Source: Leuctra nigra
Taxonomy: Eukaryota; Arthropoda; Insecta; Plecoptera; Leuctridae
Reading direction: 5' to 3'
Length of the DNA stretch: 64,000 nt
NCBI GenBank assembly: GCA_934045905.1
Contig: OW203761.1
Location: 30,430,964 to 30,494,963, forward strand
Shown: in pieces, positions 1-64,000 of the stretch
Position numbering within the stretch: the stretch's first letter is position 1
Layout of the letters: every line of letters starts with the position of its first letter
Position numbers and translations under genes: made by a program
The notes under the pieces: model-generated
Databases searched by the model: none
The model's input: only the letters and a program-made list of their open reading frames with translations
What the model was told of the DNA's origin: nothing

Positions 1-447
1 AAATATTTCATTTATTCAAGGCTATTCGAGCGATATTACGAGACTAGAAATATTAATCATGTGTACCTACCTCAAACCACAATTGTCTCACTAAATGTAT
101 CCAGAGGAGAGCAGTTGTGTTTCAAATATAAATAAAATAAGTCCTACTCCCATTGCGGTCTCTACTAAAGTGGTAATATTGTACTAATAATAATTGTTGA
201 TTGACAATGGATTATTACATATTATTTACTAAATAATTGTATTTAAAATGTAATATGTACAAATAGGTAACGAACCTACTAGCATCGTATTCACCCCAAG
301 TTTCTTAGCTCTAAAACAAATGGTTTTCTACTTCCCCTTCCTCAAAACATCCATCTTACACCTTTCACTTTATCTTCCACTTCACTCGAATAGCCTTAGG
401 TAACATAATATTATATAAATAAATGGAAAAGTGAATGTTGAGTTAAC
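1..447. other. Intron of the coiled-coil gene, nothing else seen
   Basis: AT-rich intron sequence downstream of the exon 4 donor. I see no exon, RNA gene or recognisable repeat. Confidence 0.5.
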
Positions 448-936
448 CTCTTTTCCAGCGCCCCCGGCAACAATCTTCTCCATGATGGTGAGCTGGCGAT
501 TAATCTCATCCTCCTGATCAGCCACGGCACACTCCAGTTCCATCAACTGACGTAGCAAGAAATCCCGCTCTTGCTCGACTCCCATCAACCGCTCCACCTC
601 CCTCTTCAAATCATCACAGTCCCCGATTTCACCCATCTTCATCTTGTACATCTCCAGTTCCTTTGCCATGGCCTCGAAATCCGCTAGATCTTGGCACAGC
701 TTTGCATTTGCTGCTTCCAGAGCATCTAGCTGCTCTTTCAGCGCATCACGCTCCATGCGCATTACATCAGCTTCTTTAGCGCGATACCGAAGCCGCTCTA
801 ACTCCTCATCCCCGCCCTCGTAGTCTTTTAGGCGCATAACCAACGCATCTCGTTCCGCTTTTGCATCAGCAAGTTTCTTCAACAGTGCGTCTCTCTCCCG
901 AATCACAGCTTCACAGTCCATTGCTCTCAGTTCTGC
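448..936 (-). CDS. Coiled-coil gene exon 4
   Basis: One hundred and sixty-three codons from acceptor TTTGCAG to donor GAG|GTTAAC. It is strongly helical and acidic/basic (AELRAMDCEAVIRERDALLK...). Later exons must lie left of position 1. Confidence 0.8.
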
Positions 937-3900
937 CTGCAAATAGAAATCAACCGTTCAGATCAGTGCGCTTCTGATGTCATATCATAATAGTGTGGGG
1001 AGAGGAAAACAACAATTTAAATAATGTAGAAATTTCTTGTCAAGTATTAATTAAAATAGATTTTTTGCAAGACGGTGAAGACCGAGAGCGAGGTGGAGAG
1101 GTTTGGTTTAGGATTTCAAAGAAAAAGGTGAGCAGTGATGTGGGAGATAGTGGAGAAAGTGTGGTCAGTTAGAGGCTTGTTGATATTTTGTGGCCAGATC
1201 AGAATAGATCACAGCGGAAAGTAGCCAGCACCCCTACATGAACTAAGTAAGACATGTCTGCGCATGTGCAACATTAAGGTCGAGCAATTGACATCAGTAC
1301 ACGCAGGCTATCTGTACACGCAAGGCTATCAAGGCTACAAAGAGCTAGAGATACTAGTAGGTTTAAGAAATATGGCTTTCCCTTATGACCTAGGTTAGGT
1401 GGTTGTGAAATACGAACTGCAAGAAGAAAAGATTTTCCTTGAGTGGAACTCGAACCCACGACCTTCCACTCAAGGAAAATCTTTTCTTCTTGCAGTTCGT
1501 ATTTAATCACTAGTAGGTTTGTTTGCCGGACTGTTCTAACCTGCTCTCAGAGCAAGTCAGATCACACTGGAAGTGGGCGGAACAATTTGGTGCAAGAATT
1601 CAAATCAAAACTGGACGAACACTTTTGAGCAGCATTAGAATGAATTATATAAAATATTTATGAAACAAAAATCCATAAAATATATTTTTAAAAAAAAAAA
1701 CTTTTTAAAGTAAAATATGTTTTAATTATGATCTCTTGACATTTGTTATTTCTGAATCCCTCAATCCCCATTCACTATAGCGGCCAATTTGATTTTGAGA
1801 GCAAGCTGCTCCAACAAAATAGCCGGTACAGCTTTTGCTGCTCGGAACAGGTTCAGAACAGGCTGCACTGACTCGACGAACGCGATTGGAACAGCTGGGA
1901 GCAACTTGCACCGATTCAACAAACTAGTGCCAAAAAAGCTGCTCCGAGCAGGTTCGGAACAATCCGACGAACAAACCTAGTGATCGTGATTCGTGATTCA
2001 GTTAAATTAGGTACCTACAATCGAAATCAAAATGGCGGCAAGTATAAAGTTGAACTTTAACATGCTTATTAACATGCAACTTAATAAAAAAATTAATTGA
2101 ACAATGGATCATGATCGAGCTTGATTGAATTGTGTTATAACACATTTAATCGATTACGATTGATATATTGGGTTGTGATCGAATCCTCAGTGTGAACAGC
2201 GTATAATTTACAAGGCTCTCGTGATTGGCGAGATTTAATGAGACACCAACAAAAAATGATAATAAAATGATGGCTGTTCTATTCGCACCGACACCGAACA
2301 ATGAAATTCGGTGTGAATAGCAGTGGTCCTATGTTTGGGTTATTCGCACCCACACCGAACACCGGTAAAAGAGAGTTCACACCAAACTCGGTAGTAGAAC
2401 AGATATTCACACCGAAACTGCTGAAATCACTATCCGCACCGACAGAGGCAGATCCTCAGAATTCAGTGATCAGTCGGTTGATCGACGGAAAATCTCAAAG
2501 TTTGGAGCCAACAAATGTGCCTATGAAAACCTGGTAAAACTTACAACTACAAATAGGGGTAGGTCTTCTTTTGTTATAATTGCTTAATACTTGACAGATT
2601 TTGGAAATGTTTTAACTTGGACCGATCAAGGTATATACCTACCAAACAAATCGGATAAAACATAAAATACAAGCAAAATAAAAGGTGTTAGGGTATATGA
2701 TGCTTTAATTTTAGTTAAAGCTAATACACACCAATTCACGTTCCAACTGTTGAATGCGAGCCAGTGCTGCGTCCAGCTTAGTTCGCAGGTCCGTATTCTC
2801 GTTCACTCGACCGCTGATGTTATCAACTTGTTGTTTTGCTGCTCGCATTGCAGCATCCATCTCAGACATTTCTTTATCCTTGTTCTAGCATGGAAACAAT
2901 TACAAAGAAGTTTGTTCAAATAAGAGAATTGTGTTTTGAATACACTACTTGGGTAGGTATATTCCGAAACCTGCTGAACTTACTCCAGCACTGTCAGTAT
3001 GAACTAGGTAGGTAGCAAGTTATTGAGCGAGCGAAGCGAGCGTCTCCATTTGGCTCTTTTGGCACGGACCTCTGTTTTTTTTTTTTTTGTTTTTTTTTTT
3101 TTCTGTTACTGACGATATACAGGTCAGAGTTTTTCTTCGATCGAGCTGAAATTTTGCACACATGTACGTAACATTTCTGATTGTTGCAGACCCTAATTTT
3201 TTTGAAATCCATTGATTGGTTCAAATTTAAAAAAAATTAACTTTCGATTGGTTGTTTTGATCAAATTGAAATTTTGACAAGTCATTACCCCCAACATTGT
3301 ACCCAATCAAACAAAGTTTCAGCCAAATCCTCCCATTGGTTAAAATTTAAAACCATCTTTTCTGTGTTTTTAGAAATTTAAACTATAACCGATTGAACGA
3401 TCAACTTATAACTTCGCATGATGGTTGGGTCCAACATTATCTGCATTTTTGACAATTTTCATACTAATCTGTGTTTAAATCCAAACGTTATTGACATTTT
3501 ACGGACTATTAGCGTGTTGGCTGTCAAATTCACGGCGACTTCGACTCTTCAGTTCAAGGCAAGGTAGTTAGAGCAGAAACTTTCAAACGCAAATGAAACT
3601 GATAATGACCGTTCAACAGTCGATCTGATATTGTGAAGACACACTTATATCATATGAGTGGTCTCAGGTATATTTTTTGAAGGAGATCCTGTGATTTTTG
3701 AAAATTAACACGGAACAGTTCAATCATAAAGGTTCAATTGATCAACTTAAAGCTTTGCATGGTTATTTGGACCAATATTTTAGGAATGTTTTGAGATTTC
3801 TATACAAATCTGTGGCGAAATTTTAGAATTATTGGCTTTTAATGACATTTTCGATAGACAGAATTTCGGTTCGAGGTGTTGCGCGTATCCGTGCTCGCTC

Positions 3901-6900
3901 ATCAACGCGTTACTCAGATTCATTGGTTAAAATTTAAAGAAATATCTCCTGATAGGCTGAAAAATGAAAACGGTCTTCGATAATTCTGATCAAACTCATA
4001 TTTTGCATGATCATTAAGACCAATATTGTCTCTTATTTTACAAAATTTCATCCCAATCAGTTAAGAACGTATGAAGTTATTTACATTTTTAATATCTGTC
4101 AGTAATGAAGTATCGAAATGAATGTTTTCCAGTGCCAATTGAAAATTGATTCTGATTTGCTTTATGAACCAGGTGCTTAGATGCTATTTTAAAGTTTCGA
4201 TGAAAAGCATACACTTTTAAGTTGATATCATAATCAATTCCATATGGATGTATATGTTTTCTGTGCGTTGTGTACGCATTTCCGGTTCGAGAATTTGGAC
4301 GTACCCGTGCTCGCTCATCAACGCGTTACACTGAGCGTTTTCCTAGTAGAATGTACCTACCTACCCACCCTAAACCTACACACTACATTCAGAGGAGTGT
4401 GGATGTCCAGTTAACAAGGTGTGTGCGTGTGGTGGGGCTACACAGGGCGCCAGCAGAAAGTAACATTTATGGGTCAATTCACGTAACTGGGAAAACTTTT
4501 CAAAAAGAGTTTTATTTAGGTATTTAAGTATTTTTTTATTTTTTTTCATTTAAAGACGTTTTTAAAGATTGTTGGAAAATACATTTTTTTGGAGCTATTA
4601 TTAATAGGTACCTACTCTTGAATTTACAGCACTTTTATATCAAAAAATTACACTTTTCTAAGTCAATATATATTTTTTAAATACTTCCATCTATTTTAGA
4701 TAATGTATAATTATATTTATAATATTCTATACCAAACACCAAATTTATTTTGAAAAAAAAATGTTTTTTATTTTTTTATTTTATTTTTATTTTACTTTTT
4801 TTTTTATTGATTTAATGTCTTATTCCATGAGTTAACAATATGTTTCAGATGAATAACCTGTCATAGCATTTATTTTTCTAACTTTTTACTGTCCAAAATT
4901 TGGAAGCGACACGCGAGTTACCAATGAGCGATACACGAGTTACCGATATATTTGTTAATAATATCTTGGCCCCCCCTAATAGGTGTCAGCCTCTCAACTA
5001 AAAAATTATAAAATGTGGTCCTCATAGGGTCAAAATTTAGTTTTAAAAGGGCTTAAACAAAAAATCTCCCTACGGGGATTTGAGCAGAGTTGCTCAAATC
5101 ACTGGAATCAAGGTTGATCAAAAACACAATATTTTGGAAAACAATGCCATTAAAGTACCCTCCAAAAACACAATTTTGCTTGAATTTCTAGGATTTTCCC
5201 ATAAAAATTTCTTTTTAATATGCCTCAAAATTTCTCTATAACATGTATGACCTTAAGAGAATATTTTCTCGGGGGCTTCGCCCCCGAACCTCCTTCCATA
5301 TCGATTTATATTTTTATGTAGGTGTAGGAAAAAAGTAGGAAGATTACACGATATGGACACGGCGAAGAGGCGACCGAGTCCGTTATAGATTTCATATGTG
5401 TGGGGAATGAGTTACGGAGATTCTTGGAGGATGTTGAGGTTATCCCTTCAGTGGCTCTAGATAGCGACCATAGACTTCTAGTGGGAAAGTTTAACTTCAA
5501 AAAAGATAGACCAACCAAGAAGAGAAGCAAAAAGAATGGCAGAATAAGAGTGTGGAAGCTGCAACACGGTACAGTACAACAAGAGTTTAGAGAGAAGATA
5601 GCTAGTAAAGAGAGAAGAGGAGAGGTTGGACTGGTGGAAGTGGAATGGCAAGCATTTAAGAAGGTATTTGTTGACTGTGCAGAGGAAGTCTGTGGGCGAT
5701 CAAGTGGGAAAAGCAAGAAGAAGGAAACACCATGGTGGAATGAAATAGTCCGAGAAGCAGTGCATCAGAAGAGAACCGCCTGGCAGACGTACGAGGCCGA
5801 TAGATCTACCCTCAACAAGGCCGAATACCGAAGGTGGAAAATACGAGTAAGAGAGACAGTAGAAGAAGAAAAGAAGAAGTCCATGGAAGAACTTGCTGGT
5901 AAACTAGAAACGGATTTTGAAGGCAATAAAAAGATGCTTTATGGCATAATAAAGGAAAAGAGGACAAGAAAAGTTGGACAGGCATGCATGGTGGATGCTT
6001 GCGGAGGATTGATCAATGACCCAGTAGAAGTACAGGCACTGTGGAAAGAGTACTTCAAGGAACTACTGAATGTTGATGGAGTGGCACTACCAGAAAGTAG
6101 TAGAATACTACAGAGTGAGAACGAGGAAGAGGAGGAGTGTGCTTTGAGAGAGGGAGAAGTGGAGAAAGCGCTAAACGAGATGAAGAATGGTCGATCACCC
6201 GGAATAGATGAGATAACAGTGGAGATGGTAAGAGCTGCTGGGGAAATTGGAAAAAGATGGTTGTTTCGAGTAATGAGTGCGGCATGGAAACAGAGGACCA
6301 TACCGGACGATTGGAGAAAGGGAGTGATTGTACCGATCTACAAAAAGGGTGACAGGAAGAAGTGCAGCAACTACAGGGGAATTACTTTGATGTGTCAGTG
6401 TGCCAAAGTATTCGAAAAAGTGGTGGAATTTAGACTGAAAGAAGTAGTAGAGGAAAAGCTCAGGGAGGAACAATATGGGTTCAGGCCAGGTAGATCAACC
6501 ATTGATCCAATATTCACTATCCGACAAGTCATGGAGAGAAAGTGGGAGAGTGGAGAAAAACTGTACATGGTTTTTCTAGACTTTTATTATTAATCCTTTA
6601 TTTGTAACGGGCAAGCCCACAAGTACAAATATAATAAAAACACATATTACATACAAAATTGCACATAGTCATAGGAATACATAAAAAGAACATAGGGAAA
6701 AGGCCTACGATCGCCTACCAAGGAAGAAAGTATGGGAATGTCTGAAGCGGAAGGGGGTGGGATTGGGTCTGATTGAGAGAATCAAGAGCACATATGAGAA
6801 GAACGAGAGCTGTGTACAAACAGTGGAGGGGAAGTCAGGATGGTTTGAGGTGAAGGAAGGACTTCGACAGGGCAGCGTTCTTTCCCCGACACTATTTGTC

Positions 6901-9302
6901 ATTGTCATGGATGAGCTGCTGAGAAAAGTAGAACCAAGCGAAGACCAGGAGACGAATACACTGGTATATGCAGATGATATCGTAGTGTGGGGAGGAACCA
7001 GCGAATGTGTTCAAGAAAAGATTGATAGATGGAGCCAGATGACTGAAGAATACGGTATGCGAATAAGTCAGGAAAAGAGTGAGACACTAGTAGTGGAGAG
7101 GAAGGCAACAAGAAATGTGAAGATCAGGCTACGGGGCTTGGAACTGGCGGAGAGAGGAGAGTTTAAGTATCTGGGGAGCTGGCTAACTAAGGATGGAAAA
7201 ATAGGAAGAGAGATAACATCAAGAGTACAACAGGCTTACACATTTTTCCAGTTAGTCAGGAAACTTCTTTGGAATGAGCAGTTCCCCCAGAAATGCAAGA
7301 TACTCCTTTTCAAAAGCTATTTCCTGCCAATACTCACCTATGGTTCCGTAACGTGGGCGATTGGAGGAAAGGAGGAGAGCCAGTTGCAGGCAGCAGAAAT
7401 GAAATTTTTACGAAGCATACAAGGAGTAACTAAGATGGACAAGATCAGGAGTGAAAAGATTAGAGGAGACTTGAAGGTAGAGAGGTTGGCATTTAAAATG
7501 GGGAGAGAGCGGCTACGGTGGTTTGGCCACATGAAGAGAATGCAGAGTGAGAGAATACCGCGTCGGGAGTTCGAAGCTGCGAGAAGTGATAAAAGGAGAG
7601 TTGGAAGACCGAGGGAAAAGTGGAGAGAGCTGGTAGCAGAAGATGTACAAGAGAGACTGGAGAAGTGGGAAGAAGTGGAAGAAGGAAGGTGGTGGGAAGA
7701 CAGGAAGAAGTGGAAAAAACTGGTAGAGAAGAAGAACGAAGAGGAAGAGCCAAGCCTGGCCAGCTAGCTTAGGAGTCCGGGCCCTAGTAATGGTGGCTTC
7801 GCCACCCCCCGACCCAACTCTTGGAACCGGGAGGAAGATTATTATTATTATGTAGGTAGTGAAAAAATCAAGTTTTGGGAACAAAATGCACCTTAAAACG
7901 TCTCAAATTCATTTTGAAGTGCCCAAAATACTAAAAACGCTCTGCCGGGCCAGGTTGTGGGGCATGCCCCCCTCACCTTATTGCAGTGAAAAGGTGTGTA
8001 AAATTCAAAAAAAATTAATTTGTAAAGAAACTGCTCCTCAGAACGTCTCAAAATTGATTTCAAAGTGTCGAAAAACCAAAAAACGCCCTGCGGGGCAAGG
8101 TGGGGGGCGCCCCCCCACATTCCCCATAACCCATGGCAATTTCCTTTCTTTGGTCTTTCCCCCTTGTCATTATTCCTTCCGGCTACCATGTTGGCCCCCC
8201 CTAATGATTTCTCCTGCGCACGCCTATGCGTGAATGACCCTTATAGTTATAGTTATGTGTCATTTGAAACAGTCATTGGGCATTTTAGAATAAGTTAAAG
8301 CAAACCTCCTTATGATATCATAACTTGGAGTTATGACGTGATAACTGTTTCGAGAATAGACGCCCTAGTCTACATTAGAATTCTGCAGAAAAAAATATTT
8401 TACGTTTCCAACAATTTCCATGGCAAATTTCCATTTCGCATTGAAATTTTCAATCAACTGCATCTGTAACTTCAGTTCACACCCTATTCCCTAATGTGTA
8501 GTGTAGGTACCTAGCTAGGTGTCCTGTGTACCTAAAGAAAGAAAGAACACCAGAGACTTAAAGTTTGGAAAGAGACAATGTTTTTCTGATGGCCTCATGG
8601 GTGTTGAGTAAGTCTTCTCTAATTGTCCTAGTAGGTAGGTAGGTAGGTAGGTAGGTAGGTAGGTAACCTACCATCAATTTTCAAACATTCACTTTGCAAA
8701 TTATAGAATCTCATGGTAATGTACGTAGCGTTGTAGTATCGTAGCATCAGGTGTAGGTAGGTAGGTAGTAGATACATAATAAAAATAATAATTTACTTTT
8801 TCACCTTGTACCTAATAAATTAGGTAGGTACCTACTTACCGCAAGCTGCTTTCTCAGATCGGCGATAATTGCTTCATTTTCCAATATCTGCTTCTTGAGA
8901 GCGTTAATCTCAGCATCGGACCCACCTCCTTTCTCGCATTGAGCCAATTTCTTTTTAAGTTCTGCCAGCTGTCCCTCCTGTATGGCTTGCAGTATACTAA
9001 GCAGAACTGGCAAAGGAACATACTGGCCCGATGAACTAACCTGAAATATGAACAATTTTGTACCTAGATTATTGACGCTAAGCATTAACAGCAGTATCTT
9101 TTGGTGAACATACATGGCCACAACGAGGATATGTAACAAGATCAATAAGATGTTTTCCTCGATCTTCATCATCAAGAGCCCACGCTCTGTTGTCTGTACA
9201 CGAGTCATATCTTTTCATGCGACCTTCACATCTTTTGCCAAGGGGCCGCTTTACTGGTCGGTGTTTGAACACATAGTCTTTTTGATTTATGTAAGATGAC
9301 AT
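448..9302 (-). CDS. Unrecognised coiled-coil protein gene, 3' part beyond window
   Basis: Four exons join in phase 0: 9302-9114, 9040-8840, 2884-2732 and 936-448, giving 344 residues before the model leaves the window through a donor (GAG|GTTAAC) at 448. Exon 1 starts with MSSYINQKDYVFKH and encodes a basic, non-coiled head (residues 1-63). From about residue 85 on, the chain is almost entirely charged heptad-type helix rich in E, K, L, D and R (for example ERDALLKKLADAKAERDAL), so a long coiled coil is likely. There is no signal peptide or membrane segment. All introns are phase 0, and the first is only 73 bp. The second (about 6 kb) has been filled by LINE-A and repeats. It lies head to head with Reps. 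I do not recognise the family; a cytoskeletal, centrosomal or ciliary scaffold would fit but is inference. The exons are convincing, the identity is not known. Confidence 0.75.
1408..1504. repeat. Perfect 41-bp inverted repeat with tRNA B-box-like loop
   Basis: The arms 1408-1448 and 1464-1504 are exact reverse complements, separated by a 15-nt loop (CTCGAACCCACGACC). On the minus strand the loop and stem tips read GGGTTCGAGTTCC, close to a pol III B box, so the hairpin may have formed by inverted duplication of a tRNA-derived SINE fragment. Confidence 0.85.
1514..1979. mobile_element. TIR element (TAGGTTTGTTYG family), copy 1
   Basis: The termini TAGGTTTGTTTGCCGGACTG and, reversed, TAGGTTTGTTCGTCGGATTG are imperfect inverted repeats. 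The interior is rich in GCTCGAGCAG/GTTCGGAACA motifs. The same family recurs at 15348-16448. It has no coding capacity, so it is a MITE-like element; superfamily unknown. Confidence 0.6.
2270..2440. repeat. Cluster of TTCGCACCGACACCGAAC-type repeats
   Basis: The motif TTCRCACCGACACCGAA and its complement ATTCGGTGTGAATA occur several times within 170 bp in both orientations. It looks like the tip of a palindromic mobile element, but I could not define its ends. Confidence 0.4.
2732..2884 (-). CDS. Coiled-coil gene exon 3
   Basis: Fifty-one codons, phase 0 at both ends, between acceptor CTAG and donor TTG|GTGTGT, a weaker donor. The product (NKDKEMSEMDAAMRAAK...) is continuous heptad-like helix matching exons 2 and 4 in style. 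Confidence 0.7.
3021..4352 (+). mobile_element. Helitron/HINE-like element, copy A (two tails)
   Basis: It starts TTGAGCGAGCGAAGCGAGCG, then has a T-rich tract, a body with repeated ATTGGTTNAAATTT motifs, and 3' ends carrying GTGCTCGCTCATCAACGCGTT. The second tail ends GAGCGTTTTCCTAG followed by T. A first, partial tail at about 3890-3925 indicates a composite of two copies. Family logic is given in the findings. Confidence 0.6.
4467..4925. repeat. AT-rich sequence with TCACGTAACTGGG/GAGTTACC motifs
   Basis: GGGTCAATTCACGTAACTG at the left and two CGAGTTACC copies at the right resemble the GGTAACTCATGTTAC element at 11731-12606. It is probably a decayed relative; boundaries are uncertain. 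Confidence 0.35.
5330..7855 (+). pseudogene. LINE-A: 5'-truncated, interrupted non-LTR retrotransposon ORF2
   Basis: The reading frame begins inside an apurinic endonuclease domain (GEEATESVIDFICVGNEL, then SDHRLL near 5460). Reverse transcriptase motifs follow: GRSPGIDEI, IPIYKKGD-type block, YGFRPGRST and FLDF up to 6584. After a 112-bp insertion it resumes in another frame with EKAYDRLP, the GLRQGSVLSP block, and the catalytic LVYADD at 6961-6978. The C-terminal part ends [11 protein letters not shown]...[10 protein letters not shown]. The 3' UTR has a GGTGGC/GCCACC hairpin and an (ATT)n tail. The 5' end is missing, so the copy is dead. The clade is not settled; endonuclease plus a GRPR-W tail suggests an RTE/Daphne-like group. 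It lies inside an intron of the minus-strand coiled-coil gene, in antisense. Confidence 0.9.
6585..6696 (-). mobile_element. 112-bp 5'-truncated LINE 3' end inside LINE-A
   Basis: It separates codons FLDF and EKAYDR of LINE-A, which would read straight through without it. Read on the minus strand it ends with a GGGCTTGCCC mini-hairpin, AATAAAGGATT and an ATTATTA-like tail, typical of a LINE 3' terminus. No clear target-site duplication is visible. Confidence 0.6.
7862..8235. repeat. CCCTGCGGGGC repeat family, copy 1
   Basis: Two tandem units contain CGTCTCAAAATTGATTTC, AACGCCCTGCGGGGC and a G-run/C-run hairpin. The same units occur at 49195-49455, and a tail fragment (GGCAGAAATCCTG) occurs near 36576. 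Class unknown. Confidence 0.5.
8631..8664. repeat. (GTAG)n microsatellite
   Basis: Eight to nine tandem GTAG units. Shorter tracts of the same tetramer are scattered through the window. Confidence 0.95.
8840..9040 (-). CDS. Coiled-coil gene exon 2
   Basis: Sixty-seven codons, phase 0 at both ends, between acceptor TTTCAG and donor GCG|GTAAGT. It encodes VSSSGQYVPLPV and then a helical stretch with a GGGSD break. A good consensus donor and codon-like composition support it. Confidence 0.75.
9114..9302 (-). CDS. Coiled-coil gene exon 1
   Basis: Sixty-three codons starting at the ATG at 9302 and ending CGH before donor CAT|GTATGT. The 73-bp intron that follows ends in a clean pyrimidine-AG acceptor before 9040. 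Opening the frame further runs quickly to a stop, which supports the splice. Confidence 0.65.
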
Positions 9303-10039
9303 CTTGCCACAAAACTATGTTAATCTTCTTGGCAATAAAATGGTAACTAAACCTACATGACACTATCGTTTCAAACTATTTCGAAATCTAATTTAATTAA
9401 AATTGACTTGAATAAATCCATATAAAATTATGCCACTACCTACAAGTTTGTATAATATTATGTTCTAGTGTAAATAGTGTGCCACCTAGATACCTCCAGC
9501 ACGGCTGTCAGAAACTAGAAAACAGGTACCTTGGGTAGGTAGTAATAATTTTGATTGTTGACTTGACAAGTGAAAATAGGGTTACAGGTTGTTACTACTT
9601 GCTGGAAAATAGCATTCCAAGTTAGTTTGAATGTACCTGATCAGGTTACAATATCAATGTTTATTCAGAAAGGCACTCACATATTACCTTGGACTTATTT
9701 CAACATCTTGAAATCAAGCGACGAGATGTAAACAATCCACCACTCAAACTTGACATTTTAGCCAGCCTACCTGTACCACCTACGAAGAAATTTGATTTTG
9801 GCGCTTATTAGCGCTTCTTCCGTCAGAAAATGTTCTAAATGTTCGATTTTAATCGATCGACCAAAATAATAGTCGATTTATTTGCAAGGACGAAACAAAC
9901 ATGGTGGCCATGACGTGAGTAGGACGGGGTGTTAGCTTGAAATAATGACAACTATTACAATTAAAATGATAACTTGTATACGCGGATTTAGAGTGAAATT
10001 GAATCCATATTGTGTACAAAATATCTTCCTTTAAGTGAA
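9303..10039. promoter_or_regulatory. Shared upstream region of coiled-coil gene and Reps
   Basis: The 737 bp lie between divergent start codons at 9302 (minus) and 10040 (plus), so both promoters and 5' UTRs must be here unless upstream non-coding exons exist. Near 9900 it holds ATGGTGGCCATGACG, and around 9850 ATCGATCGA-like motifs. No TATA box is convincing. Confidence 0.45.
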
Positions 10040-10189
10040 ATGGAAGAAATTCGATTATCCGAAACTGAGCAGCGTTATTTTGGTGACTTGTTCGTCTGCT
10101 GTAATTCTGACAACTCGGATAAAATACCTATTTACAAAGCCTCTGAATTCTTTCGGTCAGCTAACTTACCTCTTGACGTTTTGAATCAG
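10040..10189 (+). CDS. Reps: Reps exon 1
   Basis: Fifty codons, phase 0, ending LDVLNQ before donor CAG|GTATAG. It encodes the first half of EH domain 1. Confidence 0.9.
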
Positions 10190-13100
10190 GTATAGTACAA
10201 AAGGGATGGTAATTCTGTCGAGACTGGACCATTACAATTAGTACATTTAGGTAACTAGGTAAATGAATAGGTAACTAACAGAAGGTACCTAGGTACATAA
10301 TCTATTATATTACTTCAGATTACAGAACTATGTGGTGGTGGCAGAGCAACAAGTCATTTAGGTCGAAGGCAGTTTTACACTGCTCTCAAATTAATAGCAG
10401 CATCTCAAGCTGGTCTGCCACTTCGTCCAGAACTCTTCCAGTCAACATTGGATGTCCCACTGCCTCGGTTCACTTGGAAGAACTCATTTGGTAAGTTGTC
10501 AATACCATTACCCAATTAATTAATATTTTTTTGTATTATTAGTTCTCCACTATTTTTGAGTTAAGAGCTACCTATAAATGACATAGCGACAATAAGGGAC
10601 ACAACGGGAATGTTGACTGAGAAGTTCAATAGTCTGTCCACAATTAACTCGACCAAGGATGGAAATAAAAAGGTAAGAATTGTGTATAGGTAGGTACCTA
10701 TAGTACTTGGTCGTCTTACATCATCATTATGTTTACATTAGGTAGTACCTACCTACATCAATTTGTAGGCAGCGCTCCAGTAGGCAACCCTTTTCTGTTT
10801 ACCACTTGGTGTTATACTTATTTGGCTGGTGCCAATGTAACTAGTGGTGTACCTACAGCCTCATGCTCAAAAGAAGTTGCGTCCGCAAGTAGAAATTTGC
10901 GGGTGTCAGTCCTCAACACCACAAGACCGTGTGCTAGTAATCTTATGGACGGAATCCAGTAGACTCTGGGCACTTGCGTCGATAAATCTAAAAATTATTT
11001 TGAGCATGTGTCTGGTAGTGACCAAAAGTTGAATGTAAGTGATTGTATTTATATTTATATTTAACGCTGTGTCTAGCCAACCGGCCACCCAGCAGATTAA
11101 TGAAAAGTTATTCAGCCGGCCACCGCCAATAGACCATAGACCCACCGCCCAATGTTTGACTTGAATGCTTCATTGTTTCATTAATATCGGTATAAATTAC
11201 AATCATCCAGAGTATTAATCTATTTTATAAATTACACAGAAATGTATAATTTTTTACTCGGAGTGTGTAAAATCCCATAGTCCCTGCGAAAGAGTAACAA
11301 CTGAGTTTTAAGTTTAATGAAGAAAAATCACACCTTTCATGCCCAAAATTAATTTGTATAACTATAATTAAACAAGTAGACGATGTACAGAGCTCGAATA
11401 TGCAATAAAACAAAATAAAAAAGTAACACTATCACTGGAATCGAACTCGGGTCTCCAGGATACCGCGCCGGCATCATACCCAAGCAACCAATCGAGCAAT
11501 GATGATTTGAGAATTATGTATTAATAAATCATATCCATAATGTACCTAATCATAATAATAAATAATAACTATTTGTATTTCAATTGAATTGAATTTCATT
11601 TACATTGAAGGCGGTATATTTTACTCTTGCGCATGTTAAAAAAATTGCGTTGGCCGGTCGAATAAGATTCTACTATTCTGCCGGGTGGCCGGTCGGCTAG
11701 ACACTCCGTATATTTAACCACAAAATTAATGGGTCATTCCACGGTAACTCATGTTACAATCTCAAGTATTTTGTTTCATAAAATGATATGCCACAGCCAC
11801 AATATTAATGCTATACATTTAAAAAAAATATCGTAAGGGCTTCTCAATAAGTACAAAATTATGGTATTTTTTTAATTTTTTTATTTAGAACACCTTAGCA
11901 TATAATAATTATTTCATGTTGGTAACTCATGTTACACGAAATGGGCCACTTACGTAATTAGCATCGATTGATTTCAAAATTCCTCCTCAATTGTCTGCTG
12001 AAACTAACTGTAATTTTTTTTCTATAAAACCAACTACTGCAGTGAGTTCTCAAAATAATTTCATAATTTTAAATACAATAGTTTCTAAACGATTAATTAA
12101 TTAGTCGGTAACTCATGTTACATTTTTTGGTAACTCATGTTACACATCCCTTTTTAAGCAGGAAATTAGGTAGTCAAAAAACGAGTTAAAGTGGGAAGTT
12201 ATTCATCTTGAACAGAGCATAAACTCATTATAATAAATTTTAGAAAATTTGTTTAAAAAATTTCAATATCAAAATATATTTTTTTTTTATAAAATTTTTT
12301 ATATTTTTTTCCCCAAAATATATTAAAAAACGCAAAACATTTTTTTCTGGCTCACGTATACAGATAGTTGTAAATTAGTTGAAGTTGACAAAATTAAACT
12401 GCCCTAAAAAAAGATTTTCTAGAAAATGGTTTGTTTTGTTTTCGACAAAATTTAATCGTTTAAGTGCGGTCAATTGTAGAATATTCATATCAGCCCCAAA
12501 AAAATTGTATGCCAACAATCTTTATAATCTTTTAAATAAAATAAATAAAAACCCCAAGATTTTATATTTTTTTTCAAAAAACGGATACATTTTTATGGAA
12601 TGACCCTAATGCATTTTTAAAATATGTACCAAAAGTAGGTACCTACCTTTTGTGAATAATTGTTTTGTATTTTGTATTTTTTCGATTATTTTTTAATGTA
12701 GTGATACGGTACTGATAAGTTGACATTCGTTACATTTGCATAAAGCCGGTTTCACATAAAGCGCGTTTTGCGTTTCGCGTCTTTCTTATTGACCAATAAC
12801 AAGTCCAGAAACCGATCACGGCAGACTTGTGATTAGTCTATAAAAATAACGCGAAATGCGCTTTATGTGAAACCGGCTAATGAATGCAAATCTACCTAGT
12901 AGTAAATTACTGGGAACCTAAGTGATGTTTAAGCTTATACCTACTTTCAATTCAATTCAATTCAATTATCTTTATTGTTACAATACAAAATGGTGAACAT
13001 TCAACAGTAAATACACCATGTGTAATGTTGATCTTCCAGTAACTTTTTTTCATGGACTTTCATGGAATTTGTTTTGTAACTTTGTTTCATACTTGAACGT

Positions 13101-16100
13101 GTTTTAATAGTAGGTAGAGCCTAGAGGTATACCTACCTATGTCTGACTCTTGAAGTGGCAAATCTAGAGGATGTTACGTATAGAAAATAGATGCTTCAAG
13201 TTGATGCTCCAAGTGTGAGTGTCAATATGTAACCTTTAACGAGTGGGTAGTTAATTTTAAGTTTTTCCTGCTACTACCCGATTGTATGAAAGAGAAAATT
13301 GGCTCTGGAGGTAACGTTTTGAACTTGAACTGGAATAGGGTTACCTTCCAATATAATGGCATGCCTGAATCCTACTACGAACAGCAGAAACGAAATGCAA
13401 AGAATGAAGAAATAATGTCTCGATTGTTCTATGCAGAAAGTTGGGACCACATTGAGCCTCGTGCTGCCAGCCCTGATCTTATTCAGCTAAACGACACTGA
13501 AAAACCAGTTCCTCCTTTGGTAAGCGAATTTATTTTTATATATTCTATGCTTAGTTGGAAGCAGGTTTGCGATATTTATTTATTTATTTTCTGACAGAAT
13601 CATATTTTTGCTGTTAAAATTAATATTCAGTCAAATCAGTAGATAGTTTTATAAATTTTTCAATCTTAGTAAGAGTGCATTATACATACTAACATACCTA
13701 GTCAAAGAACTAGGGATGTGCATCCCTAGGGTAGGTAGCTAGTACTAGAGTAGAAATATTTGGAGGTCGGGTCGAGTTCGAATTAGGTAGGTAGGTAGGT
13801 AGTAAAATTAAGTTGGGTACCTAGTCGATCGAATAATTTTGGGTACTACTTATTTATTTTTATTATTTTACATGCAGTATACAGGTAGAGAAATTTATTG
13901 ACATTCCATAATATCTGAGAATAGATTAATATATCAACTCAAAAATATCAAGTGAAAGATGAAAAAAAGATTTTAAGTAGATTTCCACAGAGTTATAAAG
14001 TACCAACAAATTCTCCGTCTCCTTGCATGCATGCAAACATGAATCTCAGCCCCCAGTTTTTATCTAGAGCTATAGGCAGCGTGTTTAGACAACAGATGGC
14101 ACTGCAAAAGTACAGACAGAGCCACCTAATCTGTGGGAAGGAAGCTTACCTTTTGGCAAGGCGTCCAAGTCGCTGCAGTTATATGTTATGTTGCTGCACA
14201 TATTACGCATTATCAATTCTTAAAATTTACACAAGTTTATCTAATGTTTATTCGCCTACAAAATATTAACAACAAAGTGTTCACAATTTCACTGAATCTG
14301 ATCACAATATTAATTTGCGCGACTAAGTTCTGATTCCGAAATATTTTGAGTACATTTGTTGACATCTGATCGGTTGCTAGGTCACGGCCAATGAGAAATA
14401 AAACAGTTGACGATCTTCCCACAAATGTTGCTAATTTCTCTCACTCGTGGCGAACACTCGGTGCCTATAGCTAGGTAACTATGTAGTCAATAAAATTGCC
14501 CGGCATTAGATACGTATTTTATTTTCGCAATAAAATGTAATTCAATGTACCTAGGTACTTACAGGTACTTTAAATAAGAATTTTATAGCTTTTTGGCATA
14601 ACGGTGGGAATTAAGTTTTTCAATGAAATACCTGAATCAGTTACCTATTTATTGAACAATTGTAAATTGTAGGAATTGACACTTCATTATAGCTTCTCAT
14701 GAGATGTGGATACATAAATAACTTCATAGAATGGAGCACAATTCAGCATACCTACACTAATTTTTAAAACAACTGTTTGTTTTGTCACATCTTAGGCTGC
14801 AGCATTCCATATGATAAATTAGACATTGAAATTATTTTTTAACCCTTCAGATTAATTTAATACATCATATTTTTAAATTGCAATTAAGTTAGAATTACCA
14901 ATGTTGAATAATAATATTTTAGAAGTACTCCATATTTTATAGTTCCTATAAGTAGGAAACGTTAGGGTGGTGTGGCAACAGTAGGCATTTACCTACTATT
15001 TTAAGTTGATTTTTGGCTGTCCGACTCAATTATTCAGATTGATAATTCCTACGATTACCGCTCCAATGTCGAAAACTTCTATAACCTAGCTTGTTTATAG
15101 CAGGCACTTGGTACTGTTGACAATTCCTCTTATTGGAGAATCACACAGACACTGCTTATTAGTCGATTGATTACTAATGGCGTTTTTCGACTGGCCGCAC
15201 TAGGTTTGCACTCGGTTTGAAATTAGCATTGAGTTTTGTATGGTGACGTCATTTCAGTGCAACCCCATTGCAGCACCAGTGCGGCCAGCCGAAAACGCCA
15301 TAAGTCAAATCAATGTTATCCTGCCATAAGAGATATGAATGCAATATTAGGTTTGTTCGTTTGACAAATCCAATGCCAGTTCGAGCAAGAGCAGGTTCAG
15401 AGCAGAGCAACATTGGATGACGTCATCTTTAGGTCCGAGCAACTTCGAGCAGCTGCTCTTTTTGGTAGCAGCGCCATTAGTATACATGATTTCGGACAAA
15501 TTAATAAATACATAAATTCTGACAGAATATCATAGATATAATTATTAACAATATTACTGCTTGGTGTTGAAACAATACTAGTAGGTACTAAAAACACATC
15601 GCCACATTACTATCTTTGTAATAATAAATAATCATTAATCATAACCTATATCCGCTGATAATCATATCCGCTGGTTCCAATTTAATGGGTCTGTTGGTGT
15701 TCCCACCAACACTAGGGCCGCAGGACTACTGGAGACCGGCTGGCCACGCCTGGCGTCTCCTCCTCGTCTTCTTTTTCTTCCTCCACTTCCAATTGTTCCA
15801 CAAATTGCCTCCACCTTGTTCTGTCTTCCCACTGTCTTTCAGCCTCCAACTCACTCCAACTTCCTCCTCTCTCCATGAAACATCCTCCTTAATAACTCCA
15901 ATCCACCTCTCTCTTGGTCTTCCTACTCTACGTGGTCCCGAAGTAGCCGACTCAAACACCAGCCGTGGCACTCACCCTGTTCCCATCCTCTTCATGTGGC
16001 CAAACCACCGAAGCCTCTCTCTGCCCAATTTAAACCCCAATCTCTCTACCCCCAGCTCACTTCTTATCTTCTTACTTCGGATCTTGTCCATTCTTGTGAC

Positions 16101-19100
16101 TCCCTTCACACTCCTCAAGAACTTCATCTCCGCTGCCTGAAGCTGATCCATTTCCTATCCTACCACTACCACGTCACTGCCCCGTATGTTAGAATTGGCA
16201 GGAAATACATTTTATTTTGCAATTCAAACAAAATCTTCGTACTTTCCGCGCGTGCAGAACTCACTCTGGCCAAAAAGTCCAAGTAGAAATACCCGCTTGA
16301 TCGTGCTCGATTGCTCTGAACCGGCCCTGCTCGATGGCTGCCGAACAGCCACGAGCAGGCTGCTCGAAGTTGCTCGAATACAAACGAACGGCCATCGTGT
16401 GATCAGTGCTGCTCCGAGCAGCTTCGAGCAGGCAAACGAACAGACCTATTGCCGATTATCACATTGATAATTGGTGTTTCATTGTCCATTATTGTCCTGC
16501 CTGGCAATCTTTGTAAATAGGTCAAAAACAAAGTAGGGTCAGTTTTGTACCTATTTGGTAAAATATAAAGTATATACCTCGTCATATTTTGGTCTCTGCC
16601 ATCTTTTCCAAATTTACCGCTGACCGGTAAATTTACCGATTTTTTCAGAATCATTAAAAGTGCCATCCCTACTACCTAGAGACCTGTATGATTGGTCATT
16701 AAATGGATACAAGTATGATTCTTTTCAGAGGGATTGTATTTTTTTGTAATAAAACTATAAAACAGGTTATGTGCTGTGTTACAGGATGAACATCCCGTAC
16801 TGAGCGAGTGCGTCATGGAAGTTGAATCTCCGCTAGCTAATAATGTTTCTCCAACGTCTCGACCTAAGGCAGCATCACCGGAAGCATCCAGCACTGCCAG
16901 CGATTCCCCCACACCAACAAATAGTGTGCAAGACAAGAACTGGGTGACGACCACCCAGTGGCAATCATTAGGTGAGAATTATTATCCTAAACTTGTTTGT
17001 AAATGTTTAAAATTTTAAATAAATCGAACTAGAAGCAACAGTTGATTGCAAACTGCTGGTGGGTAACTAGATTTTTAGATGGGATTGCATTGCAGTTCAG
17101 CTCTGGTGCTCAACTCTGGTTCGAGTTCAGACGTACACTGTCCAGACTGTAGTACTACATACCTATCTGTTGGTTTGGTACCAAGAAGCTGAAATTTAAG
17201 TTGTCATATTAGAGCATTATAATCACTTTCTTTATTCTCAGAGCAAGTCATTAATAGTTGCTACAGTTTTTCATGATGTAATATAAATTACCTACGACAA
17301 ACTAACGGAGTTTTGACGTGGATTGATTTTACAATTTTTTTCTCTCTGCTCAACATTCCCAAATATTTGTACTAGCCCCAAAATATTTGTGTGTAATATA
17401 TGTGTCTCCCGAAAGCAATTTTTATGACACATTGTAGATAACACATTCTTTGTCACAGAGAAGCAAGTAGGTAACTTCAAACAATTTCCACTCCACTTTA
17501 GCACATTGATTAACGATTATTGATTGACCCTTGTTTCTTCTGCAATAACAGTGTGTGAGGAGCAACGGCAGCTACTGGGGACAGAGGAAGAGTCATCCGA
17601 CCGGCACAGCAGCGAAGATGAAGGGGAGGGCGAGGTTTGGATCATTACCGATGAGCAGCGGGACTATTACACCGCACAATTCCGCACATTGCAACCAGAC
17701 CCAACCGGACTGATTGCTGGTCCAGTTGCTCGGCAATTCTTTGAGAAGTCTCGTCTGCCTGTTCAAGAGCTACGCAAGATATGGTTAGTGCAGACATCTG
17801 TCACCCCCCCCCCCTCACCTTTCCCTTTAAAAGTCATTATGAATACAGTGGAGCCTCAGTTATAGGCTACAATTGTGAAGAGAGATGAGGAAAAGTTATA
17901 GATAGCTATTACTGAACATTTTATTTGTATGAAAACAGTAACTACGTACCTATTATTTACGCATATGTTACATTTTGGATGTAACGGATCGCATTTTCTA
18001 CGATTTTCTTTCACTTTCCCAGCAGTGTATGCAATGTCGACGTGGGAATATTGACTTGTTTTGTATCCATATAGGCCAGTGGTACTCAACCTTTTTGACT
18101 TGAATAATTTTTTTAATAATTCAAATTTGCTTTTTTTGGGGGGCCGCACTTTTAAAAAAATAATGCTCACGTGATCAGGTTGGTTCATTCCAGGCGCAAA
18201 GAAACTACTTGCCTATGATAAGAAACGCCTATGATATATCGTATTATCGTTTCATCCATGTGCCGTGAGTAATATTTTGTAATAATAATAATAATCTATC
18301 CGCTGGTTCCAATTTAATGGGTCAGGGGGTGGGTGTTCCCACCAACACTAGGGCCGCAGGACTACTGGAGACCGGCTGGCCACGCCTGGCATCTCCTCCT
18401 CGTCTTCTTCTTCTTCCTCCACTTCCAATTGTTCCACAAATTGCCTCTGCCTTGTTCTGTCCTCCCACTGTCTCTCAGCCTCTACTTGACTGATATGGTT
18501 GGAAATGCCTCACCAATGGACTGCCACCTTGACGCGGTGGTGGGGCTTAAGGGACTGGCTCGCATAGCGAGTTGGTCCCAACCAAGTGCAGTCCAGGGTC
18601 GGCCTAGTCCCATGCCCTCCCTTGAATTTGCGGTCCCCTCGGGCCGGCCTCCCCCCTCGAGATGGTGATCCCCCTGAAATCGAGTCCCACCGGTCCGATG
18701 CCTCCCCCTCCCACCCGGTCCGTCCGCATTCCGGCCTGGCCTTCCCACCAGTGCTGGACTCCCCCGGATCGGGCCAGTTAAGGTCGACCCCTCCCCATGT
18801 CCTCCAATTATGTTCAACAAAGCTAAATATAAAATTAATGTGCGCAATATAACCTCGTCGTTGACGCGCCGTTAAACCAAACTAATCTAATCTAATGGTT
18901 GGAAATGTGTAAAATTTGAGATATTGATGGTCTTAATCAACATGTCAAATTTGAACTTAATCGGAGAATTTTGATTTTCGATTTTTTAAAACGAAAACCA
19001 AGGGAGGATTTGACTGAAATGTTGTAAAACTTAATGCCTACTTACTTATTGGCCTTATTTACATTGAAAAAATTTCGAATTGATCGGGTCAACAAATCAC

Positions 19101-22100
19101 ATGATAATTTTTTAAAATCTAAACCAATCAACGGAATTCAGAAAAAAATTCAGCCTGCATGCCCCAGAGATGGTCCGTGCATGTGTGCAAAATTTCAGCT
19201 TGACCGGAGAAACAGTGCAACCTGTATATCGGTCTTAACAGAATTACAAAATAAAAGGTCCTTGACAAAGAGTGAAAGGAGACATTCGCTCAAAAAAATT
19301 GTATCCAAACTTGATCCTTTATAAGAATCAGGCATTAAATCAGGTGTTATTCCCTTTCTTTATGCTGGATTGAAATCTAAACATTCTTTGGTTTCTTTGT
19401 TTTTAGGCGCCTAGCTGATGTAACCAAGGATGGTGCCCTGTCACTGGATGAATTCAACACAGCAATGCACCTCGTTGTGCTGAGGAGAAACAACATCGAC
19501 TTGCCTGACTGCTTGCCATCAACTCTAGTTCCGCCACCCACCATGGCAGCACCAGTTCGACCACCGACTGCTGACGTTGCGGATGACAGTCCTCCTAGTT
19601 TGTCTCCACATGCTGAACCCCGTGGCAAGGAAGTTACACAGGTTCGTAAAAAAAAGAAATCACTTCATTGGCCTGCCCGTTGTGAGAGAAGTAAAGTTGT
19701 ATGTACAGTCTAATATCATGGAGATCCATCTCCTATCTTGGGCCTTGGATCAGTGATGCCAGTCCTGACATATCACTCTCCCGCATTCTCGTCTTTATAT
19801 TCTGGCTTTTGCCTCTCCACAATGTCTGTCTCCCTCTGTCCTCCCACAATCTTTCCATTGTTACTGCTCTCCTTGTTTCCTCCACATCCCATTCCCACCT
19901 CACTTGGCCCTCCCACTTTGCTCAGAGTCCACCCCTTCTACCCCAGTCTTATTTTGGGATGTAAATTTAGACCCATGCATTGAACAAGTAATGAATACAA
20001 CAAGTATTGAGTTGACCTTCAATATTTACATTTTTTGCGTTTAATTACTCTACGTTACCGGGACAGACCTGCACGTCTTCTCTCTCATGATGTAACTCTC
20101 TTGCCTTACAGTGGACCAAGTTTGTGGATTCTCCCACAAGTTCCGTGTCTTCGCCTGGACCCAAGCCAGTCAACTTTGACTTCCACAAGTCTGCAGTCGA
20201 ACAGGTTTGTGCCTCTCTTGAAATAGCCGTGCATGTGTTGGGTTGGGTTTGGTGGTGCTTTCCGTTTGCCATTTGTATCTGGTCTTGCATACAGGTTGGC
20301 ATGATTTTCCCCAGCGCCAGTTGGTGAACCCCACCATAAACCCCACTTAAAAAACCATTGGTTTTTTGAAGAAAAGTAGGTTTTTTTCAAAATAAAATAG
20401 GTAGATAACAGATGATTTAGTAGCACATTCAAAAAAAGGCCACTGGACGTATACAAACATTATGTTTGTCTCGTAGGATCCGAAGATCTTGCACCCAGTA
20501 CCACTGAGAGTAACTCCGGAGACACAATGCCTTACTAACGAGGGCGAGGAGCCATGTCGGTCTCCACGTAACAACCAACCAATCCCGTATGAGCATCTCA
20601 GCGTGGAGTCCGGAAGTCCCAAGAAAGGTCTGGATCCGAGCGGGGCAGAGATCCGGCCCATTCAGCGTCCACAGCCTAAGAAACCAGCTGCCCCTGGTCC
20701 GGGGGCCATTCCCCCTCCACCTCATCCCGCTCTGCTCTCCAGCCCAGACACCGACCCCACACAAAGGTGAGTTCACTTTCGTTTGTCTCTTGAACTTGCT
20801 ACCGTCAACTGTCATTTTCATGTTGATGTTCAACTTTTGCAGTGGCTTGTCCGGCCCAATGAGTCTGCCATCCAGTCAGATGACCTTGAAGAAAGAACCC
20901 CCTCCACCACCGCCCACACGGCCCTACAAGACCCACATTCGCAGCTCTTCTCTAGACCTCAACAGACTAGGTAACTAATATATCTAGTCTCAACAGACTA
21001 GATAACTAATGTAACTCAACAGACTAGCTAACTATTGTAACTCTTGTTCAACTATGTACGTAAATCACATAAATATGAGACCCAAAGTAACGCCAGAGGA
21101 AGCAGTGTGGTGCTGTGCATATGTCTCATTTATTTACTTCTTTTTATAGGAAATTCTGCCACCCTGCTGGGTGCTCCACCTGTTGTACCTCCCAGAGTAT
21201 CTCCCTCGACGGTAAGCTTTTTATTTTATATGCTATGTTTATATTTTTTTTAGTATTTATGTTTTATGTTTATTATAATTCTATAGATTCATATTGTAGG
21301 TTATTGACTATTGTTCTTCACAAGGAAGAAATAAATTGACACTAGTACTTCCAATCTTGTTTTGTTGGTTGAATAAATTTCCTGCTACAGGCTTATTAAA
21401 CATGATAAGCCATTAAAAATCTTAAAATCATGACTTGATTTTATGGAATATAAATTCAAAATTGTACACTTGACACTTACTCAAGTAATTAAACTAGGAA
21501 AACGCTCAGAGAAACGCGTTGAAGAGCGAGCACCGAAATACAACACTTAAAACCAAATTCTCCACCAGAAACTACCTGTATCAGCATATAAAAGGGAAGC
21601 TGCAACTCCCGCTATAGGGTAGGTTAGGTAGTCAACACAGTGACACAGACCCGATATCAGGAAGAATACCTGAGAGCGTGGATATGCATGGAAAAGAATG
21701 TACTATCTCAGTAGCAAATATAATATAATAAGTCAATGACTAATAATGATTCGTTAAAACCAATTCAAGGATTTGGCTGAACATTTGTAAGATTTGAGAC
21801 AATTTAGTTTGCAATTACTTGGCAAAATTTCAAATTTATCAAACCTACCAATCAGAAGATAATTTTTTCAAAACTCAAAATTTTGATTAACCAATCAACG
21901 GATTTAAAAAAAATTAGGGACTGCAACGCCCGGAGATGGTCCGTACATGTGTGCAAAATTTCAGCTCAATCGGATAAAATCTGTGACCTCTGTATAGCAC
22001 TGAAAAAAAAAAAAAAAAAAGAGGTCCGTGCCAAAAGAAGACAAAAGGAGTCGCTCGCTCAATAATAATGATGAATGAATTATTATGTTTGTTGTTTAAG

Positions 22101-25100
22101 ACTTCTCCAAAGAAACTGATTGGCCAGCGCAGTGAGGGAGACGTTCTGTCCTTGGCCAGTCGGCAACCGGGTTTTGCAGACTTCACTCAGTTCTCTCAAG
22201 AGGAGGAAGAAGAGTGTGTGACAGACGCGCCTCCTCCCAGACGTCACGGAGCATTTGAAGTTTACCGAAAGCCAGTTCAGAGTGAGTACAGCTCATCTAA
22301 AGATCATAATTCAAATGGGAATGGGGATACTCAAGACTTAAAAATAGGTACCTACTGTCCTATTGACATCGACTTTCATCACCAGTTAAATGGCAATGAG
22401 TCAATGACACTTCTCTAATCTAAGTCCGATGATTGTTCTTGTAGGAGACTTTTCGCTGACTATGGTAATATTCATTATAATATTTTAGTAATAGATCCTA
22501 TTGGAACCAACCACCACACTCTGACATTACGGTGTCTCAAAAAAAAACTCAAAAAAGTCATTTGAAAAACATAAGTAGTACCTACCCACATTTTTAAAAA
22601 TTATGAATTTATTTTGAAAATTTTAATTTGGTAGGTTATGCATGAAATTTACTAGGAAAATGCTCAGTGTAACGCGTTGATGAGCGAGCACGGGTACGTG
22701 CAAATTCTCGAATCGGAAATGCGTACACAACGCACAGAAAACATATACATCCATATTGAACTGTAACATGATCCACTCAATCAACATAAAAGTATATGAG
22801 AAAATAAGTGACACGACTGACTTCTGGCGGATTCTTTGGTACTATCCATATGGGGGATAATGGAGGATATAAAGGGTTTTTAATTTTATTTATGTAAATA
22901 AATGATATAAAATTTGTTTTAGTTTTTTGTTATGGCTGAAAAAGTAATAATAATAATAATAATAATGGTTTTTATTAGCAACTTAGGATTATACACAATA
23001 AGTAGGTAATTGCACTATCCGGTGGTTACTATACATTTTCACAATCTGATGCATACATATACATGAATCTGATACAGGAAATTATTTTTGCTCATCTGGA
23101 AATATATTTTTGGCAAGTTCGTTGGATGGCAGGCTGTTCCATAGCCTAGTCCCTCTGCCAAGTAGTGAGTGGCGTCCTATGTTTGTACGGTAGAACTTCA
23201 AAAATAGTTTATGTCCATTATCACCCCGAACCACTGCCTTGCTTTGGTGAGTTTCCACGTATTTGGCCAGGTCCCGCCAGGCTTCGAGTCCACATACAGC
23301 CTTGTAGATGTAGCGTAGACTGACTCTGGAGCGGCGCACTTCGAGGCTATCCCACTTCAGTTTTCTGACCAGCTTGGTTATGCTTACGGCAGGACACTTC
23401 TTCTTCTTATCCCACCTTCGATGGCATCCGGTGACATGTCTGGCCGCTTTCTTCTGGACTCTCTCGATGGCGTTGATGAGCCCTGCAGAGTGTGGGTCCC
23501 AAATTCCACTGCAGTATTCGACTAATGGTCGAATTAGGCAAACATATGCATGTTGTTTAGTCTTAGCGTGACTGCCCTTTAAGTTACGCATTACGAAATG
23601 TAAAGATCTTAGGGCTTTCGTGGTTACTCCCGCTATGTGCTTGGACCAGCTTAGGTTCTTAGTTAGCGTTACCCCTAGATATTTACAACTGTCTGATTTA
23701 ATGAGTTGCTGGTTGTTCATTGTGTAAGTGGTTGGGACTGGGGATCTTCTCCTGGTGAAGCTAACAATAGTGGTTTTGGCAGCGTTTAGCCTCATTCCGT
23801 TCCCGTTTACCCATTCTTGGATGTTATCCAGGTCAGCTTGGATGCGTTCTTGATCCTCCGGCACTTGGATTGTGGAGAAAATTATGAGATCGTCAGCAAA
23901 CAATTTCATGGGGGATAATATGACCTTGGCCACGTCATTTATGAAGCCTAAGAACAGTGTCGGGCCTAATACCGTCCCTTGCGGTACACCCGAGGTGATG
24001 GCCACTGGGGTAGAGTCTGATGAGCCTATCCGCACAACTTGAGTTCTGTTGGTAAGGAATGCACTGATCCAGCTGACAACCCTTCGGTCTAGTCCCATTC
24101 CTGCAAACTTGTCCATCAGACGACTGTGGGGCACAACATCAAAGGCCTTCGCAAAGTCGACGAGTATTGCATCGACTTGCTTGTTGGCATCAAGACATTC
24201 GGCCAGTTCCTGAGTGAAGCCGGACAGGGAAGACTCGCATGAATATCCTCTTCGGAACCCATGCTGATTGTCGTAGAGCCAATTGCTAGCTCTCCATATT
24301 GAGTGGATATAATCAACAATGAGCCTCTCGAAAATTTTACAAGTAATCGATGTATTGCTTATGGGCCTATAATTTGACGGATCACTTCTGGGGCCACTCT
24401 TAAATATAGGATGTATTGTAGCCATACTCCACTCTGCTGGGATTTGACTGACTTGTAGAGAGATGTCAAATATGACTTTCAAATAAGGGACGACCGCGAG
24501 CCGGGATACCTTCAACATCTGTGACGTAACGCCATCAGGCCCTGCCCCAACATTAAACTTAATATGTTTCAACGCTTTATCTATAGATGCATTACTCACT
24601 GTGAAAGTCGGATTCGGTGGTTGAGTGTCATTGGTGCTGGGGCTTCGATTTGAGATGTGCCATTTAGGGTCTTCATTGAATACCTTTTGGTAGGTGGAGT
24701 TCAGTAGATTTGCTTTGTCCAGTTCCGTAGTTGCAGTAGCTTGCGGAGTTTCTAACGTAGGAATGGTGTTATAATTTCCTTTACGACTGTTAACATGTTT
24801 ATAAAACTGACTCCAATTTCCTGGACAATCTATATTTAATAGTTTCTCCATGTGTTTGTTCAGGGCAGAGTTCTTCGCTGTGTTGAGTTCTGAGAGTAGG
24901 GATTTGAATTCCACGGGCTGGATCTTCCTCTTCGGATACGCTTTCCGACATTTTATTTTCAACCTCTTGACTTCCTTGTTATAAAATATTGGATCGCAGT
25001 TCTTCTTTAAAGTACGTTGTGGGATGAACTCCAACCGTGCCTGATCCATGAGCGCCTTGAAGCTATTCCAGAGAGTGTTTATGCCACCTGTTTGAGCAGA

Positions 25101-28100
25101 CCACCTCGGAAACTCCTGGGATAAGAATTCTGTTATTCCCGGGACATTGGCTTTTTTGTACGACCAGACGACTCTTTCTATTTGATTGGGTGGGAGAGTT
25201 CGGGTTGTCCGAACCTTTAGCGTAATCAGCTTGTGGTCGCTGATTCCCGTTTCGACCGCACTGGACAACCAGATTTCCGGCGGCGAGATAAGAAACACGT
25301 CAAGGATATTGTCTGGCGCATGAGTTGGCTCCTTGATCACTTGTATCATGTCATGATTGTTTAGGATATCATTTACAGCCTCTTGGATCGCTGAGTTGGA
25401 TGTTTCCCCATCTGGTTCCCAAGATACTTTAGGAAGGTTCAAGTCACCTCCAATGACGATAGGGTGGGATGTCAGCCCGTCTCGTTGTAGGTTAGCTAGA
25501 TGAGTTCCCAATACATCAAGGAACTGTAATGCGTCACAGGAGTGGGGTCTGTATGCTCCCATCACATACATTTTCCCTGGATTGCAATCAATTTCTGTAC
25601 ACATTATTTCTTGAGTCGAGTCGGTGAAATGAAGTGTGCTGGAAAAATTATTCCTTACACCTATGAATACTCCACCACCTCGTTTTCCTTCCCTATCCAA
25701 TCTGTATATCTGGAAATCTGTTGGGAATATCTCATTATTACAAATATCTTCAGTGAGCCACGATTCCGTACCTATAATTACATCTGGGTCGTGCACTTCT
25801 ACTGCAGTATGGAATTCATTGACTTTATTGGAGATGCTTCGGCAGTTGACATGAAGTAATTTTATGTGGCTTAGGTGCTTGGCTTTACTGTTAGTCAGTC
25901 TAATTTTCTTTCGATTGTGGTCTGGTGAAAAACCTCAACCTGTGGTGACTGGCTTCTAAAGTCATACCTCTTGTACGCTATTCCGCTGGGCCAGAATGCT
26001 GGATTGTACATTGTTTCCTTTAGTGCGTAGACGGCTGCAACTCTAAAGCACTTGTATTCCAGAGTCCCTCTTGTTGGTGTGACGTCTTCGACGCGGAACT
26101 CGGTGTTTGGAGCTTTGAACTGGAGATACTTCATAAGGTCTTCTGTGGTAACATCTAGTTTGACTTTGGATATATGAAGCCATATCCGTTTAACTTTATC
26201 CACGGCTGAGAACTTATGGTCGATCACGGTTGCGCTGCCTTGTTGTGGTGAGGCAAGTTTCCTTGTCACAGGTATGCCGTGTGATGCCTTTTTTGATGTG
26301 TGATCCGTCTCAATCAATGAAGATGATGATTGTAACTTCTGCTTCTTGGCTGTCTTCTTTGATGTTACTAGCTGGAAGCCATGAGAATCAGTGTTAAAAG
26401 AAGTTGATGCCATAACATTTTTTTGAACTTGGTTAATACTGGGTCTCTTCGAATGAGTTTTCTTATTCTCATGTTTAAGTAGATGACACACTGTAATCGA
26501 AATGTTGGAGCCCAGAATTGACTCTTGTAAAAACAATTTTACGTCGTCCCACTCAAGACCATCTCTATGACAGCCTAAACGGTTCATTGCGAGCTGCGTG
26601 ATGTTGAATTTTTTACAATGATCGATCATTTTTGATATGCTTAACTTGAGGTTTTCCAGAAGAGGCTTGTCCGAGTAATTCTCTTTAGTCACCAGATGGT
26701 ATATGAATCTGGTTTCAGTCTGCAGAGTGGCACAGTCTCCAACCGCTGGCTTTGAGTCTGCGAGCGATTTGACACTTGGGTGTAGCTTCTTCATTTGTGC
26801 TGCCAGCCCCCTACTCATGTGAAAGTCACTAGAGACACAGAGAGCAAATGAAGTCGACTCTGGTTGGAGGAATATGTTCGTGTCAGACTCTGTGAGACAG
26901 GGGACATTAATCATAGGTGACACACCATTGTTACTGTTGGCTTGCCGGTTGATTACAGCAGATGAAGCTGCGTGTTGTTGGCTCAGTTCTTGAGTATCTT
27001 CTTTGTTGATGGTCAGCCTTAGTCCTTTCGCTGAGTCATCATTATTTGTTTGTCTTGCTTCTTTATTTGACTTCAGGATAAGTGATGTTTTTGGTTTTTG
27101 AGGTCTATTTTTATTTTTTCCTACAACTTCTGGATTTGCTGTTCCAGCTGGCTGAGTCACTTGAAGCTGCCCTGTCGTAGCCAAACCTGTCGAGGTAGAC
27201 ACTTGGGCATCTACTGGATTGACAGAGCATGTATGCTTGTTGTTTTCAGCAGTATGAACGTATGATAATTCACTTTGGGGATCATTCGAAGCTCGAGTCA
27301 GATTTGGAGGACAGAGATTACGAATAAAATTGTTCATCTCGGCGATTTCAACTTTCAGCTGATAAACCTCAGACCTTGTGTCATTTACTATTTTGAGAAC
27401 ACTTTCCAGTAGAGCTGTAGAGATATTCTTCTCATTGGCTGTCAAGTCACATTGAAATTCGGGGTCTAAGCCCAGGTCATTGTCCAGGGAGGGTGTTGTA
27501 ACCTCACTTTCTTGCCTACATTTATTGCACTTCCATTTGGGTAGATCTTTTCCCATAAACATGGATTCAAATGCCTTTTGGGTATATTTTAAACACTTGA
27601 GGTGGTGCCAACGAGCACATGCACCACCACACTGCACAGAATATTGTTTATTAGTACATTTTTCTGAACAGAGTCCACAAAGGTGGAGCATAGCGTCCGC
27701 CATCTTTAAATTCTTGTAAAGAATTGTAACTAAATATAAATTTCATTTGTTTCTCCTTTTTCACTGCCCTATGGAAACAAGAACATCAAAATAAAAAAGT
27801 GCATTTAAAAAGTTTCCTGCCATAAGTGGCTCCATCACGTATTGCTTATTTGTTCGATTATGCTTTTAATCGAAACTTGAAAATAGCATCTAAGCACCCT
27901 GGAACATATAGCAAATCAGATTCAATTCAATTAGCACTGGAAAACATTCGTTTCGATATGACAGCTATTAAAAATGTCAATAATTTCATACGTTCTTGAC
28001 TGATTGGGATGAAAATTTTTAAAATAAGAGACAATGTTGGTCTTAATGACCATGCAAAATTTGAGTTTGATCAGATTTATCGAAGACCATTTTCATTTTT

Positions 28101-31100
28101 CAGCCTATCAGGAGATATTTATTTCAATTTTAACCAATAAATGGATTTCAAAAAAATTATGGTCTGCAAACAGAGAAGGTTGGTTTTACATGTGTGCAAA
28201 CTTTTTATGATTGGGTAAAATGTTGGTTGCAATGACTTTACTAAATTTCAAATTGATTGGACGAACCAATCAAAAGATAATTTTTTTAAAATTTGAACCA
28301 ATCTGTGGATTTCAAAAAAATTAGGGTCTGCAACGCCGAAAAATGGTTCGTAATGTGTTAGAGATGTGAACACCGGTAATATTACCGGTAATATTACCGG
28401 TGTAATATTACCGGTAACGGTAATATTACGGTAATATTACCCCCATCGTTGGTAACATTGTAACTTTCGGTAATTTTAGAGAAAAAAAATAATGGAAGTG
28501 TTCAAATTTTGCCACAGTACACCACAGTGTAAAAAGAGGATGTATAGAGATTTGATTATATTTTTATAAATCAACAAGTTATACTGTAGGTACCGACATC
28601 TAAACATTATCAAATGTAATATTTTCCACGTTGGCTACTTATTTTTTTTAAATTTACTTTCTTTTACATAATATACTACCTAATTATTTTGAAGGAAGGG
28701 TCTTTCAGAGTTCGCTCTTTGATTGCAGGATATTTCACTGCGGATATTTCACTGAATTTGAACACTTCCATTATTTTTTTTCTCTAAAATTACCGAAAGT
28801 TACAATGTTACCAACGATGGGGGTAATATTACCGTAATATTACCGTTACCGGTAATATTACCGGTAATATTACCGGTGTTCACATCTCTAACACATTACG
28901 AACCATTTTTCGGCGTTGCAGACCCTAATTTTTTTGAAATCCACAGATTGGTTCAAATTTTAAAAAAATTATCTTTTGATTGGTTCGTCCAATCAATTTG
29001 AAATTTAGTAAAGTCATTGCAACCAACATTTTACCCAATCATAAAAAGTTTCAGCTAAATCCTCCCATTGGTTCAAATTTGAAACCATTTTTCCTTTGAT
29101 TTTTGAAATTTAAACTAGAACCGATTGACCGACCAACTAAAAACTTTGCATGGTCATTGGTACCAACATTTAACGTATTTTTGCCAATTTTCAGTCTAAT
29201 CTGTTGTTATTTTCAAAAGTTTTTGTAATTTTAGGGACATTTTGCGTGTTGGCTGTCAAATAGACCAATTCAGAAAATATCTGGGTGGCTCTGGTTTCTA
29301 GATAAATTCACATGCAGTTTGGTTTTCCATATATCTATTGGTGTTTTACAACAATGGGTTACAACAAGAAAAAACACTTGGAAAATCATACTGCATGTGA
29401 AATTCATTAGAATCCAGAGCCATCGAGATAATTTCTGAATTGGTCTATTCACGGCGACTTCGAATCTTCAGTTCAATGCAAGGTAGTTAGAGCAGAAAGT
29501 TTCAAACGAAATGAAACTAATAATGACCGTTCAACAGATTGATCTGATATTGTGTACACACTAATATCATATCTTAATATGAGTGGTCCCAGGTATATTT
29601 TTTGAAAGATATCATGTGATTTTTGAAAATTAACAAGGAACGGTTCAATCGATCAACTTAAAACTTAGCAAGGTTATTTGTGACCAATATTTTTGGAGAT
29701 TTTGGAGATATTTATACAAGTATGTGACGAAATTCAAGAATTATTTGGCTTTTAATGACATTTTTGATAGACATAATTTCGGTTCGAGGTGTTGCATGTA
29801 TCCGTGCTCGCTCATCAACGCCTTACACAGAGCGTTTTCCTAGTAATAAAAATGGTTAGCCTTAAGGTGGCTGTATATCACGTGACTTTATTTCTCTACA
29901 TCCGATCAAAAGAAATAGTTACCTATGAGTACATACCTTACATCGTTCATGTTGAGTTCCAAGGTGATTTATGAAGGAAATTCACTGCATACTGGAGCTT
30001 ATCAATATTTGCAGTCAATATTATTTAATTTTGCAGTGATTTTAATAATAAAAACAATACAAATATATCGTGTATACATACGCGTGTGAAGACTGTCAAA
30101 ACCAAGTGCTGTTCGTTTAAACATTACATTCATAATAGTGGATATAATTAATATCTCAACATTTCGTTGGAAAGAGGAAGAAAGAGCGCATGTTATATAT
30201 TCTGACATTGCGTCAGGTTTGTGATGCATATATGCCTTTTTATTAGAGTAATGTTTGCTGTTCTTGGCAACTCGTAGAATTTCCTTCAACTTCAGGTCTT
30301 GATTTGAGAATTTTTAGGTGCAAGGAAGTAAAATCATCTAATATGTTATTTTCGCAGATCTTTTCTGCGTAGATATGTTCCAACAGATGTGTCCTAACTT
30401 ATCTGATGAGGGAGAAGTCTTTGCTAAACTAAACCGTTCCAATAGAAAATGTGTAGCTTTTTGGTTAAAAAGTCACGTGATATACAGCCACCTTAAGAGT
30501 CTACGATATTTGATGAAATCCATGTTTTATGAAGCACAAAATTGCCACCCCTACTTTTTCTAATCGGCTTTACCGATTGCCTTCAAATTTTCAAAGGTTG
30601 AAGATAAAGAGTAGATCTGTGTCTTTAGTAGCCCCAAAGTTTTATTTTTTGTTTAGTTATTTCAGGGCACAGGTGCCAAAAAGACTCATATATTGCCCAT
30701 GTTAGCACTTCCTCAAAACGAGAAAAACATTTTTTTTTTTAAGGATTACCTACTAGAGACACTGATTTACTCTTTATCTCTATGCTGTTAAATTTTGAAA
30801 ACAATCGGTCAAGCCGTTAAGAAAAAAGTAGGGGCCACCTTTTTATGTTTTTTTGTAGTTTTCAATATTTGAATTAAAATAACTTTCTTCACAGCAGTAT
30901 ATGCAACATGCAACACACGATTAAATGTCACAAATGTCACGTACAACCCAGAGCTATTGCATTTTCATGCATTTCTAGGATTTTTTACATTGGAATCGAA
31001 ATTTTCTGTGAGTACTGTCGACTCTTAAATTATTGGAGGGAATAAGCAAACCACAATTAGATATTGGTCAAAGCACAGACAAATAAATACAAGATGAAGG

Positions 31101-31468
31101 CTATTCGCCAAGAAAGGATTATTGTAACATAGCATAGTCTTGCCCGAGGCGCCATTTTCCATAGCGCCGGCCCTGTATGATCTTTAAATCAAGATATATA
31201 CCTGTTTGGAAATTTATCATATTTTATTTGACGTTACATATGCTGTTTGTTGCCAGAACTGCTGGAAAGTGAAGCAGTGCTGTTGGCTGCCGACCCACTG
31301 GACGACTTGTCTCGCCCTCCGACGTTGTCCATCCGTCGACTGCACGAGCAGAATGCGTTGCTCATCCGGGTGTGCCAGTCGCTAAACGAGGAGTTAGCCC
31401 TTGTGCAAGAACAGCGCACCTCACTGCAGCTACAACTGGAACAACTCAGGACACTCCACACGGACTGA
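10040..31468 (+). CDS. Reps: RalBP1-associated EH-domain protein (Reps), 13 exons
   Basis: The spliced frame gives 750 residues. It has an N-terminal EH domain (about 1-100; [18 protein letters not shown], then an [12 protein letters not shown] helix and LPLPRF) and a second EH domain (about 300-395; [25 protein letters not shown]) with an intact EF-hand loop D355-E366 ([12 protein letters not shown]). The KPVNFDF block, proline runs (PPPPPP) and a C-terminal coiled coil (about 690-750) follow, ending EQLRTLHTD. That order is the REPS1/REPS2 layout. In animals these proteins bind RalBP1 through the C-terminus and NPF-containing endocytic proteins through EH domains, linking Ral to receptor endocytosis. 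Exons: 10040-10189, 10319-10490, 10587-10672, 13295-13519, 16785-16971, 17552-17783, 19407-19641, 20112-20204, 20477-20766, 20843-20970, 21150-21211, 22101-22281, 31257-31468. An in-frame ATG at 10010 is an alternative start, but 10040 matches the family N-terminus. The last intron (9 kb) carries LINE-B. Confidence 0.92.
10319..10490 (+). CDS. Reps: Reps exon 2
   Basis: Acceptor TACTTCAG to donor TTTG|GTAAGT. It encodes [18 protein letters not shown] and the rest of EH domain 1, leaving phase 1. Confidence 0.9.
10587..10672 (+). CDS. Reps: Reps exon 3 (short linker)
   Basis: Acceptor GACATAG to donor AAG|GTAAGA. Phase 1 in, phase 0 out, encoding [16 protein letters not shown]. The acceptor tract is weak, but the frame fits both neighbours. 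Confidence 0.65.
11064..11709. mobile_element. 646-bp TIR element with 7-bp TSD ATATTTA
   Basis: The ends ACGCTGTGTCTAGCCAACCG and, reversed, ACGGAGTGTCTAGCCGACCG are inverted. Identical ATATTTA copies flank it at 11057-11063 and 11710-11716. It contains a tRNA-like SINE fragment near 11430-11500 and no transposase. It sits in Reps intron 3. Confidence 0.75.
11425..11505 (-). repeat. tRNA-like SINE fragment
   Basis: The minus strand carries GAGTTCGATTCC (B-box type) with an upstream GCGGTATCCTGGAGACCC region. There is no complete cloverleaf, so this reads as a SINE relic nested in the TIR element. Confidence 0.45.
11731..12606. mobile_element. 876-bp TIR element with TSD TAAT and GGTAACTCATGTTAC repeats
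   Basis: The termini GGGTCATTCCA and TGGAATGACCC are inverted and flanked by TAAT at 11727-11730 and 12607-12610. The motif GGTAACTCATGTTAC occurs four times inside (near 11743, 11921, 12111 and 12130). No ORF of note. Confidence 0.75.
12743..12878. mobile_element. Palindromic MITE (AGCCGGTTTCACATAAAGCGC)
   Basis: Inverted ends GCCGGTTTCACATAAAGCGC and GCGCTTTATGTGAAACCGGC enclose about 90 bp, with TAA next to both ends. Related fragments lie near 58330-58380 and 63590-63635. Confidence 0.75.
12948..13085 (-). mobile_element. 5'-truncated LINE 3' end with (AATTG)n tail
   Basis: On the minus strand, ATTGTAACAATAAAGATAA is followed by a pentanucleotide (TTGAA)n tail. This is the usual form of a short LINE 3' fragment. 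Confidence 0.4.
13295..13519 (+). CDS. Reps: Reps exon 4
   Basis: Seventy-five codons ([22 protein letters not shown]...), phase 0 both ends, donor TTG|GTAAGC. The acceptor is taken as GAAAGAG|AAA to keep phase 0; the exact 5' boundary is less certain than the body. Confidence 0.75.
13520..15170. other. Reps intron 4, left part: no gene seen
   Basis: AT-rich intron with short GTAG tracts near 13780-13800. Nothing else recognisable was found. Confidence 0.4.
15178..15300. mobile_element. 123-bp palindromic MITE with TSD TAA
   Basis: The ends TGGCGTTTTTCGACTGGCCG and its near-complement are flanked by TAA at 15175-15177 and 15301-15303. A 3-bp TAA duplication is typical of PIF/Harbinger-type elements. 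Confidence 0.8.
15348..16448. mobile_element. TIR element (TAGGTTTGTTCG family), copy 2, with nested LINE
   Basis: Ends TAGGTTTGTTCGTTTG and CAAACGAACAGACCTA are inverted. Flanking arms are rich in GCTCGAGCAG motifs, as in copy 1 at 1514-1979. A minus-strand LINE-A relative occupies 15650-16195, so the element was split by a later retrotransposition. Confidence 0.65.
15650..16195 (-). pseudogene. LINE-A relative, 3' fragment
   Basis: Translated on the minus strand it matches the LINE-A C-terminus: [22 protein letters not shown] block, then [10 protein letters not shown], followed by a lysine-rich end and a 3' UTR hairpin (GTTGGTG/CACCAAC). It is truncated at the 5' side. Confidence 0.85.
16785..16971 (+). 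CDS. Reps: Reps exon 5
   Basis: Acceptor TGTTACAG to donor TTAG|GTGAGA. It encodes a Ser/Pro-rich linker ([17 protein letters not shown]... to WQSL), phase 0 in, phase 1 out. Confidence 0.9.
17552..17783 (+). CDS. Reps: Reps exon 6 (EH domain 2, first part)
   Basis: Acceptor ATAACAG to donor ATG|GTTAGT. It encodes an acidic stretch (EDEGEGE) followed by [15 protein letters not shown] and [10 protein letters not shown]. The split Trp codon joins exon 7. Confidence 0.92.
18297..18490 (-). pseudogene. LINE-A relative, second 3' fragment
   Basis: Nearly identical to 15660-15850: the same (ATT)n tail, TGGAACCAGCGGATA block, stem-loop and lysine-rich C-terminal codons. It ends about 16 bp before the ribozyme-headed element. 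Confidence 0.8.
18495..18506. repeat. Target-site duplication, left copy
   Basis: ATGGTTGGAAAT, identical to 18895-18906. It fixes the left end of the retroelement at 18507. Confidence 0.9.
18507..18594 (+). ncRNA. HDV-like self-cleaving ribozyme (predicted)
   Basis: The helices fit the nested double-pseudoknot order. P1 is 18507-18513 (GCCTCAC) with 18540-18546 (GTGGGGC), 7 bp with one G-U. P2 is 18518-18524 (GGACTGC) with 18588-18594 (GCAGTCC), 7 perfect bp. P3 is CACC 18525-18528 with GGTG 18536-18539, with loop L3 TTGACGC. P4 is 18551-18563 with 18567-18579, 13 continuous bp with three G-U or U-G pairs and an ATA loop. The J4/2 strand is AACCAAGT, offering C18582 followed by CAA, as at the catalytic cytosine of this family. 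Predicted cleavage is just 5' of G18507. P1.1 is weak. Confidence 0.8.
18507..18894 (+). mobile_element. 388-bp non-autonomous retroelement with 5' ribozyme
   Basis: Bounded by 12-bp duplications ATGGTTGGAAAT. The first 88 nt fold as an HDV-like ribozyme. The middle is GC-rich and non-coding, and the 3' end reads GCGCCGTTAAACCAAA followed by a (CTAAT)n tail, the common style of LINE-dependent retroelements. There is no reverse transcriptase, so it must have been mobilised in trans. It is inserted in a HINE-like repeat (target reads through as GATATGGTTGGAAATGTG) in Reps intron 6. Confidence 0.85.
18895..18906. repeat. Target-site duplication, right copy
   Basis: ATGGTTGGAAAT directly after the (CTAAT)n tail. 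Confidence 0.9.
18907..19310 (-). mobile_element. HINE-like element, partial copy
   Basis: It contains the family body motifs (GTGTGCAAAATTTCAGCT, CCAATCAACGG) and ends near the CATTCGCTCAA head. It is cut at its left side by the ribozyme-headed element. Confidence 0.5.
19407..19641 (+). CDS. Reps: Reps exon 7 (EH domain 2, EF-hand loop)
   Basis: Acceptor TTTTTAG to donor CAG|GTTCGT. It encodes [16 protein letters not shown] and [13 protein letters not shown], then a Pro-rich linker. Confidence 0.92.
20112..20204 (+). CDS. Reps: Reps exon 8
   Basis: Thirty-one codons, phase 0 both ends ([11 protein letters not shown]... [14 protein letters not shown]). The KPVNFDF block is a family signature. 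Confidence 0.92.
20477..20766 (+). CDS. Reps: Reps exon 9
   Basis: Acceptor CTCGTAG to donor AAAG|GTGAGT. It starts [17 protein letters not shown], matching the REPS continuation, then a Pro-rich region. Confidence 0.92.
20843..20970 (+). CDS. Reps: Reps exon 10
   Basis: Acceptor TTTTGCAG to donor CTAG|GTAACT. It encodes [13 protein letters not shown] and RSSSLDLNR. Without splicing, the frame stops two codons later. Confidence 0.88.
21150..21211 (+). CDS. Reps: Reps exon 11
   Basis: Sixty-two bases between TTTTATAG and ACG|GTAAGC encoding [20 protein letters not shown]. Confidence 0.85.
21492..22063 (-). mobile_element. Helitron/HINE-like element, copy B
   Basis: On the minus strand it starts TTGAGCGAGCGACTCC at 22063 and ends at 21492 with GAGCGTTTTCCTAG followed by T. 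It stops 37 bp before Reps exon 12, so the insertion reaches close to that splice acceptor. Confidence 0.65.
22101..22281 (+). CDS. Reps: Reps exon 12
   Basis: Acceptor TGTTTAAG to donor CAGA|GTGAGT. It encodes [30 protein letters not shown] and [11 protein letters not shown]. Confidence 0.88.
22652..22798 (-). mobile_element. HINE-like element, copy C tail (split by the LINE-B region)
   Basis: The 3' end (CTAG then T, hairpin and GCTCGCTCA subterminal repeat) is here. Comparison with the copy at 58436-59195 shows that the sequence resumes at about 27855, so roughly 5 kb including LINE-B was inserted into this copy. Confidence 0.6.
23082..25898 (-). CDS. LINE-B ORF2p: endonuclease and reverse transcriptase
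   Basis: Counting from the CTG at 25898 gives about 938 residues. The start of the AP endonuclease reads [15 protein letters not shown], followed by GTESWL, GGDLNLP and GISDHKL (near 25235). The reverse transcriptase carries [37 protein letters not shown], the [11 protein letters not shown] block and catalytic FADD at 23889-23900. A CR1/Jockey-type C-terminal region follows ([15 protein letters not shown] and [15 protein letters not shown]). No ATG precedes the endonuclease in this frame. The frame opens about 40 nt upstream of the ORF1 stop, in the -1 register, and CTG overlaps the stop as CTGA. No internal stop is present. Confidence 0.9.
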   Translation of the reverse strand: MTNSKAKHLSHIKLLHVNCRSISNKVNEFHTAVEVHDPDVIIGTESWLTEDICNNEIFPTDFQIYRLDREGKRGGGVFIGVRNNFSSTLHFTDSTQEIMCTEIDCNPGKMYVMGAYRPHSCDALQFLDVLGTHLANLQRDGLTSHPIVIGGDLNLPKVSWEPDGETSNSAIQEAVNDILNNHDMIQVIKEPTHAPDNILDVFLISPPEIWLSSAVETGISDHKLITLKVRTTRTLPPNQIERVVWSYKKANVPGITEFLSQEFPRWSAQTGGINTLWNSFKALMDQARLEFIPQRTLKKNCDPIFYNKEVKRLKIKCRKAYPKRKIQPVEFKSLLSELNTAKNSALNKHMEKLLNIDCPGNWSQFYKHVNSRKGNYNTIPTLETPQATATTELDKANLLNSTYQKVFNEDPKWHISNRSPSTNDTQPPNPTFTVSNASIDKALKHIKFNVGAGPDGVTSQMLKVSRLAVVPYLKVIFDISLQVSQIPAEWSMATIHPIFKSGPRSDPSNYRPISNTSITCKIFERLIVDYIHSIWRASNWLYDNQHGFRRGYSCESSLSGFTQELAECLDANKQVDAILVDFAKAFDVVPHSRLMDKFAGMGLDRRVVSWISAFLTNRTQVVRIGSSDSTPVAITSGVPQGTVLGPTLFLGFINDVAKVILSPMKLFADDLIIFSTIQVPEDQERIQADLDNIQEWVNGNGMRLNAAKTTIVSFTRRRSPVPTTYTMNNQQLIKSDSCKYLGVTLTKNLSWSKHIAGVTTKALRSLHFVMRNLKGSHAKTKQHAYVCLIRPLVEYCSGIWDPHSAGLINAIERVQKKAARHVTGCHRRWDKKKKCPAVSITKLVRKLKWDSLEVRRSRVSLRYIYKAVCGLEAWRDLAKYVETHQSKAVVRGDNGHKLFLKFYRTNIGRHSLLGRGTRLWNSLPSNELAKNIFPDEQK
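25895..27703 (-). CDS. LINE-B ORF1p: PHD finger, TARG1-like macrodomain, RRM-like domain
   Basis: A 602-residue open frame. Residues 9-62 form a C4HC3 PHD-type finger (C9, C12, C25, C29, H34, C37, C59, C62). A helical, possibly coiled-coil stretch follows (about 92-130), then a low-complexity linker. Residues about 268-410 align by eye with the TARG1/OARD1 macrodomain: [11 protein letters not shown]...[24 protein letters not shown] and [18 protein letters not shown]340 and D381 fall on the TARG1 catalytic Lys84 and Asp125, with the same 41-residue spacing. Residues about 503-585 ([10 protein letters not shown]...[17 protein letters not shown]) resemble the RRM-like C-terminal domain of other LINE ORF1 proteins. 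ORF1 proteins coat LINE RNA. An ADP-ribosyl hydrolase activity is inferred from the aligned residues only. The start ATG lies in AAAGATGGCGGAC, a YY1-like context. Confidence 0.85.
   Translation of the reverse strand: MADAMLHLCGLCSEKCTNKQYSVQCGGACARWHHLKCLKYTQKAFESMFMGKDLPKWKCNKCRQESEVTTPSLDNDLGLDPEFQCDLTANEKNISTALLESVLKIVNDTRSEVYQLKVEIAEMNNFIRNLCPPNLTRASNDPQSELSYVHTAENNKHTCSVNPVDAQVSTSTGLATTGQLQVTQPAGTANPEVVGKNKNRPQKPKTSLILKSNKEARQTNNDDSAKGLRLTINKEDTQELSQQHAASSAVINRQANSNNGVSPMINVPCLTESDTNIFLQPESTSFALCVSSDFHMSRGLAAQMKKLHPSVKSLADSKPAVGDCATLQTETRFIYHLVTKENYSDKPLLENLKLSISKMIDHCKKFNITQLAMNRLGCHRDGLEWDDVKLFLQESILGSNISITVCHLLKHENKKTHSKRPSINQVQKNVMASTSFNTDSHGFQLVTSKKTAKKQKLQSSSSLIETDHTSKKASHGIPVTRKLASPQQGSATVIDHKFSAVDKVKRIWLHISKVKLDVTTEDLMKYLQFKAPNTEFRVEDVTPTRGTLEYKCFRVAAVYALKETMYNPAFWPSGIAYKRYDFRSQSPQVEVFHQTTIERKLD
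27855..28370 (-). mobile_element. HINE-like element, copy C body
   Basis: It continues the copy interrupted at 22798: CTTGAAAATAGCATCTAAGC, then GATTGGGATGAAA and AACCAATNNATGGATTTCAAA motifs in the order of copy G (58436-59195). It runs into the left arm of the palindrome. Confidence 0.55.
28198..29051. repeat. Long palindrome, about 300-bp arms, GGTAATATTACC core repeats
   Basis: Left arm 28198-28508 and right arm 28755-29051 are reverse complements. The only large difference is one extra 14-bp unit (ACCGGTGTAATATT) in the left arm. The 246-bp spacer is 28509-28754. Each arm holds tandem GGTAATATTACCG units. Confidence 0.9.
28880..29846 (+). mobile_element. HINE-like element, copy D
   Basis: Head-truncated copy in plus orientation, sharing its first part with the palindrome's right arm. 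It ends GAGCGTTTTCCTAG followed by T at 29846. It is interrupted by a TA-flanked MITE at 29263-29445. Confidence 0.6.
29263..29445. mobile_element. 183-bp TA-flanked palindromic MITE
   Basis: Ends GACCAATTCAGAAA and the complement are inverted for more than 50 bp, flanked by TA at 29261-29262 and 29446-29447. Copy A near 3520 preserves the empty site (CTGTCAAATTCACGG), apart from the TA. Tc1/mariner-like by target site. Confidence 0.8.
29866..30492. mobile_element. 627-bp TTAA-flanked TIR element
   Basis: The ends GGTGGCTGTATATCACGTGAC and GTCACGTGATATACAGCCACC are perfect inverted repeats. TTAA flanks both sides (29862-29865 and 30493-30496), the target site of piggyBac-type elements. No transposase is present. 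Confidence 0.75.
30500..31256. other. Reps intron 12, right part: no gene seen
   Basis: AT-rich intron. Two similar sentences of sequence at about 30560-30640 and 30740-30840 (both around CTCTTTATCT and CGGTCAAGCCG-like words) hint at a decayed inverted repeat. Nothing coding. Confidence 0.35.
31257..31468 (+). CDS. Reps: Reps exon 13, C-terminal coiled coil and stop
   Basis: Acceptor TTGCCAG. The frame [18 protein letters not shown], then [20 protein letters not shown], ends LRTLHTD and TGA at 31466-31468. It corresponds to the RalBP1-binding end of REPS proteins. Confidence 0.92.
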
Positions 31469-32905
31469 TTGATGTTGTCCCGTATCCATGATCTGATCCT
31501 GTTCTATCACACAACGCAACATTATTTATCAAGTAGTGTCGTGAAGTTGCGAAACCCCAACTATACCTACTCTGAGCTGGTCTAAGAAGGGATATTACTA
31601 ATTAGCTAATATACCATTATTTTATTGTCTTTTTTTACAGTTATTAGTTTGTTTATTCTTTTATTGTATGAAAAAAACTGAAAACCATAGTTTATATAAT
31701 TCTCCTCCTCGGAATGTCCTTATTTTGCAGCATCACACTACTATCGTATAGTGTGATCCATTTTTCCAATCTCAATGCAATATGTATTAAAATATATTAA
31801 TTAAATAAATTACAAATTCATAAATCGTGGTTTTCAAAATAAACTCTTTATAAGAATGCAGTGTAATATCAGTATTTTAATTGCAAATATGCTAATTATA
31901 AAACAAGTCAAGTTATTTACTTCCTTCTTAGACCTGCTCCAACTGCTTTACATACGCCCAAATTTCAGCAAGTAGATTGTTTTTAATTTCTATCATAACT
32001 AACAATAAGTATATCATATTATCTACATTTATTAATCATATTTGAATCAGAGATTGAATTGTTGGTGGCAACAAAGAAGTTCTTCATTCTTCACTCAGTC
32101 ATAAATCTAGTGATGCCTATATAATAATTGTAGAAAGAGAATATTAGTAAGATTTCCAGTCTGTAGATCGAAGTGTATTGTATTGTACTGTACTCATAGA
32201 TATAAGTAGACGCAAGTGAATAAGACTTTGCGAATATGATATCATGTTTCCATTAGGTAGCGGAAGTTAACCCGTTTATTCTAACTGCTTCGTTAATGGA
32301 ACATTTATTTACACGCGAAATCCATTAAACAGTGTTATCAAATATAAATGTATATTCATTCAAACAATTACAGCATACCTAGTTAAAAAAATTATATTTA
32401 TCGTAAGTTAACGTCGTATTGTTGAATTGCAGTGAGTGAATAGTGGACGATGCAAAAAAGTATAGAAAATATAATATTGTTTAATCAACCTTTCATTTAA
32501 TGGAGCAGTGGGAATAAATTGGTTAAGCATTACACTAAACATATGTAATGTTATGATGGTTTTATAACAGGCATTGTGACTAAGTGATATTTGGCTTAAT
32601 ATTTCTAGATATCTATTTAGGTCTTGATTTACACATTACTGGCTAATTATTCTCACATTTTATTGATTGAAGCGGCATTCCTCATACCTAGTATTTTATT
32701 CCCTGTAGGACTATTGATAAAATTATTATTATGTACCAATATCAAAATATTTAAGAATCGATTTTTTTCTATAAATTTGTAAATAGTAGTTTGAATTGAA
32801 TTGTGTTTTGTTGTGGAAACCAAAGTTGATATTGAAAGTTGAATTTTAACTATGTTGAGAATAAATATGGCAAATAAAAAGTTATATCTATAAAAAATTT
32901 AAATG
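31469..32905 (+). terminator. Reps: Reps 3' UTR and polyadenylation region
   Basis: AT-rich sequence after the stop. AATAAA hexamers occur near 31805, at 32860-32865 and at 32873-32878. The last pair precedes T-rich sequence and is the likeliest distal poly(A) site. Which site is used cannot be told from sequence. Confidence 0.5.
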
Positions 32906-33043
32906 ATACAAGTATTTTAATTTTTAATAAACAATATTGTAGTTCAAATGTATACCATCTAAATTGTCGGAAAATACACTGATTTGAAATGAAAGATATG
33001 ACTGCTTTTCATTTATTATATTTCCCTCTTCCTGTGTTTATCT

Positions 33044-33960
33044 AGTGGAGCGGTCGCTCCACGCCAGCCAAGTCGTACGGCGCGCGCACACTCTCATATA
33101 AAGGCTGGAGCAAACCCACTTTTACTGTAAGCATCAAAGTGGCATTTTCGGCCTACTGGATCTTAAAATTGGGAAATCTCACATTGTTGCGATATATCTT
33201 AATTTCGAGCTATGGCCCACCCTACAACATATACCAAATTTGGGAAGAATAGGTTACGCCCTTTGCGCGCTAGAGGGCCGTGAAAACAGTGTTTTAGGGC
33301 GGTTTTCATAATAATAATCATAGTAGTAGTAGTCTCCTGGAATTCAAATCCGGTAAACAGGCCACAGCATAAACGGCTGAACCGATTGATCTCACATTTT
33401 TACCACGTGTGCACTTTTGGCGTCTGATTTAACCTTGTCCCCATGAATTTTTTGTGCCGCCATTTTGAAACCGGAAGTGACGTCATATCTCGTCAACGGT
33501 TGGACCGATCGGAACGAAATTTGCGCCAATCGTTTCAGACGGTCATCTTTATGGATTATCAATATCAAAAGACTGAACATTATTTTAAATAAACCGGAAA
33601 TGACGTCATGAAATTTAATATACATCGATTTGCATTTCAGCAACAACTGTTGATCCGATTGTCTTGATATTTATGTAACGTTTGTACTTTTGATATTTCA
33701 TTTGACTTGTTATAAAACCAACCGGAAGCCGCCATTTTGAAACCGGAAGTGACATCATGTCTCAAAAACGGCTAAACAGATTAGAACAAAACCAGCGCTA
33801 AACGATTTAGACGGTCAACTTTATGTAATCAGTAATATTTGATGATTCAAATATCGAAACCGGAAATGACGTCATACATTTTATGACCTATACCGGAAAT
33901 GACGTCATAAATATGCTAAATGACGCTAAATTCACCACTTTATACTTTAAAATAGATATA
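33044..33960. repeat. Repeat headed by the GTGGAGCGGTCGCTCCAC palindrome, with CCGGAARTGACGTCA words
   Basis: It starts TATCTAGTGGAGCGGTCGCTCC, shared with 56158. The body carries spaced copies of CCGGAARTGAYRTCAT, each next to an AACGG-type or GCCATTTTGAAA word. On the opposite strand the end would be a hairpin followed by TAG, somewhat Helitron-like. Confidence 0.5.
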
Positions 33961-33967
33961 AGTAAAC

Positions 33968-34560
33968 GTACTTTGTAAATAATTATAAATTCAAGGTTGC
34001 AGTGTTCTCGGCGGCCATTTTTAAAACCGGAAGTGACGTCATATATCGTAAACGGTTGTACCGATTGCAACCTAAGTTTGGAAATGTGTTGGACTAATAA
34101 TTATGAATTCAAGACGACATTATTTTCGGCCGCCATTGTTAAAACCGGAAGTGACGTCAAATATCGAAAATGGCTGTACCGATTGCAATCAAATTTTGGA
34201 AATGTGTTGTACTAATAATTATGAATTCAAGACGACATTATTTTCGGCCGCCATTGTTAAAACCGGAAGTGACGTCATATATCGAAAATGGCTGTACCGA
34301 TTGCAACCAAATTTTGGAAATGTGTTGTACTAATAATTATGAATTCAAGACGACATTATTTTCGGCCGCCATTGTTAAAACCGGAAGTGACGTCATATAT
34401 CAAAAACGGCTGTACCGATTGCAACCAAATTTTGGAAATGTGTAGGAGTAATAATTATGAATTCAAGACGACATTATTTTCGGCCGCCATTGCTAAAACC
34501 GGAAGTGACGTCATATATCGAAAACGGCTGGACCGATTGTAACGAAACTTAAAGCTATTC
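33968..34560. repeat. 118-bp tandem repeat, five copies
   Basis: GACGTC occurs at 34035, 34153, 34271, 34389 and 34507, exactly 118 bp apart. Each unit holds GGCCGCCATTGTTAAAACCGG, AAGTGACGTCATATATCG and AATAATTATGAATTCAAGACG. Units differ by a few bases. Confidence 0.95.
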
Positions 34561-34706
34561 TTCTTGGATAATTATTTTAATCTTATATACCAAACGCAAC
34601 TTTTCTAAGTATCCAAATCGGCATAGGCGTATTTTTTTAAAGAAATAAGTTCTTGCACGGACACAAGCTGTGCTACAAGCTGTATGAATAAACTAACAAA
34701 AGAAGT

Positions 34707-35992
34707 GATATCCCAGAAAAAAACACTCCGTGTAAAAAAGGCAGCCAAGTCTCTTTACTTTAAAAAAATTCAACACCGAAAAGGAGTGATATCAAAAAAG
34801 GAGCCAAGTCAATGACATTTCCAAATATTTAATCGTATCTTTGAAATAAAAGTATAAACACCGAGAAATACTTTACAAAAGGACTTGGCGCATCGTTTTT
34901 TTAAAGACATTTTTCTATTCATAAGCATGTGCCATTTATATACAACCGTCATTTTGAATGTTTAGAATAATAGGGAAACATCTTTCAATTAGGTACATAT
35001 TATACATACCTTCTGTAAAATATTTTCTATATGAATATATACGCTATGAAACTTGTTGTCTATGCTTTCTATAAATGTACACAAAAGTTATCTTCGTAAT
35101 ATTGTTTCGTGGTGAATATAATTAAGTCTCATGCGTTATACCTTCTCATCATGTAACAATTTCTATTAATACTCATTTTATAAAAATACATTTCACAAAG
35201 AAGACAGTCATATTGAATTTCTATTAAAAAATTTAACTTTATACACTTGACACTTCAAAAATATATAATTGTGTTCCATTAGTTAGTAATTATTTGACAA
35301 CGTTTCATGATTTCCTTCAGTCAAGATCAAATTATGAAAAGATACCAGTCTAATATCGCCATATTAACAGTACTGCAAGAATATGTATGAGCCCACTTCC
35401 AATTGATATGAAGGGATGTGTGTTGTGAAAAATATCCGACCGAACCGGGGCACGAACTTGGGACCTCTCACTTGCCGGGCGAGAGCTCTACCAACTGAGC
35501 TACCCGATCGGACGGGCGGACATTAGACACAACACACTGATGAGGATCCTGACTCCTGACTCCATGGAAGTTTTCCAAAGAAACCTACATTCTCACCACT
35601 TCCAATTGTTATGTAATTCTTTCACCCTTATATTACTTATATATTACAGCATAAAATCATGCTTCTATCGCCATTGACAAAACTATAAAATAGTCATTAC
35701 TAAAAGTAGCTTGATTCATAGATTCTGGCTCTAATAGAAAGAGGAAAATGTACCTACTTGTAAATTTCTTTCCACTTTTAGGATAGAATGATGTCTTTAA
35801 AAAAACGATGCGCCAAGTCCTTTTGTAAAGTATTTCTCGGTGTTTATACTTTTATTTCAAAGATACGATTAAATATTTGGAAATGTCATTGACTTGGCTC
35901 CTTTTTTGATATCACTCCTTTTTGGTGTTGAATTTTTTTAAAGTAAAGAGACTTGGCTGCCTTTTTTACACGGAGTGTTTTTTTCTGGGTAT
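34707..35992. mobile_element. 1.29-kb element with about 200-bp inverted ends
   Basis: Left arm 34707-34908 (CCCAGAAAAAAACACTCCG...) is repeated inverted at 35790-35990. TAT or TA lies next to both ends. The interior has a SINE (35380-35590) but no transposase, so it is non-autonomous. It lies between Reps and the Frizzled gene. Confidence 0.8.
35380..35600 (-). mobile_element. tRNA-derived SINE (Ala-like head)
   Basis: The minus strand holds TAGCTCAGTTGGTAGAGC (A box) near 35500, an anticodon-like CCGGCAA loop in a CTCGC/GTGAG stem, and AAGTTCGTGCC (B-box type) near 35455. The T stem does not pair well, so it is not a working tRNA gene. The flanks (AAGGGATGTGTGTTGTGAAA, GGAAAACTTCCATGGAGTCA) recur at 59279-59350 and 59480-59560. 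Confidence 0.7.
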
Positions 35993-35999
35993 TTATCAC

Positions 36000-38860
36000 T
36001 TGAGGAAAATTCAAGAACAATTTTATTTTAGATAGATATTTAATTTTCAATTTACATTTTTTTTTTTACTATTAATTTTTAGTAAGTACTTTTGTATTTT
36101 ACGGTTTACCCAAGTGGCATTTGAATCCAATTTTGAATTATTTAGTCTTCTCTGTTGGAACATTGTTGCGGGGCTGTGGCCTGGAGCCACTGATATCCTG
36201 GAGCTTAGCCTCCATGGGGGGGGGGGGGAGGGACGTCCCCCCCCCCCCCCCCCTCCCCTCCCCGTGAATTTCCAAGAAGATTGAAAACGAAAGAAAGATA
36301 AGCCTGAGAAATACTTGGCTTTCTTTGTGTTGTTGCCCTATTTCGAGGATAGTAAATAATTTGCCTCACCTATATTTTTGGACTAATTTCTGTCTGAGCA
36401 AGTTATGATTCTAAAAAAGTTAAAAATTATGTCTAAAATAAAAGAAAAAAGCAAACTCGAATACAGATTTGTACTATTTATTTATTTACTCGGCGTTGGT
36501 AATTAAATTTATATCTTGCCCAAAATGCCTGGAATTTAGTTACTATGTACAACATTTCTGCCGGGGCATCTTCCCCCCACCCTTGGCAGAAATCCTGTGG
36601 ACGTCCATGGCCTGGAGGCAAATTCTCAAAGCTGTTTGTTTTATAATTGAAAAGTCGAGCAATTTAATGGAGAATCATTATTGTCTTGCTTGACCAAACC
36701 TCTAGCGTTCCCCCCAATAATCCAAGATCGCATAAAATACAATCCCATGATTTATTGCGAACAATAATGGAGTAGCTTTGGGGCCGGGTGGGACTGCGAG
36801 ACAATTCAGTTGACAGGCCAATAAATCAAAATGTAACTCAACCACTTTGAGCACATTTCCAACTTGCAGAAAGGTGAATCAGGGGTGACCGAGAGGAGTG
36901 GACGGAACGGAAAACCACAATAAGGCGTGTTGCTTTGGATACCCCTAATAAGTCGACTGTGCTGCCTGGAGCGCGGGGCGGAGTGGTCTGGCATAACATA
37001 CAATTATAGTGTCAACATAGGATAATAGGCAGAGCTATGTGCTGAGCTTCCCATGAACTTGGTACGAAATCGCTAAGACTCCGGAATTATTATTCATATC
37101 TATTCAAGCCATATCGGTTCCATGCTTCATAATCAATTTTCATAACGAAAACACTATACACTTTGAGAATGTCATAAAATTCTGATGATCGTAGACTACG
37201 AGTTGGGAGTAATTATCGGATACCAGTAATTATCTGTAATTACAGTGCCGAGTTCGAGTACTCCATCAGCACATTATTATACTGCAGATAAATCCGGCTG
37301 GATGTTGATACAGCTTGTTATAGGTAGGTAGTAGGTATCTAATTTCATAGTCGACAATGTCGGGTAATTATAATAATTGTATGCCTGCTAGTCTAGCAAC
37401 CATCCATCGCATCCACAAAAAAACAACCTCGAGTCAACAACTTCAAAAATAATGGTAATTAGACAAATCCAGCGTTCAATAGCCTCTTGGTATAAGTCGA
37501 CAGACGTAATGCTTACCATATATTATCTTCTTCGGTTAAAAGATAATGCATCTAATCTAATGTATTAAAATATTGAATTTATTCTACCTATTCTAATACA
37601 TGTAGTTCGGCTACATACATACCGTATACGACTATCTACTTATCACGTACACCTTAGACTAACGAACCAATTAGTCTAAGCTTACATCTTGGTTACGTTA
37701 CCTGTGGTGTGGAAGTAAAACAATAATTAACACTACGTAGAAAACGCATTAAATTACATTTCAGCTGGATCAAAGCCTCAAAGGAACGGTATGAACTTTT
37801 TATATATCATATCAATCAAAAAATAAAATACGAGTAGACATTAACTCTAAATTGTAAATTTTTCAGGCCATATATTTACCCTCAACCTGGAGTAATTAAC
37901 ATTAGAGGTTTTAAATTATGGTGCAGTAAAACATTTAAGCTAATTAAATTTTTATGAAAAACGTGCAAGTCACAATAATTTTCCTCGACCGTCTGGTGGC
38001 ATTCAGGGAATTTTATGAAGTACAAAATCTGCGAAAAGCTTCGATTACCTTAGTTTTACCTAGAGCTTTACAGTTCCACTTCGTAAAATGTATGAACTTT
38101 TTACAAATTCAGAATATCGCTGAATTTTTATGCAACATCTCTCGCTTAGAAGATAATTTTCAAAAAAAGTGATCCATGCTTGTTAAATAATTTCTCTTGA
38201 GCAATTATTCTTTTATTTGACACTTTGTCACTATCTTCTACCAGAGTGAGTGAGGTCGTCCTTATTTCTTAAATTACATTAATCGTGGTTGAAAAGTTGC
38301 ATTTATACGCCTCGGGAATTTCGTTCTCTTCTTTGATCTGTAAACAAATTACAATCGATCCATGGACTGTGAATTTTGATATGGAACTAAGAAATAGTAG
38401 GAATGAGTTGAAATGAACTAGGGAAATCAATTTCTTATTTCAATCAATTCCTGCGGGCTTTACGGAACGATTTCCCGTTCATGATTGACAAGATTTGGGT
38501 CGTTTCTGTCCTTATTTTGAAGTAGATATTTCATCATATTCAACATTTAAAAAATATTATAATCAAAAAATAGACACGAATGTTTTATTGTCAGTATCCC
38601 GTGCAAAGAATGTAATACTGTATGGTGACAGGACAGACGACAGTAGGCAAGAAACGAAAGGAACCAATGGGGCGGGGAACGAGCGGAGTCGAACCCAACG
38701 AGGCCAGTGCCTGGAGTTCCTGGAACCAACAATCAAGATGTAATCAGCAACCAACCACGACCCGAGCCAGAACAATGTAAGGAAGATTTCAATCGAGATT
38801 AATACACAAGCAAAAGCTGTTTATGACGACGTTGTTTATGTATTGGTGGGGGTTGATCCC
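36000..38860. other. Intergenic region between Reps and Frizzled: no gene seen
   Basis: AT-rich, with G and C homopolymer runs at 36217-36254 and a GGCAGAAATCCTG fragment of the CCCTGCGGGGC family near 36576. I see no coding exon. Confidence 0.45.
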
Positions 38861-38979
38861 ACGCCCTAGCTCGGCGTTTACTCTGGCCTGCTCTGGCTCA
38901 TTCGGATCTGCACCGACGACGTCGACAGAAGTTGGTGCGTCTTTAAACCTATTAGAAGACAATCATTAATCATCATGTC

Positions 38980-39133
38980 GTTGTCAGTGGCATGAGCACG
39001 TGTGTTCGACGCATGCGCAACACGGTGTGTTGGTCGGCCGGCTGAGCGGGCGGCGCGGCGCGGCCGGCGGGATTCAGTCAGCGCAGAGATACGGAGAGAG
39101 GCAGACGTGTGAAGTGTTCTTGCGAGAGCCACC
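38980..39133 (+). promoter_or_regulatory. fz4: GC-rich 5' region of Frizzled-4
   Basis: A GC-rich, CpG-rich stretch (GGGCGGCGCGGCGCGGCCGG near 39047) contrasts with the AT-rich surroundings and leads to a strong translation context, CCACCATGG, at 39134. There is no TATA box. The transcription start lies probably in or just upstream of this stretch. Confidence 0.5.
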
Positions 39134-40062
39134 ATGGCTCTTCGCGCTCTGACGTTGTTGTTCCTGCTAGTCTGCGCGATAGCACGGGTTCGAACCTCGG
39201 ACAGAAAGTGTGAACCAATCAGAGTTGAATTGTGTCGGAACCTAGGCTATAATCACACGGGTATGCCTAATTTGGTAGGCCATGAAATCCAAGGCGACGC
39301 GGATTTCACGTTACAAACATTCTCTCCGCTGATCCAGTACGGCTGTTCGGCTCAGCTGCACTTCTTCCTGTGTTCAGTGTACGTGCCCATGTGTACGGAC
39401 AAAGTGGCGTTGCCTATCGGCCCGTGCCGTGGCCTCTGCGAGTCCGTGCGCGCACGATGTTACCCCGTGCTGCAGGGGTTCGGCTTCCCTTGGCCCGCCG
39501 CCCTCAACTGCTCCAAGTTCCCTCAGGACAACAACCACGAGCACATGTGCATGGAGGGTCCCGGCGAAGTGCACCTCCAACCCGAGCAGCCCATCCGCGT
39601 GCAGCTGTCCCCGCAGCTGGTGCAGCCGCCTTGCGCCCGGTACGCACGTCCCAGCTCGTACGTGTACGTCAACCGCTCGGGACGCTGCGCCCCTCTGTGC
39701 GACGCCGATATCTTGTTCGGGCGCAGTGACAAGACGCTGGCGGAAGTCTGGCTCACCGTCTGGGCGGGCTTGTGCTTCCTGTCCACGCTGATGGCGGTGT
39801 TGACGTTCCTAGTCGACTCCGGCGGCGGACAGGCGAGGTTCCGCTATCCTGAACGACCGCTCGCCTTCCTGGCACTCTGCTACAACCTGGCGAGTGTAGG
39901 TTGGGGCGTGAGAGCCGCCGCCGGGAGGGTGGCGGTGGCATGTACCGCCGACCCGCAGAACCCCGGCACTCTGCTCCTCTCGCAAGACGGCCTAGGCAAT
40001 GCCAACTGCGCCGTCGTCTTCATCCTCCTCTACTATTTCGGCACCGCCGCGGCCGCTGTTTG
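39134..40062 (+). CDS. fz4: fz4 exon 1
   Basis: It encodes the signal peptide, the CRD, TM1, TM2 and the start of TM3, ending GTAAAAVW. Donor TTTG|GTGAGT splits a Trp codon (phase 2). Confidence 0.95.
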
Positions 40063-43000
40063 GTGAGTAATCTTTGAAATGGCAAATGCATCAACTCATC
40101 AATTGACCTCACTTGCCCGCCACTGCGTACGAGCAGCGAGTGAGGGCATGCAGGTGTCTGTTGTCCTGTGGGTGGGGGAGGTCTCGCAGGCGCCATCCCA
40201 CGCCTCGCCGTTCTGGCCGTCGAAAAGGCGTGGTCGCGATTTGTGGCGACTGCTTTATGACATTCTCTAACGAACTGGTTGTTGGAATCATTAACGTGGT
40301 GGTGTATTTCTCACTTGCCGTGTCGAACTCATGTGTACATATTATCATCTACAAACACTCTGAACGAGTTTTTAGTTGTCTTTGTTTTACTCTCGACCAC
40401 ATCTCTGGCTGGCCGGTTGCTAAGTGGCTCGGCAACACTGCGCGGACCCCCGGCCGTCCGACCCGGGGGTGTACAAACAGTGTTCTTCGTGTCGACGTTT
40501 TCGTACACCAACGAGCACCCAAGTTTAATGTAGACGTAATACACTATCTAATAACGTTGTATTCATTCCTAGTCAAATCCATGAGTAGATCCCGTGCTAT
40601 GCCCACAGAAAATGATTATATTTCTGGAGATGGATATTTGGTCACCCCTGATATCCACGCTTCTTCTCTCAACTCCGCCCCATGTTTGACTTGCTTGGCC
40701 AGACATGTGATTATCACCGAATAATAACCATCCTGCGCTCTGCCTCACCTTGCTCGTAGAGAGGAGAGTCCCATGTGCCTTCTCACTCGCTCCATCCCGC
40801 AGCCACATGTGTGCGCGACATGGAGCCAAGGCGTCCCGCGTTCATCACGGAACACCCATCTTTCACAGGAACAAGCCAGAATACAACAAACAAGTTGAGA
40901 TGGTCTTCCTTGAATGTGCACAAATTCCGCAATTACGTACTTTCTAATAAGTTTTGGATTGTGTCCACATCCATGCCATTTCATCGCCTTCAGATGCGAT
41001 TGAACATGATTGAACAACTTACATTACATTCTCAAACGTGTACAGCAGAATTTTAGAATTCCCGATCGTCTCCACCAGAAGTTGTTAATTATGCAAAGGG
41101 TTTTTATAGCTTTGTCATTGCATCTACAACATAAGAAAACGAAACTTAAAATGGAATCTTATTTGCTTGGATTCGGACGTAGCGACCACGAAGTGACTAA
41201 CAATGCAGTTGAACATGGATCGGGTACCGAGAACCTCCAACGCAAGCAGACTGCGTCGTGATTGGAAATCACGAGCGAAACAGTAGAAATGATATTCAAA
41301 CCTAGGACGGAATAGTATGTTCGTAATTGGTTAGCGTTAGATCGAGTTGAAGCAATCCAAATTGCGACGATAATTCAATCCCAATTTCATGTGTAGTGCT
41401 GGTAGGAAAGGCGAGCAAGAAAGACGTAGTGATTTGCCAGACTGGGAATCAGAGTTTGGTTACACAATGGTGCCACATGTTTGTCTACACAAGAGTGTTA
41501 TCTTCTTGCGGAAGCTAGCATAATATTGACTCGAACTCCTAACAACACAGAGAAGAAGCCAGGCCAGGTGAACACAGTCATGATTTCACAAACCAAACAG
41601 CCGAACATAGCATTCACCACTGTGCCAGGATTTATAATCTCCACCATTCTTTAGTCGTTCAGGCTTGGCTGGTGTAAAAGCGCTGTCGACCATTTACAAG
41701 AACCAAATGGATAATAGGAATTTGGAGTAAAATTGAGGGAAAATGGAGACTTTTCAAAACTCAATACGCATTCATTGAGGACCCTTACTAAGAAAATCAC
41801 TTTCTAATGCACAATAATATTCATTGTCCAATTTGTCCCTCAGCTGTGTTTAATTAATATGTAATGTAACTGTAATGTGCTTATATTTCGATTTGATAAT
41901 GTATTGCTAACTGATTACACGACATCCGTTATGTTATTGAAGCAATGACAGAGGCTCTGAGGAATCATTATGCGGTTAGCTCCGAGTGAGGATCGTGGCG
42001 ACTTCGAAATCAGACGGGATGACTTGAGATTGGCAATCAATCTCTGATTGACATTATGTACTCGCCTCGTGGTAGCTTCTTGGATCTCTATGATGGTGGC
42101 AGAGTTGAGTGATGTGGTAAAATAGGATTGCTTCTTGGTTGTGAGTGACAAGGTAATTTATTTAGTTAGAGCCGGTTGTCAGACAGAGTGACAGAGTATT
42201 TTCTTTTCTAGTGAACCTTGTTTTTTTGCTCTTCGCCTCGAATGCCAGGCGTTTATGAGAGGGCAACCCAGGAGTGTACAAAAGTCACTACGTAGTATAC
42301 ATCTATACGTATATAAACCTATATAGTTTGTTTTCACACCCTTGATTGTCGTGTAAACAAAGACGGACCTACAGCTTGTCTCGGGAAACAAACACATTAA
42401 CTGCAGCAGCACACATAGCTAGCTTCTGTTGGTTCGGTTGGCTAGCTTGTCTTACAATGTACACCATTCTCTCAAGCAGGCCTCTGATTGGCTCTGATGT
42501 GTGAAGTAAAAATAAAATAACGCGTTGTTACTGCTTCTCAAACAACCCCAGCTAGAGACAACAAACAAGGCAGACAGGATGTTCTAGAGAGCGAGGTGTC
42601 CCAACTCTCCAGCAAGCTCCTCGCCTTCATTTCATCGGCTAGTATTTATTGAATTCTGTGCTCTTGGAAACAATCAGCTAGGGATATATGTAAATGTTCT
42701 GAACCAGGCCCGGCTGGGGCAGGTAGATGCAGGTTCCCCATTGAGAGAGTGATTTGTGGTGCCGCCCAGGTGTCCAGGAGAAATGCCTTGTTAATCTTGA
42801 GACCTCCGCGGACACTGCACGCAGCAATCGCATGGAACTCAAACATCAGTTGATGGAGTTGAGAGTAGCTTACGTAGGTACAAACAGGAGATGGTTTATT
42901 GTTGATTGTTACACGAATAATTTTGTTGGTCATGAACAGAGCCGTTTGTCATGACAAACAACATCTTCACCTTCAGATGATTTCAATACACTCACTTGAA

Positions 43001-46000
43001 TGTAAATTCAGACTGTCCTTAGTACGGCATAACAATAGTACCGAGTGTGTACAGAAAAATGTAATATTTTACTCCTGTATCAACGAGTTAAATTTAAATT
43101 CTTTACCGTAGAGGTAGAAGGGGGGAAGTCGATATTTTCTATTTGCGTTGTGTAATACTCTAAATAGGATTGAACTGATGTCAACAAATAGAGTTAAATT
43201 GAATTGTAGATTGGATGAAGGCAGAATTACTGGTTTATGAGCTCATGTCAAGAATCATTGAAATGGACTTCCACTGAGATACGGAATTATTTTTGATATT
43301 CGCCAAAAAAATGGTCATATGTTGGGAGGGGCATCTTAGAAAATTCGGAGTTCTGTAGAATTAGGGGAATTAGGTACCTACCTACTTTTGTTAAGGGTAA
43401 AAGTTATTACGATTCCAAGTTGTACGATGCGATGTTGTTGCCGCGGTGTGTGGACATACCTGCAGGTTGAACGAGCAGTGGAAGAAAAACAGCGATGTTT
43501 ATCCGGTTGATTGATGGAGCAAGCGAGTTGGAGTCGATCCATCGAACCTCTGCAGCATCCGAGGAGGACCACGACCACGAACACGAAGATGAGGTTCAAA
43601 TGTGTTGTTCTAGACAAACAAAAGAAGTCACGTAGCGCTCGCTACTCTTGTCACATTCAGACCTCGGTATGCCATTACTTCAAGACGATCCCAGCAGGGT
43701 CATCAGTCCCTTTGAATATCGGCCTTGTTTTTTACTCTCCTTATCACTATTTCATATTGTAAAATCTAAACTCGAGTATTGCTATTGCATACCACTAGAG
43801 AAGGGGGATTTCTTGGGTTATCGTCCACTAGTAATTGACGACGAGAAATGCCCTAATAAATGAAGCCTTTTACTTCTCGGGTTACAGATAATATCAGAAT
43901 TGTGCTGTCAATGATAAATTATTTTATTAAAAAAAAAACCAAATTAAACATTGAAGAAAGAATGTGGTCTGGCCTACTTGCTGTGACGCGATCGTTTTAA
44001 ATAATTATTCTTTTTAATTTAAAAATAAACTTTCCGTTCACAATGTGCAGGATAGGGAATGATTTAGTGCTTGTGTTAAAATAAACACACAGTGCCTAAT
44101 GAAAAAATATCACGATTTATAGATAAATCTTTCAGCTCCGGTCTTCGCGTTTCGCCACATTTTATGATCATTCGAAATTATCTATCGGGTTTATTGTTCG
44201 AAAGCCAAGCAAATCATGAAGCTAATTAAATTAGCATACAAGTAAGCGCTGGCCAATGAGAGACGGGCCACGTGACATTACGGTTTGTCTTTCATGTGTG
44301 CTGATTCAATCAGGCATTCTGCTACCAGGACACAAGAAGTCGTTAGAGCTCCGCTTATTACTGTGTGAAATCCACAGCGATGGGATGTTTATACGTTTAC
44401 GGCCATATTATTATTCTTGACAAGATTTTTATGTCTAGAATTATCTTAATCTGAACGGCTGGAATAGGGGCCGGCTGCTCTAGAAGGACAAGAAGTCAAT
44501 CAACTTAATTGCCAAACGAAATAATGTCCCCATTTGATTATCAAAATAATGTGAGAGAATTTTAAATTTTAGAAGCTACACTACAGCTGGTTTCTGAAAT
44601 ATTCGAATATTTCTGATCAATGTGGAAAGTTGTAAATGGTGTCCATGCCATTTACGCCCGATTTACACGGTCACATTTAATTTATTGAACAACTTCTGTG
44701 TCACAGTCTTTGGCACAGTCCTTGTCACATTTCTTGAAGTAAATTAGAACATGTTTTAAGTTCGGTGACAGAAAGTTGTTTTATGTAAATGCAAGATTGT
44801 GTGAAAACTGGGAATGTGACACAGAAGTTGTTCAAGAAATTGTACCGTGTATAAATCGGGTCTGTTTTCACAACATGAAAATACGTTTGATTAAACTTAA
44901 AACAATGATTGTAAACGGAGAACCAACAACAACAATAATAAAATAATCTGAATAATAAAATAAAATAATGGCAACATATTTACAGAAAAATATGCAGATA
45001 ATACCTACCTACCTAGGTACTGTCATTCGAAACTGAAAAATAAATAATTTGTGATTGTCAATGAGTTGTAGGGGTTTGTGGATTTTTAATGTATGCATAT
45101 TTTTTATGTATTGCAATATTCGTATTATGTGACTTTATTATTGTTATGACAAATGTACTGAGTGTATGCTGGATTTGTTATACAAGTAAGCTTGTTAACT
45201 GCAATAAATCAATCAAATCAATTTCTAAGAGGACATATTCTTGAGCAGTCCATGTGGTTGATGCTCTTGCCACGTTCACAGTGGCGTGGTCACATGTGCT
45301 CGGTGATGTTCTCAGTGGCGTAGGTCTCATATGTGCAGCAGTGACAATGTGTTCTTGTGTCCTCCAGGTGGGTGGTACTGACGGTGTCGTGGTTCCTAGC
45401 TGCGGCGTTGCGATGGAGCCACGAGCACATTCTACAACACTCCTCCCTCTTCCATCTGGCGGGCTGGGGACTCCCCGCGGCTCAAACTATCGCCATCTTG
45501 GTTCTTCGTGACGTCGACGCCGACGAGCTTACAGGTGAGTGACAGAAGTTGTTAATAGAACCAGCGATCATTGGGATAGTTCAAGCTATTGTTTAATTCC
45601 TCACCGGTTTTTTTCTCAATCAATTGGTCTATTTTATTTGCATCCCGCAAAAGGTTTTGCGCCCCACCTATAGGCACCAGCACAAGCAGCGGTATTATCG
45701 TCGCTACTTATGCTGGCTGGTGCTTGCGGTGGGGTGCAAAATCTTTTGCGGGATGTGAATAAAATAGACCTATTGAGAGAGAAAACGCCGAGGATTACTC
45801 TGTCGTGCTACAGATATTTAAGCTAAGCAACGTCATCGTCGAAAGTGGGCATCACCCTGGGCTGCAAACTGCGTATGGAACCCACGTATGGACCAAATTG
45901 TCAATATGCGCATGTACAGAACGATCACGTGATTCATCGAGGGTTCCAGTGACGGATTGCAACAAATGGGATGCCACCTCCAGGGGCGTATAAAACTGTT

Positions 46001-49000
46001 TGGTACCCCTAGGCTCATACACATGAGGCGCCCCCCCCCCCCCCCCCCCCAAAAAAAAGGAAACAATTGCACCCTGTCTATTTCTGTTCTATTTTCTCTT
46101 AAAATCACTGAACGACGCTGTAATCACAGAAACCATTTAAATTGGGATGTACCCGCAAGAATGAAGGCGTTAGACGCCCCGCATGTCTTTTTTTAGAATT
46201 TATACACTTTTTGATTGAACCTGGGGCGAGGAAATAGCGTATTTTTCAATCTAAATCATTGTAATATATCTCAAGTTAGGAACCCTATACCTCTTGCGTG
46301 GGGGGGGGGGGGGGATCTCCATACCACCCAATTATATTAAAAATACTACATTAATTATTGTCTTGACACAAGTTATACCACATTTTCATAATACTTCGTG
46401 TTGGTAGTTTGTTTATGATTTCATAATTTTTACCATAAGTTGGCATTTATTTGACGCCGCGGCGCCCCCTGGAAGATGGCGCCCCAAGGCTTTAGCCTGG
46501 GTAGCCTAATGGGTAATATGCCCCTGGCCAACACTCAACCCGTATTTTCATGGTCGATACGTTTCTTATCGAACACGGCAGTATAATGTCATTTGTAGTG
46601 GGCGAAGTGTACATTTCCCATGGCACATCCAGCACCCACCATTATAACCGAGATACATCTATTATCTAGCTTCGTAGACATGGTAACAGAACAGTGAGCA
46701 GATTGCCGGCAGTGACGTATTAATTTACTTTTAACAGAAAATTAACGATTTCCAATGATATTGAACAGAACAGATAAATCAGTCTTCTGTGTCCTGGTAA
46801 GGGGCTGTGCATAAAGGACGTCACGCTAAAAGTGGGATATTTTGACACCCCCCCCCCCTCCCCCCTGTCACGCTGTGTCACACTTTTCGAGACCCCCCCC
46901 CTAAAAGGACGTCACAAATTTGTCTCTACCCCCCCTTAAGTAGAATATTTTTTACTGTAAAATGTATCCAAATGTATCGTTTTTAGCGAAATTTCCGGTC
47001 CCGACATATCAACTGAAATTTAAAATGTTTGAAAATATCTATATCAAAACGTGACGTTCTACTGCCTCCAGTACCCCCCCTCCCCCCTGTCACACTGTGT
47101 CCTATACTGGTGCACCCCCCCTCCCCCCCTGAAGCGTGACGTCCTTTATGCACAGCCCCTAAGCGTTTCAGATCCCGCCAACACGCTTTTGCCAGGAATT
47201 GCGTCGCAGCTTGAGGTCACACATTGTTATCTCTTCGACACTAAGAACAGGAGCCGAAACTATCAGACAATAGTCCTCATTAAATCTCAGTTAATTCCAC
47301 AGCACACACCTCTCTCAGTACAGAGTGTACTTAGCAGTTGAATTACAGCGTCGAGCGTGTGAATGCATTGCCGATCGCTAGCCAAGTCAACAACAGTCTT
47401 TCGACGCCGACTGTGGGTAGCTTAGGTGGCATATTACAGACACAGCCAAGCGATGCTTTGTACATAACATAGTCAAAGGCAAAGAGTCAACTTGGCGATA
47501 AGAAAAAGAACTCAAAGGAATTGGGCTGCCAGACGCCCTTGTCATGTTTACCTGCTTTGCTTTGATGATTGCGTTTAGAAATTGGGAAATAACATTCCTA
47601 TTTCACTCTGGTTGTTCTAAATTTACTGATTTTTCTCCTGTCCTGCTTCTGTTCTGGCTTCCGTCGCAAGTCCAGTCCGCTCTGCTAATATATTCCTTGG
47701 ACTGGAATGTCTTCGTGCCGGTCTCTTTGTCTTGTCTTCTGCTATGCAATGTCCGAGCCGTGTTTGCATGCTATTCTCTCAGATAAATATACGTCGTTGT
47801 CGATGCAGCTGCAATGTTGCAATGTGGACCTGCGACATGCTAAGTAGCCAACAGTGGCTATCGCTTGAGTTGAGTGTTAACGGGTACAAATTTGTCCACA
47901 AATGAACATTCCAAGCAATCAAAAGCCGTGCATGTGGTAATGCGATGCTATGTATCGTCGATACTTAGAGAATGGGAATGTCGGGTTCAGAAATTATCTA
48001 CTTCATGACTTCGATTTGAGGAGTATCTCTCGTCAATACACCGATTTTTATTTCTAAAAATTATATCATCCATATACATCCAGATAATTTCTCAAAGACT
48101 GATTATGGACCGATGTCATTTTAGACATTTTGTAACAACTCTTCGAATACGTTTACCTCTCTCTCAGCAAAATCTTGGAAATTTGTGATTCTAGGACGGT
48201 AATCTAAATTGTAACTAACTTCCATTATATTATTAAATATTCAGAAAAAAAATCCGTTGTGGCGAATGTGTTTCTAAATGACGTATGTAGCCTAAGGTCA
48301 ATTGATTCAATATGTAACGTGTAACAATTGATTCGGTTGCATACGTTCCATTATTGGTAATATTGGAGTTAATACGTTTTATATAAAAATATAATAGGTA
48401 TAATGGATCGCCTGTCAGTGATGATTACTGGATCAAACCGGCATTTTGGCATCACAGTACTAAGTAGTTCGGCGTTGAGAAATCCTTCCCAATGGATGAT
48501 GGATGCAGTGTCGGGATCTATGCCAATAGAGATAGGTCTGTGTTTACCTGCCCGGTATTGATATTGCTTTCTGTTCAACTCATGTTGCACACATGTTCCT
48601 GTCTTATCAGTGTTAGTCTTCTTGTCGAGATAGCACAGCGATTGATAACATTGATAACGGCTCGCTGCTACCGAAATACGCTTTTATTGAGGAGGGGTGA
48701 CCAAAAGTGTTGATAGAAGTGAAGGGGTGAACGCAAGCAATCATTTCATGTTACTGCACTGCCATTTCGAATTGCAGCTCCCAACAGAGATTCCAACAAT
48801 CGTATAGATTATGTTATGGCGCTAACAATTTACCCGTACCCAGCTTGGGCTTCCAGGGGGCATGTATTGGGGGAGGGGGGGGGGGGGGCAAAACACATAC
48901 TTATAACATTAGAAATATTCAATGATTGAGTTGAGCGCCTTAAAACTAAGTAAAAACAAAAGTAAATTCCTGTCTGACTCTGGATTGTAAAACCGGCCCA

Positions 49001-51730
49001 TGACGCAATTATTGTAGTGAAGTCTTGAAGGAGAGTAGGAAACTGTGAATTGTATACTTAATACGCCCGCAGGGGGGGGCAAGGGGGGGCGCTTGCCCCC
49101 CCCCCCCCTGGATGTCAGGAAAACATAAAAATTGTATGGGGTTTAATTATAGTATCATTTTGTAACCAAAAGACTTTAAAAAAATTGATTTCACAGTGTA
49201 AAAAATCCAAAAAATGCCCTGCGGGGCAGTTTTGAACATGTCCCCCACCACCTCAAAGTGCAATAATTAAAAAATATTGAATATTTCAACAAAATACACC
49301 TCAAAACGTCTCAAAATTGATTTCAAAGTGTCCAAAAACCAAAAAACGCCCTGCGGGGCAGGGTGGGGGGCGCGCCCCCCACACCCCCTTAAACCCGTAA
49401 AATATTGTTTTCCTTGACCTGCCCCCACCTGGCAGAAATCCTGCGGGCGCCCATGACTTAATATGTAATGTTCTTATCGTTTTTCGATAGATACTAATAA
49501 TTGCAGTATAGTCGAGGGTATACTCTAACGTCGTATACCTAAAAATTGTTTTTGACCTCTGCGTATGTATGCCCATAAGTATTTGTTGGGGTACACGCTG
49601 TATACGGGCGTGTACACTATTTTTCGTACATAAATCATGCCTGTTTAAAAATAAAATCCAGTTGAGGTATCATCAAGATGATACAGAAATAAAAATATTC
49701 TTTTGATTTGCTAAAGAAAACTTTACACTTTAGAAATTTGAATTGTACTTGAAGCATGAAATAACTTATATTGAAGAAAATCGCAAGAAATTTCTGGAAA
49801 AGTAAAGAATATAGAAAAATCAATGCGTTTATTACAGCAAAAAGTGTTTCAAGAAATGTTACAATGCACCAAAACGAATGACCTTGAGGAAATTTATCTT
49901 GGGGGGGCTTCGCCCTCAAACCCCCATATTTCCCTTCGCGGGTCATTTATTTGCGTATACCCATGAATTTTTTAGGACTACACCACTGAATAATTGCGTT
50001 ACTCGATTGATTTCATATCAATTTTAATCAATTAGCACTATGAAGTGAGTATTTTAATTTGTATGTCCTGATCGCTCTGTATTCGAGCTGAAATTTTAAC
50101 ACCACAGAACATAGATCATGAATTAAATTTATATTTTAAAATTAAAATATCAAGAATTATATTGTAAGGCGAATTTATCAAAATCCACTGATTAATCATT
50201 TATAAAATTTCGTCTCAGACCTTGTCAGACCTCTATCCGGAATATTTAAACAGTAATTGTGTACAACTTGTAATTTTCATGTTCCGTCAATATGAAATGT
50301 AGTGCCTTATATCCATGGTATACAGATCGGTTCGGCAATTCTAACATACCTTTGACAGCACACAGGCGATGTGATTGCAAGGTTCTCAATACAAATTAAA
50401 AGTGCGATATCAATGAGTCAAATGTTGTCGTGAAAGCTTCGATGTTGCAGATCGGTTCACTTTTTCTCTTCCTTTTCTTGATCGCGATTTGTAAGCTAAA
50501 AACATCTATTTCATTGCTAATTCTTTTGCATACATTTTGTGAGCAGCGTTTATTCAACTAAGGACTCGCTTCTTTGTGAAACATTTTCGAACGAATTTTA
50601 GAACCTGCAGACCTGACTCTATGAAACCCGAGCAACGTTTAGTCAGGGGTGAACAGTGTTTTGTAGCGAAGCAACAAGTGGCTGAGCTGCAAAACGCCCT
50701 GCCGACGTTGTTAATAACATGCAACAGTTGTCAGGTAACTGGCAATGGCGTGCAGAATGCAGATCTTGTGTTTGTTTAGCAAACTCGATAATTGCCTGCT
50801 TGCTCGAAGGCTTGGGAACTTGTTCCGTGGACTTGCAGACCAACCACTGCATGGATGCAGTGACTAGCAGGTAGTGGCTCGCCAGCTGCTAACAAGGGGG
50901 CGGAGTGGCTGCGAGTTGGAAAGCAAATAGATGAATTATTAATAATGTCGAGGAGCGTTGCCCCCTTGTTGCTGGTAGAAAGATGTGAGGGTCTTGATAC
51001 AGTGGCGCGATATTACAGGGAGTACATTACTGCCCTGAGGTTAACGGGTACAATTCATTTTTTGCTTCCAAACAAAATCGACTTGTTCAGGAATTTTGGT
51101 TAAGATTGTAGAGAATTGATCGCCACGTTGCATCACGATCTACACATGAGCGTTCCCTACTGACACGATCGTATTACTCTTGTTTCAGGAGCCTGTTTCG
51201 TCGGCAATCAGAGCACCCAGTCCTTGTTGCTCTTCGTCCTAGCGCCACAGTTCTTCTACCTCGTGTTGGGCGCCTCCCTCCTCGTCATCGGCTTCTACGC
51301 GCTGCTACGTCGCCGTCGTCAGGCGACACTGCAGCGTCGCGACGCCAAGACTGACGTCGTCGTCGTGCGTCTCGGCGTCTTCAGCGTCCTCTACACTATC
51401 CCAGCGGCGTGCATCGTCGCCAGCCTCTGTTACGAGTACTGGTCCAGAGACCAGTGGCTCGTGGCAAGCCGCTATCAAGCTCGACCAAGTCTCTGGGTCT
51501 TCCTCCTGAGACTGTTCATGTCACTGGTCGTCGGCGTCACCTCCGCCGTCTGGGTTTGGTCCAGCAAGTCGGTGAGGGCCTGGAGGCTGCTCTTCCGACG
51601 CCTCGGGCCGTATAAACAAGCTCCTGTGAAATGTCATCCGATCATGATACAGTATTATCCGCAGCCTCCGCACAGGCATCCGCATAAGCACAGAAAACAC
51701 CGGCGACAAGGCAGCGAGACCACGGTTTGA
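39134..51730 (+). CDS. fz4: Frizzled-4-type Wnt receptor, 3 exons
   Basis: Exons 39134-40062, 45368-45534 and 51189-51730 join to 545 residues. A signal peptide (about 1-22) precedes the cysteine-rich Wnt-binding domain with all ten cysteines (C26, 34, 71, 80, 87, 98, 102, 109, 126, 139). Its end, [11 protein letters not shown], is Frizzled-4-like. Potential N-glycosylation sites include NHT at 40 and NCS at 125. Seven membrane segments follow, starting at [16 protein letters not shown]. The Dishevelled-binding KTxxxW motif is present as KSVRAW (K492-W497). The tail is His/Arg-rich and ends SETTV, a class I PDZ ligand like the ETVV end of vertebrate FZD4. It acts at the plasma membrane in Wnt signalling. 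Exon GC content is far above the introns. A different Frizzled subtype is possible but less likely. Confidence 0.95.
40063..44650. other. fz4 intron 1: no exon seen
   Basis: Open frames here have no recognisable domains. The sequence is of mixed composition with few repeats up to the MITE at 44657. Confidence 0.45.
44657..44860. mobile_element. MITE with CCCGATTTACACGG ends
   Basis: CCCGATTTACACGG and CCGTGTATAAATCGGG are inverted, with a further pair GAACAACTTCTGTGTCAC and its complement inside. About 204 bp, with no clear TSD. Confidence 0.65.
45060..45222 (+). mobile_element. Possible LINE 3' end
   Basis: It ends CTGCAATAAATCAATCAAATCAA, a polyadenylation hexamer followed by an (AATC)-type tail, as in 5'-truncated LINEs. 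Weak. Confidence 0.3.
45368..45534 (+). CDS. fz4: fz4 exon 2
   Basis: Acceptor GTCCTCCAG to donor ACAG|GTGAGT. It encodes [20 protein letters not shown], the TM3-TM4 region, through DADELTG. Confidence 0.95.
45626..45770. mobile_element. Palindromic MITE (GGTCTATTTTATTTGCATCC)
   Basis: The ends GGTCTATTTTATTTGCATCC and its near-complement GGATGTGAATAAAATAGACC enclose an internal TGGTGCTTG/CAGCACAAG stem. Almost the whole element is one hairpin. Confidence 0.75.
46010..46520. repeat. C/G homopolymer-rich repeat
   Basis: Long C and G runs at 46028-46050 and 46300-46313, with CGCCCCCTGGAAGATGGCGCCCC near 46460. These look like fragments of the GC-hairpin family seen at 48840-49130. Confidence 0.35.
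46801..47159. mobile_element. 359-bp MITE with TSD TAA
   Basis: Perfect ends GGGGCTGTGCATAAAGGACG and the complement are flanked by TAA (46798-46800 and 47160-47162). The interior has CACCCCCC runs. PIF/Harbinger-like target site. Confidence 0.85.
47163..48830. other. fz4 intron 2, middle: nothing recognised
   Basis: No exon-like frame, RNA gene or clear repeat was seen. Confidence 0.4.
49195..49455. repeat. CCCTGCGGGGC repeat family, copy 2
   Basis: Two units with AATTGATTTCAAAGTGT and AAAAACGCCCTGCGGGGC, then a G-run/C-run hairpin and the tail GGCAGAAATCCTGCGGGCG. It matches 7862-8235. Confidence 0.5.
49890..49935. repeat. GGGGGCTTCGCCC hairpin fragment
   Basis: GGGGGGGCTTCGCCCTCAAACCC resembles CGGGGGCTTCGCCCCCGAACC at 5270-5290, so both are probably ends of one repeat family. 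Confidence 0.4.
49940..51188. other. fz4 intron 2, right part: nothing recognised
   Basis: No conserved frame. The sequence becomes less AT-rich toward exon 3. Confidence 0.4.
51189..51730 (+). CDS. fz4: fz4 exon 3 and stop
   Basis: Acceptor TTGTTTCAG. It encodes [13 protein letters not shown]5-TM7, KSVRAW, the His-rich tail and SETTV, with TGA at 51728-51730. Confidence 0.95.
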
Positions 51731-52175
51731 AGTTCTTACAACAGAAGCAAGTCGGTGATAGACAATGTGTCAGATTTGTTTTTGGACGGAAGCTTTTAGC
51801 CACAAGATCTGACGAGGAAATCGTGTGAAATAAACTATTACAACCGCCAATTTGTTAATAGTAATGGCGGTGAACATTTGTTTGTTAGCGGTTATATTTT
51901 TATACGAATTGTAAATATTCATTATTTATGGTATACCTATAAATGCTTTGTTTCTTTTTAGTTGTACATGTTCTTTATTCCCGCATATATAACAAGAGTT
52001 ATATAAAACCTACTTATACTTTGCATGGAATAACAATAACTCCGTTTTAGTCTTGATCCATAACTTGTTCGTTTCTTCTTCTATTCTTCATTTTATAATC
52101 ACTATTATATTATAATATATGATTGTATAGACTTGAGTAGGTATGCTATTTAAATAAAGTTTTTTTTGTAAGAAA
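51731..52175 (+). terminator. fz4: fz4 3' UTR and poly(A) signal
   Basis: AATAAA occurs near 51829 and, followed by a GT/T-rich element, at 52153-52158 (TTTAAATAAAGTTTTTTTTG). The second is the better site. Confidence 0.6.
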
Positions 52176-53060
52176 CATTCGACTCCCTTATATTCCCAGT
52201 GCAATCCAACTGACACAGCCATGAATATTCCTCGATACGATCAAAGCTGCGAGTAAAACCACGAGGAGAAACATGTCGCAGCCGCAGAGATGTTATCAAT
52301 TAGAGGAGCTCTTCTGTTTGTCCTTTGGAACCAATGCCGAGGCTCAGACTCGAGACTCGTGGGCCGGGTGTTGGTCCATCGTGCAGCGTGTGAAAGGCAC
52401 AAAGCACGATGACACAGGATATTTCCAACAGCCAAGCGAGTAACCTGACACCGTCGCAGGTATCCTGCCTCAGGACCTGCAGGAAGTATCACGTGATGTC
52501 TCCAGACGCCCTCGTGTGGGGGGATGGGGGAGGCCCCCTATTCCGAGACTAAGTTTATTTCTTCGCTGCAATGATGGCGTCGGGGAAAAATTGATTACAC
52601 ATTGTTAAGTTTAAAACGGCACATGTATATATAACTGAGGCTCGGTATACATGCTATAGGATCGTTTTCAGTTTCAATAAAAAAAAAAACTTTTCTGTAT
52701 TAAAAATTATTCCAAAACTGTCCTGAATTAATTATTGTCTGATTTGATGCATTAAGACTACTTTCTTTGAGATAACACTAGCCATTAGCGGATCCTGGGG
52801 AGCGATGGGGGTGATATCAACATGCTGTGCGCCCCGGACCCACTTAACCACCGGACCCGCATGTGCCACATTGTTTTCTTTCGCGATCGCATTTCCTGGA
52901 TAGATTATGTCAAATTAGGTATTTTCCCGATTTTACCAAATGCTTTTTGGTGAGATTCTCTGAACAAATTTGAATCCGTCACAGACTATAGGTACACTAT
53001 AATTTATTGCACCTGGTTATATCGAAAGTTGCAGCAGGAATTCAGAATTCTTATCTCCTT
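52176..53060. other. Region downstream of fz4: no gene seen
   Basis: No convincing exon or repeat until the HINE-like element at 53064. Confidence 0.4.
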
Positions 53061-53063
53061 TTT

Positions 53064-53112
53064 GAGCGAGCGAAGCGAGCGTCTCCTTTTGGCTCTTTTG
53101 GCACGGACCTCT

Positions 53113-53157
<45 letters not shown>

Positions 53158-53964
53158 GCTGCTAATAGCCGATACACAGGTCGCACCGTTTCACCGATCG
53201 ATCTGAAATTTTGCACACATGTAAAACCAACCTTCTCTGTTTGCAGACCCTAATTTTTTTGAAATCCATTCATTGGTTGAAATTTAAATAAACATCTCCT
53301 GATAGGCTGAAAAATGAAAATGGACTTCGACAAATGTGATCGACCTTATATTTTGCATGGTCATTAGGACCAACATTGTCTCTTATTTTACAAATTTTCA
53401 GCCAAATCCTCCCATTGGTTAAAATTTAAAAAAATATTTCATGTGCTTTTTGAAATTTAATCCAGAACCGTTTGACCGATCAACTTAAAATTTTGTATGG
53501 TCATCGGGTCCAACATTATCTGTATTTTTGACAATTTTCAGACTAAACTGTGTTTACATTCAAAAGTTATCGACAATTTACGGATATTTTGCGTGTTGGC
53601 TATCATATTTCTCGAATTTCATATTTCACGGAATCTTCGAATCTTCACTTCAAGAGAGCAGAAACTTTCAAACGTATTATGAAACTGATACGACCGTTTA
53701 ACATTTTTTTGAACGATATCCTGTGATTTTTGGAAATTAACAAGGAATCGTTCAATCGTAAAGGTTCAATCGATCAACTTAAAACTTTGCGTGGTTATTG
53801 GGACCAATATTTTAGGAATCGTTGGAGATTTTCATACAAGTCTGTGACGAAATTCTAGAATTATTGGCTTTTAAGGACATTTTCGATAAACATAATTTCG
53901 GTTCGAGGTGTTGCGCGTATCCGTGCTCGCTCATCAACGCGTTACTCAGAGCGTTTTCCTAGTA
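53064..53964 (+). mobile_element. Helitron/HINE-like element, copy E (most complete)
   Basis: Head TTGAGCGAGCGAAGCGAGCG, a poly-T tract at 53114-53156, the family body, the subterminal GCTCGCTCA, a CGCTCA/TGAGCG-type hairpin region and the end CCTAG followed by T. It is about 900 bp with no protein. Confidence 0.7.
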
Positions 53965-54261
53965 TAACACAAGGAAAATATCATCTCATTAGTAAGAGTG
54001 TGGATTGTAAATCTTTATCTTTTGTAAACGTTTATCTTAGCATGCAAATGCTATTGTTCAACCTTCCGTTAAGAACCAAAATCTTCTCAACATATTTTTA
54101 ACAAAGACTGAATATCTCGACGAACCGCAGAACAAACATTGCTGCTTTATGGTCATAGGATTTGTGAAGGATTAATGCAGTCCCTTCCCTTTTATAAATC
54201 ATTCATAACCATGACTGAAAAGCAAACACTCGACTGACGCCTTTCAATTAGTATAACCTGC

Positions 54262-54350
54262 TCCGTTGTTAACGAGCCCCGAGGTGAGACTCGAACCGGT
54301 GCTCTTCAGATGACAAGTCACTTGCGGGACGCGCGCAGGAATGTCGAACC
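54262..54350 (-). repeat. tRNA-like SINE fragment
   Basis: The minus strand has CCGGTTCGAGTCTCACC (B box) preceded by a loose A-box-like region. There is no full cloverleaf. Confidence 0.4.
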
Positions 54351-54796
54351 ATCACGGACTACTTTTTCTATCTCTCAACAAATACTCGATAGTCGTAACG
54401 ACATTGTGTCCATCCATACCTTCCTCATACATCACAATTATTTCTCTTTCTAAACATGAATAGGTTACAACGAGAATGTTTCTCTGTGGTGTGGTACCCG
54501 ATGGTACCTACCAATTCGGAATTCCTTGTAAAATGTGGAATTATGCAAGTTTCACTTGAACACGTTTTGACCAAGCAGTTTCGAAATTAATATTTGCAAA
54601 AGAAAAAAGAATTTTAAAGATTTTACAATTCAAATAAAATAGTGACGTATAATCAAAGGTCAAAACTTACACTGACAGTGGCAGCTTTATATATGGATAT
54701 GAGGCTAATTCATAATAATTGATCCATGCCATCTTTTCACTCCTTCCTCGGTCTTCCCATACCTATCATGTCTACCAAATTTTTTAATACCAACTG

Positions 54797-54890
54797 GGTA
54801 CCTATTCTATATCTTTTTTGATCTCCACGCGGCCGCCTTCGTTTCGGCGTAATGCCACGAGATCAAAAAAATAATTTAGAATAGGGGCCC
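54797..54890. mobile_element. Small palindromic MITE
   Basis: CCTATTCTATATCTTTTTTGATCTC and, reversed, CCCTATTCTAAATTATTTTTTTGATCTC are inverted around a CG-rich loop. Confidence 0.55.
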
Positions 54891-54894
54891 TGGT

Positions 54895-56150
54895 CTCCAC
54901 TCCAATTCTTCTTAACTTTCTAATTCCATTGCCGCATACTCTTTCTCTCCGATTTGTCATTGCTTCCATCAAATCAATTTATAAATGATGTTCTTCGAGA
55001 CCAATCAAGTTAATAAGAGACTGAGCGAGTATACTATGGTTCAATGGTACATTTACGGCACTATCTTTTTTTTTGTAGGCACACACAAAAAGATCATTAG
55101 TTTTTCCAGCTTATTGTAAGAAGTGAAAACGAACCAAAAAATTACACGGAAACCAACGAGCACAAACCAAATATTTTTTCCAAATTGTCGGTCATAAAAA
55201 TACACCGCGCACCTTGATCACTTGCAAACGTTACTGAATGAATCCAGAGAGGTTACCGGACAGGTGCCAACATTATTTCGTTACGGTATCAATGCGTTGC
55301 GTAGGTTTACCGCGAATTTCAATTCTAGTCTCCTATAGTCATATTTTTCTAAGTTAATTCTTTACAATAAAACTAAGGAGGTATTATTAATATTTGAATC
55401 CGTGCTCAATCAATAACAATGTTATACCTTACAAAACCTGCGGCTCAGTCACAAATGCTTTGGCTTCGCTGTTAAATCATGCAAATTTAAATAATTTCGT
55501 CAAGTTGATAATCGGAATGTATCGATCGAAGGCTTTTTTCACCACGTCTTTCCTGTTCATTTCGAGTTGTAATCGTTTACGAGACGGGCAAAGATTCACG
55601 ACGCAACTTGACTAGTTTATTAGCCTGTTATTTATTTAAATTTCCTTCGCCGGGGATATAAGATCTAAATCACATGTAGTTTTATGATGCACGTGTCAGC
55701 CAATAACACGGTGCAATGTAAATATCATTTGCTTGGCTTTACGTGCGATCAGACGGCTGGCGTTGGTGAAATCAGAGGACGTGTTGCTTTGACACTGGGA
55801 TTAATGCGATCACATGCCGTCATCACATGGCAACTCGCCAAGCAGGGAAAGATTTATTAGGATCACTTGATTACACCAGGAGAAAATCAAGTAAGAAAAG
55901 ATGTTTGTATAAGGAGTTACAAACTTTGACGGGTTGCACGCTGTCTTCGGTGGAGGTGTTTTGTTTTTGTGAAATGCTAAGAGTTTTTGTTTTGTTTCGG
56001 TAACTTCGAAGAAATGATTACATAATAATATGACAATTTTAATTTTAATATAATTTAACGAAATTCACAAATGGTGGCAGACGTGGGATATATATTGCCA
56101 TTCTTGGTTCGGGCATATACATGTCTATGGTTCGGGAATAATGGAATATA
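54895..56150. other. Intergenic, nothing recognised
   Basis: No exon, RNA gene or defined repeat was seen. Confidence 0.4.
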
Positions 56151-56157
56151 GTTAGGT

Positions 56158-56300
56158 ATCTAGTGGAGCGGTCGCTCCACTCAGCCAAGTCTTACCGTAC
56201 ACTCACAGTCACTCAACATACCGTAATATATACCTATAGCTCAACACTAGGATTTCTGGTCTTTCAGTGATTGATTTAATGCTTAGGGAAATGGGAATCT
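56158..56300. repeat. GTGGAGCGGTCGCTCCAC-headed repeat, copy 2
   Basis: It shares TATCTAGTGGAGCGGTCGCTCC and AGCCAAGTC with 33044; homology then fades. Confidence 0.5.
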
Positions 56301-57063
56301 ACCAGTACAACATTAAATCCATAGCACTATAGGACCTTTAAAATTCAGTGATTGGTTGCAAAAAGAAAATAAGCCATTTGTTCCATTAATCTCACATATT
56401 GCATGTTCACTGGGACCAACATTTTATCAGTTTTCATCAAAATTGATCAAGATTAGCGATATCAAAGACTAAGAGATAGTAACGGTTTGCAAAACTTTAC
56501 CTAAACATATTTTGAAGTACTTGGCAAATTTGATTCATGGAGAAAGTATAACCATAATAACTATGTATGCGAAACACCTTAGTCACTTGAAAATCATTAG
56601 TTTGATTTTGGCTATTTGTAGCTACTTGCATATTCATAGTTTCCAAAAAAAAATAGGTTTTGTATTTTTCATAAATATTATCTTGGGATGGTAAAGGGAT
56701 GGGATGGCAACTATCTATGCGCAACACCTTGGTCACTTGAAAATCATTAGTGTACTATTTTTTTTATTTAAGATCTAAATACACCCAACAAATCATAAAA
56801 CGGTATTTGAACGAAATGGATTGTTTATGCTAATCAATTCCTGTTCAACTACAATAGTTAGACGACGAGTTAATACACTTCATATGCCGTGATTTGTTCC
56901 AGGCAATCCATTTCTTTCAAATACATTGCCGTTTTATCATATGTACCTACTCATTGTTTGTTAAACGGTGGTAGGCAATGAATGTACAATAATAATTATC
57001 TACTTCAAATAGGTACTAATTACAAACGTATAACCAAAAATTAAACTAAAATCATTCAAATTA

Positions 57064-57235
57064 TTGAGCGAGCGTCTCCTTTTCACTCTTGTGGCAGGAG
57101 CTTTTCTTTTTTTTGTAATTTATTAATTTTGTTAAATACCTTTCTGCTCAGAAAGACCTTTTCTGCTTTTTGAGTAGAAATTTTGCACACATGTAAATAC
57201 CAACGGTCTACAGACTGATTTTTTTTGAAATTGTT
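57064..57235 (+). mobile_element. HINE-like element, head fragment
   Basis: TTGAGCGAGCGTCTCCTTTT, a T tract and TTTTGCACACATGTAA, then loss of homology. Confidence 0.5.
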
Positions 57236-57565
57236 TTATTGGTTAAAATAAACTTAAAATGGTCAGACAAAGTTGGGTCAGGTCAAGTTCAAATTTTCCA
57301 GGGATCCGTAAAGGTACCTAATAAATGCAACTTTAGAGATTGAAAGGTCGGTAGTCCCACCATTTGCATGCACAGGGCATGAAGATTCTTGTGAAGATTC
57401 AGTGAATTGCAGAAGGGGCATTAGTCCTAGGACTTGTGCCCTTGCTGCAATTCACAGGCTCACGGCTTCAAAGTAAAGATGGCGTCCCCTGACCCCGAGA
57501 ATACGCTACAGTTGCCAGAAACCCTGTTAAAAGGAAAAGGGGGATAGTATATTTTATCCCCCTCA

Positions 57566-57676
57566 GGGCCCTCATTCACGAAGCGGTGTTAGCTTGGGTT
57601 AGCTCGTAGTGCCATAAGAAATAACATTATAACCCTAGCTACCCTAGCTTACCCCATGTACGTGAATGATGGCCCA
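57566..57676. mobile_element. Small MITE with CCCTCATTCACG ends
   Basis: GGGCCCTCATTCACG and CGTGAATGATGGCCC are inverted, with inner TTAGCTTGGGTTAGC/GCTACCCTAGCTTACCC pairs. Confidence 0.6.
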
Positions 57677-58435
57677 GGGGGGGGGGGGGGGGGGGAGTTC
57701 AGTATTCCAAATTAATTTCCTGAGTTTTATCAAGATATTTTATCTTAGCCAACTGAAGAAAGTGCTCATGACCATGAAGATTCGGAATAAGTTCTGCAAT
57801 ATTTGGAAATACAGTCTTAAAATTTGTAAACAAATGTTTGTTTGAACATTTTTGACTTCTTTAATCTTTTGACAGTTAATCTCCCTGAAATAGTAACCCA
57901 TCCACTCATCATTCTTTCACAGTGAATTATCACTGGATATGCTCTTCCAGTGAAAGGGCATAGATCCAACTCATTGAACCCTCAAATAAGGACATTTATA
58001 TATTTTTTGCACGCTTCTACAGATAATAGATGGGTGTATCAATTTATTATCTTATTTATGCCAGTAATGTATTTTTTTTTTACAAATAGATCCTAAGGGG
58101 CGCAATTTGTTTTTCTCTCTTATCTCAGAACTAGGTCGGCTGGACTTCAGCCCTTTCTGTAATTCGCGATTCAACCATTTACTCTTATTTTACAAATTTT
58201 CAGCCCAATCAAATCAGTCAAGAACTTATGCACTTATTGACATTTTTAACTCTTTGATATAGCTGTCTGAAAAGGGATGGTATCGAAAATCAATTATAGA
58301 TCTAATTTTCTCTATGTATAACCCAGAGTGTATAGCCCGTTTTACAAAAAGCGCGTTTCGCGTTTTGCGTTTCGCGTTTTTTATTTTTTTATAACGCCTA
58401 GAAGAGGCCGTCGAAAACAGAATGTTGATAAACGA

Positions 58436-59195
58436 TTACTAGGAAAACGCTCAGGAAATGCGTACACAACGCACAGAAGACATATAGGTACATCCATATT
58501 TAATTGAAATATGATCACTCAATCAATAAAAAAGTATATTATGCTTTTCATTGAAACTTGAAAATAGCATCTAAGCACCCTGGTAAATATAGCAAATCAG
58601 ATTCAATTCAAGTGGCACTGGAAAACATTACTTTCGATACTTCATTACTGACAGATATTAAAAATTTCAATAAGTTCATACGTTCTTAACTGATTGGGAT
58701 GAAATTTTGTAAAATAAGAGACAATGTTGGTCTTAATGATCATGCAAAATATGAGTTTGATCAGAATTATCGAAGACCGTTTTCATTTTTCAGCCCATCA
58801 GGAGATATTTATTTAAAATTAAACCAATGAATGGATTTCAAATATAATTAGGGCCTGCAAACAGATAAGGTTGGGTTAACATGTGTGCAAAATTTCAGCT
58901 CGATCGAAGAAAAACTCTGACCTGTATAGCCAAAATATGAGTTTGATCAGAATTATCGAAGACCGTTTCATTTTTCAGCCTATCAGGATATATTTTTTAA
59001 AATTTTAACCAATGAATGGATTTCAAAAAAATTAGGGTCTGCAAACAGAGAAGGTTGGTTTTACATGTGTGCAAAATTTCAGATCGATCGCTGAAACGGT
59101 GCAACCTGTGTATCGGTTAAAAGCGGAAAAAAAAACAAAAAAACAGAGGTCCGTGCCACAAGAGCCAAAAGGAGACGCTCGCTTCGCTCGCTCAA
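58436..59195 (-). mobile_element. Helitron/HINE-like element, copy G
   Basis: Minus-strand head at 59195 (TTGAGCGAGCGAAGCGAGCG), 3' end at 58436 (CCTAG then T). The body includes a local duplication of the CGAAGACCGTTT segment. Confidence 0.65.
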
Positions 59196-59278
59196 TTATT
59201 CTTGTTAGTAACAATGTGGGTGTTATTAGATATGATTAGATGGAATAATATGCACAGGTAATAAATTATTGAGAATAT

Positions 59279-59565
59279 AGGTTTCTTTGGAAAACTTCCA
59301 TGGAGTCAGGATGATATGAAGGGATGTGTGTTGTGAAAAATATCCGACCGAACCGGGGCCTCTCTATAATATGCTTCTACGAACTGTCATACCACCGGTG
59401 ACGATGCTGTCACCCTGTCTCATTGCACTTGCGTGCGCAACCCTCTTTAACTCGACTGAACGAGTTGCTTTTCAGCTCGAATGATGAGATTGAGAATGTA
59501 GGTTTCTTTGGAAAACTTCCATGGAGTCAGGATGATATGAAGGGATGTGTGTTGTGAAATATATT
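59279..59565. repeat. Two direct copies of SINE flank sequence
   Basis: GGTTTCTTTGGAAAACTTCC...GTCAGGATGATATGAAGGG occurs at about 59279 and again at about 59499. The first runs on into the ATATCCGACCGAACCGGGG SINE part. Confidence 0.6.
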
Positions 59566-59589
59566 ATTATTAACATTATTAATAAATAA

Positions 59590-59700
59590 TAATCTTCTTC
59601 TGGTTCCGACAATGTTGTCAGGTCAGACAGTGGGAGCTCCCACTGGGTCTAGGGCCTCGGATCTCTTCCAAACCGGCTGGCCAGGCCTGACGTTTATTAA
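59590..59700 (-). pseudogene. LINE-A relative, 3' terminal fragment
   Basis: On the minus strand: GGCCAGCCGGTTT, GGCCCTAG, a CAGTGGGAGCTCCCACTG hairpin, TCGGAACCAGAAGAAG and an (ATT)n tail, in the same order as the LINE-A 3' end at 7755-7855. Confidence 0.65.
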
Positions 59701-59804
59701 CATTATTATCAAATAAAATTATTATCAAATTATTAACATTATAGTCTTATTTTGCAGTTTTTTTATAGTTTATTTTATAGTTTACGTCGGCTCGTCGCGT
59801 CGCT

Positions 59805-60007
59805 AACTGCCCTACTGGAAACTGCCCTACTAAAAACTGCCCTACTAAAAACTGCCCTACTAGAAACTGCCCTACTCGAAATTTTTTGTTTTGACTGTAC
59901 ATGGGAGGGGCTAAAGGAGGAGCCAAACCAGTGGGAGGAGCCTTATAACTGCCCTACTGAAAACTGCCCTACTAAAAACTGCCCTACTAGAAACTGCCCT
60001 ACTAAAA
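59805..60007. repeat. 15-bp tandem repeats, left tip of foldback
   Basis: AACTGCCCTACTNNA is repeated five times, then after about 65 bp (holding GACTGTACATGGGAGGGGC) four times more. Confidence 0.9.
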
Positions 60008-63000
60008 CTTCTTGGACGGACTGTACATGGGAGGAGTTAAATGAGATAATTTACCCGTAGGGATATTTCGAAAAGGTAAATTCCCATTCTAAGGGAAATT
60101 TCCCTCAAACAAGATTCCCGCCAAATTTTCAAACGATTTTGATGAAAGCTGAAGTGTCAATTTTCATCTGATTGAGCCCGGCAAAAATGTATCGGGTCGG
60201 TCATTTTACGGTCGATGTTTTGGTAATTTTAGTTTTCACGTGTATTTGCGAGAAAATAAAGAAAATTTTAAAAGAACGGGTATTTTACCTGATTTTCTAC
60301 GAAAATATATACTTGAAAAATTCTAAAAAAATCGACCTGTACCTTGATAGACGCGGAATAATGTGCAGAGTTCGAAGGGTGGCTTTTGGACGGGAAATAA
60401 ATGAAAATGAGTCAAGTTTCTCACCTAGAAAAGTCATTAAATTAGATAAACGGCCAAATTCGTGTGAAAATGTGAAATTTTGACAGGTACCCATAGGGAA
60501 ACAGTTGATCCTAAAGACATTTCCTATAGGTACAGTTTATTTACGATGTAATTTAACAAAATTGAGGGATTTAGACGAGTTTTTCGAAGAGCAACAGATC
60601 GGAGATCAAGACGATGGACGGCCAGAAGGGGGTAAGTCGGGATTTTTTCCTCTAAATCGATAATCTGCATCCACTGTCAAATTTTAGAGTAAAGACATGA
60701 ATTTTCAGAATCTGACTTGCTTTTCTTCGTAGATTTCGAATCCGGAGACGGCGATTTGCTAAATCAAAATGGCGGCCGAAAACCCGATAAAAAAGTTTAT
60801 TTTGGCGATTTGAGACGGAAATGTGGAGAAAATTTGAAAACGGAGTACCGAGTATGACGAGAGAGGACGTGGATCTTTTTTTAAAAATACTAGAAAATTG
60901 CAAGGGGTCGTTTTTTTATTTTTTTATATTAATTTCCTTCTCAAAATTTGGCAAAATTTTTGAGCTTTTGCGTTCACAGACCATTTATTCACTGTAGAGA
61001 AGTGTATTCATGAAAAAATGTTTTTTTGGCTATTTGAGATGGAAATTTTAAGAAAATGTGAAAACAGAGAATTGATTATGACGAGAAAAGAAGTTTTTTT
61101 TAAATATAAGAAAATTGCAAGTGGTCGATTATTGAAATTTTGTCGAGGAAAATTGAATGGAATTTGTCAAGGGAACTTTTGTGAAATATTGTGAATATTG
61201 TCAAGGTATATAGAAAGTAAATAAATGGTCGGTAAACGCGGAAACTCAAAACTTTTGCCAAATTTTGAGATGATAAATTTAAAAAAAAATATCGACCCCT
61301 TGCAGTTTTCTAGTATTTAAAAAAAACGCATTATTCACATACTCCTGAACAACGCATCTCCTATCTGTTTCTCTTCGAGAATCTCGTTCAAATCCCTCAA
61401 TTTTGTAAAATTTTATCGTAAATAGCGACTGTACTTATCGCAAATGACTTTAGGATCAACTGTTTTCCTATGGGTACTATATAATTTCACGTTTTCACAC
61501 GAATTGGGCTGATTTTCTAATTTAATTACTTTTCCAGGTGAGAAACTTCCCTTATTTTCATTCCTTTCCATTCCAAGCCATCCTTCGAACTCTGCACATT
61601 ATTCCGCATCTATCCAAGGTACTGGTCGTTTTTTTTTTTTTTAGTTTAAGTATATATTTTCGTAGAAAAACAGGTAATACCCCGTTATTTTCAAATTTTC
61701 TCAATTTTCTCGCAAACACACGTGAAAACAAAAAAAAATACCAAAACATCGGCCGAAGACGGCCTGCCCGATACTTTTTTGCTGGGGTCGATCCGATAAA
61801 AATTGACACATTTGTTCTTCTGGAAAACATTATGCATAGGCTCTTATAGACAATAAATTTGCCGTTACCACAGACCGACAATCGAGCTTCCGAGCTCTGG
61901 TTTCCTCTTTTCGATTCCCTATAGTTCCCTCTATCTGATTACATGGTCGAAACAATCGTTTACATTTTGTCAAAGTACCAAATGCGCGTCAAATGGAGTG
62001 ACATCAAACATTAAACTTGTTTCTGGGCGATAACCGCATTAAAACGCAGTGCAAATTCTTTGTCGAGGTATATAGAAAGTGAATAAATAAATGGTCTGTG
62101 CACGCAGACGGAACGGAAACTCAAATATTTTGTCAAATTTTGAGATGAAAATTTTTATACAAAATTTAAAAAATCGACCCCTTGCAACTTTCAAGTATTT
62201 AAAACAAATGTCCTTTCACGTCATAATCGATACACTGTTTTCACATTTTCTCAACATTTCCATCTCAAATAGCCAAAATAAACATTTTTTCATGAATCAC
62301 CTCTCTACAGTGACTAAATGGTCTGTGAACGCAAAAGCTCAAAAATTTTGCCAAATTTTGAGAAGGAAATTTTTATAAAAAAATAAAAAAACGACCCCTT
62401 GCAATTTTCTAGTATTTAAAAAAAAAATCCACGTCCTCTCTCGTCATACTCGGTACTCCGTTTTCAAATTTTCTCCACATTTCCGTCTCAAATGGCCAAA
62501 ATAAACTTTTTTTATCGGGTTTTCGGCCGCCATTTTGATTTAGCAAATCGCCGTCTCCGGATTCGAAATCTACGAAGAAAAGCAAGTCAGATTCTGGAAC
62601 ATCATGTCTTTACTCCAAAATTTGACAGAGGATGCAGATTATCGATTTAGAGGAAAAAATCCCGACTTACCCCCTTCTGGCCGTGCATCGTCTTGATCTC
62701 TGATCTGTTGCTCTTCGAAAAACTCGTCCAAATCCCTCAATTTTGTTAAATTACATCGTAAATAGACTGTACCTATAGGAAATGTCTTTAGGATCAACTG
62801 TTTTCCTGTGGGTACCTGTCAAAATTTCACATTTTCACACGAATTTGGCCGTTTATCTAATTTAATGACTTTTCTAGGTGCGAAACTTGACTCATTTTCA
62901 TTTATTTCCCGTCCAAAAGCCACCCTTCGAACTCTGCACATTATTCCGCGTCTATCAAGGTACTGGTCGATTTTTTTTAGAATTTTTCAAGTATATATTT

Positions 63001-63296
63001 TCGTAGAAAATCAGGTAAAATACCCGTTCTTTTAAAATTTTCTTAATTTTCTCGCAAACACACGTGAAAACTAAAATTACCAAAACATCGACCGTAAAAT
63101 GACCGACCCGATACATTTTTGCCGGGCTCAATCAGATGAAAATTGACACTTAAGCTTTCATCAAAATCGTTTGAAAATTTGGCGGGAATCTTGTTCTGAG
63201 GAAAATTTCCCTTAGAATGGGAATTTACTTTTTCGAAATATCCCTACGGGTAAATTATCTCATTCAACTCCTCCCATGTACAGTCCGTCCAAGAAG

Positions 63297-63486
63297 TTTT
63301 AGTAGGGCAGTTTTTAGTAGGGCAGTTTTCAGTAGGGCAGTTATAAGGCTCCTCCCACTGGTTTGGCTCCTCCTTTAGCCCCTCCCATGTACAGTCAAAA
63401 CAAAAAATTTCCCAGTAGGGCAGTTTCTAGTAGGGCAGTTTTTAGTAGGGCAGTTTCGAGTAGGGCAGTTTCCAGTAGGGCAGTTA
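63297..63486. repeat. 15-bp tandem repeats, right tip of foldback
   Basis: The inverted form, TNNAGTAGGGCAGTT, is present three times, then five times after the same spacer. The left inner block has four copies, so unit number differs between arms. Confidence 0.9.
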
Positions 63487-63489
63487 GCG

Positions 63490-64000
63490 CATTCCCAAAC
63501 TATAGTGACGTCATTTTCGCCACGCGCGGTACTGAAAATACCTCCCGACAATCGAGATTAAAAAAAAAACGCGTGCGGCGAAATTTTCGGTGGTCTCGCG
63601 AAACGCGTGTTATGTAAAAGCGGCTTTAAGATGGAATGTAAAGAGTCTATTATCAAGTATCAAGAAAAACCTAAAATACTACCTACCGTATTCTGTGCGT
63701 TTGGTACGAAATTCCGAGTATCTGTGCTCGCTCTTCAACGTTAGGTACACTGACTGAGCGTACACATGCAAAATGAATTACAAAACAAAAATTGTTTGTT
63801 TTTGGCTCCTGGTAGATGCTTGCATATTCATGGTTTGCCAAATATTTTAGAAATTATTTTTATAATAATTGGTGGCTAAATTTTATCTTGATGAGAGGAT
63901 AATCTATATATAACTCCATGGTCTGAAGAACGGTCATATGAAAAAAAGGAGATGAGAACAAAATAATATAAAATACCTACTAAAATTGGTACGATGGAAT
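63490..64000. other. Right edge: repeat relics
   Basis: Holds a GCGAAACGCG...AAAGCGGCTTTA relic of the 12743 MITE family and a HINE-type fragment (TGTGCTCGCTCTTCAACG) near 63720. No gene. Confidence 0.4.

Follow-up and report, generated by a model that had tools for sequence, protein, structure and literature searches.

The window analysed here is a stretch of 64,000 nucleotides from the genome of the plecopteran insect Leuctra nigra. Its minus strand carries a transposable element that extends approximately from 22945 to 27707, the points where homology to independent copies begins and ends. The first open reading frame of the element (ORF1, 25895..27703, minus strand, coordinates that the original prediction had given correctly) encodes 602 amino acids. 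These are arranged as a PHD finger, a linker, a macrodomain of the TARG1 type, and a C-terminal RRM-like region. A second open frame (ORF2, 23082..25934, minus strand) encodes an endonuclease and a reverse transcriptase with a FADD motif. Pfam finds Exo_endo_phos_2 (E 6.9e-9) and RVT_1 (E 5.4e-34) in it, and its best match among solved structures is human L1 ORF2p. Because an endonuclease and a reverse transcriptase follow ORF1 on the same strand, the element is a LINE.

Both frames in the window are open, over 602 and 904 amino acids, which rules out a dead copy. Near-identical intact copies of ORF1 are found elsewhere in the genome (L029, L031, and L032); the full-length ORF1 copies besides that of the window number three, on C1, C11, and C13, and show 99.88-99.94% DNA identity over 3.3 kb. 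The 3' end of the LINE lies in an (ATT)n tail, and such tails were seen in both copies whose 3' ends were examined. No clear or convincing target-site duplication was found in the three copies examined for one.

ORF2 and the end of ORF1 overlap and are read in different frames. The first GTG of ORF2 is at 25796, with no ATG before that GTG, and no ATG stands ahead of the endonuclease motif anywhere in 23082-25934 (minus strand). Given this overlap and the missing ATG, ORF2 may be made by frameshift, by reinitiation, or from a non-ATG start.

The 5' end of the LINE lies only about 4 bp before the ATG of ORF1. This start codon sits in AAAGATGGCGGA (window 27697-27707, minus strand), a context that we take to resemble the TISU/YY1 motif. 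That motif is used by mRNAs that have very short 5' leaders. Families D, F, G, I, and J begin in a CAAGATGGCGG-like context (CAAGATGGCCG in D, AAAATGGCGGC in F), and family E has one 33 nucleotides downstream; none was found in family H, or in the frames of family B (L038) and L042. The loci named for these start contexts, beside the window, are L071, L077, L078, L048, L050, L041, and L043. The arrangement resembles a leaderless LINE, in which promoter and start codon might lie within one motif.

The window has other inhabitants, of course. A Frizzled-4-like receptor gene lies at 39134-51730 (plus strand), its first part matching Frizzled-4 at E 2e-101, and the open frame at 51224-51730 (plus strand) resembles, by eye, a frizzled C-terminus. 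At 5400-7767 (plus strand) lie fragments of a further LINE-like reverse transcriptase, with 24% identity to ORF2 over 150 residues.

The macrodomain occupies residues 275-406 of ORF1 (26486..26881, minus strand). It aligns to human TARG1 over 132 residues without a single gap, with 37% identity and E 7e-25, a score that rules out chance or composition as the cause of the match. The next macrodomain among solved structures (5m31, DarG) reaches E 0.0098. An AlphaFold2 model of the domain, made from an alignment with 43 relatives, has a pLDDT of 93.8 and a pTM of 0.88, and its top match in Foldseek is 4j5q (E 9.6e-17, TM 0.91). By structure prediction the TARG1 fold is present, and TARG1 is the best solved structure. 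The TARG1/OARD1-like macrodomain proposed in the original prediction is confirmed, and the comparison against TARG1 by profile and structure recovers it. The Pfam Macro profile itself stays below its cut-off on the whole of ORF1 (E 0.062) and gives E 0.0081 on the macrodomain piece alone; with scores as weak as these, a plain Pfam scan would miss the domain.

Two trivial origins for this match can be set aside. A processed TARG1 pseudogene beside a LINE is ruled out by the single frame that the macrodomain shares with the PHD finger and the C-terminal region, found in four near-identical places including the window. A host gene mistaken for a transposon is ruled out as well, as the host TARG1 gene lies elsewhere (on C8) and is split by an intron. 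Judged by eye from open frames, that gene (L128, G000:C8:32877400-32880400) consists of two exons, and the intron between them, about 2.2 kb long, interrupts the domain. The retroelement copies of the macrodomain have no such intron. Capture from spliced RNA would explain this.

The PHD finger (residues 9-62; 27518..27679, minus strand) was also borne out. The N-terminus scanned alone matches PF00628 above its cut-off (E 8e-6), the whole-protein scan gives E 3.9e-4, below cut-off, and the PHD structures of Pygopus match at E 9e-5. The RRM-like C-terminus (about residues 505-586; 25946..26191, minus strand) fared less well. The region is conserved between families, and a single-sequence model gives it a beta-alpha-beta-beta arrangement; that model, however, is of low confidence (mean pLDDT 57) and matched no fold at an E of 0.001 or below. 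The stretch at 25898-26266 (minus strand), in this same C-terminal region, also has a sub-threshold match to Pfam NEPRO_N (E 2e-4), and part of NEPRO may share the fold of this region.

Retroelements that have gained macro domains have precedent. Basta et al. reportedly described, in 2009, fish epsilon-like endogenous retroviruses with macro-domain ORFs, and these viruses are prior art for the general idea. They are, however, vertebrate elements in which the macro-domain proteins are encoded in additional ORFs, and the passage on them in PMC4977317 leaves the class of macrodomain unstated. Other parts of the architecture are familiar from LINEs. The type IIIB ORF1s of the CR1/L2 lineage are modular, with an N-terminal PHD finger and an RRM-like C-terminus (Metcalfe and Casane, 2014; PMC4120745); the main text of that survey does not contain the term "macro". 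The TRAS LINEs of Lepidoptera are described as having captured and kept a foreign enzymatic domain, but theirs is an RNA-virus helicase, and it lies within ORF2 (PMC5563155). Elsewhere, the "macro" of PMC5434184 is the gene MACROD2, and PMC8195603 treats macro domains in bacterial conflict systems and retrotransposon fusions of other genes. Thus, the original supposition that no LINE with a TARG1-type domain had been described agrees with what was found in the open-licence literature and in the term check of the main text of PMC4120745.

Among the proteins themselves, the closest relative is human TARG1 (OARD1, C6orf130), an ALC1-like hydrolase that resembles the element's domain throughout and has the same Lys84/Asp125 pair. 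The element's version differs in its place in ORF1, where it is flanked by a PHD finger and an RRM-like end, and in a loop that reads GCHRD, not GCGLD. The bacterial ALC1-like hydrolases DarG and SCO6735 are only 18% and 10% identical to it; the former is described as lacking the catalytic Asp, the latter as lacking both catalytic residues (PMC9411070). The full-length ORF1 brought up 5940 candidates in a set of 5.8 billion proteins, none at E 1e-3, and the macrodomain piece alone brought up 11, none at E 1e-5. No relatives of ORF1 were found in viral contigs or in prokaryote genome contigs. These sets are assumed to be poor in animal sequence, and such absences therefore say little about other animals.

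The 536 Mb genome that contains the window offers a richer picture. A search with ORF1 gave at least 115 matches (73 of 576 candidates scored). At least seven of the matching places are at least 95% identical, and four of these, counting the window, are full length without stops; many of the remaining matches stand at 26-51% identity. Human TARG1 gave at least 150 matches (150 of 383 candidates scored), including an exon of the host gene. The profile PF01661 gave at least 76 (150 of 222 candidates scored), fewer than TARG1 itself, as would be expected from the weak Pfam scores of these domains; the control genomes for this profile were prokaryotes and provide no animal yardstick.

Loci were chosen by eye from the 150 places matching TARG1 so as to cover different lines. 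Dropping two 3'-end pieces and partial domains under 115 residues reduced 99 loci to 93, and dropping L035 (the same place as L036) and L122 (the host gene) left 91 full-length domains outside the host gene. These form 39 clusters at 70% identity; L112 and L127 share a cluster, as do L118 and L126, L109 and L080, and L096 and L124. As the domains were found by similarity, families that have lost the features of the domain would be under-counted.

The two residues on which catalysis by TARG1 depends are K340 (codon 26684..26686, minus strand) and D381 (codon 26561..26563, minus strand), which align to Lys84 and Asp125 of TARG1 with the identical spacing of 41 residues, just as predicted. The lysine is kept in 88 of the 91 retroelement domains and 37 of the 39 clusters, the aspartate in 82 domains and 36 clusters, and both together in 80 domains and 35 clusters. 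Ranked by conservation over the 39 clusters among 132 columns, Lys84 is fifth and Asp125 seventh (each tied with two others), where the median column scores 0.49. The four clusters without an intact pair are those of L096 (Asp to Asn), L074 (Asp deleted), L078 (Lys to Arg), and L116 (both changed); in the L072 cluster, one row has Asn for Lys. Random change at K340 and D381 in related copies, which had been named as evidence that would speak against the original prediction, was looked for and is not what these counts show.

These counts bear directly on the least demanding view of the domain, that it is an inert or structural passenger, captured and then kept as an RNA-binding fold without any ADP-ribose chemistry. 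TARG1 has been reported at nucleoli and bound to ribosomes (PMC7050489), and in the element's own clade the pocket loops have diverged, as such a view would allow. Over 39 clusters, however, Lys84, Thr83, Gly43, and Asp125 exceed almost every other column in conservation, which would hardly be expected of a passenger, and we consider this view very improbable indeed.

Genomic context was examined for 17 of the 39 clusters. The other 22 were fetched as bare domains and are retroelements by inference. At least sixteen other retroelement families in the same genome carry a TARG1-type domain. Fourteen of the 17 are ORF1s of LINEs, followed by an endonuclease or reverse transcriptase, and they come in several plans. 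PHD-macro-RRM-like is the plan of the window element and, by similarity, of L041; SAP-macro is that of L038, L071, and L077; a macrodomain with a GDSL esterase is found in L079 and L127 (above the Pfam cut-off) and in L125 (below it); and L126 has PHD-macro-GDSL (GDSL below cut-off). In five of these loci (L079, L125, L126, L127, and L074, the last with an OSK-like esterase below cut-off) a macrodomain joined to a GDSL/SGNH-type esterase places two captured types of hydrolase in one ORF1.

The remaining three of the 17 clusters are pol genes of the LTR type, labelled so from the order of pol domains in short fetched stretches. Here, the macrodomain lies between protease and reverse transcriptase: at residues 271-403 in L080 (reverse transcriptase 982-1138, RNase H cut at the end of the stretch), 187-318 in L123 (reverse transcriptase 645-807), and 206-337 in L124 (reverse transcriptase 730-889). 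In all three, Pfam gives the order protease, reverse transcriptase, RNase H within one pol frame, with weak matches for the protease.

The ORF1 modules around the macrodomain appear to have been swapped between these elements. Compared with family F, the window element is 63% identical in the PHD finger, 71% in the C-terminal region, and 56% in the endonuclease, but only 37% in the macrodomain. Compared with family D, it is 56% identical in the macrodomain and 63% in the endonuclease, but only 35% in the C-terminal region. From these unequal identities, the macrodomain appears to move as a module. In many distant families, it is the best-matched part of ORF1.

Trees are consistent with several histories. 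In the first tree, the element grouped with human TARG1 and P0044 (support 92/95), but on a very long branch. Trees with more families put the element's clade, now of five families, beside microbial sequences (96/84 and 98/86, with midpoint rooting), while the other retroelement domains group with animal TARG1 genes on a weak backbone. The LTR-type domains, three in number, are spread over three subclades that also hold domains of LINEs and animal TARG1 genes. The tree needs only 2 changes between the LTR and LINE labels, and well-supported branches enforce just 1; the LTR-type macrodomains may thus stem from one origin.

The pocket of the window copy is less orthodox than its catalytic pair. 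Twenty positions are constant in 42-43 of 43 non-redundant relatives; 14 of them are unchanged in the element and six are altered. Four of the six belong to the two ADP-ribose-binding loops: G41S, P118N, G123H, and L124R, in TARG1 numbering (S297, N374, H379, and R380 in the element). The last two fall in the phosphate-binding loop G377-C-H-R-D381 (26561..26575, minus strand; GCGLD in TARG1). Thus, the original statement that the residues were "in register" holds for catalysis, but not fully for the ADP-ribose-binding loops. H379 and R380 are derived in the element's clade, where the position of Gly123 is H, Y, or F and the loop follows the pattern GC[HYF]RD. Since representatives of all five families keep this pattern, it is an inherited, conserved feature and not decay; the K340/D381 pair stays in all five families as well. 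Outside the retroelements, all 145 TARG1-like sequences that were sampled have Gly at position 123; they form a redundant set of 120 database proteins, 24 viral pieces, and the human protein. Among the 39 retroelement clusters this Gly is kept in 30 and replaced in nine, which include all five of the element's clade. The loop of family A is GCHRD; that of family F (L041) is the canonical GCGLD.

Replacement at this position may matter. In SCO6735, exchanging Gly128 for Glu lowers activity (PMC9411070), and Gly128 would correspond to Gly123 of TARG1, as deduced from the loop and from the equivalence of Ala130 and Asp125 (PMC5087735). Given this cost and the four loop changes, hydrolysis by the window copy is a prediction only.

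This opens the way for the main rival to an enzymatic role. In the rival account, the domain of this clade would bind ADP-ribose marks without cleaving them, tethering the ribonucleoprotein (RNP) to PARP-marked chromatin, nicks, or granules. The four pocket changes would fit such a role, as would the activity lost by SCO6735 upon its Gly-to-Glu exchange, the conservation of some clusters that have no Asp or Lys (L096/L124, for example), and the fact that PHD fingers of other proteins are described as reading modified histones (PMC4120745). Against it stand the rank of the catalytic pair among the best-kept columns, its retention in all five families of the clade, and the closeness of the domain to TARG1, which is called the sole hydrolytically active ALC1-like member in animals (PMC7050489). 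On balance, we regard binding without cleavage as unlikely for the element's clade.

The dN/dS of the domain is low in most pairs that can be measured. Within the element's clade (five families, 10 pairs), pN is 0.29-0.41 and pS is 0.70-0.95. Here, dS is saturated in eight of the 10 pairs, which makes omega a bound only; the other two pairs give 0.17 and 0.25. Two further pairs come from clusters with an LTR-type member: L109/L080 (omega 0.16 at dS 0.78) and L096/L100 (omega 0.08 at dS 1.10). Among the 15 pairs listed from 36 with dS of 0.1-1.5, four have omega of 0.48-0.68. Two of these four involve the decayed copy L046, and the other two (L105/L127 at 0.48 and L045/L101 at 0.55) have dS above 1.3. 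Thus, the comparison of dN/dS that had been proposed gave low values in most measurable pairs, but met saturation in the element's own clade.

One cluster deserves separate mention. In the cluster of L124, L096, L100, L104, and L095, Asp125 has become Asn and Gly123 has become Thr, and purifying selection continues nevertheless, with omega of 0.07-0.25 in the listed pairs. Strong purifying selection without the Asp fits a binder better than an enzyme. This domain is perhaps a binder, or a trap for ADP-ribose on lysine. As L096/L100 belongs to the Asp-to-Asn cluster, some families may keep a binder.

The host has candidate enzymes that would place ADP-ribose marks. A search of the genome with PF00644 gave 12 matches among 16 candidates, some of which may be exons of one gene. 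Two of the matches, compared with solved structures, have PARP12 as the best and PARP14 next, with PARP15 and ZAP also among the matches. Four PARP-domain matches lie within 21 kb on C5 (G000:C5:21453650-21474288), and L129, among them, is PARP12-like. TARG1 strips ADP-ribose from Glu and Asp and from phosphorylated nucleic-acid ends; RNA ends are modified by PARP10, PARP11, and PARP15, in a way that TARG1 can reverse (PMC7050489). The same source holds that viral MacroD-type domains most likely counter antiviral PARPs, including PARP12-15, and suggests RNA ADP-ribosylation as a mark on viral or transposon-derived RNA (PMC7050489).

The pocket itself may speak to the substrate. Arg or Lys occupies TARG1 position 124, which adjoins the catalytic Asp, in 14 of the 39 clusters, a distribution that requires six or more gains or losses on the tree. 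No database protein among the 120 has either residue there; among the 24 viral pieces, 2 have Arg. At position 42, Arg or Lys is found in 21 of the 39 clusters, compared with 4 of 120 database proteins and 2 of the 22 viral pieces in which this position is occupied. Additional lysines near the active site of SCO6735 favour DNA substrates (PMC9411070). These lysines and the repeated Arg and Lys in both pocket loops suggest a shift of preference towards ADP-ribose on nucleic acid. The family-A domain shows no increase in net charge (+0.8, compared with +4.0 for TARG1), an argument against a general gain in nucleic-acid binding.

Thus, the reading that we prefer is that the TARG1-type domain of the ORF1 protein removes ADP-ribose, placed by host PARPs, from the RNP, RNA, or DNA ends of the element, as an eraser in counter-defence. 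We give this a probability of roughly 60%. Host mono-ADP-ribosyltransferases would mark proteins of the particle, RNA, or cDNA ends. The ORF1 protein would bind the RNA of the element and so carry the eraser into the particle; in LTR-type elements, Pol would bring it there. As described for TARG1, Lys340 would attack the ribose and Asp381 would resolve the intermediate. The substrate would be ADP-ribose linked to nucleic acid or to the RNP, as the Arg and Lys gains in the pocket loops suggest, and removal of the mark would help the element to copy itself. Counting against this reading are the altered Gly123 in the element's own clade and the four of 39 clusters without the Lys or the Asp.

The original prediction, that the element may erase or read host ADP-ribosylation, stands as to the identity of the domain and its catalytic pair. 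It had offered PARP marks at nicked target DNA as one example, and this is not favoured. In its narrowest form, this alternative confines the domain to target-primed reverse transcription, where it would strip PARP1-made ADP-ribose off histones or DNA ends. TARG1 does act on nucleic-acid ends and interact with PARP1 (PMC7050489), and a LINE nicks DNA through ORF2, whose endonuclease was found here. LTR-type elements, however, integrate otherwise, and they carry the same domain between protease and reverse transcriptase. A function confined to the nick is therefore quite improbable. The presence of one domain in LTR-type pol genes and in LINE ORF1s points instead to a selective need that is common to elements with different integration routes.

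Drosophila that lack PARP-1 show significant change in eight mobile elements: five, LINE-like and gypsy-type, go up; three go down, and the authors allow that the effect may be indirect (PMC7712786). SIRT6 silences L1 via mono-ADP-ribosylation of KAP1 (PMC4695847). ZAP/PARP13 restricts L1, but because its zinc-finger domain is said to suffice, this is no evidence for ADP-ribosylation against LINEs (PMC4441479).

A larger picture can be drawn tentatively, at clearly less than even odds: an arms race over ADP-ribosylation within one genome. Here, LINEs and LTR-type elements would have captured and exchanged a TARG1 eraser against the host's PARP12/14-like mono-ADP-ribosyltransferases, with the pocket retuned by basic residues towards nucleic-acid ends, and with some families having become non-cleaving binders. 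If removal of host marks is indeed what the domain does, animal genomes would also use ADP-ribosylation to restrain transposons. The guild of retroelements would supply a ready-made series of domains, some canonical, some altered, and some catalytically broken, for identifying the substrate, and the purpose of nucleic-acid ADP-ribosylation in animals would become directly testable.
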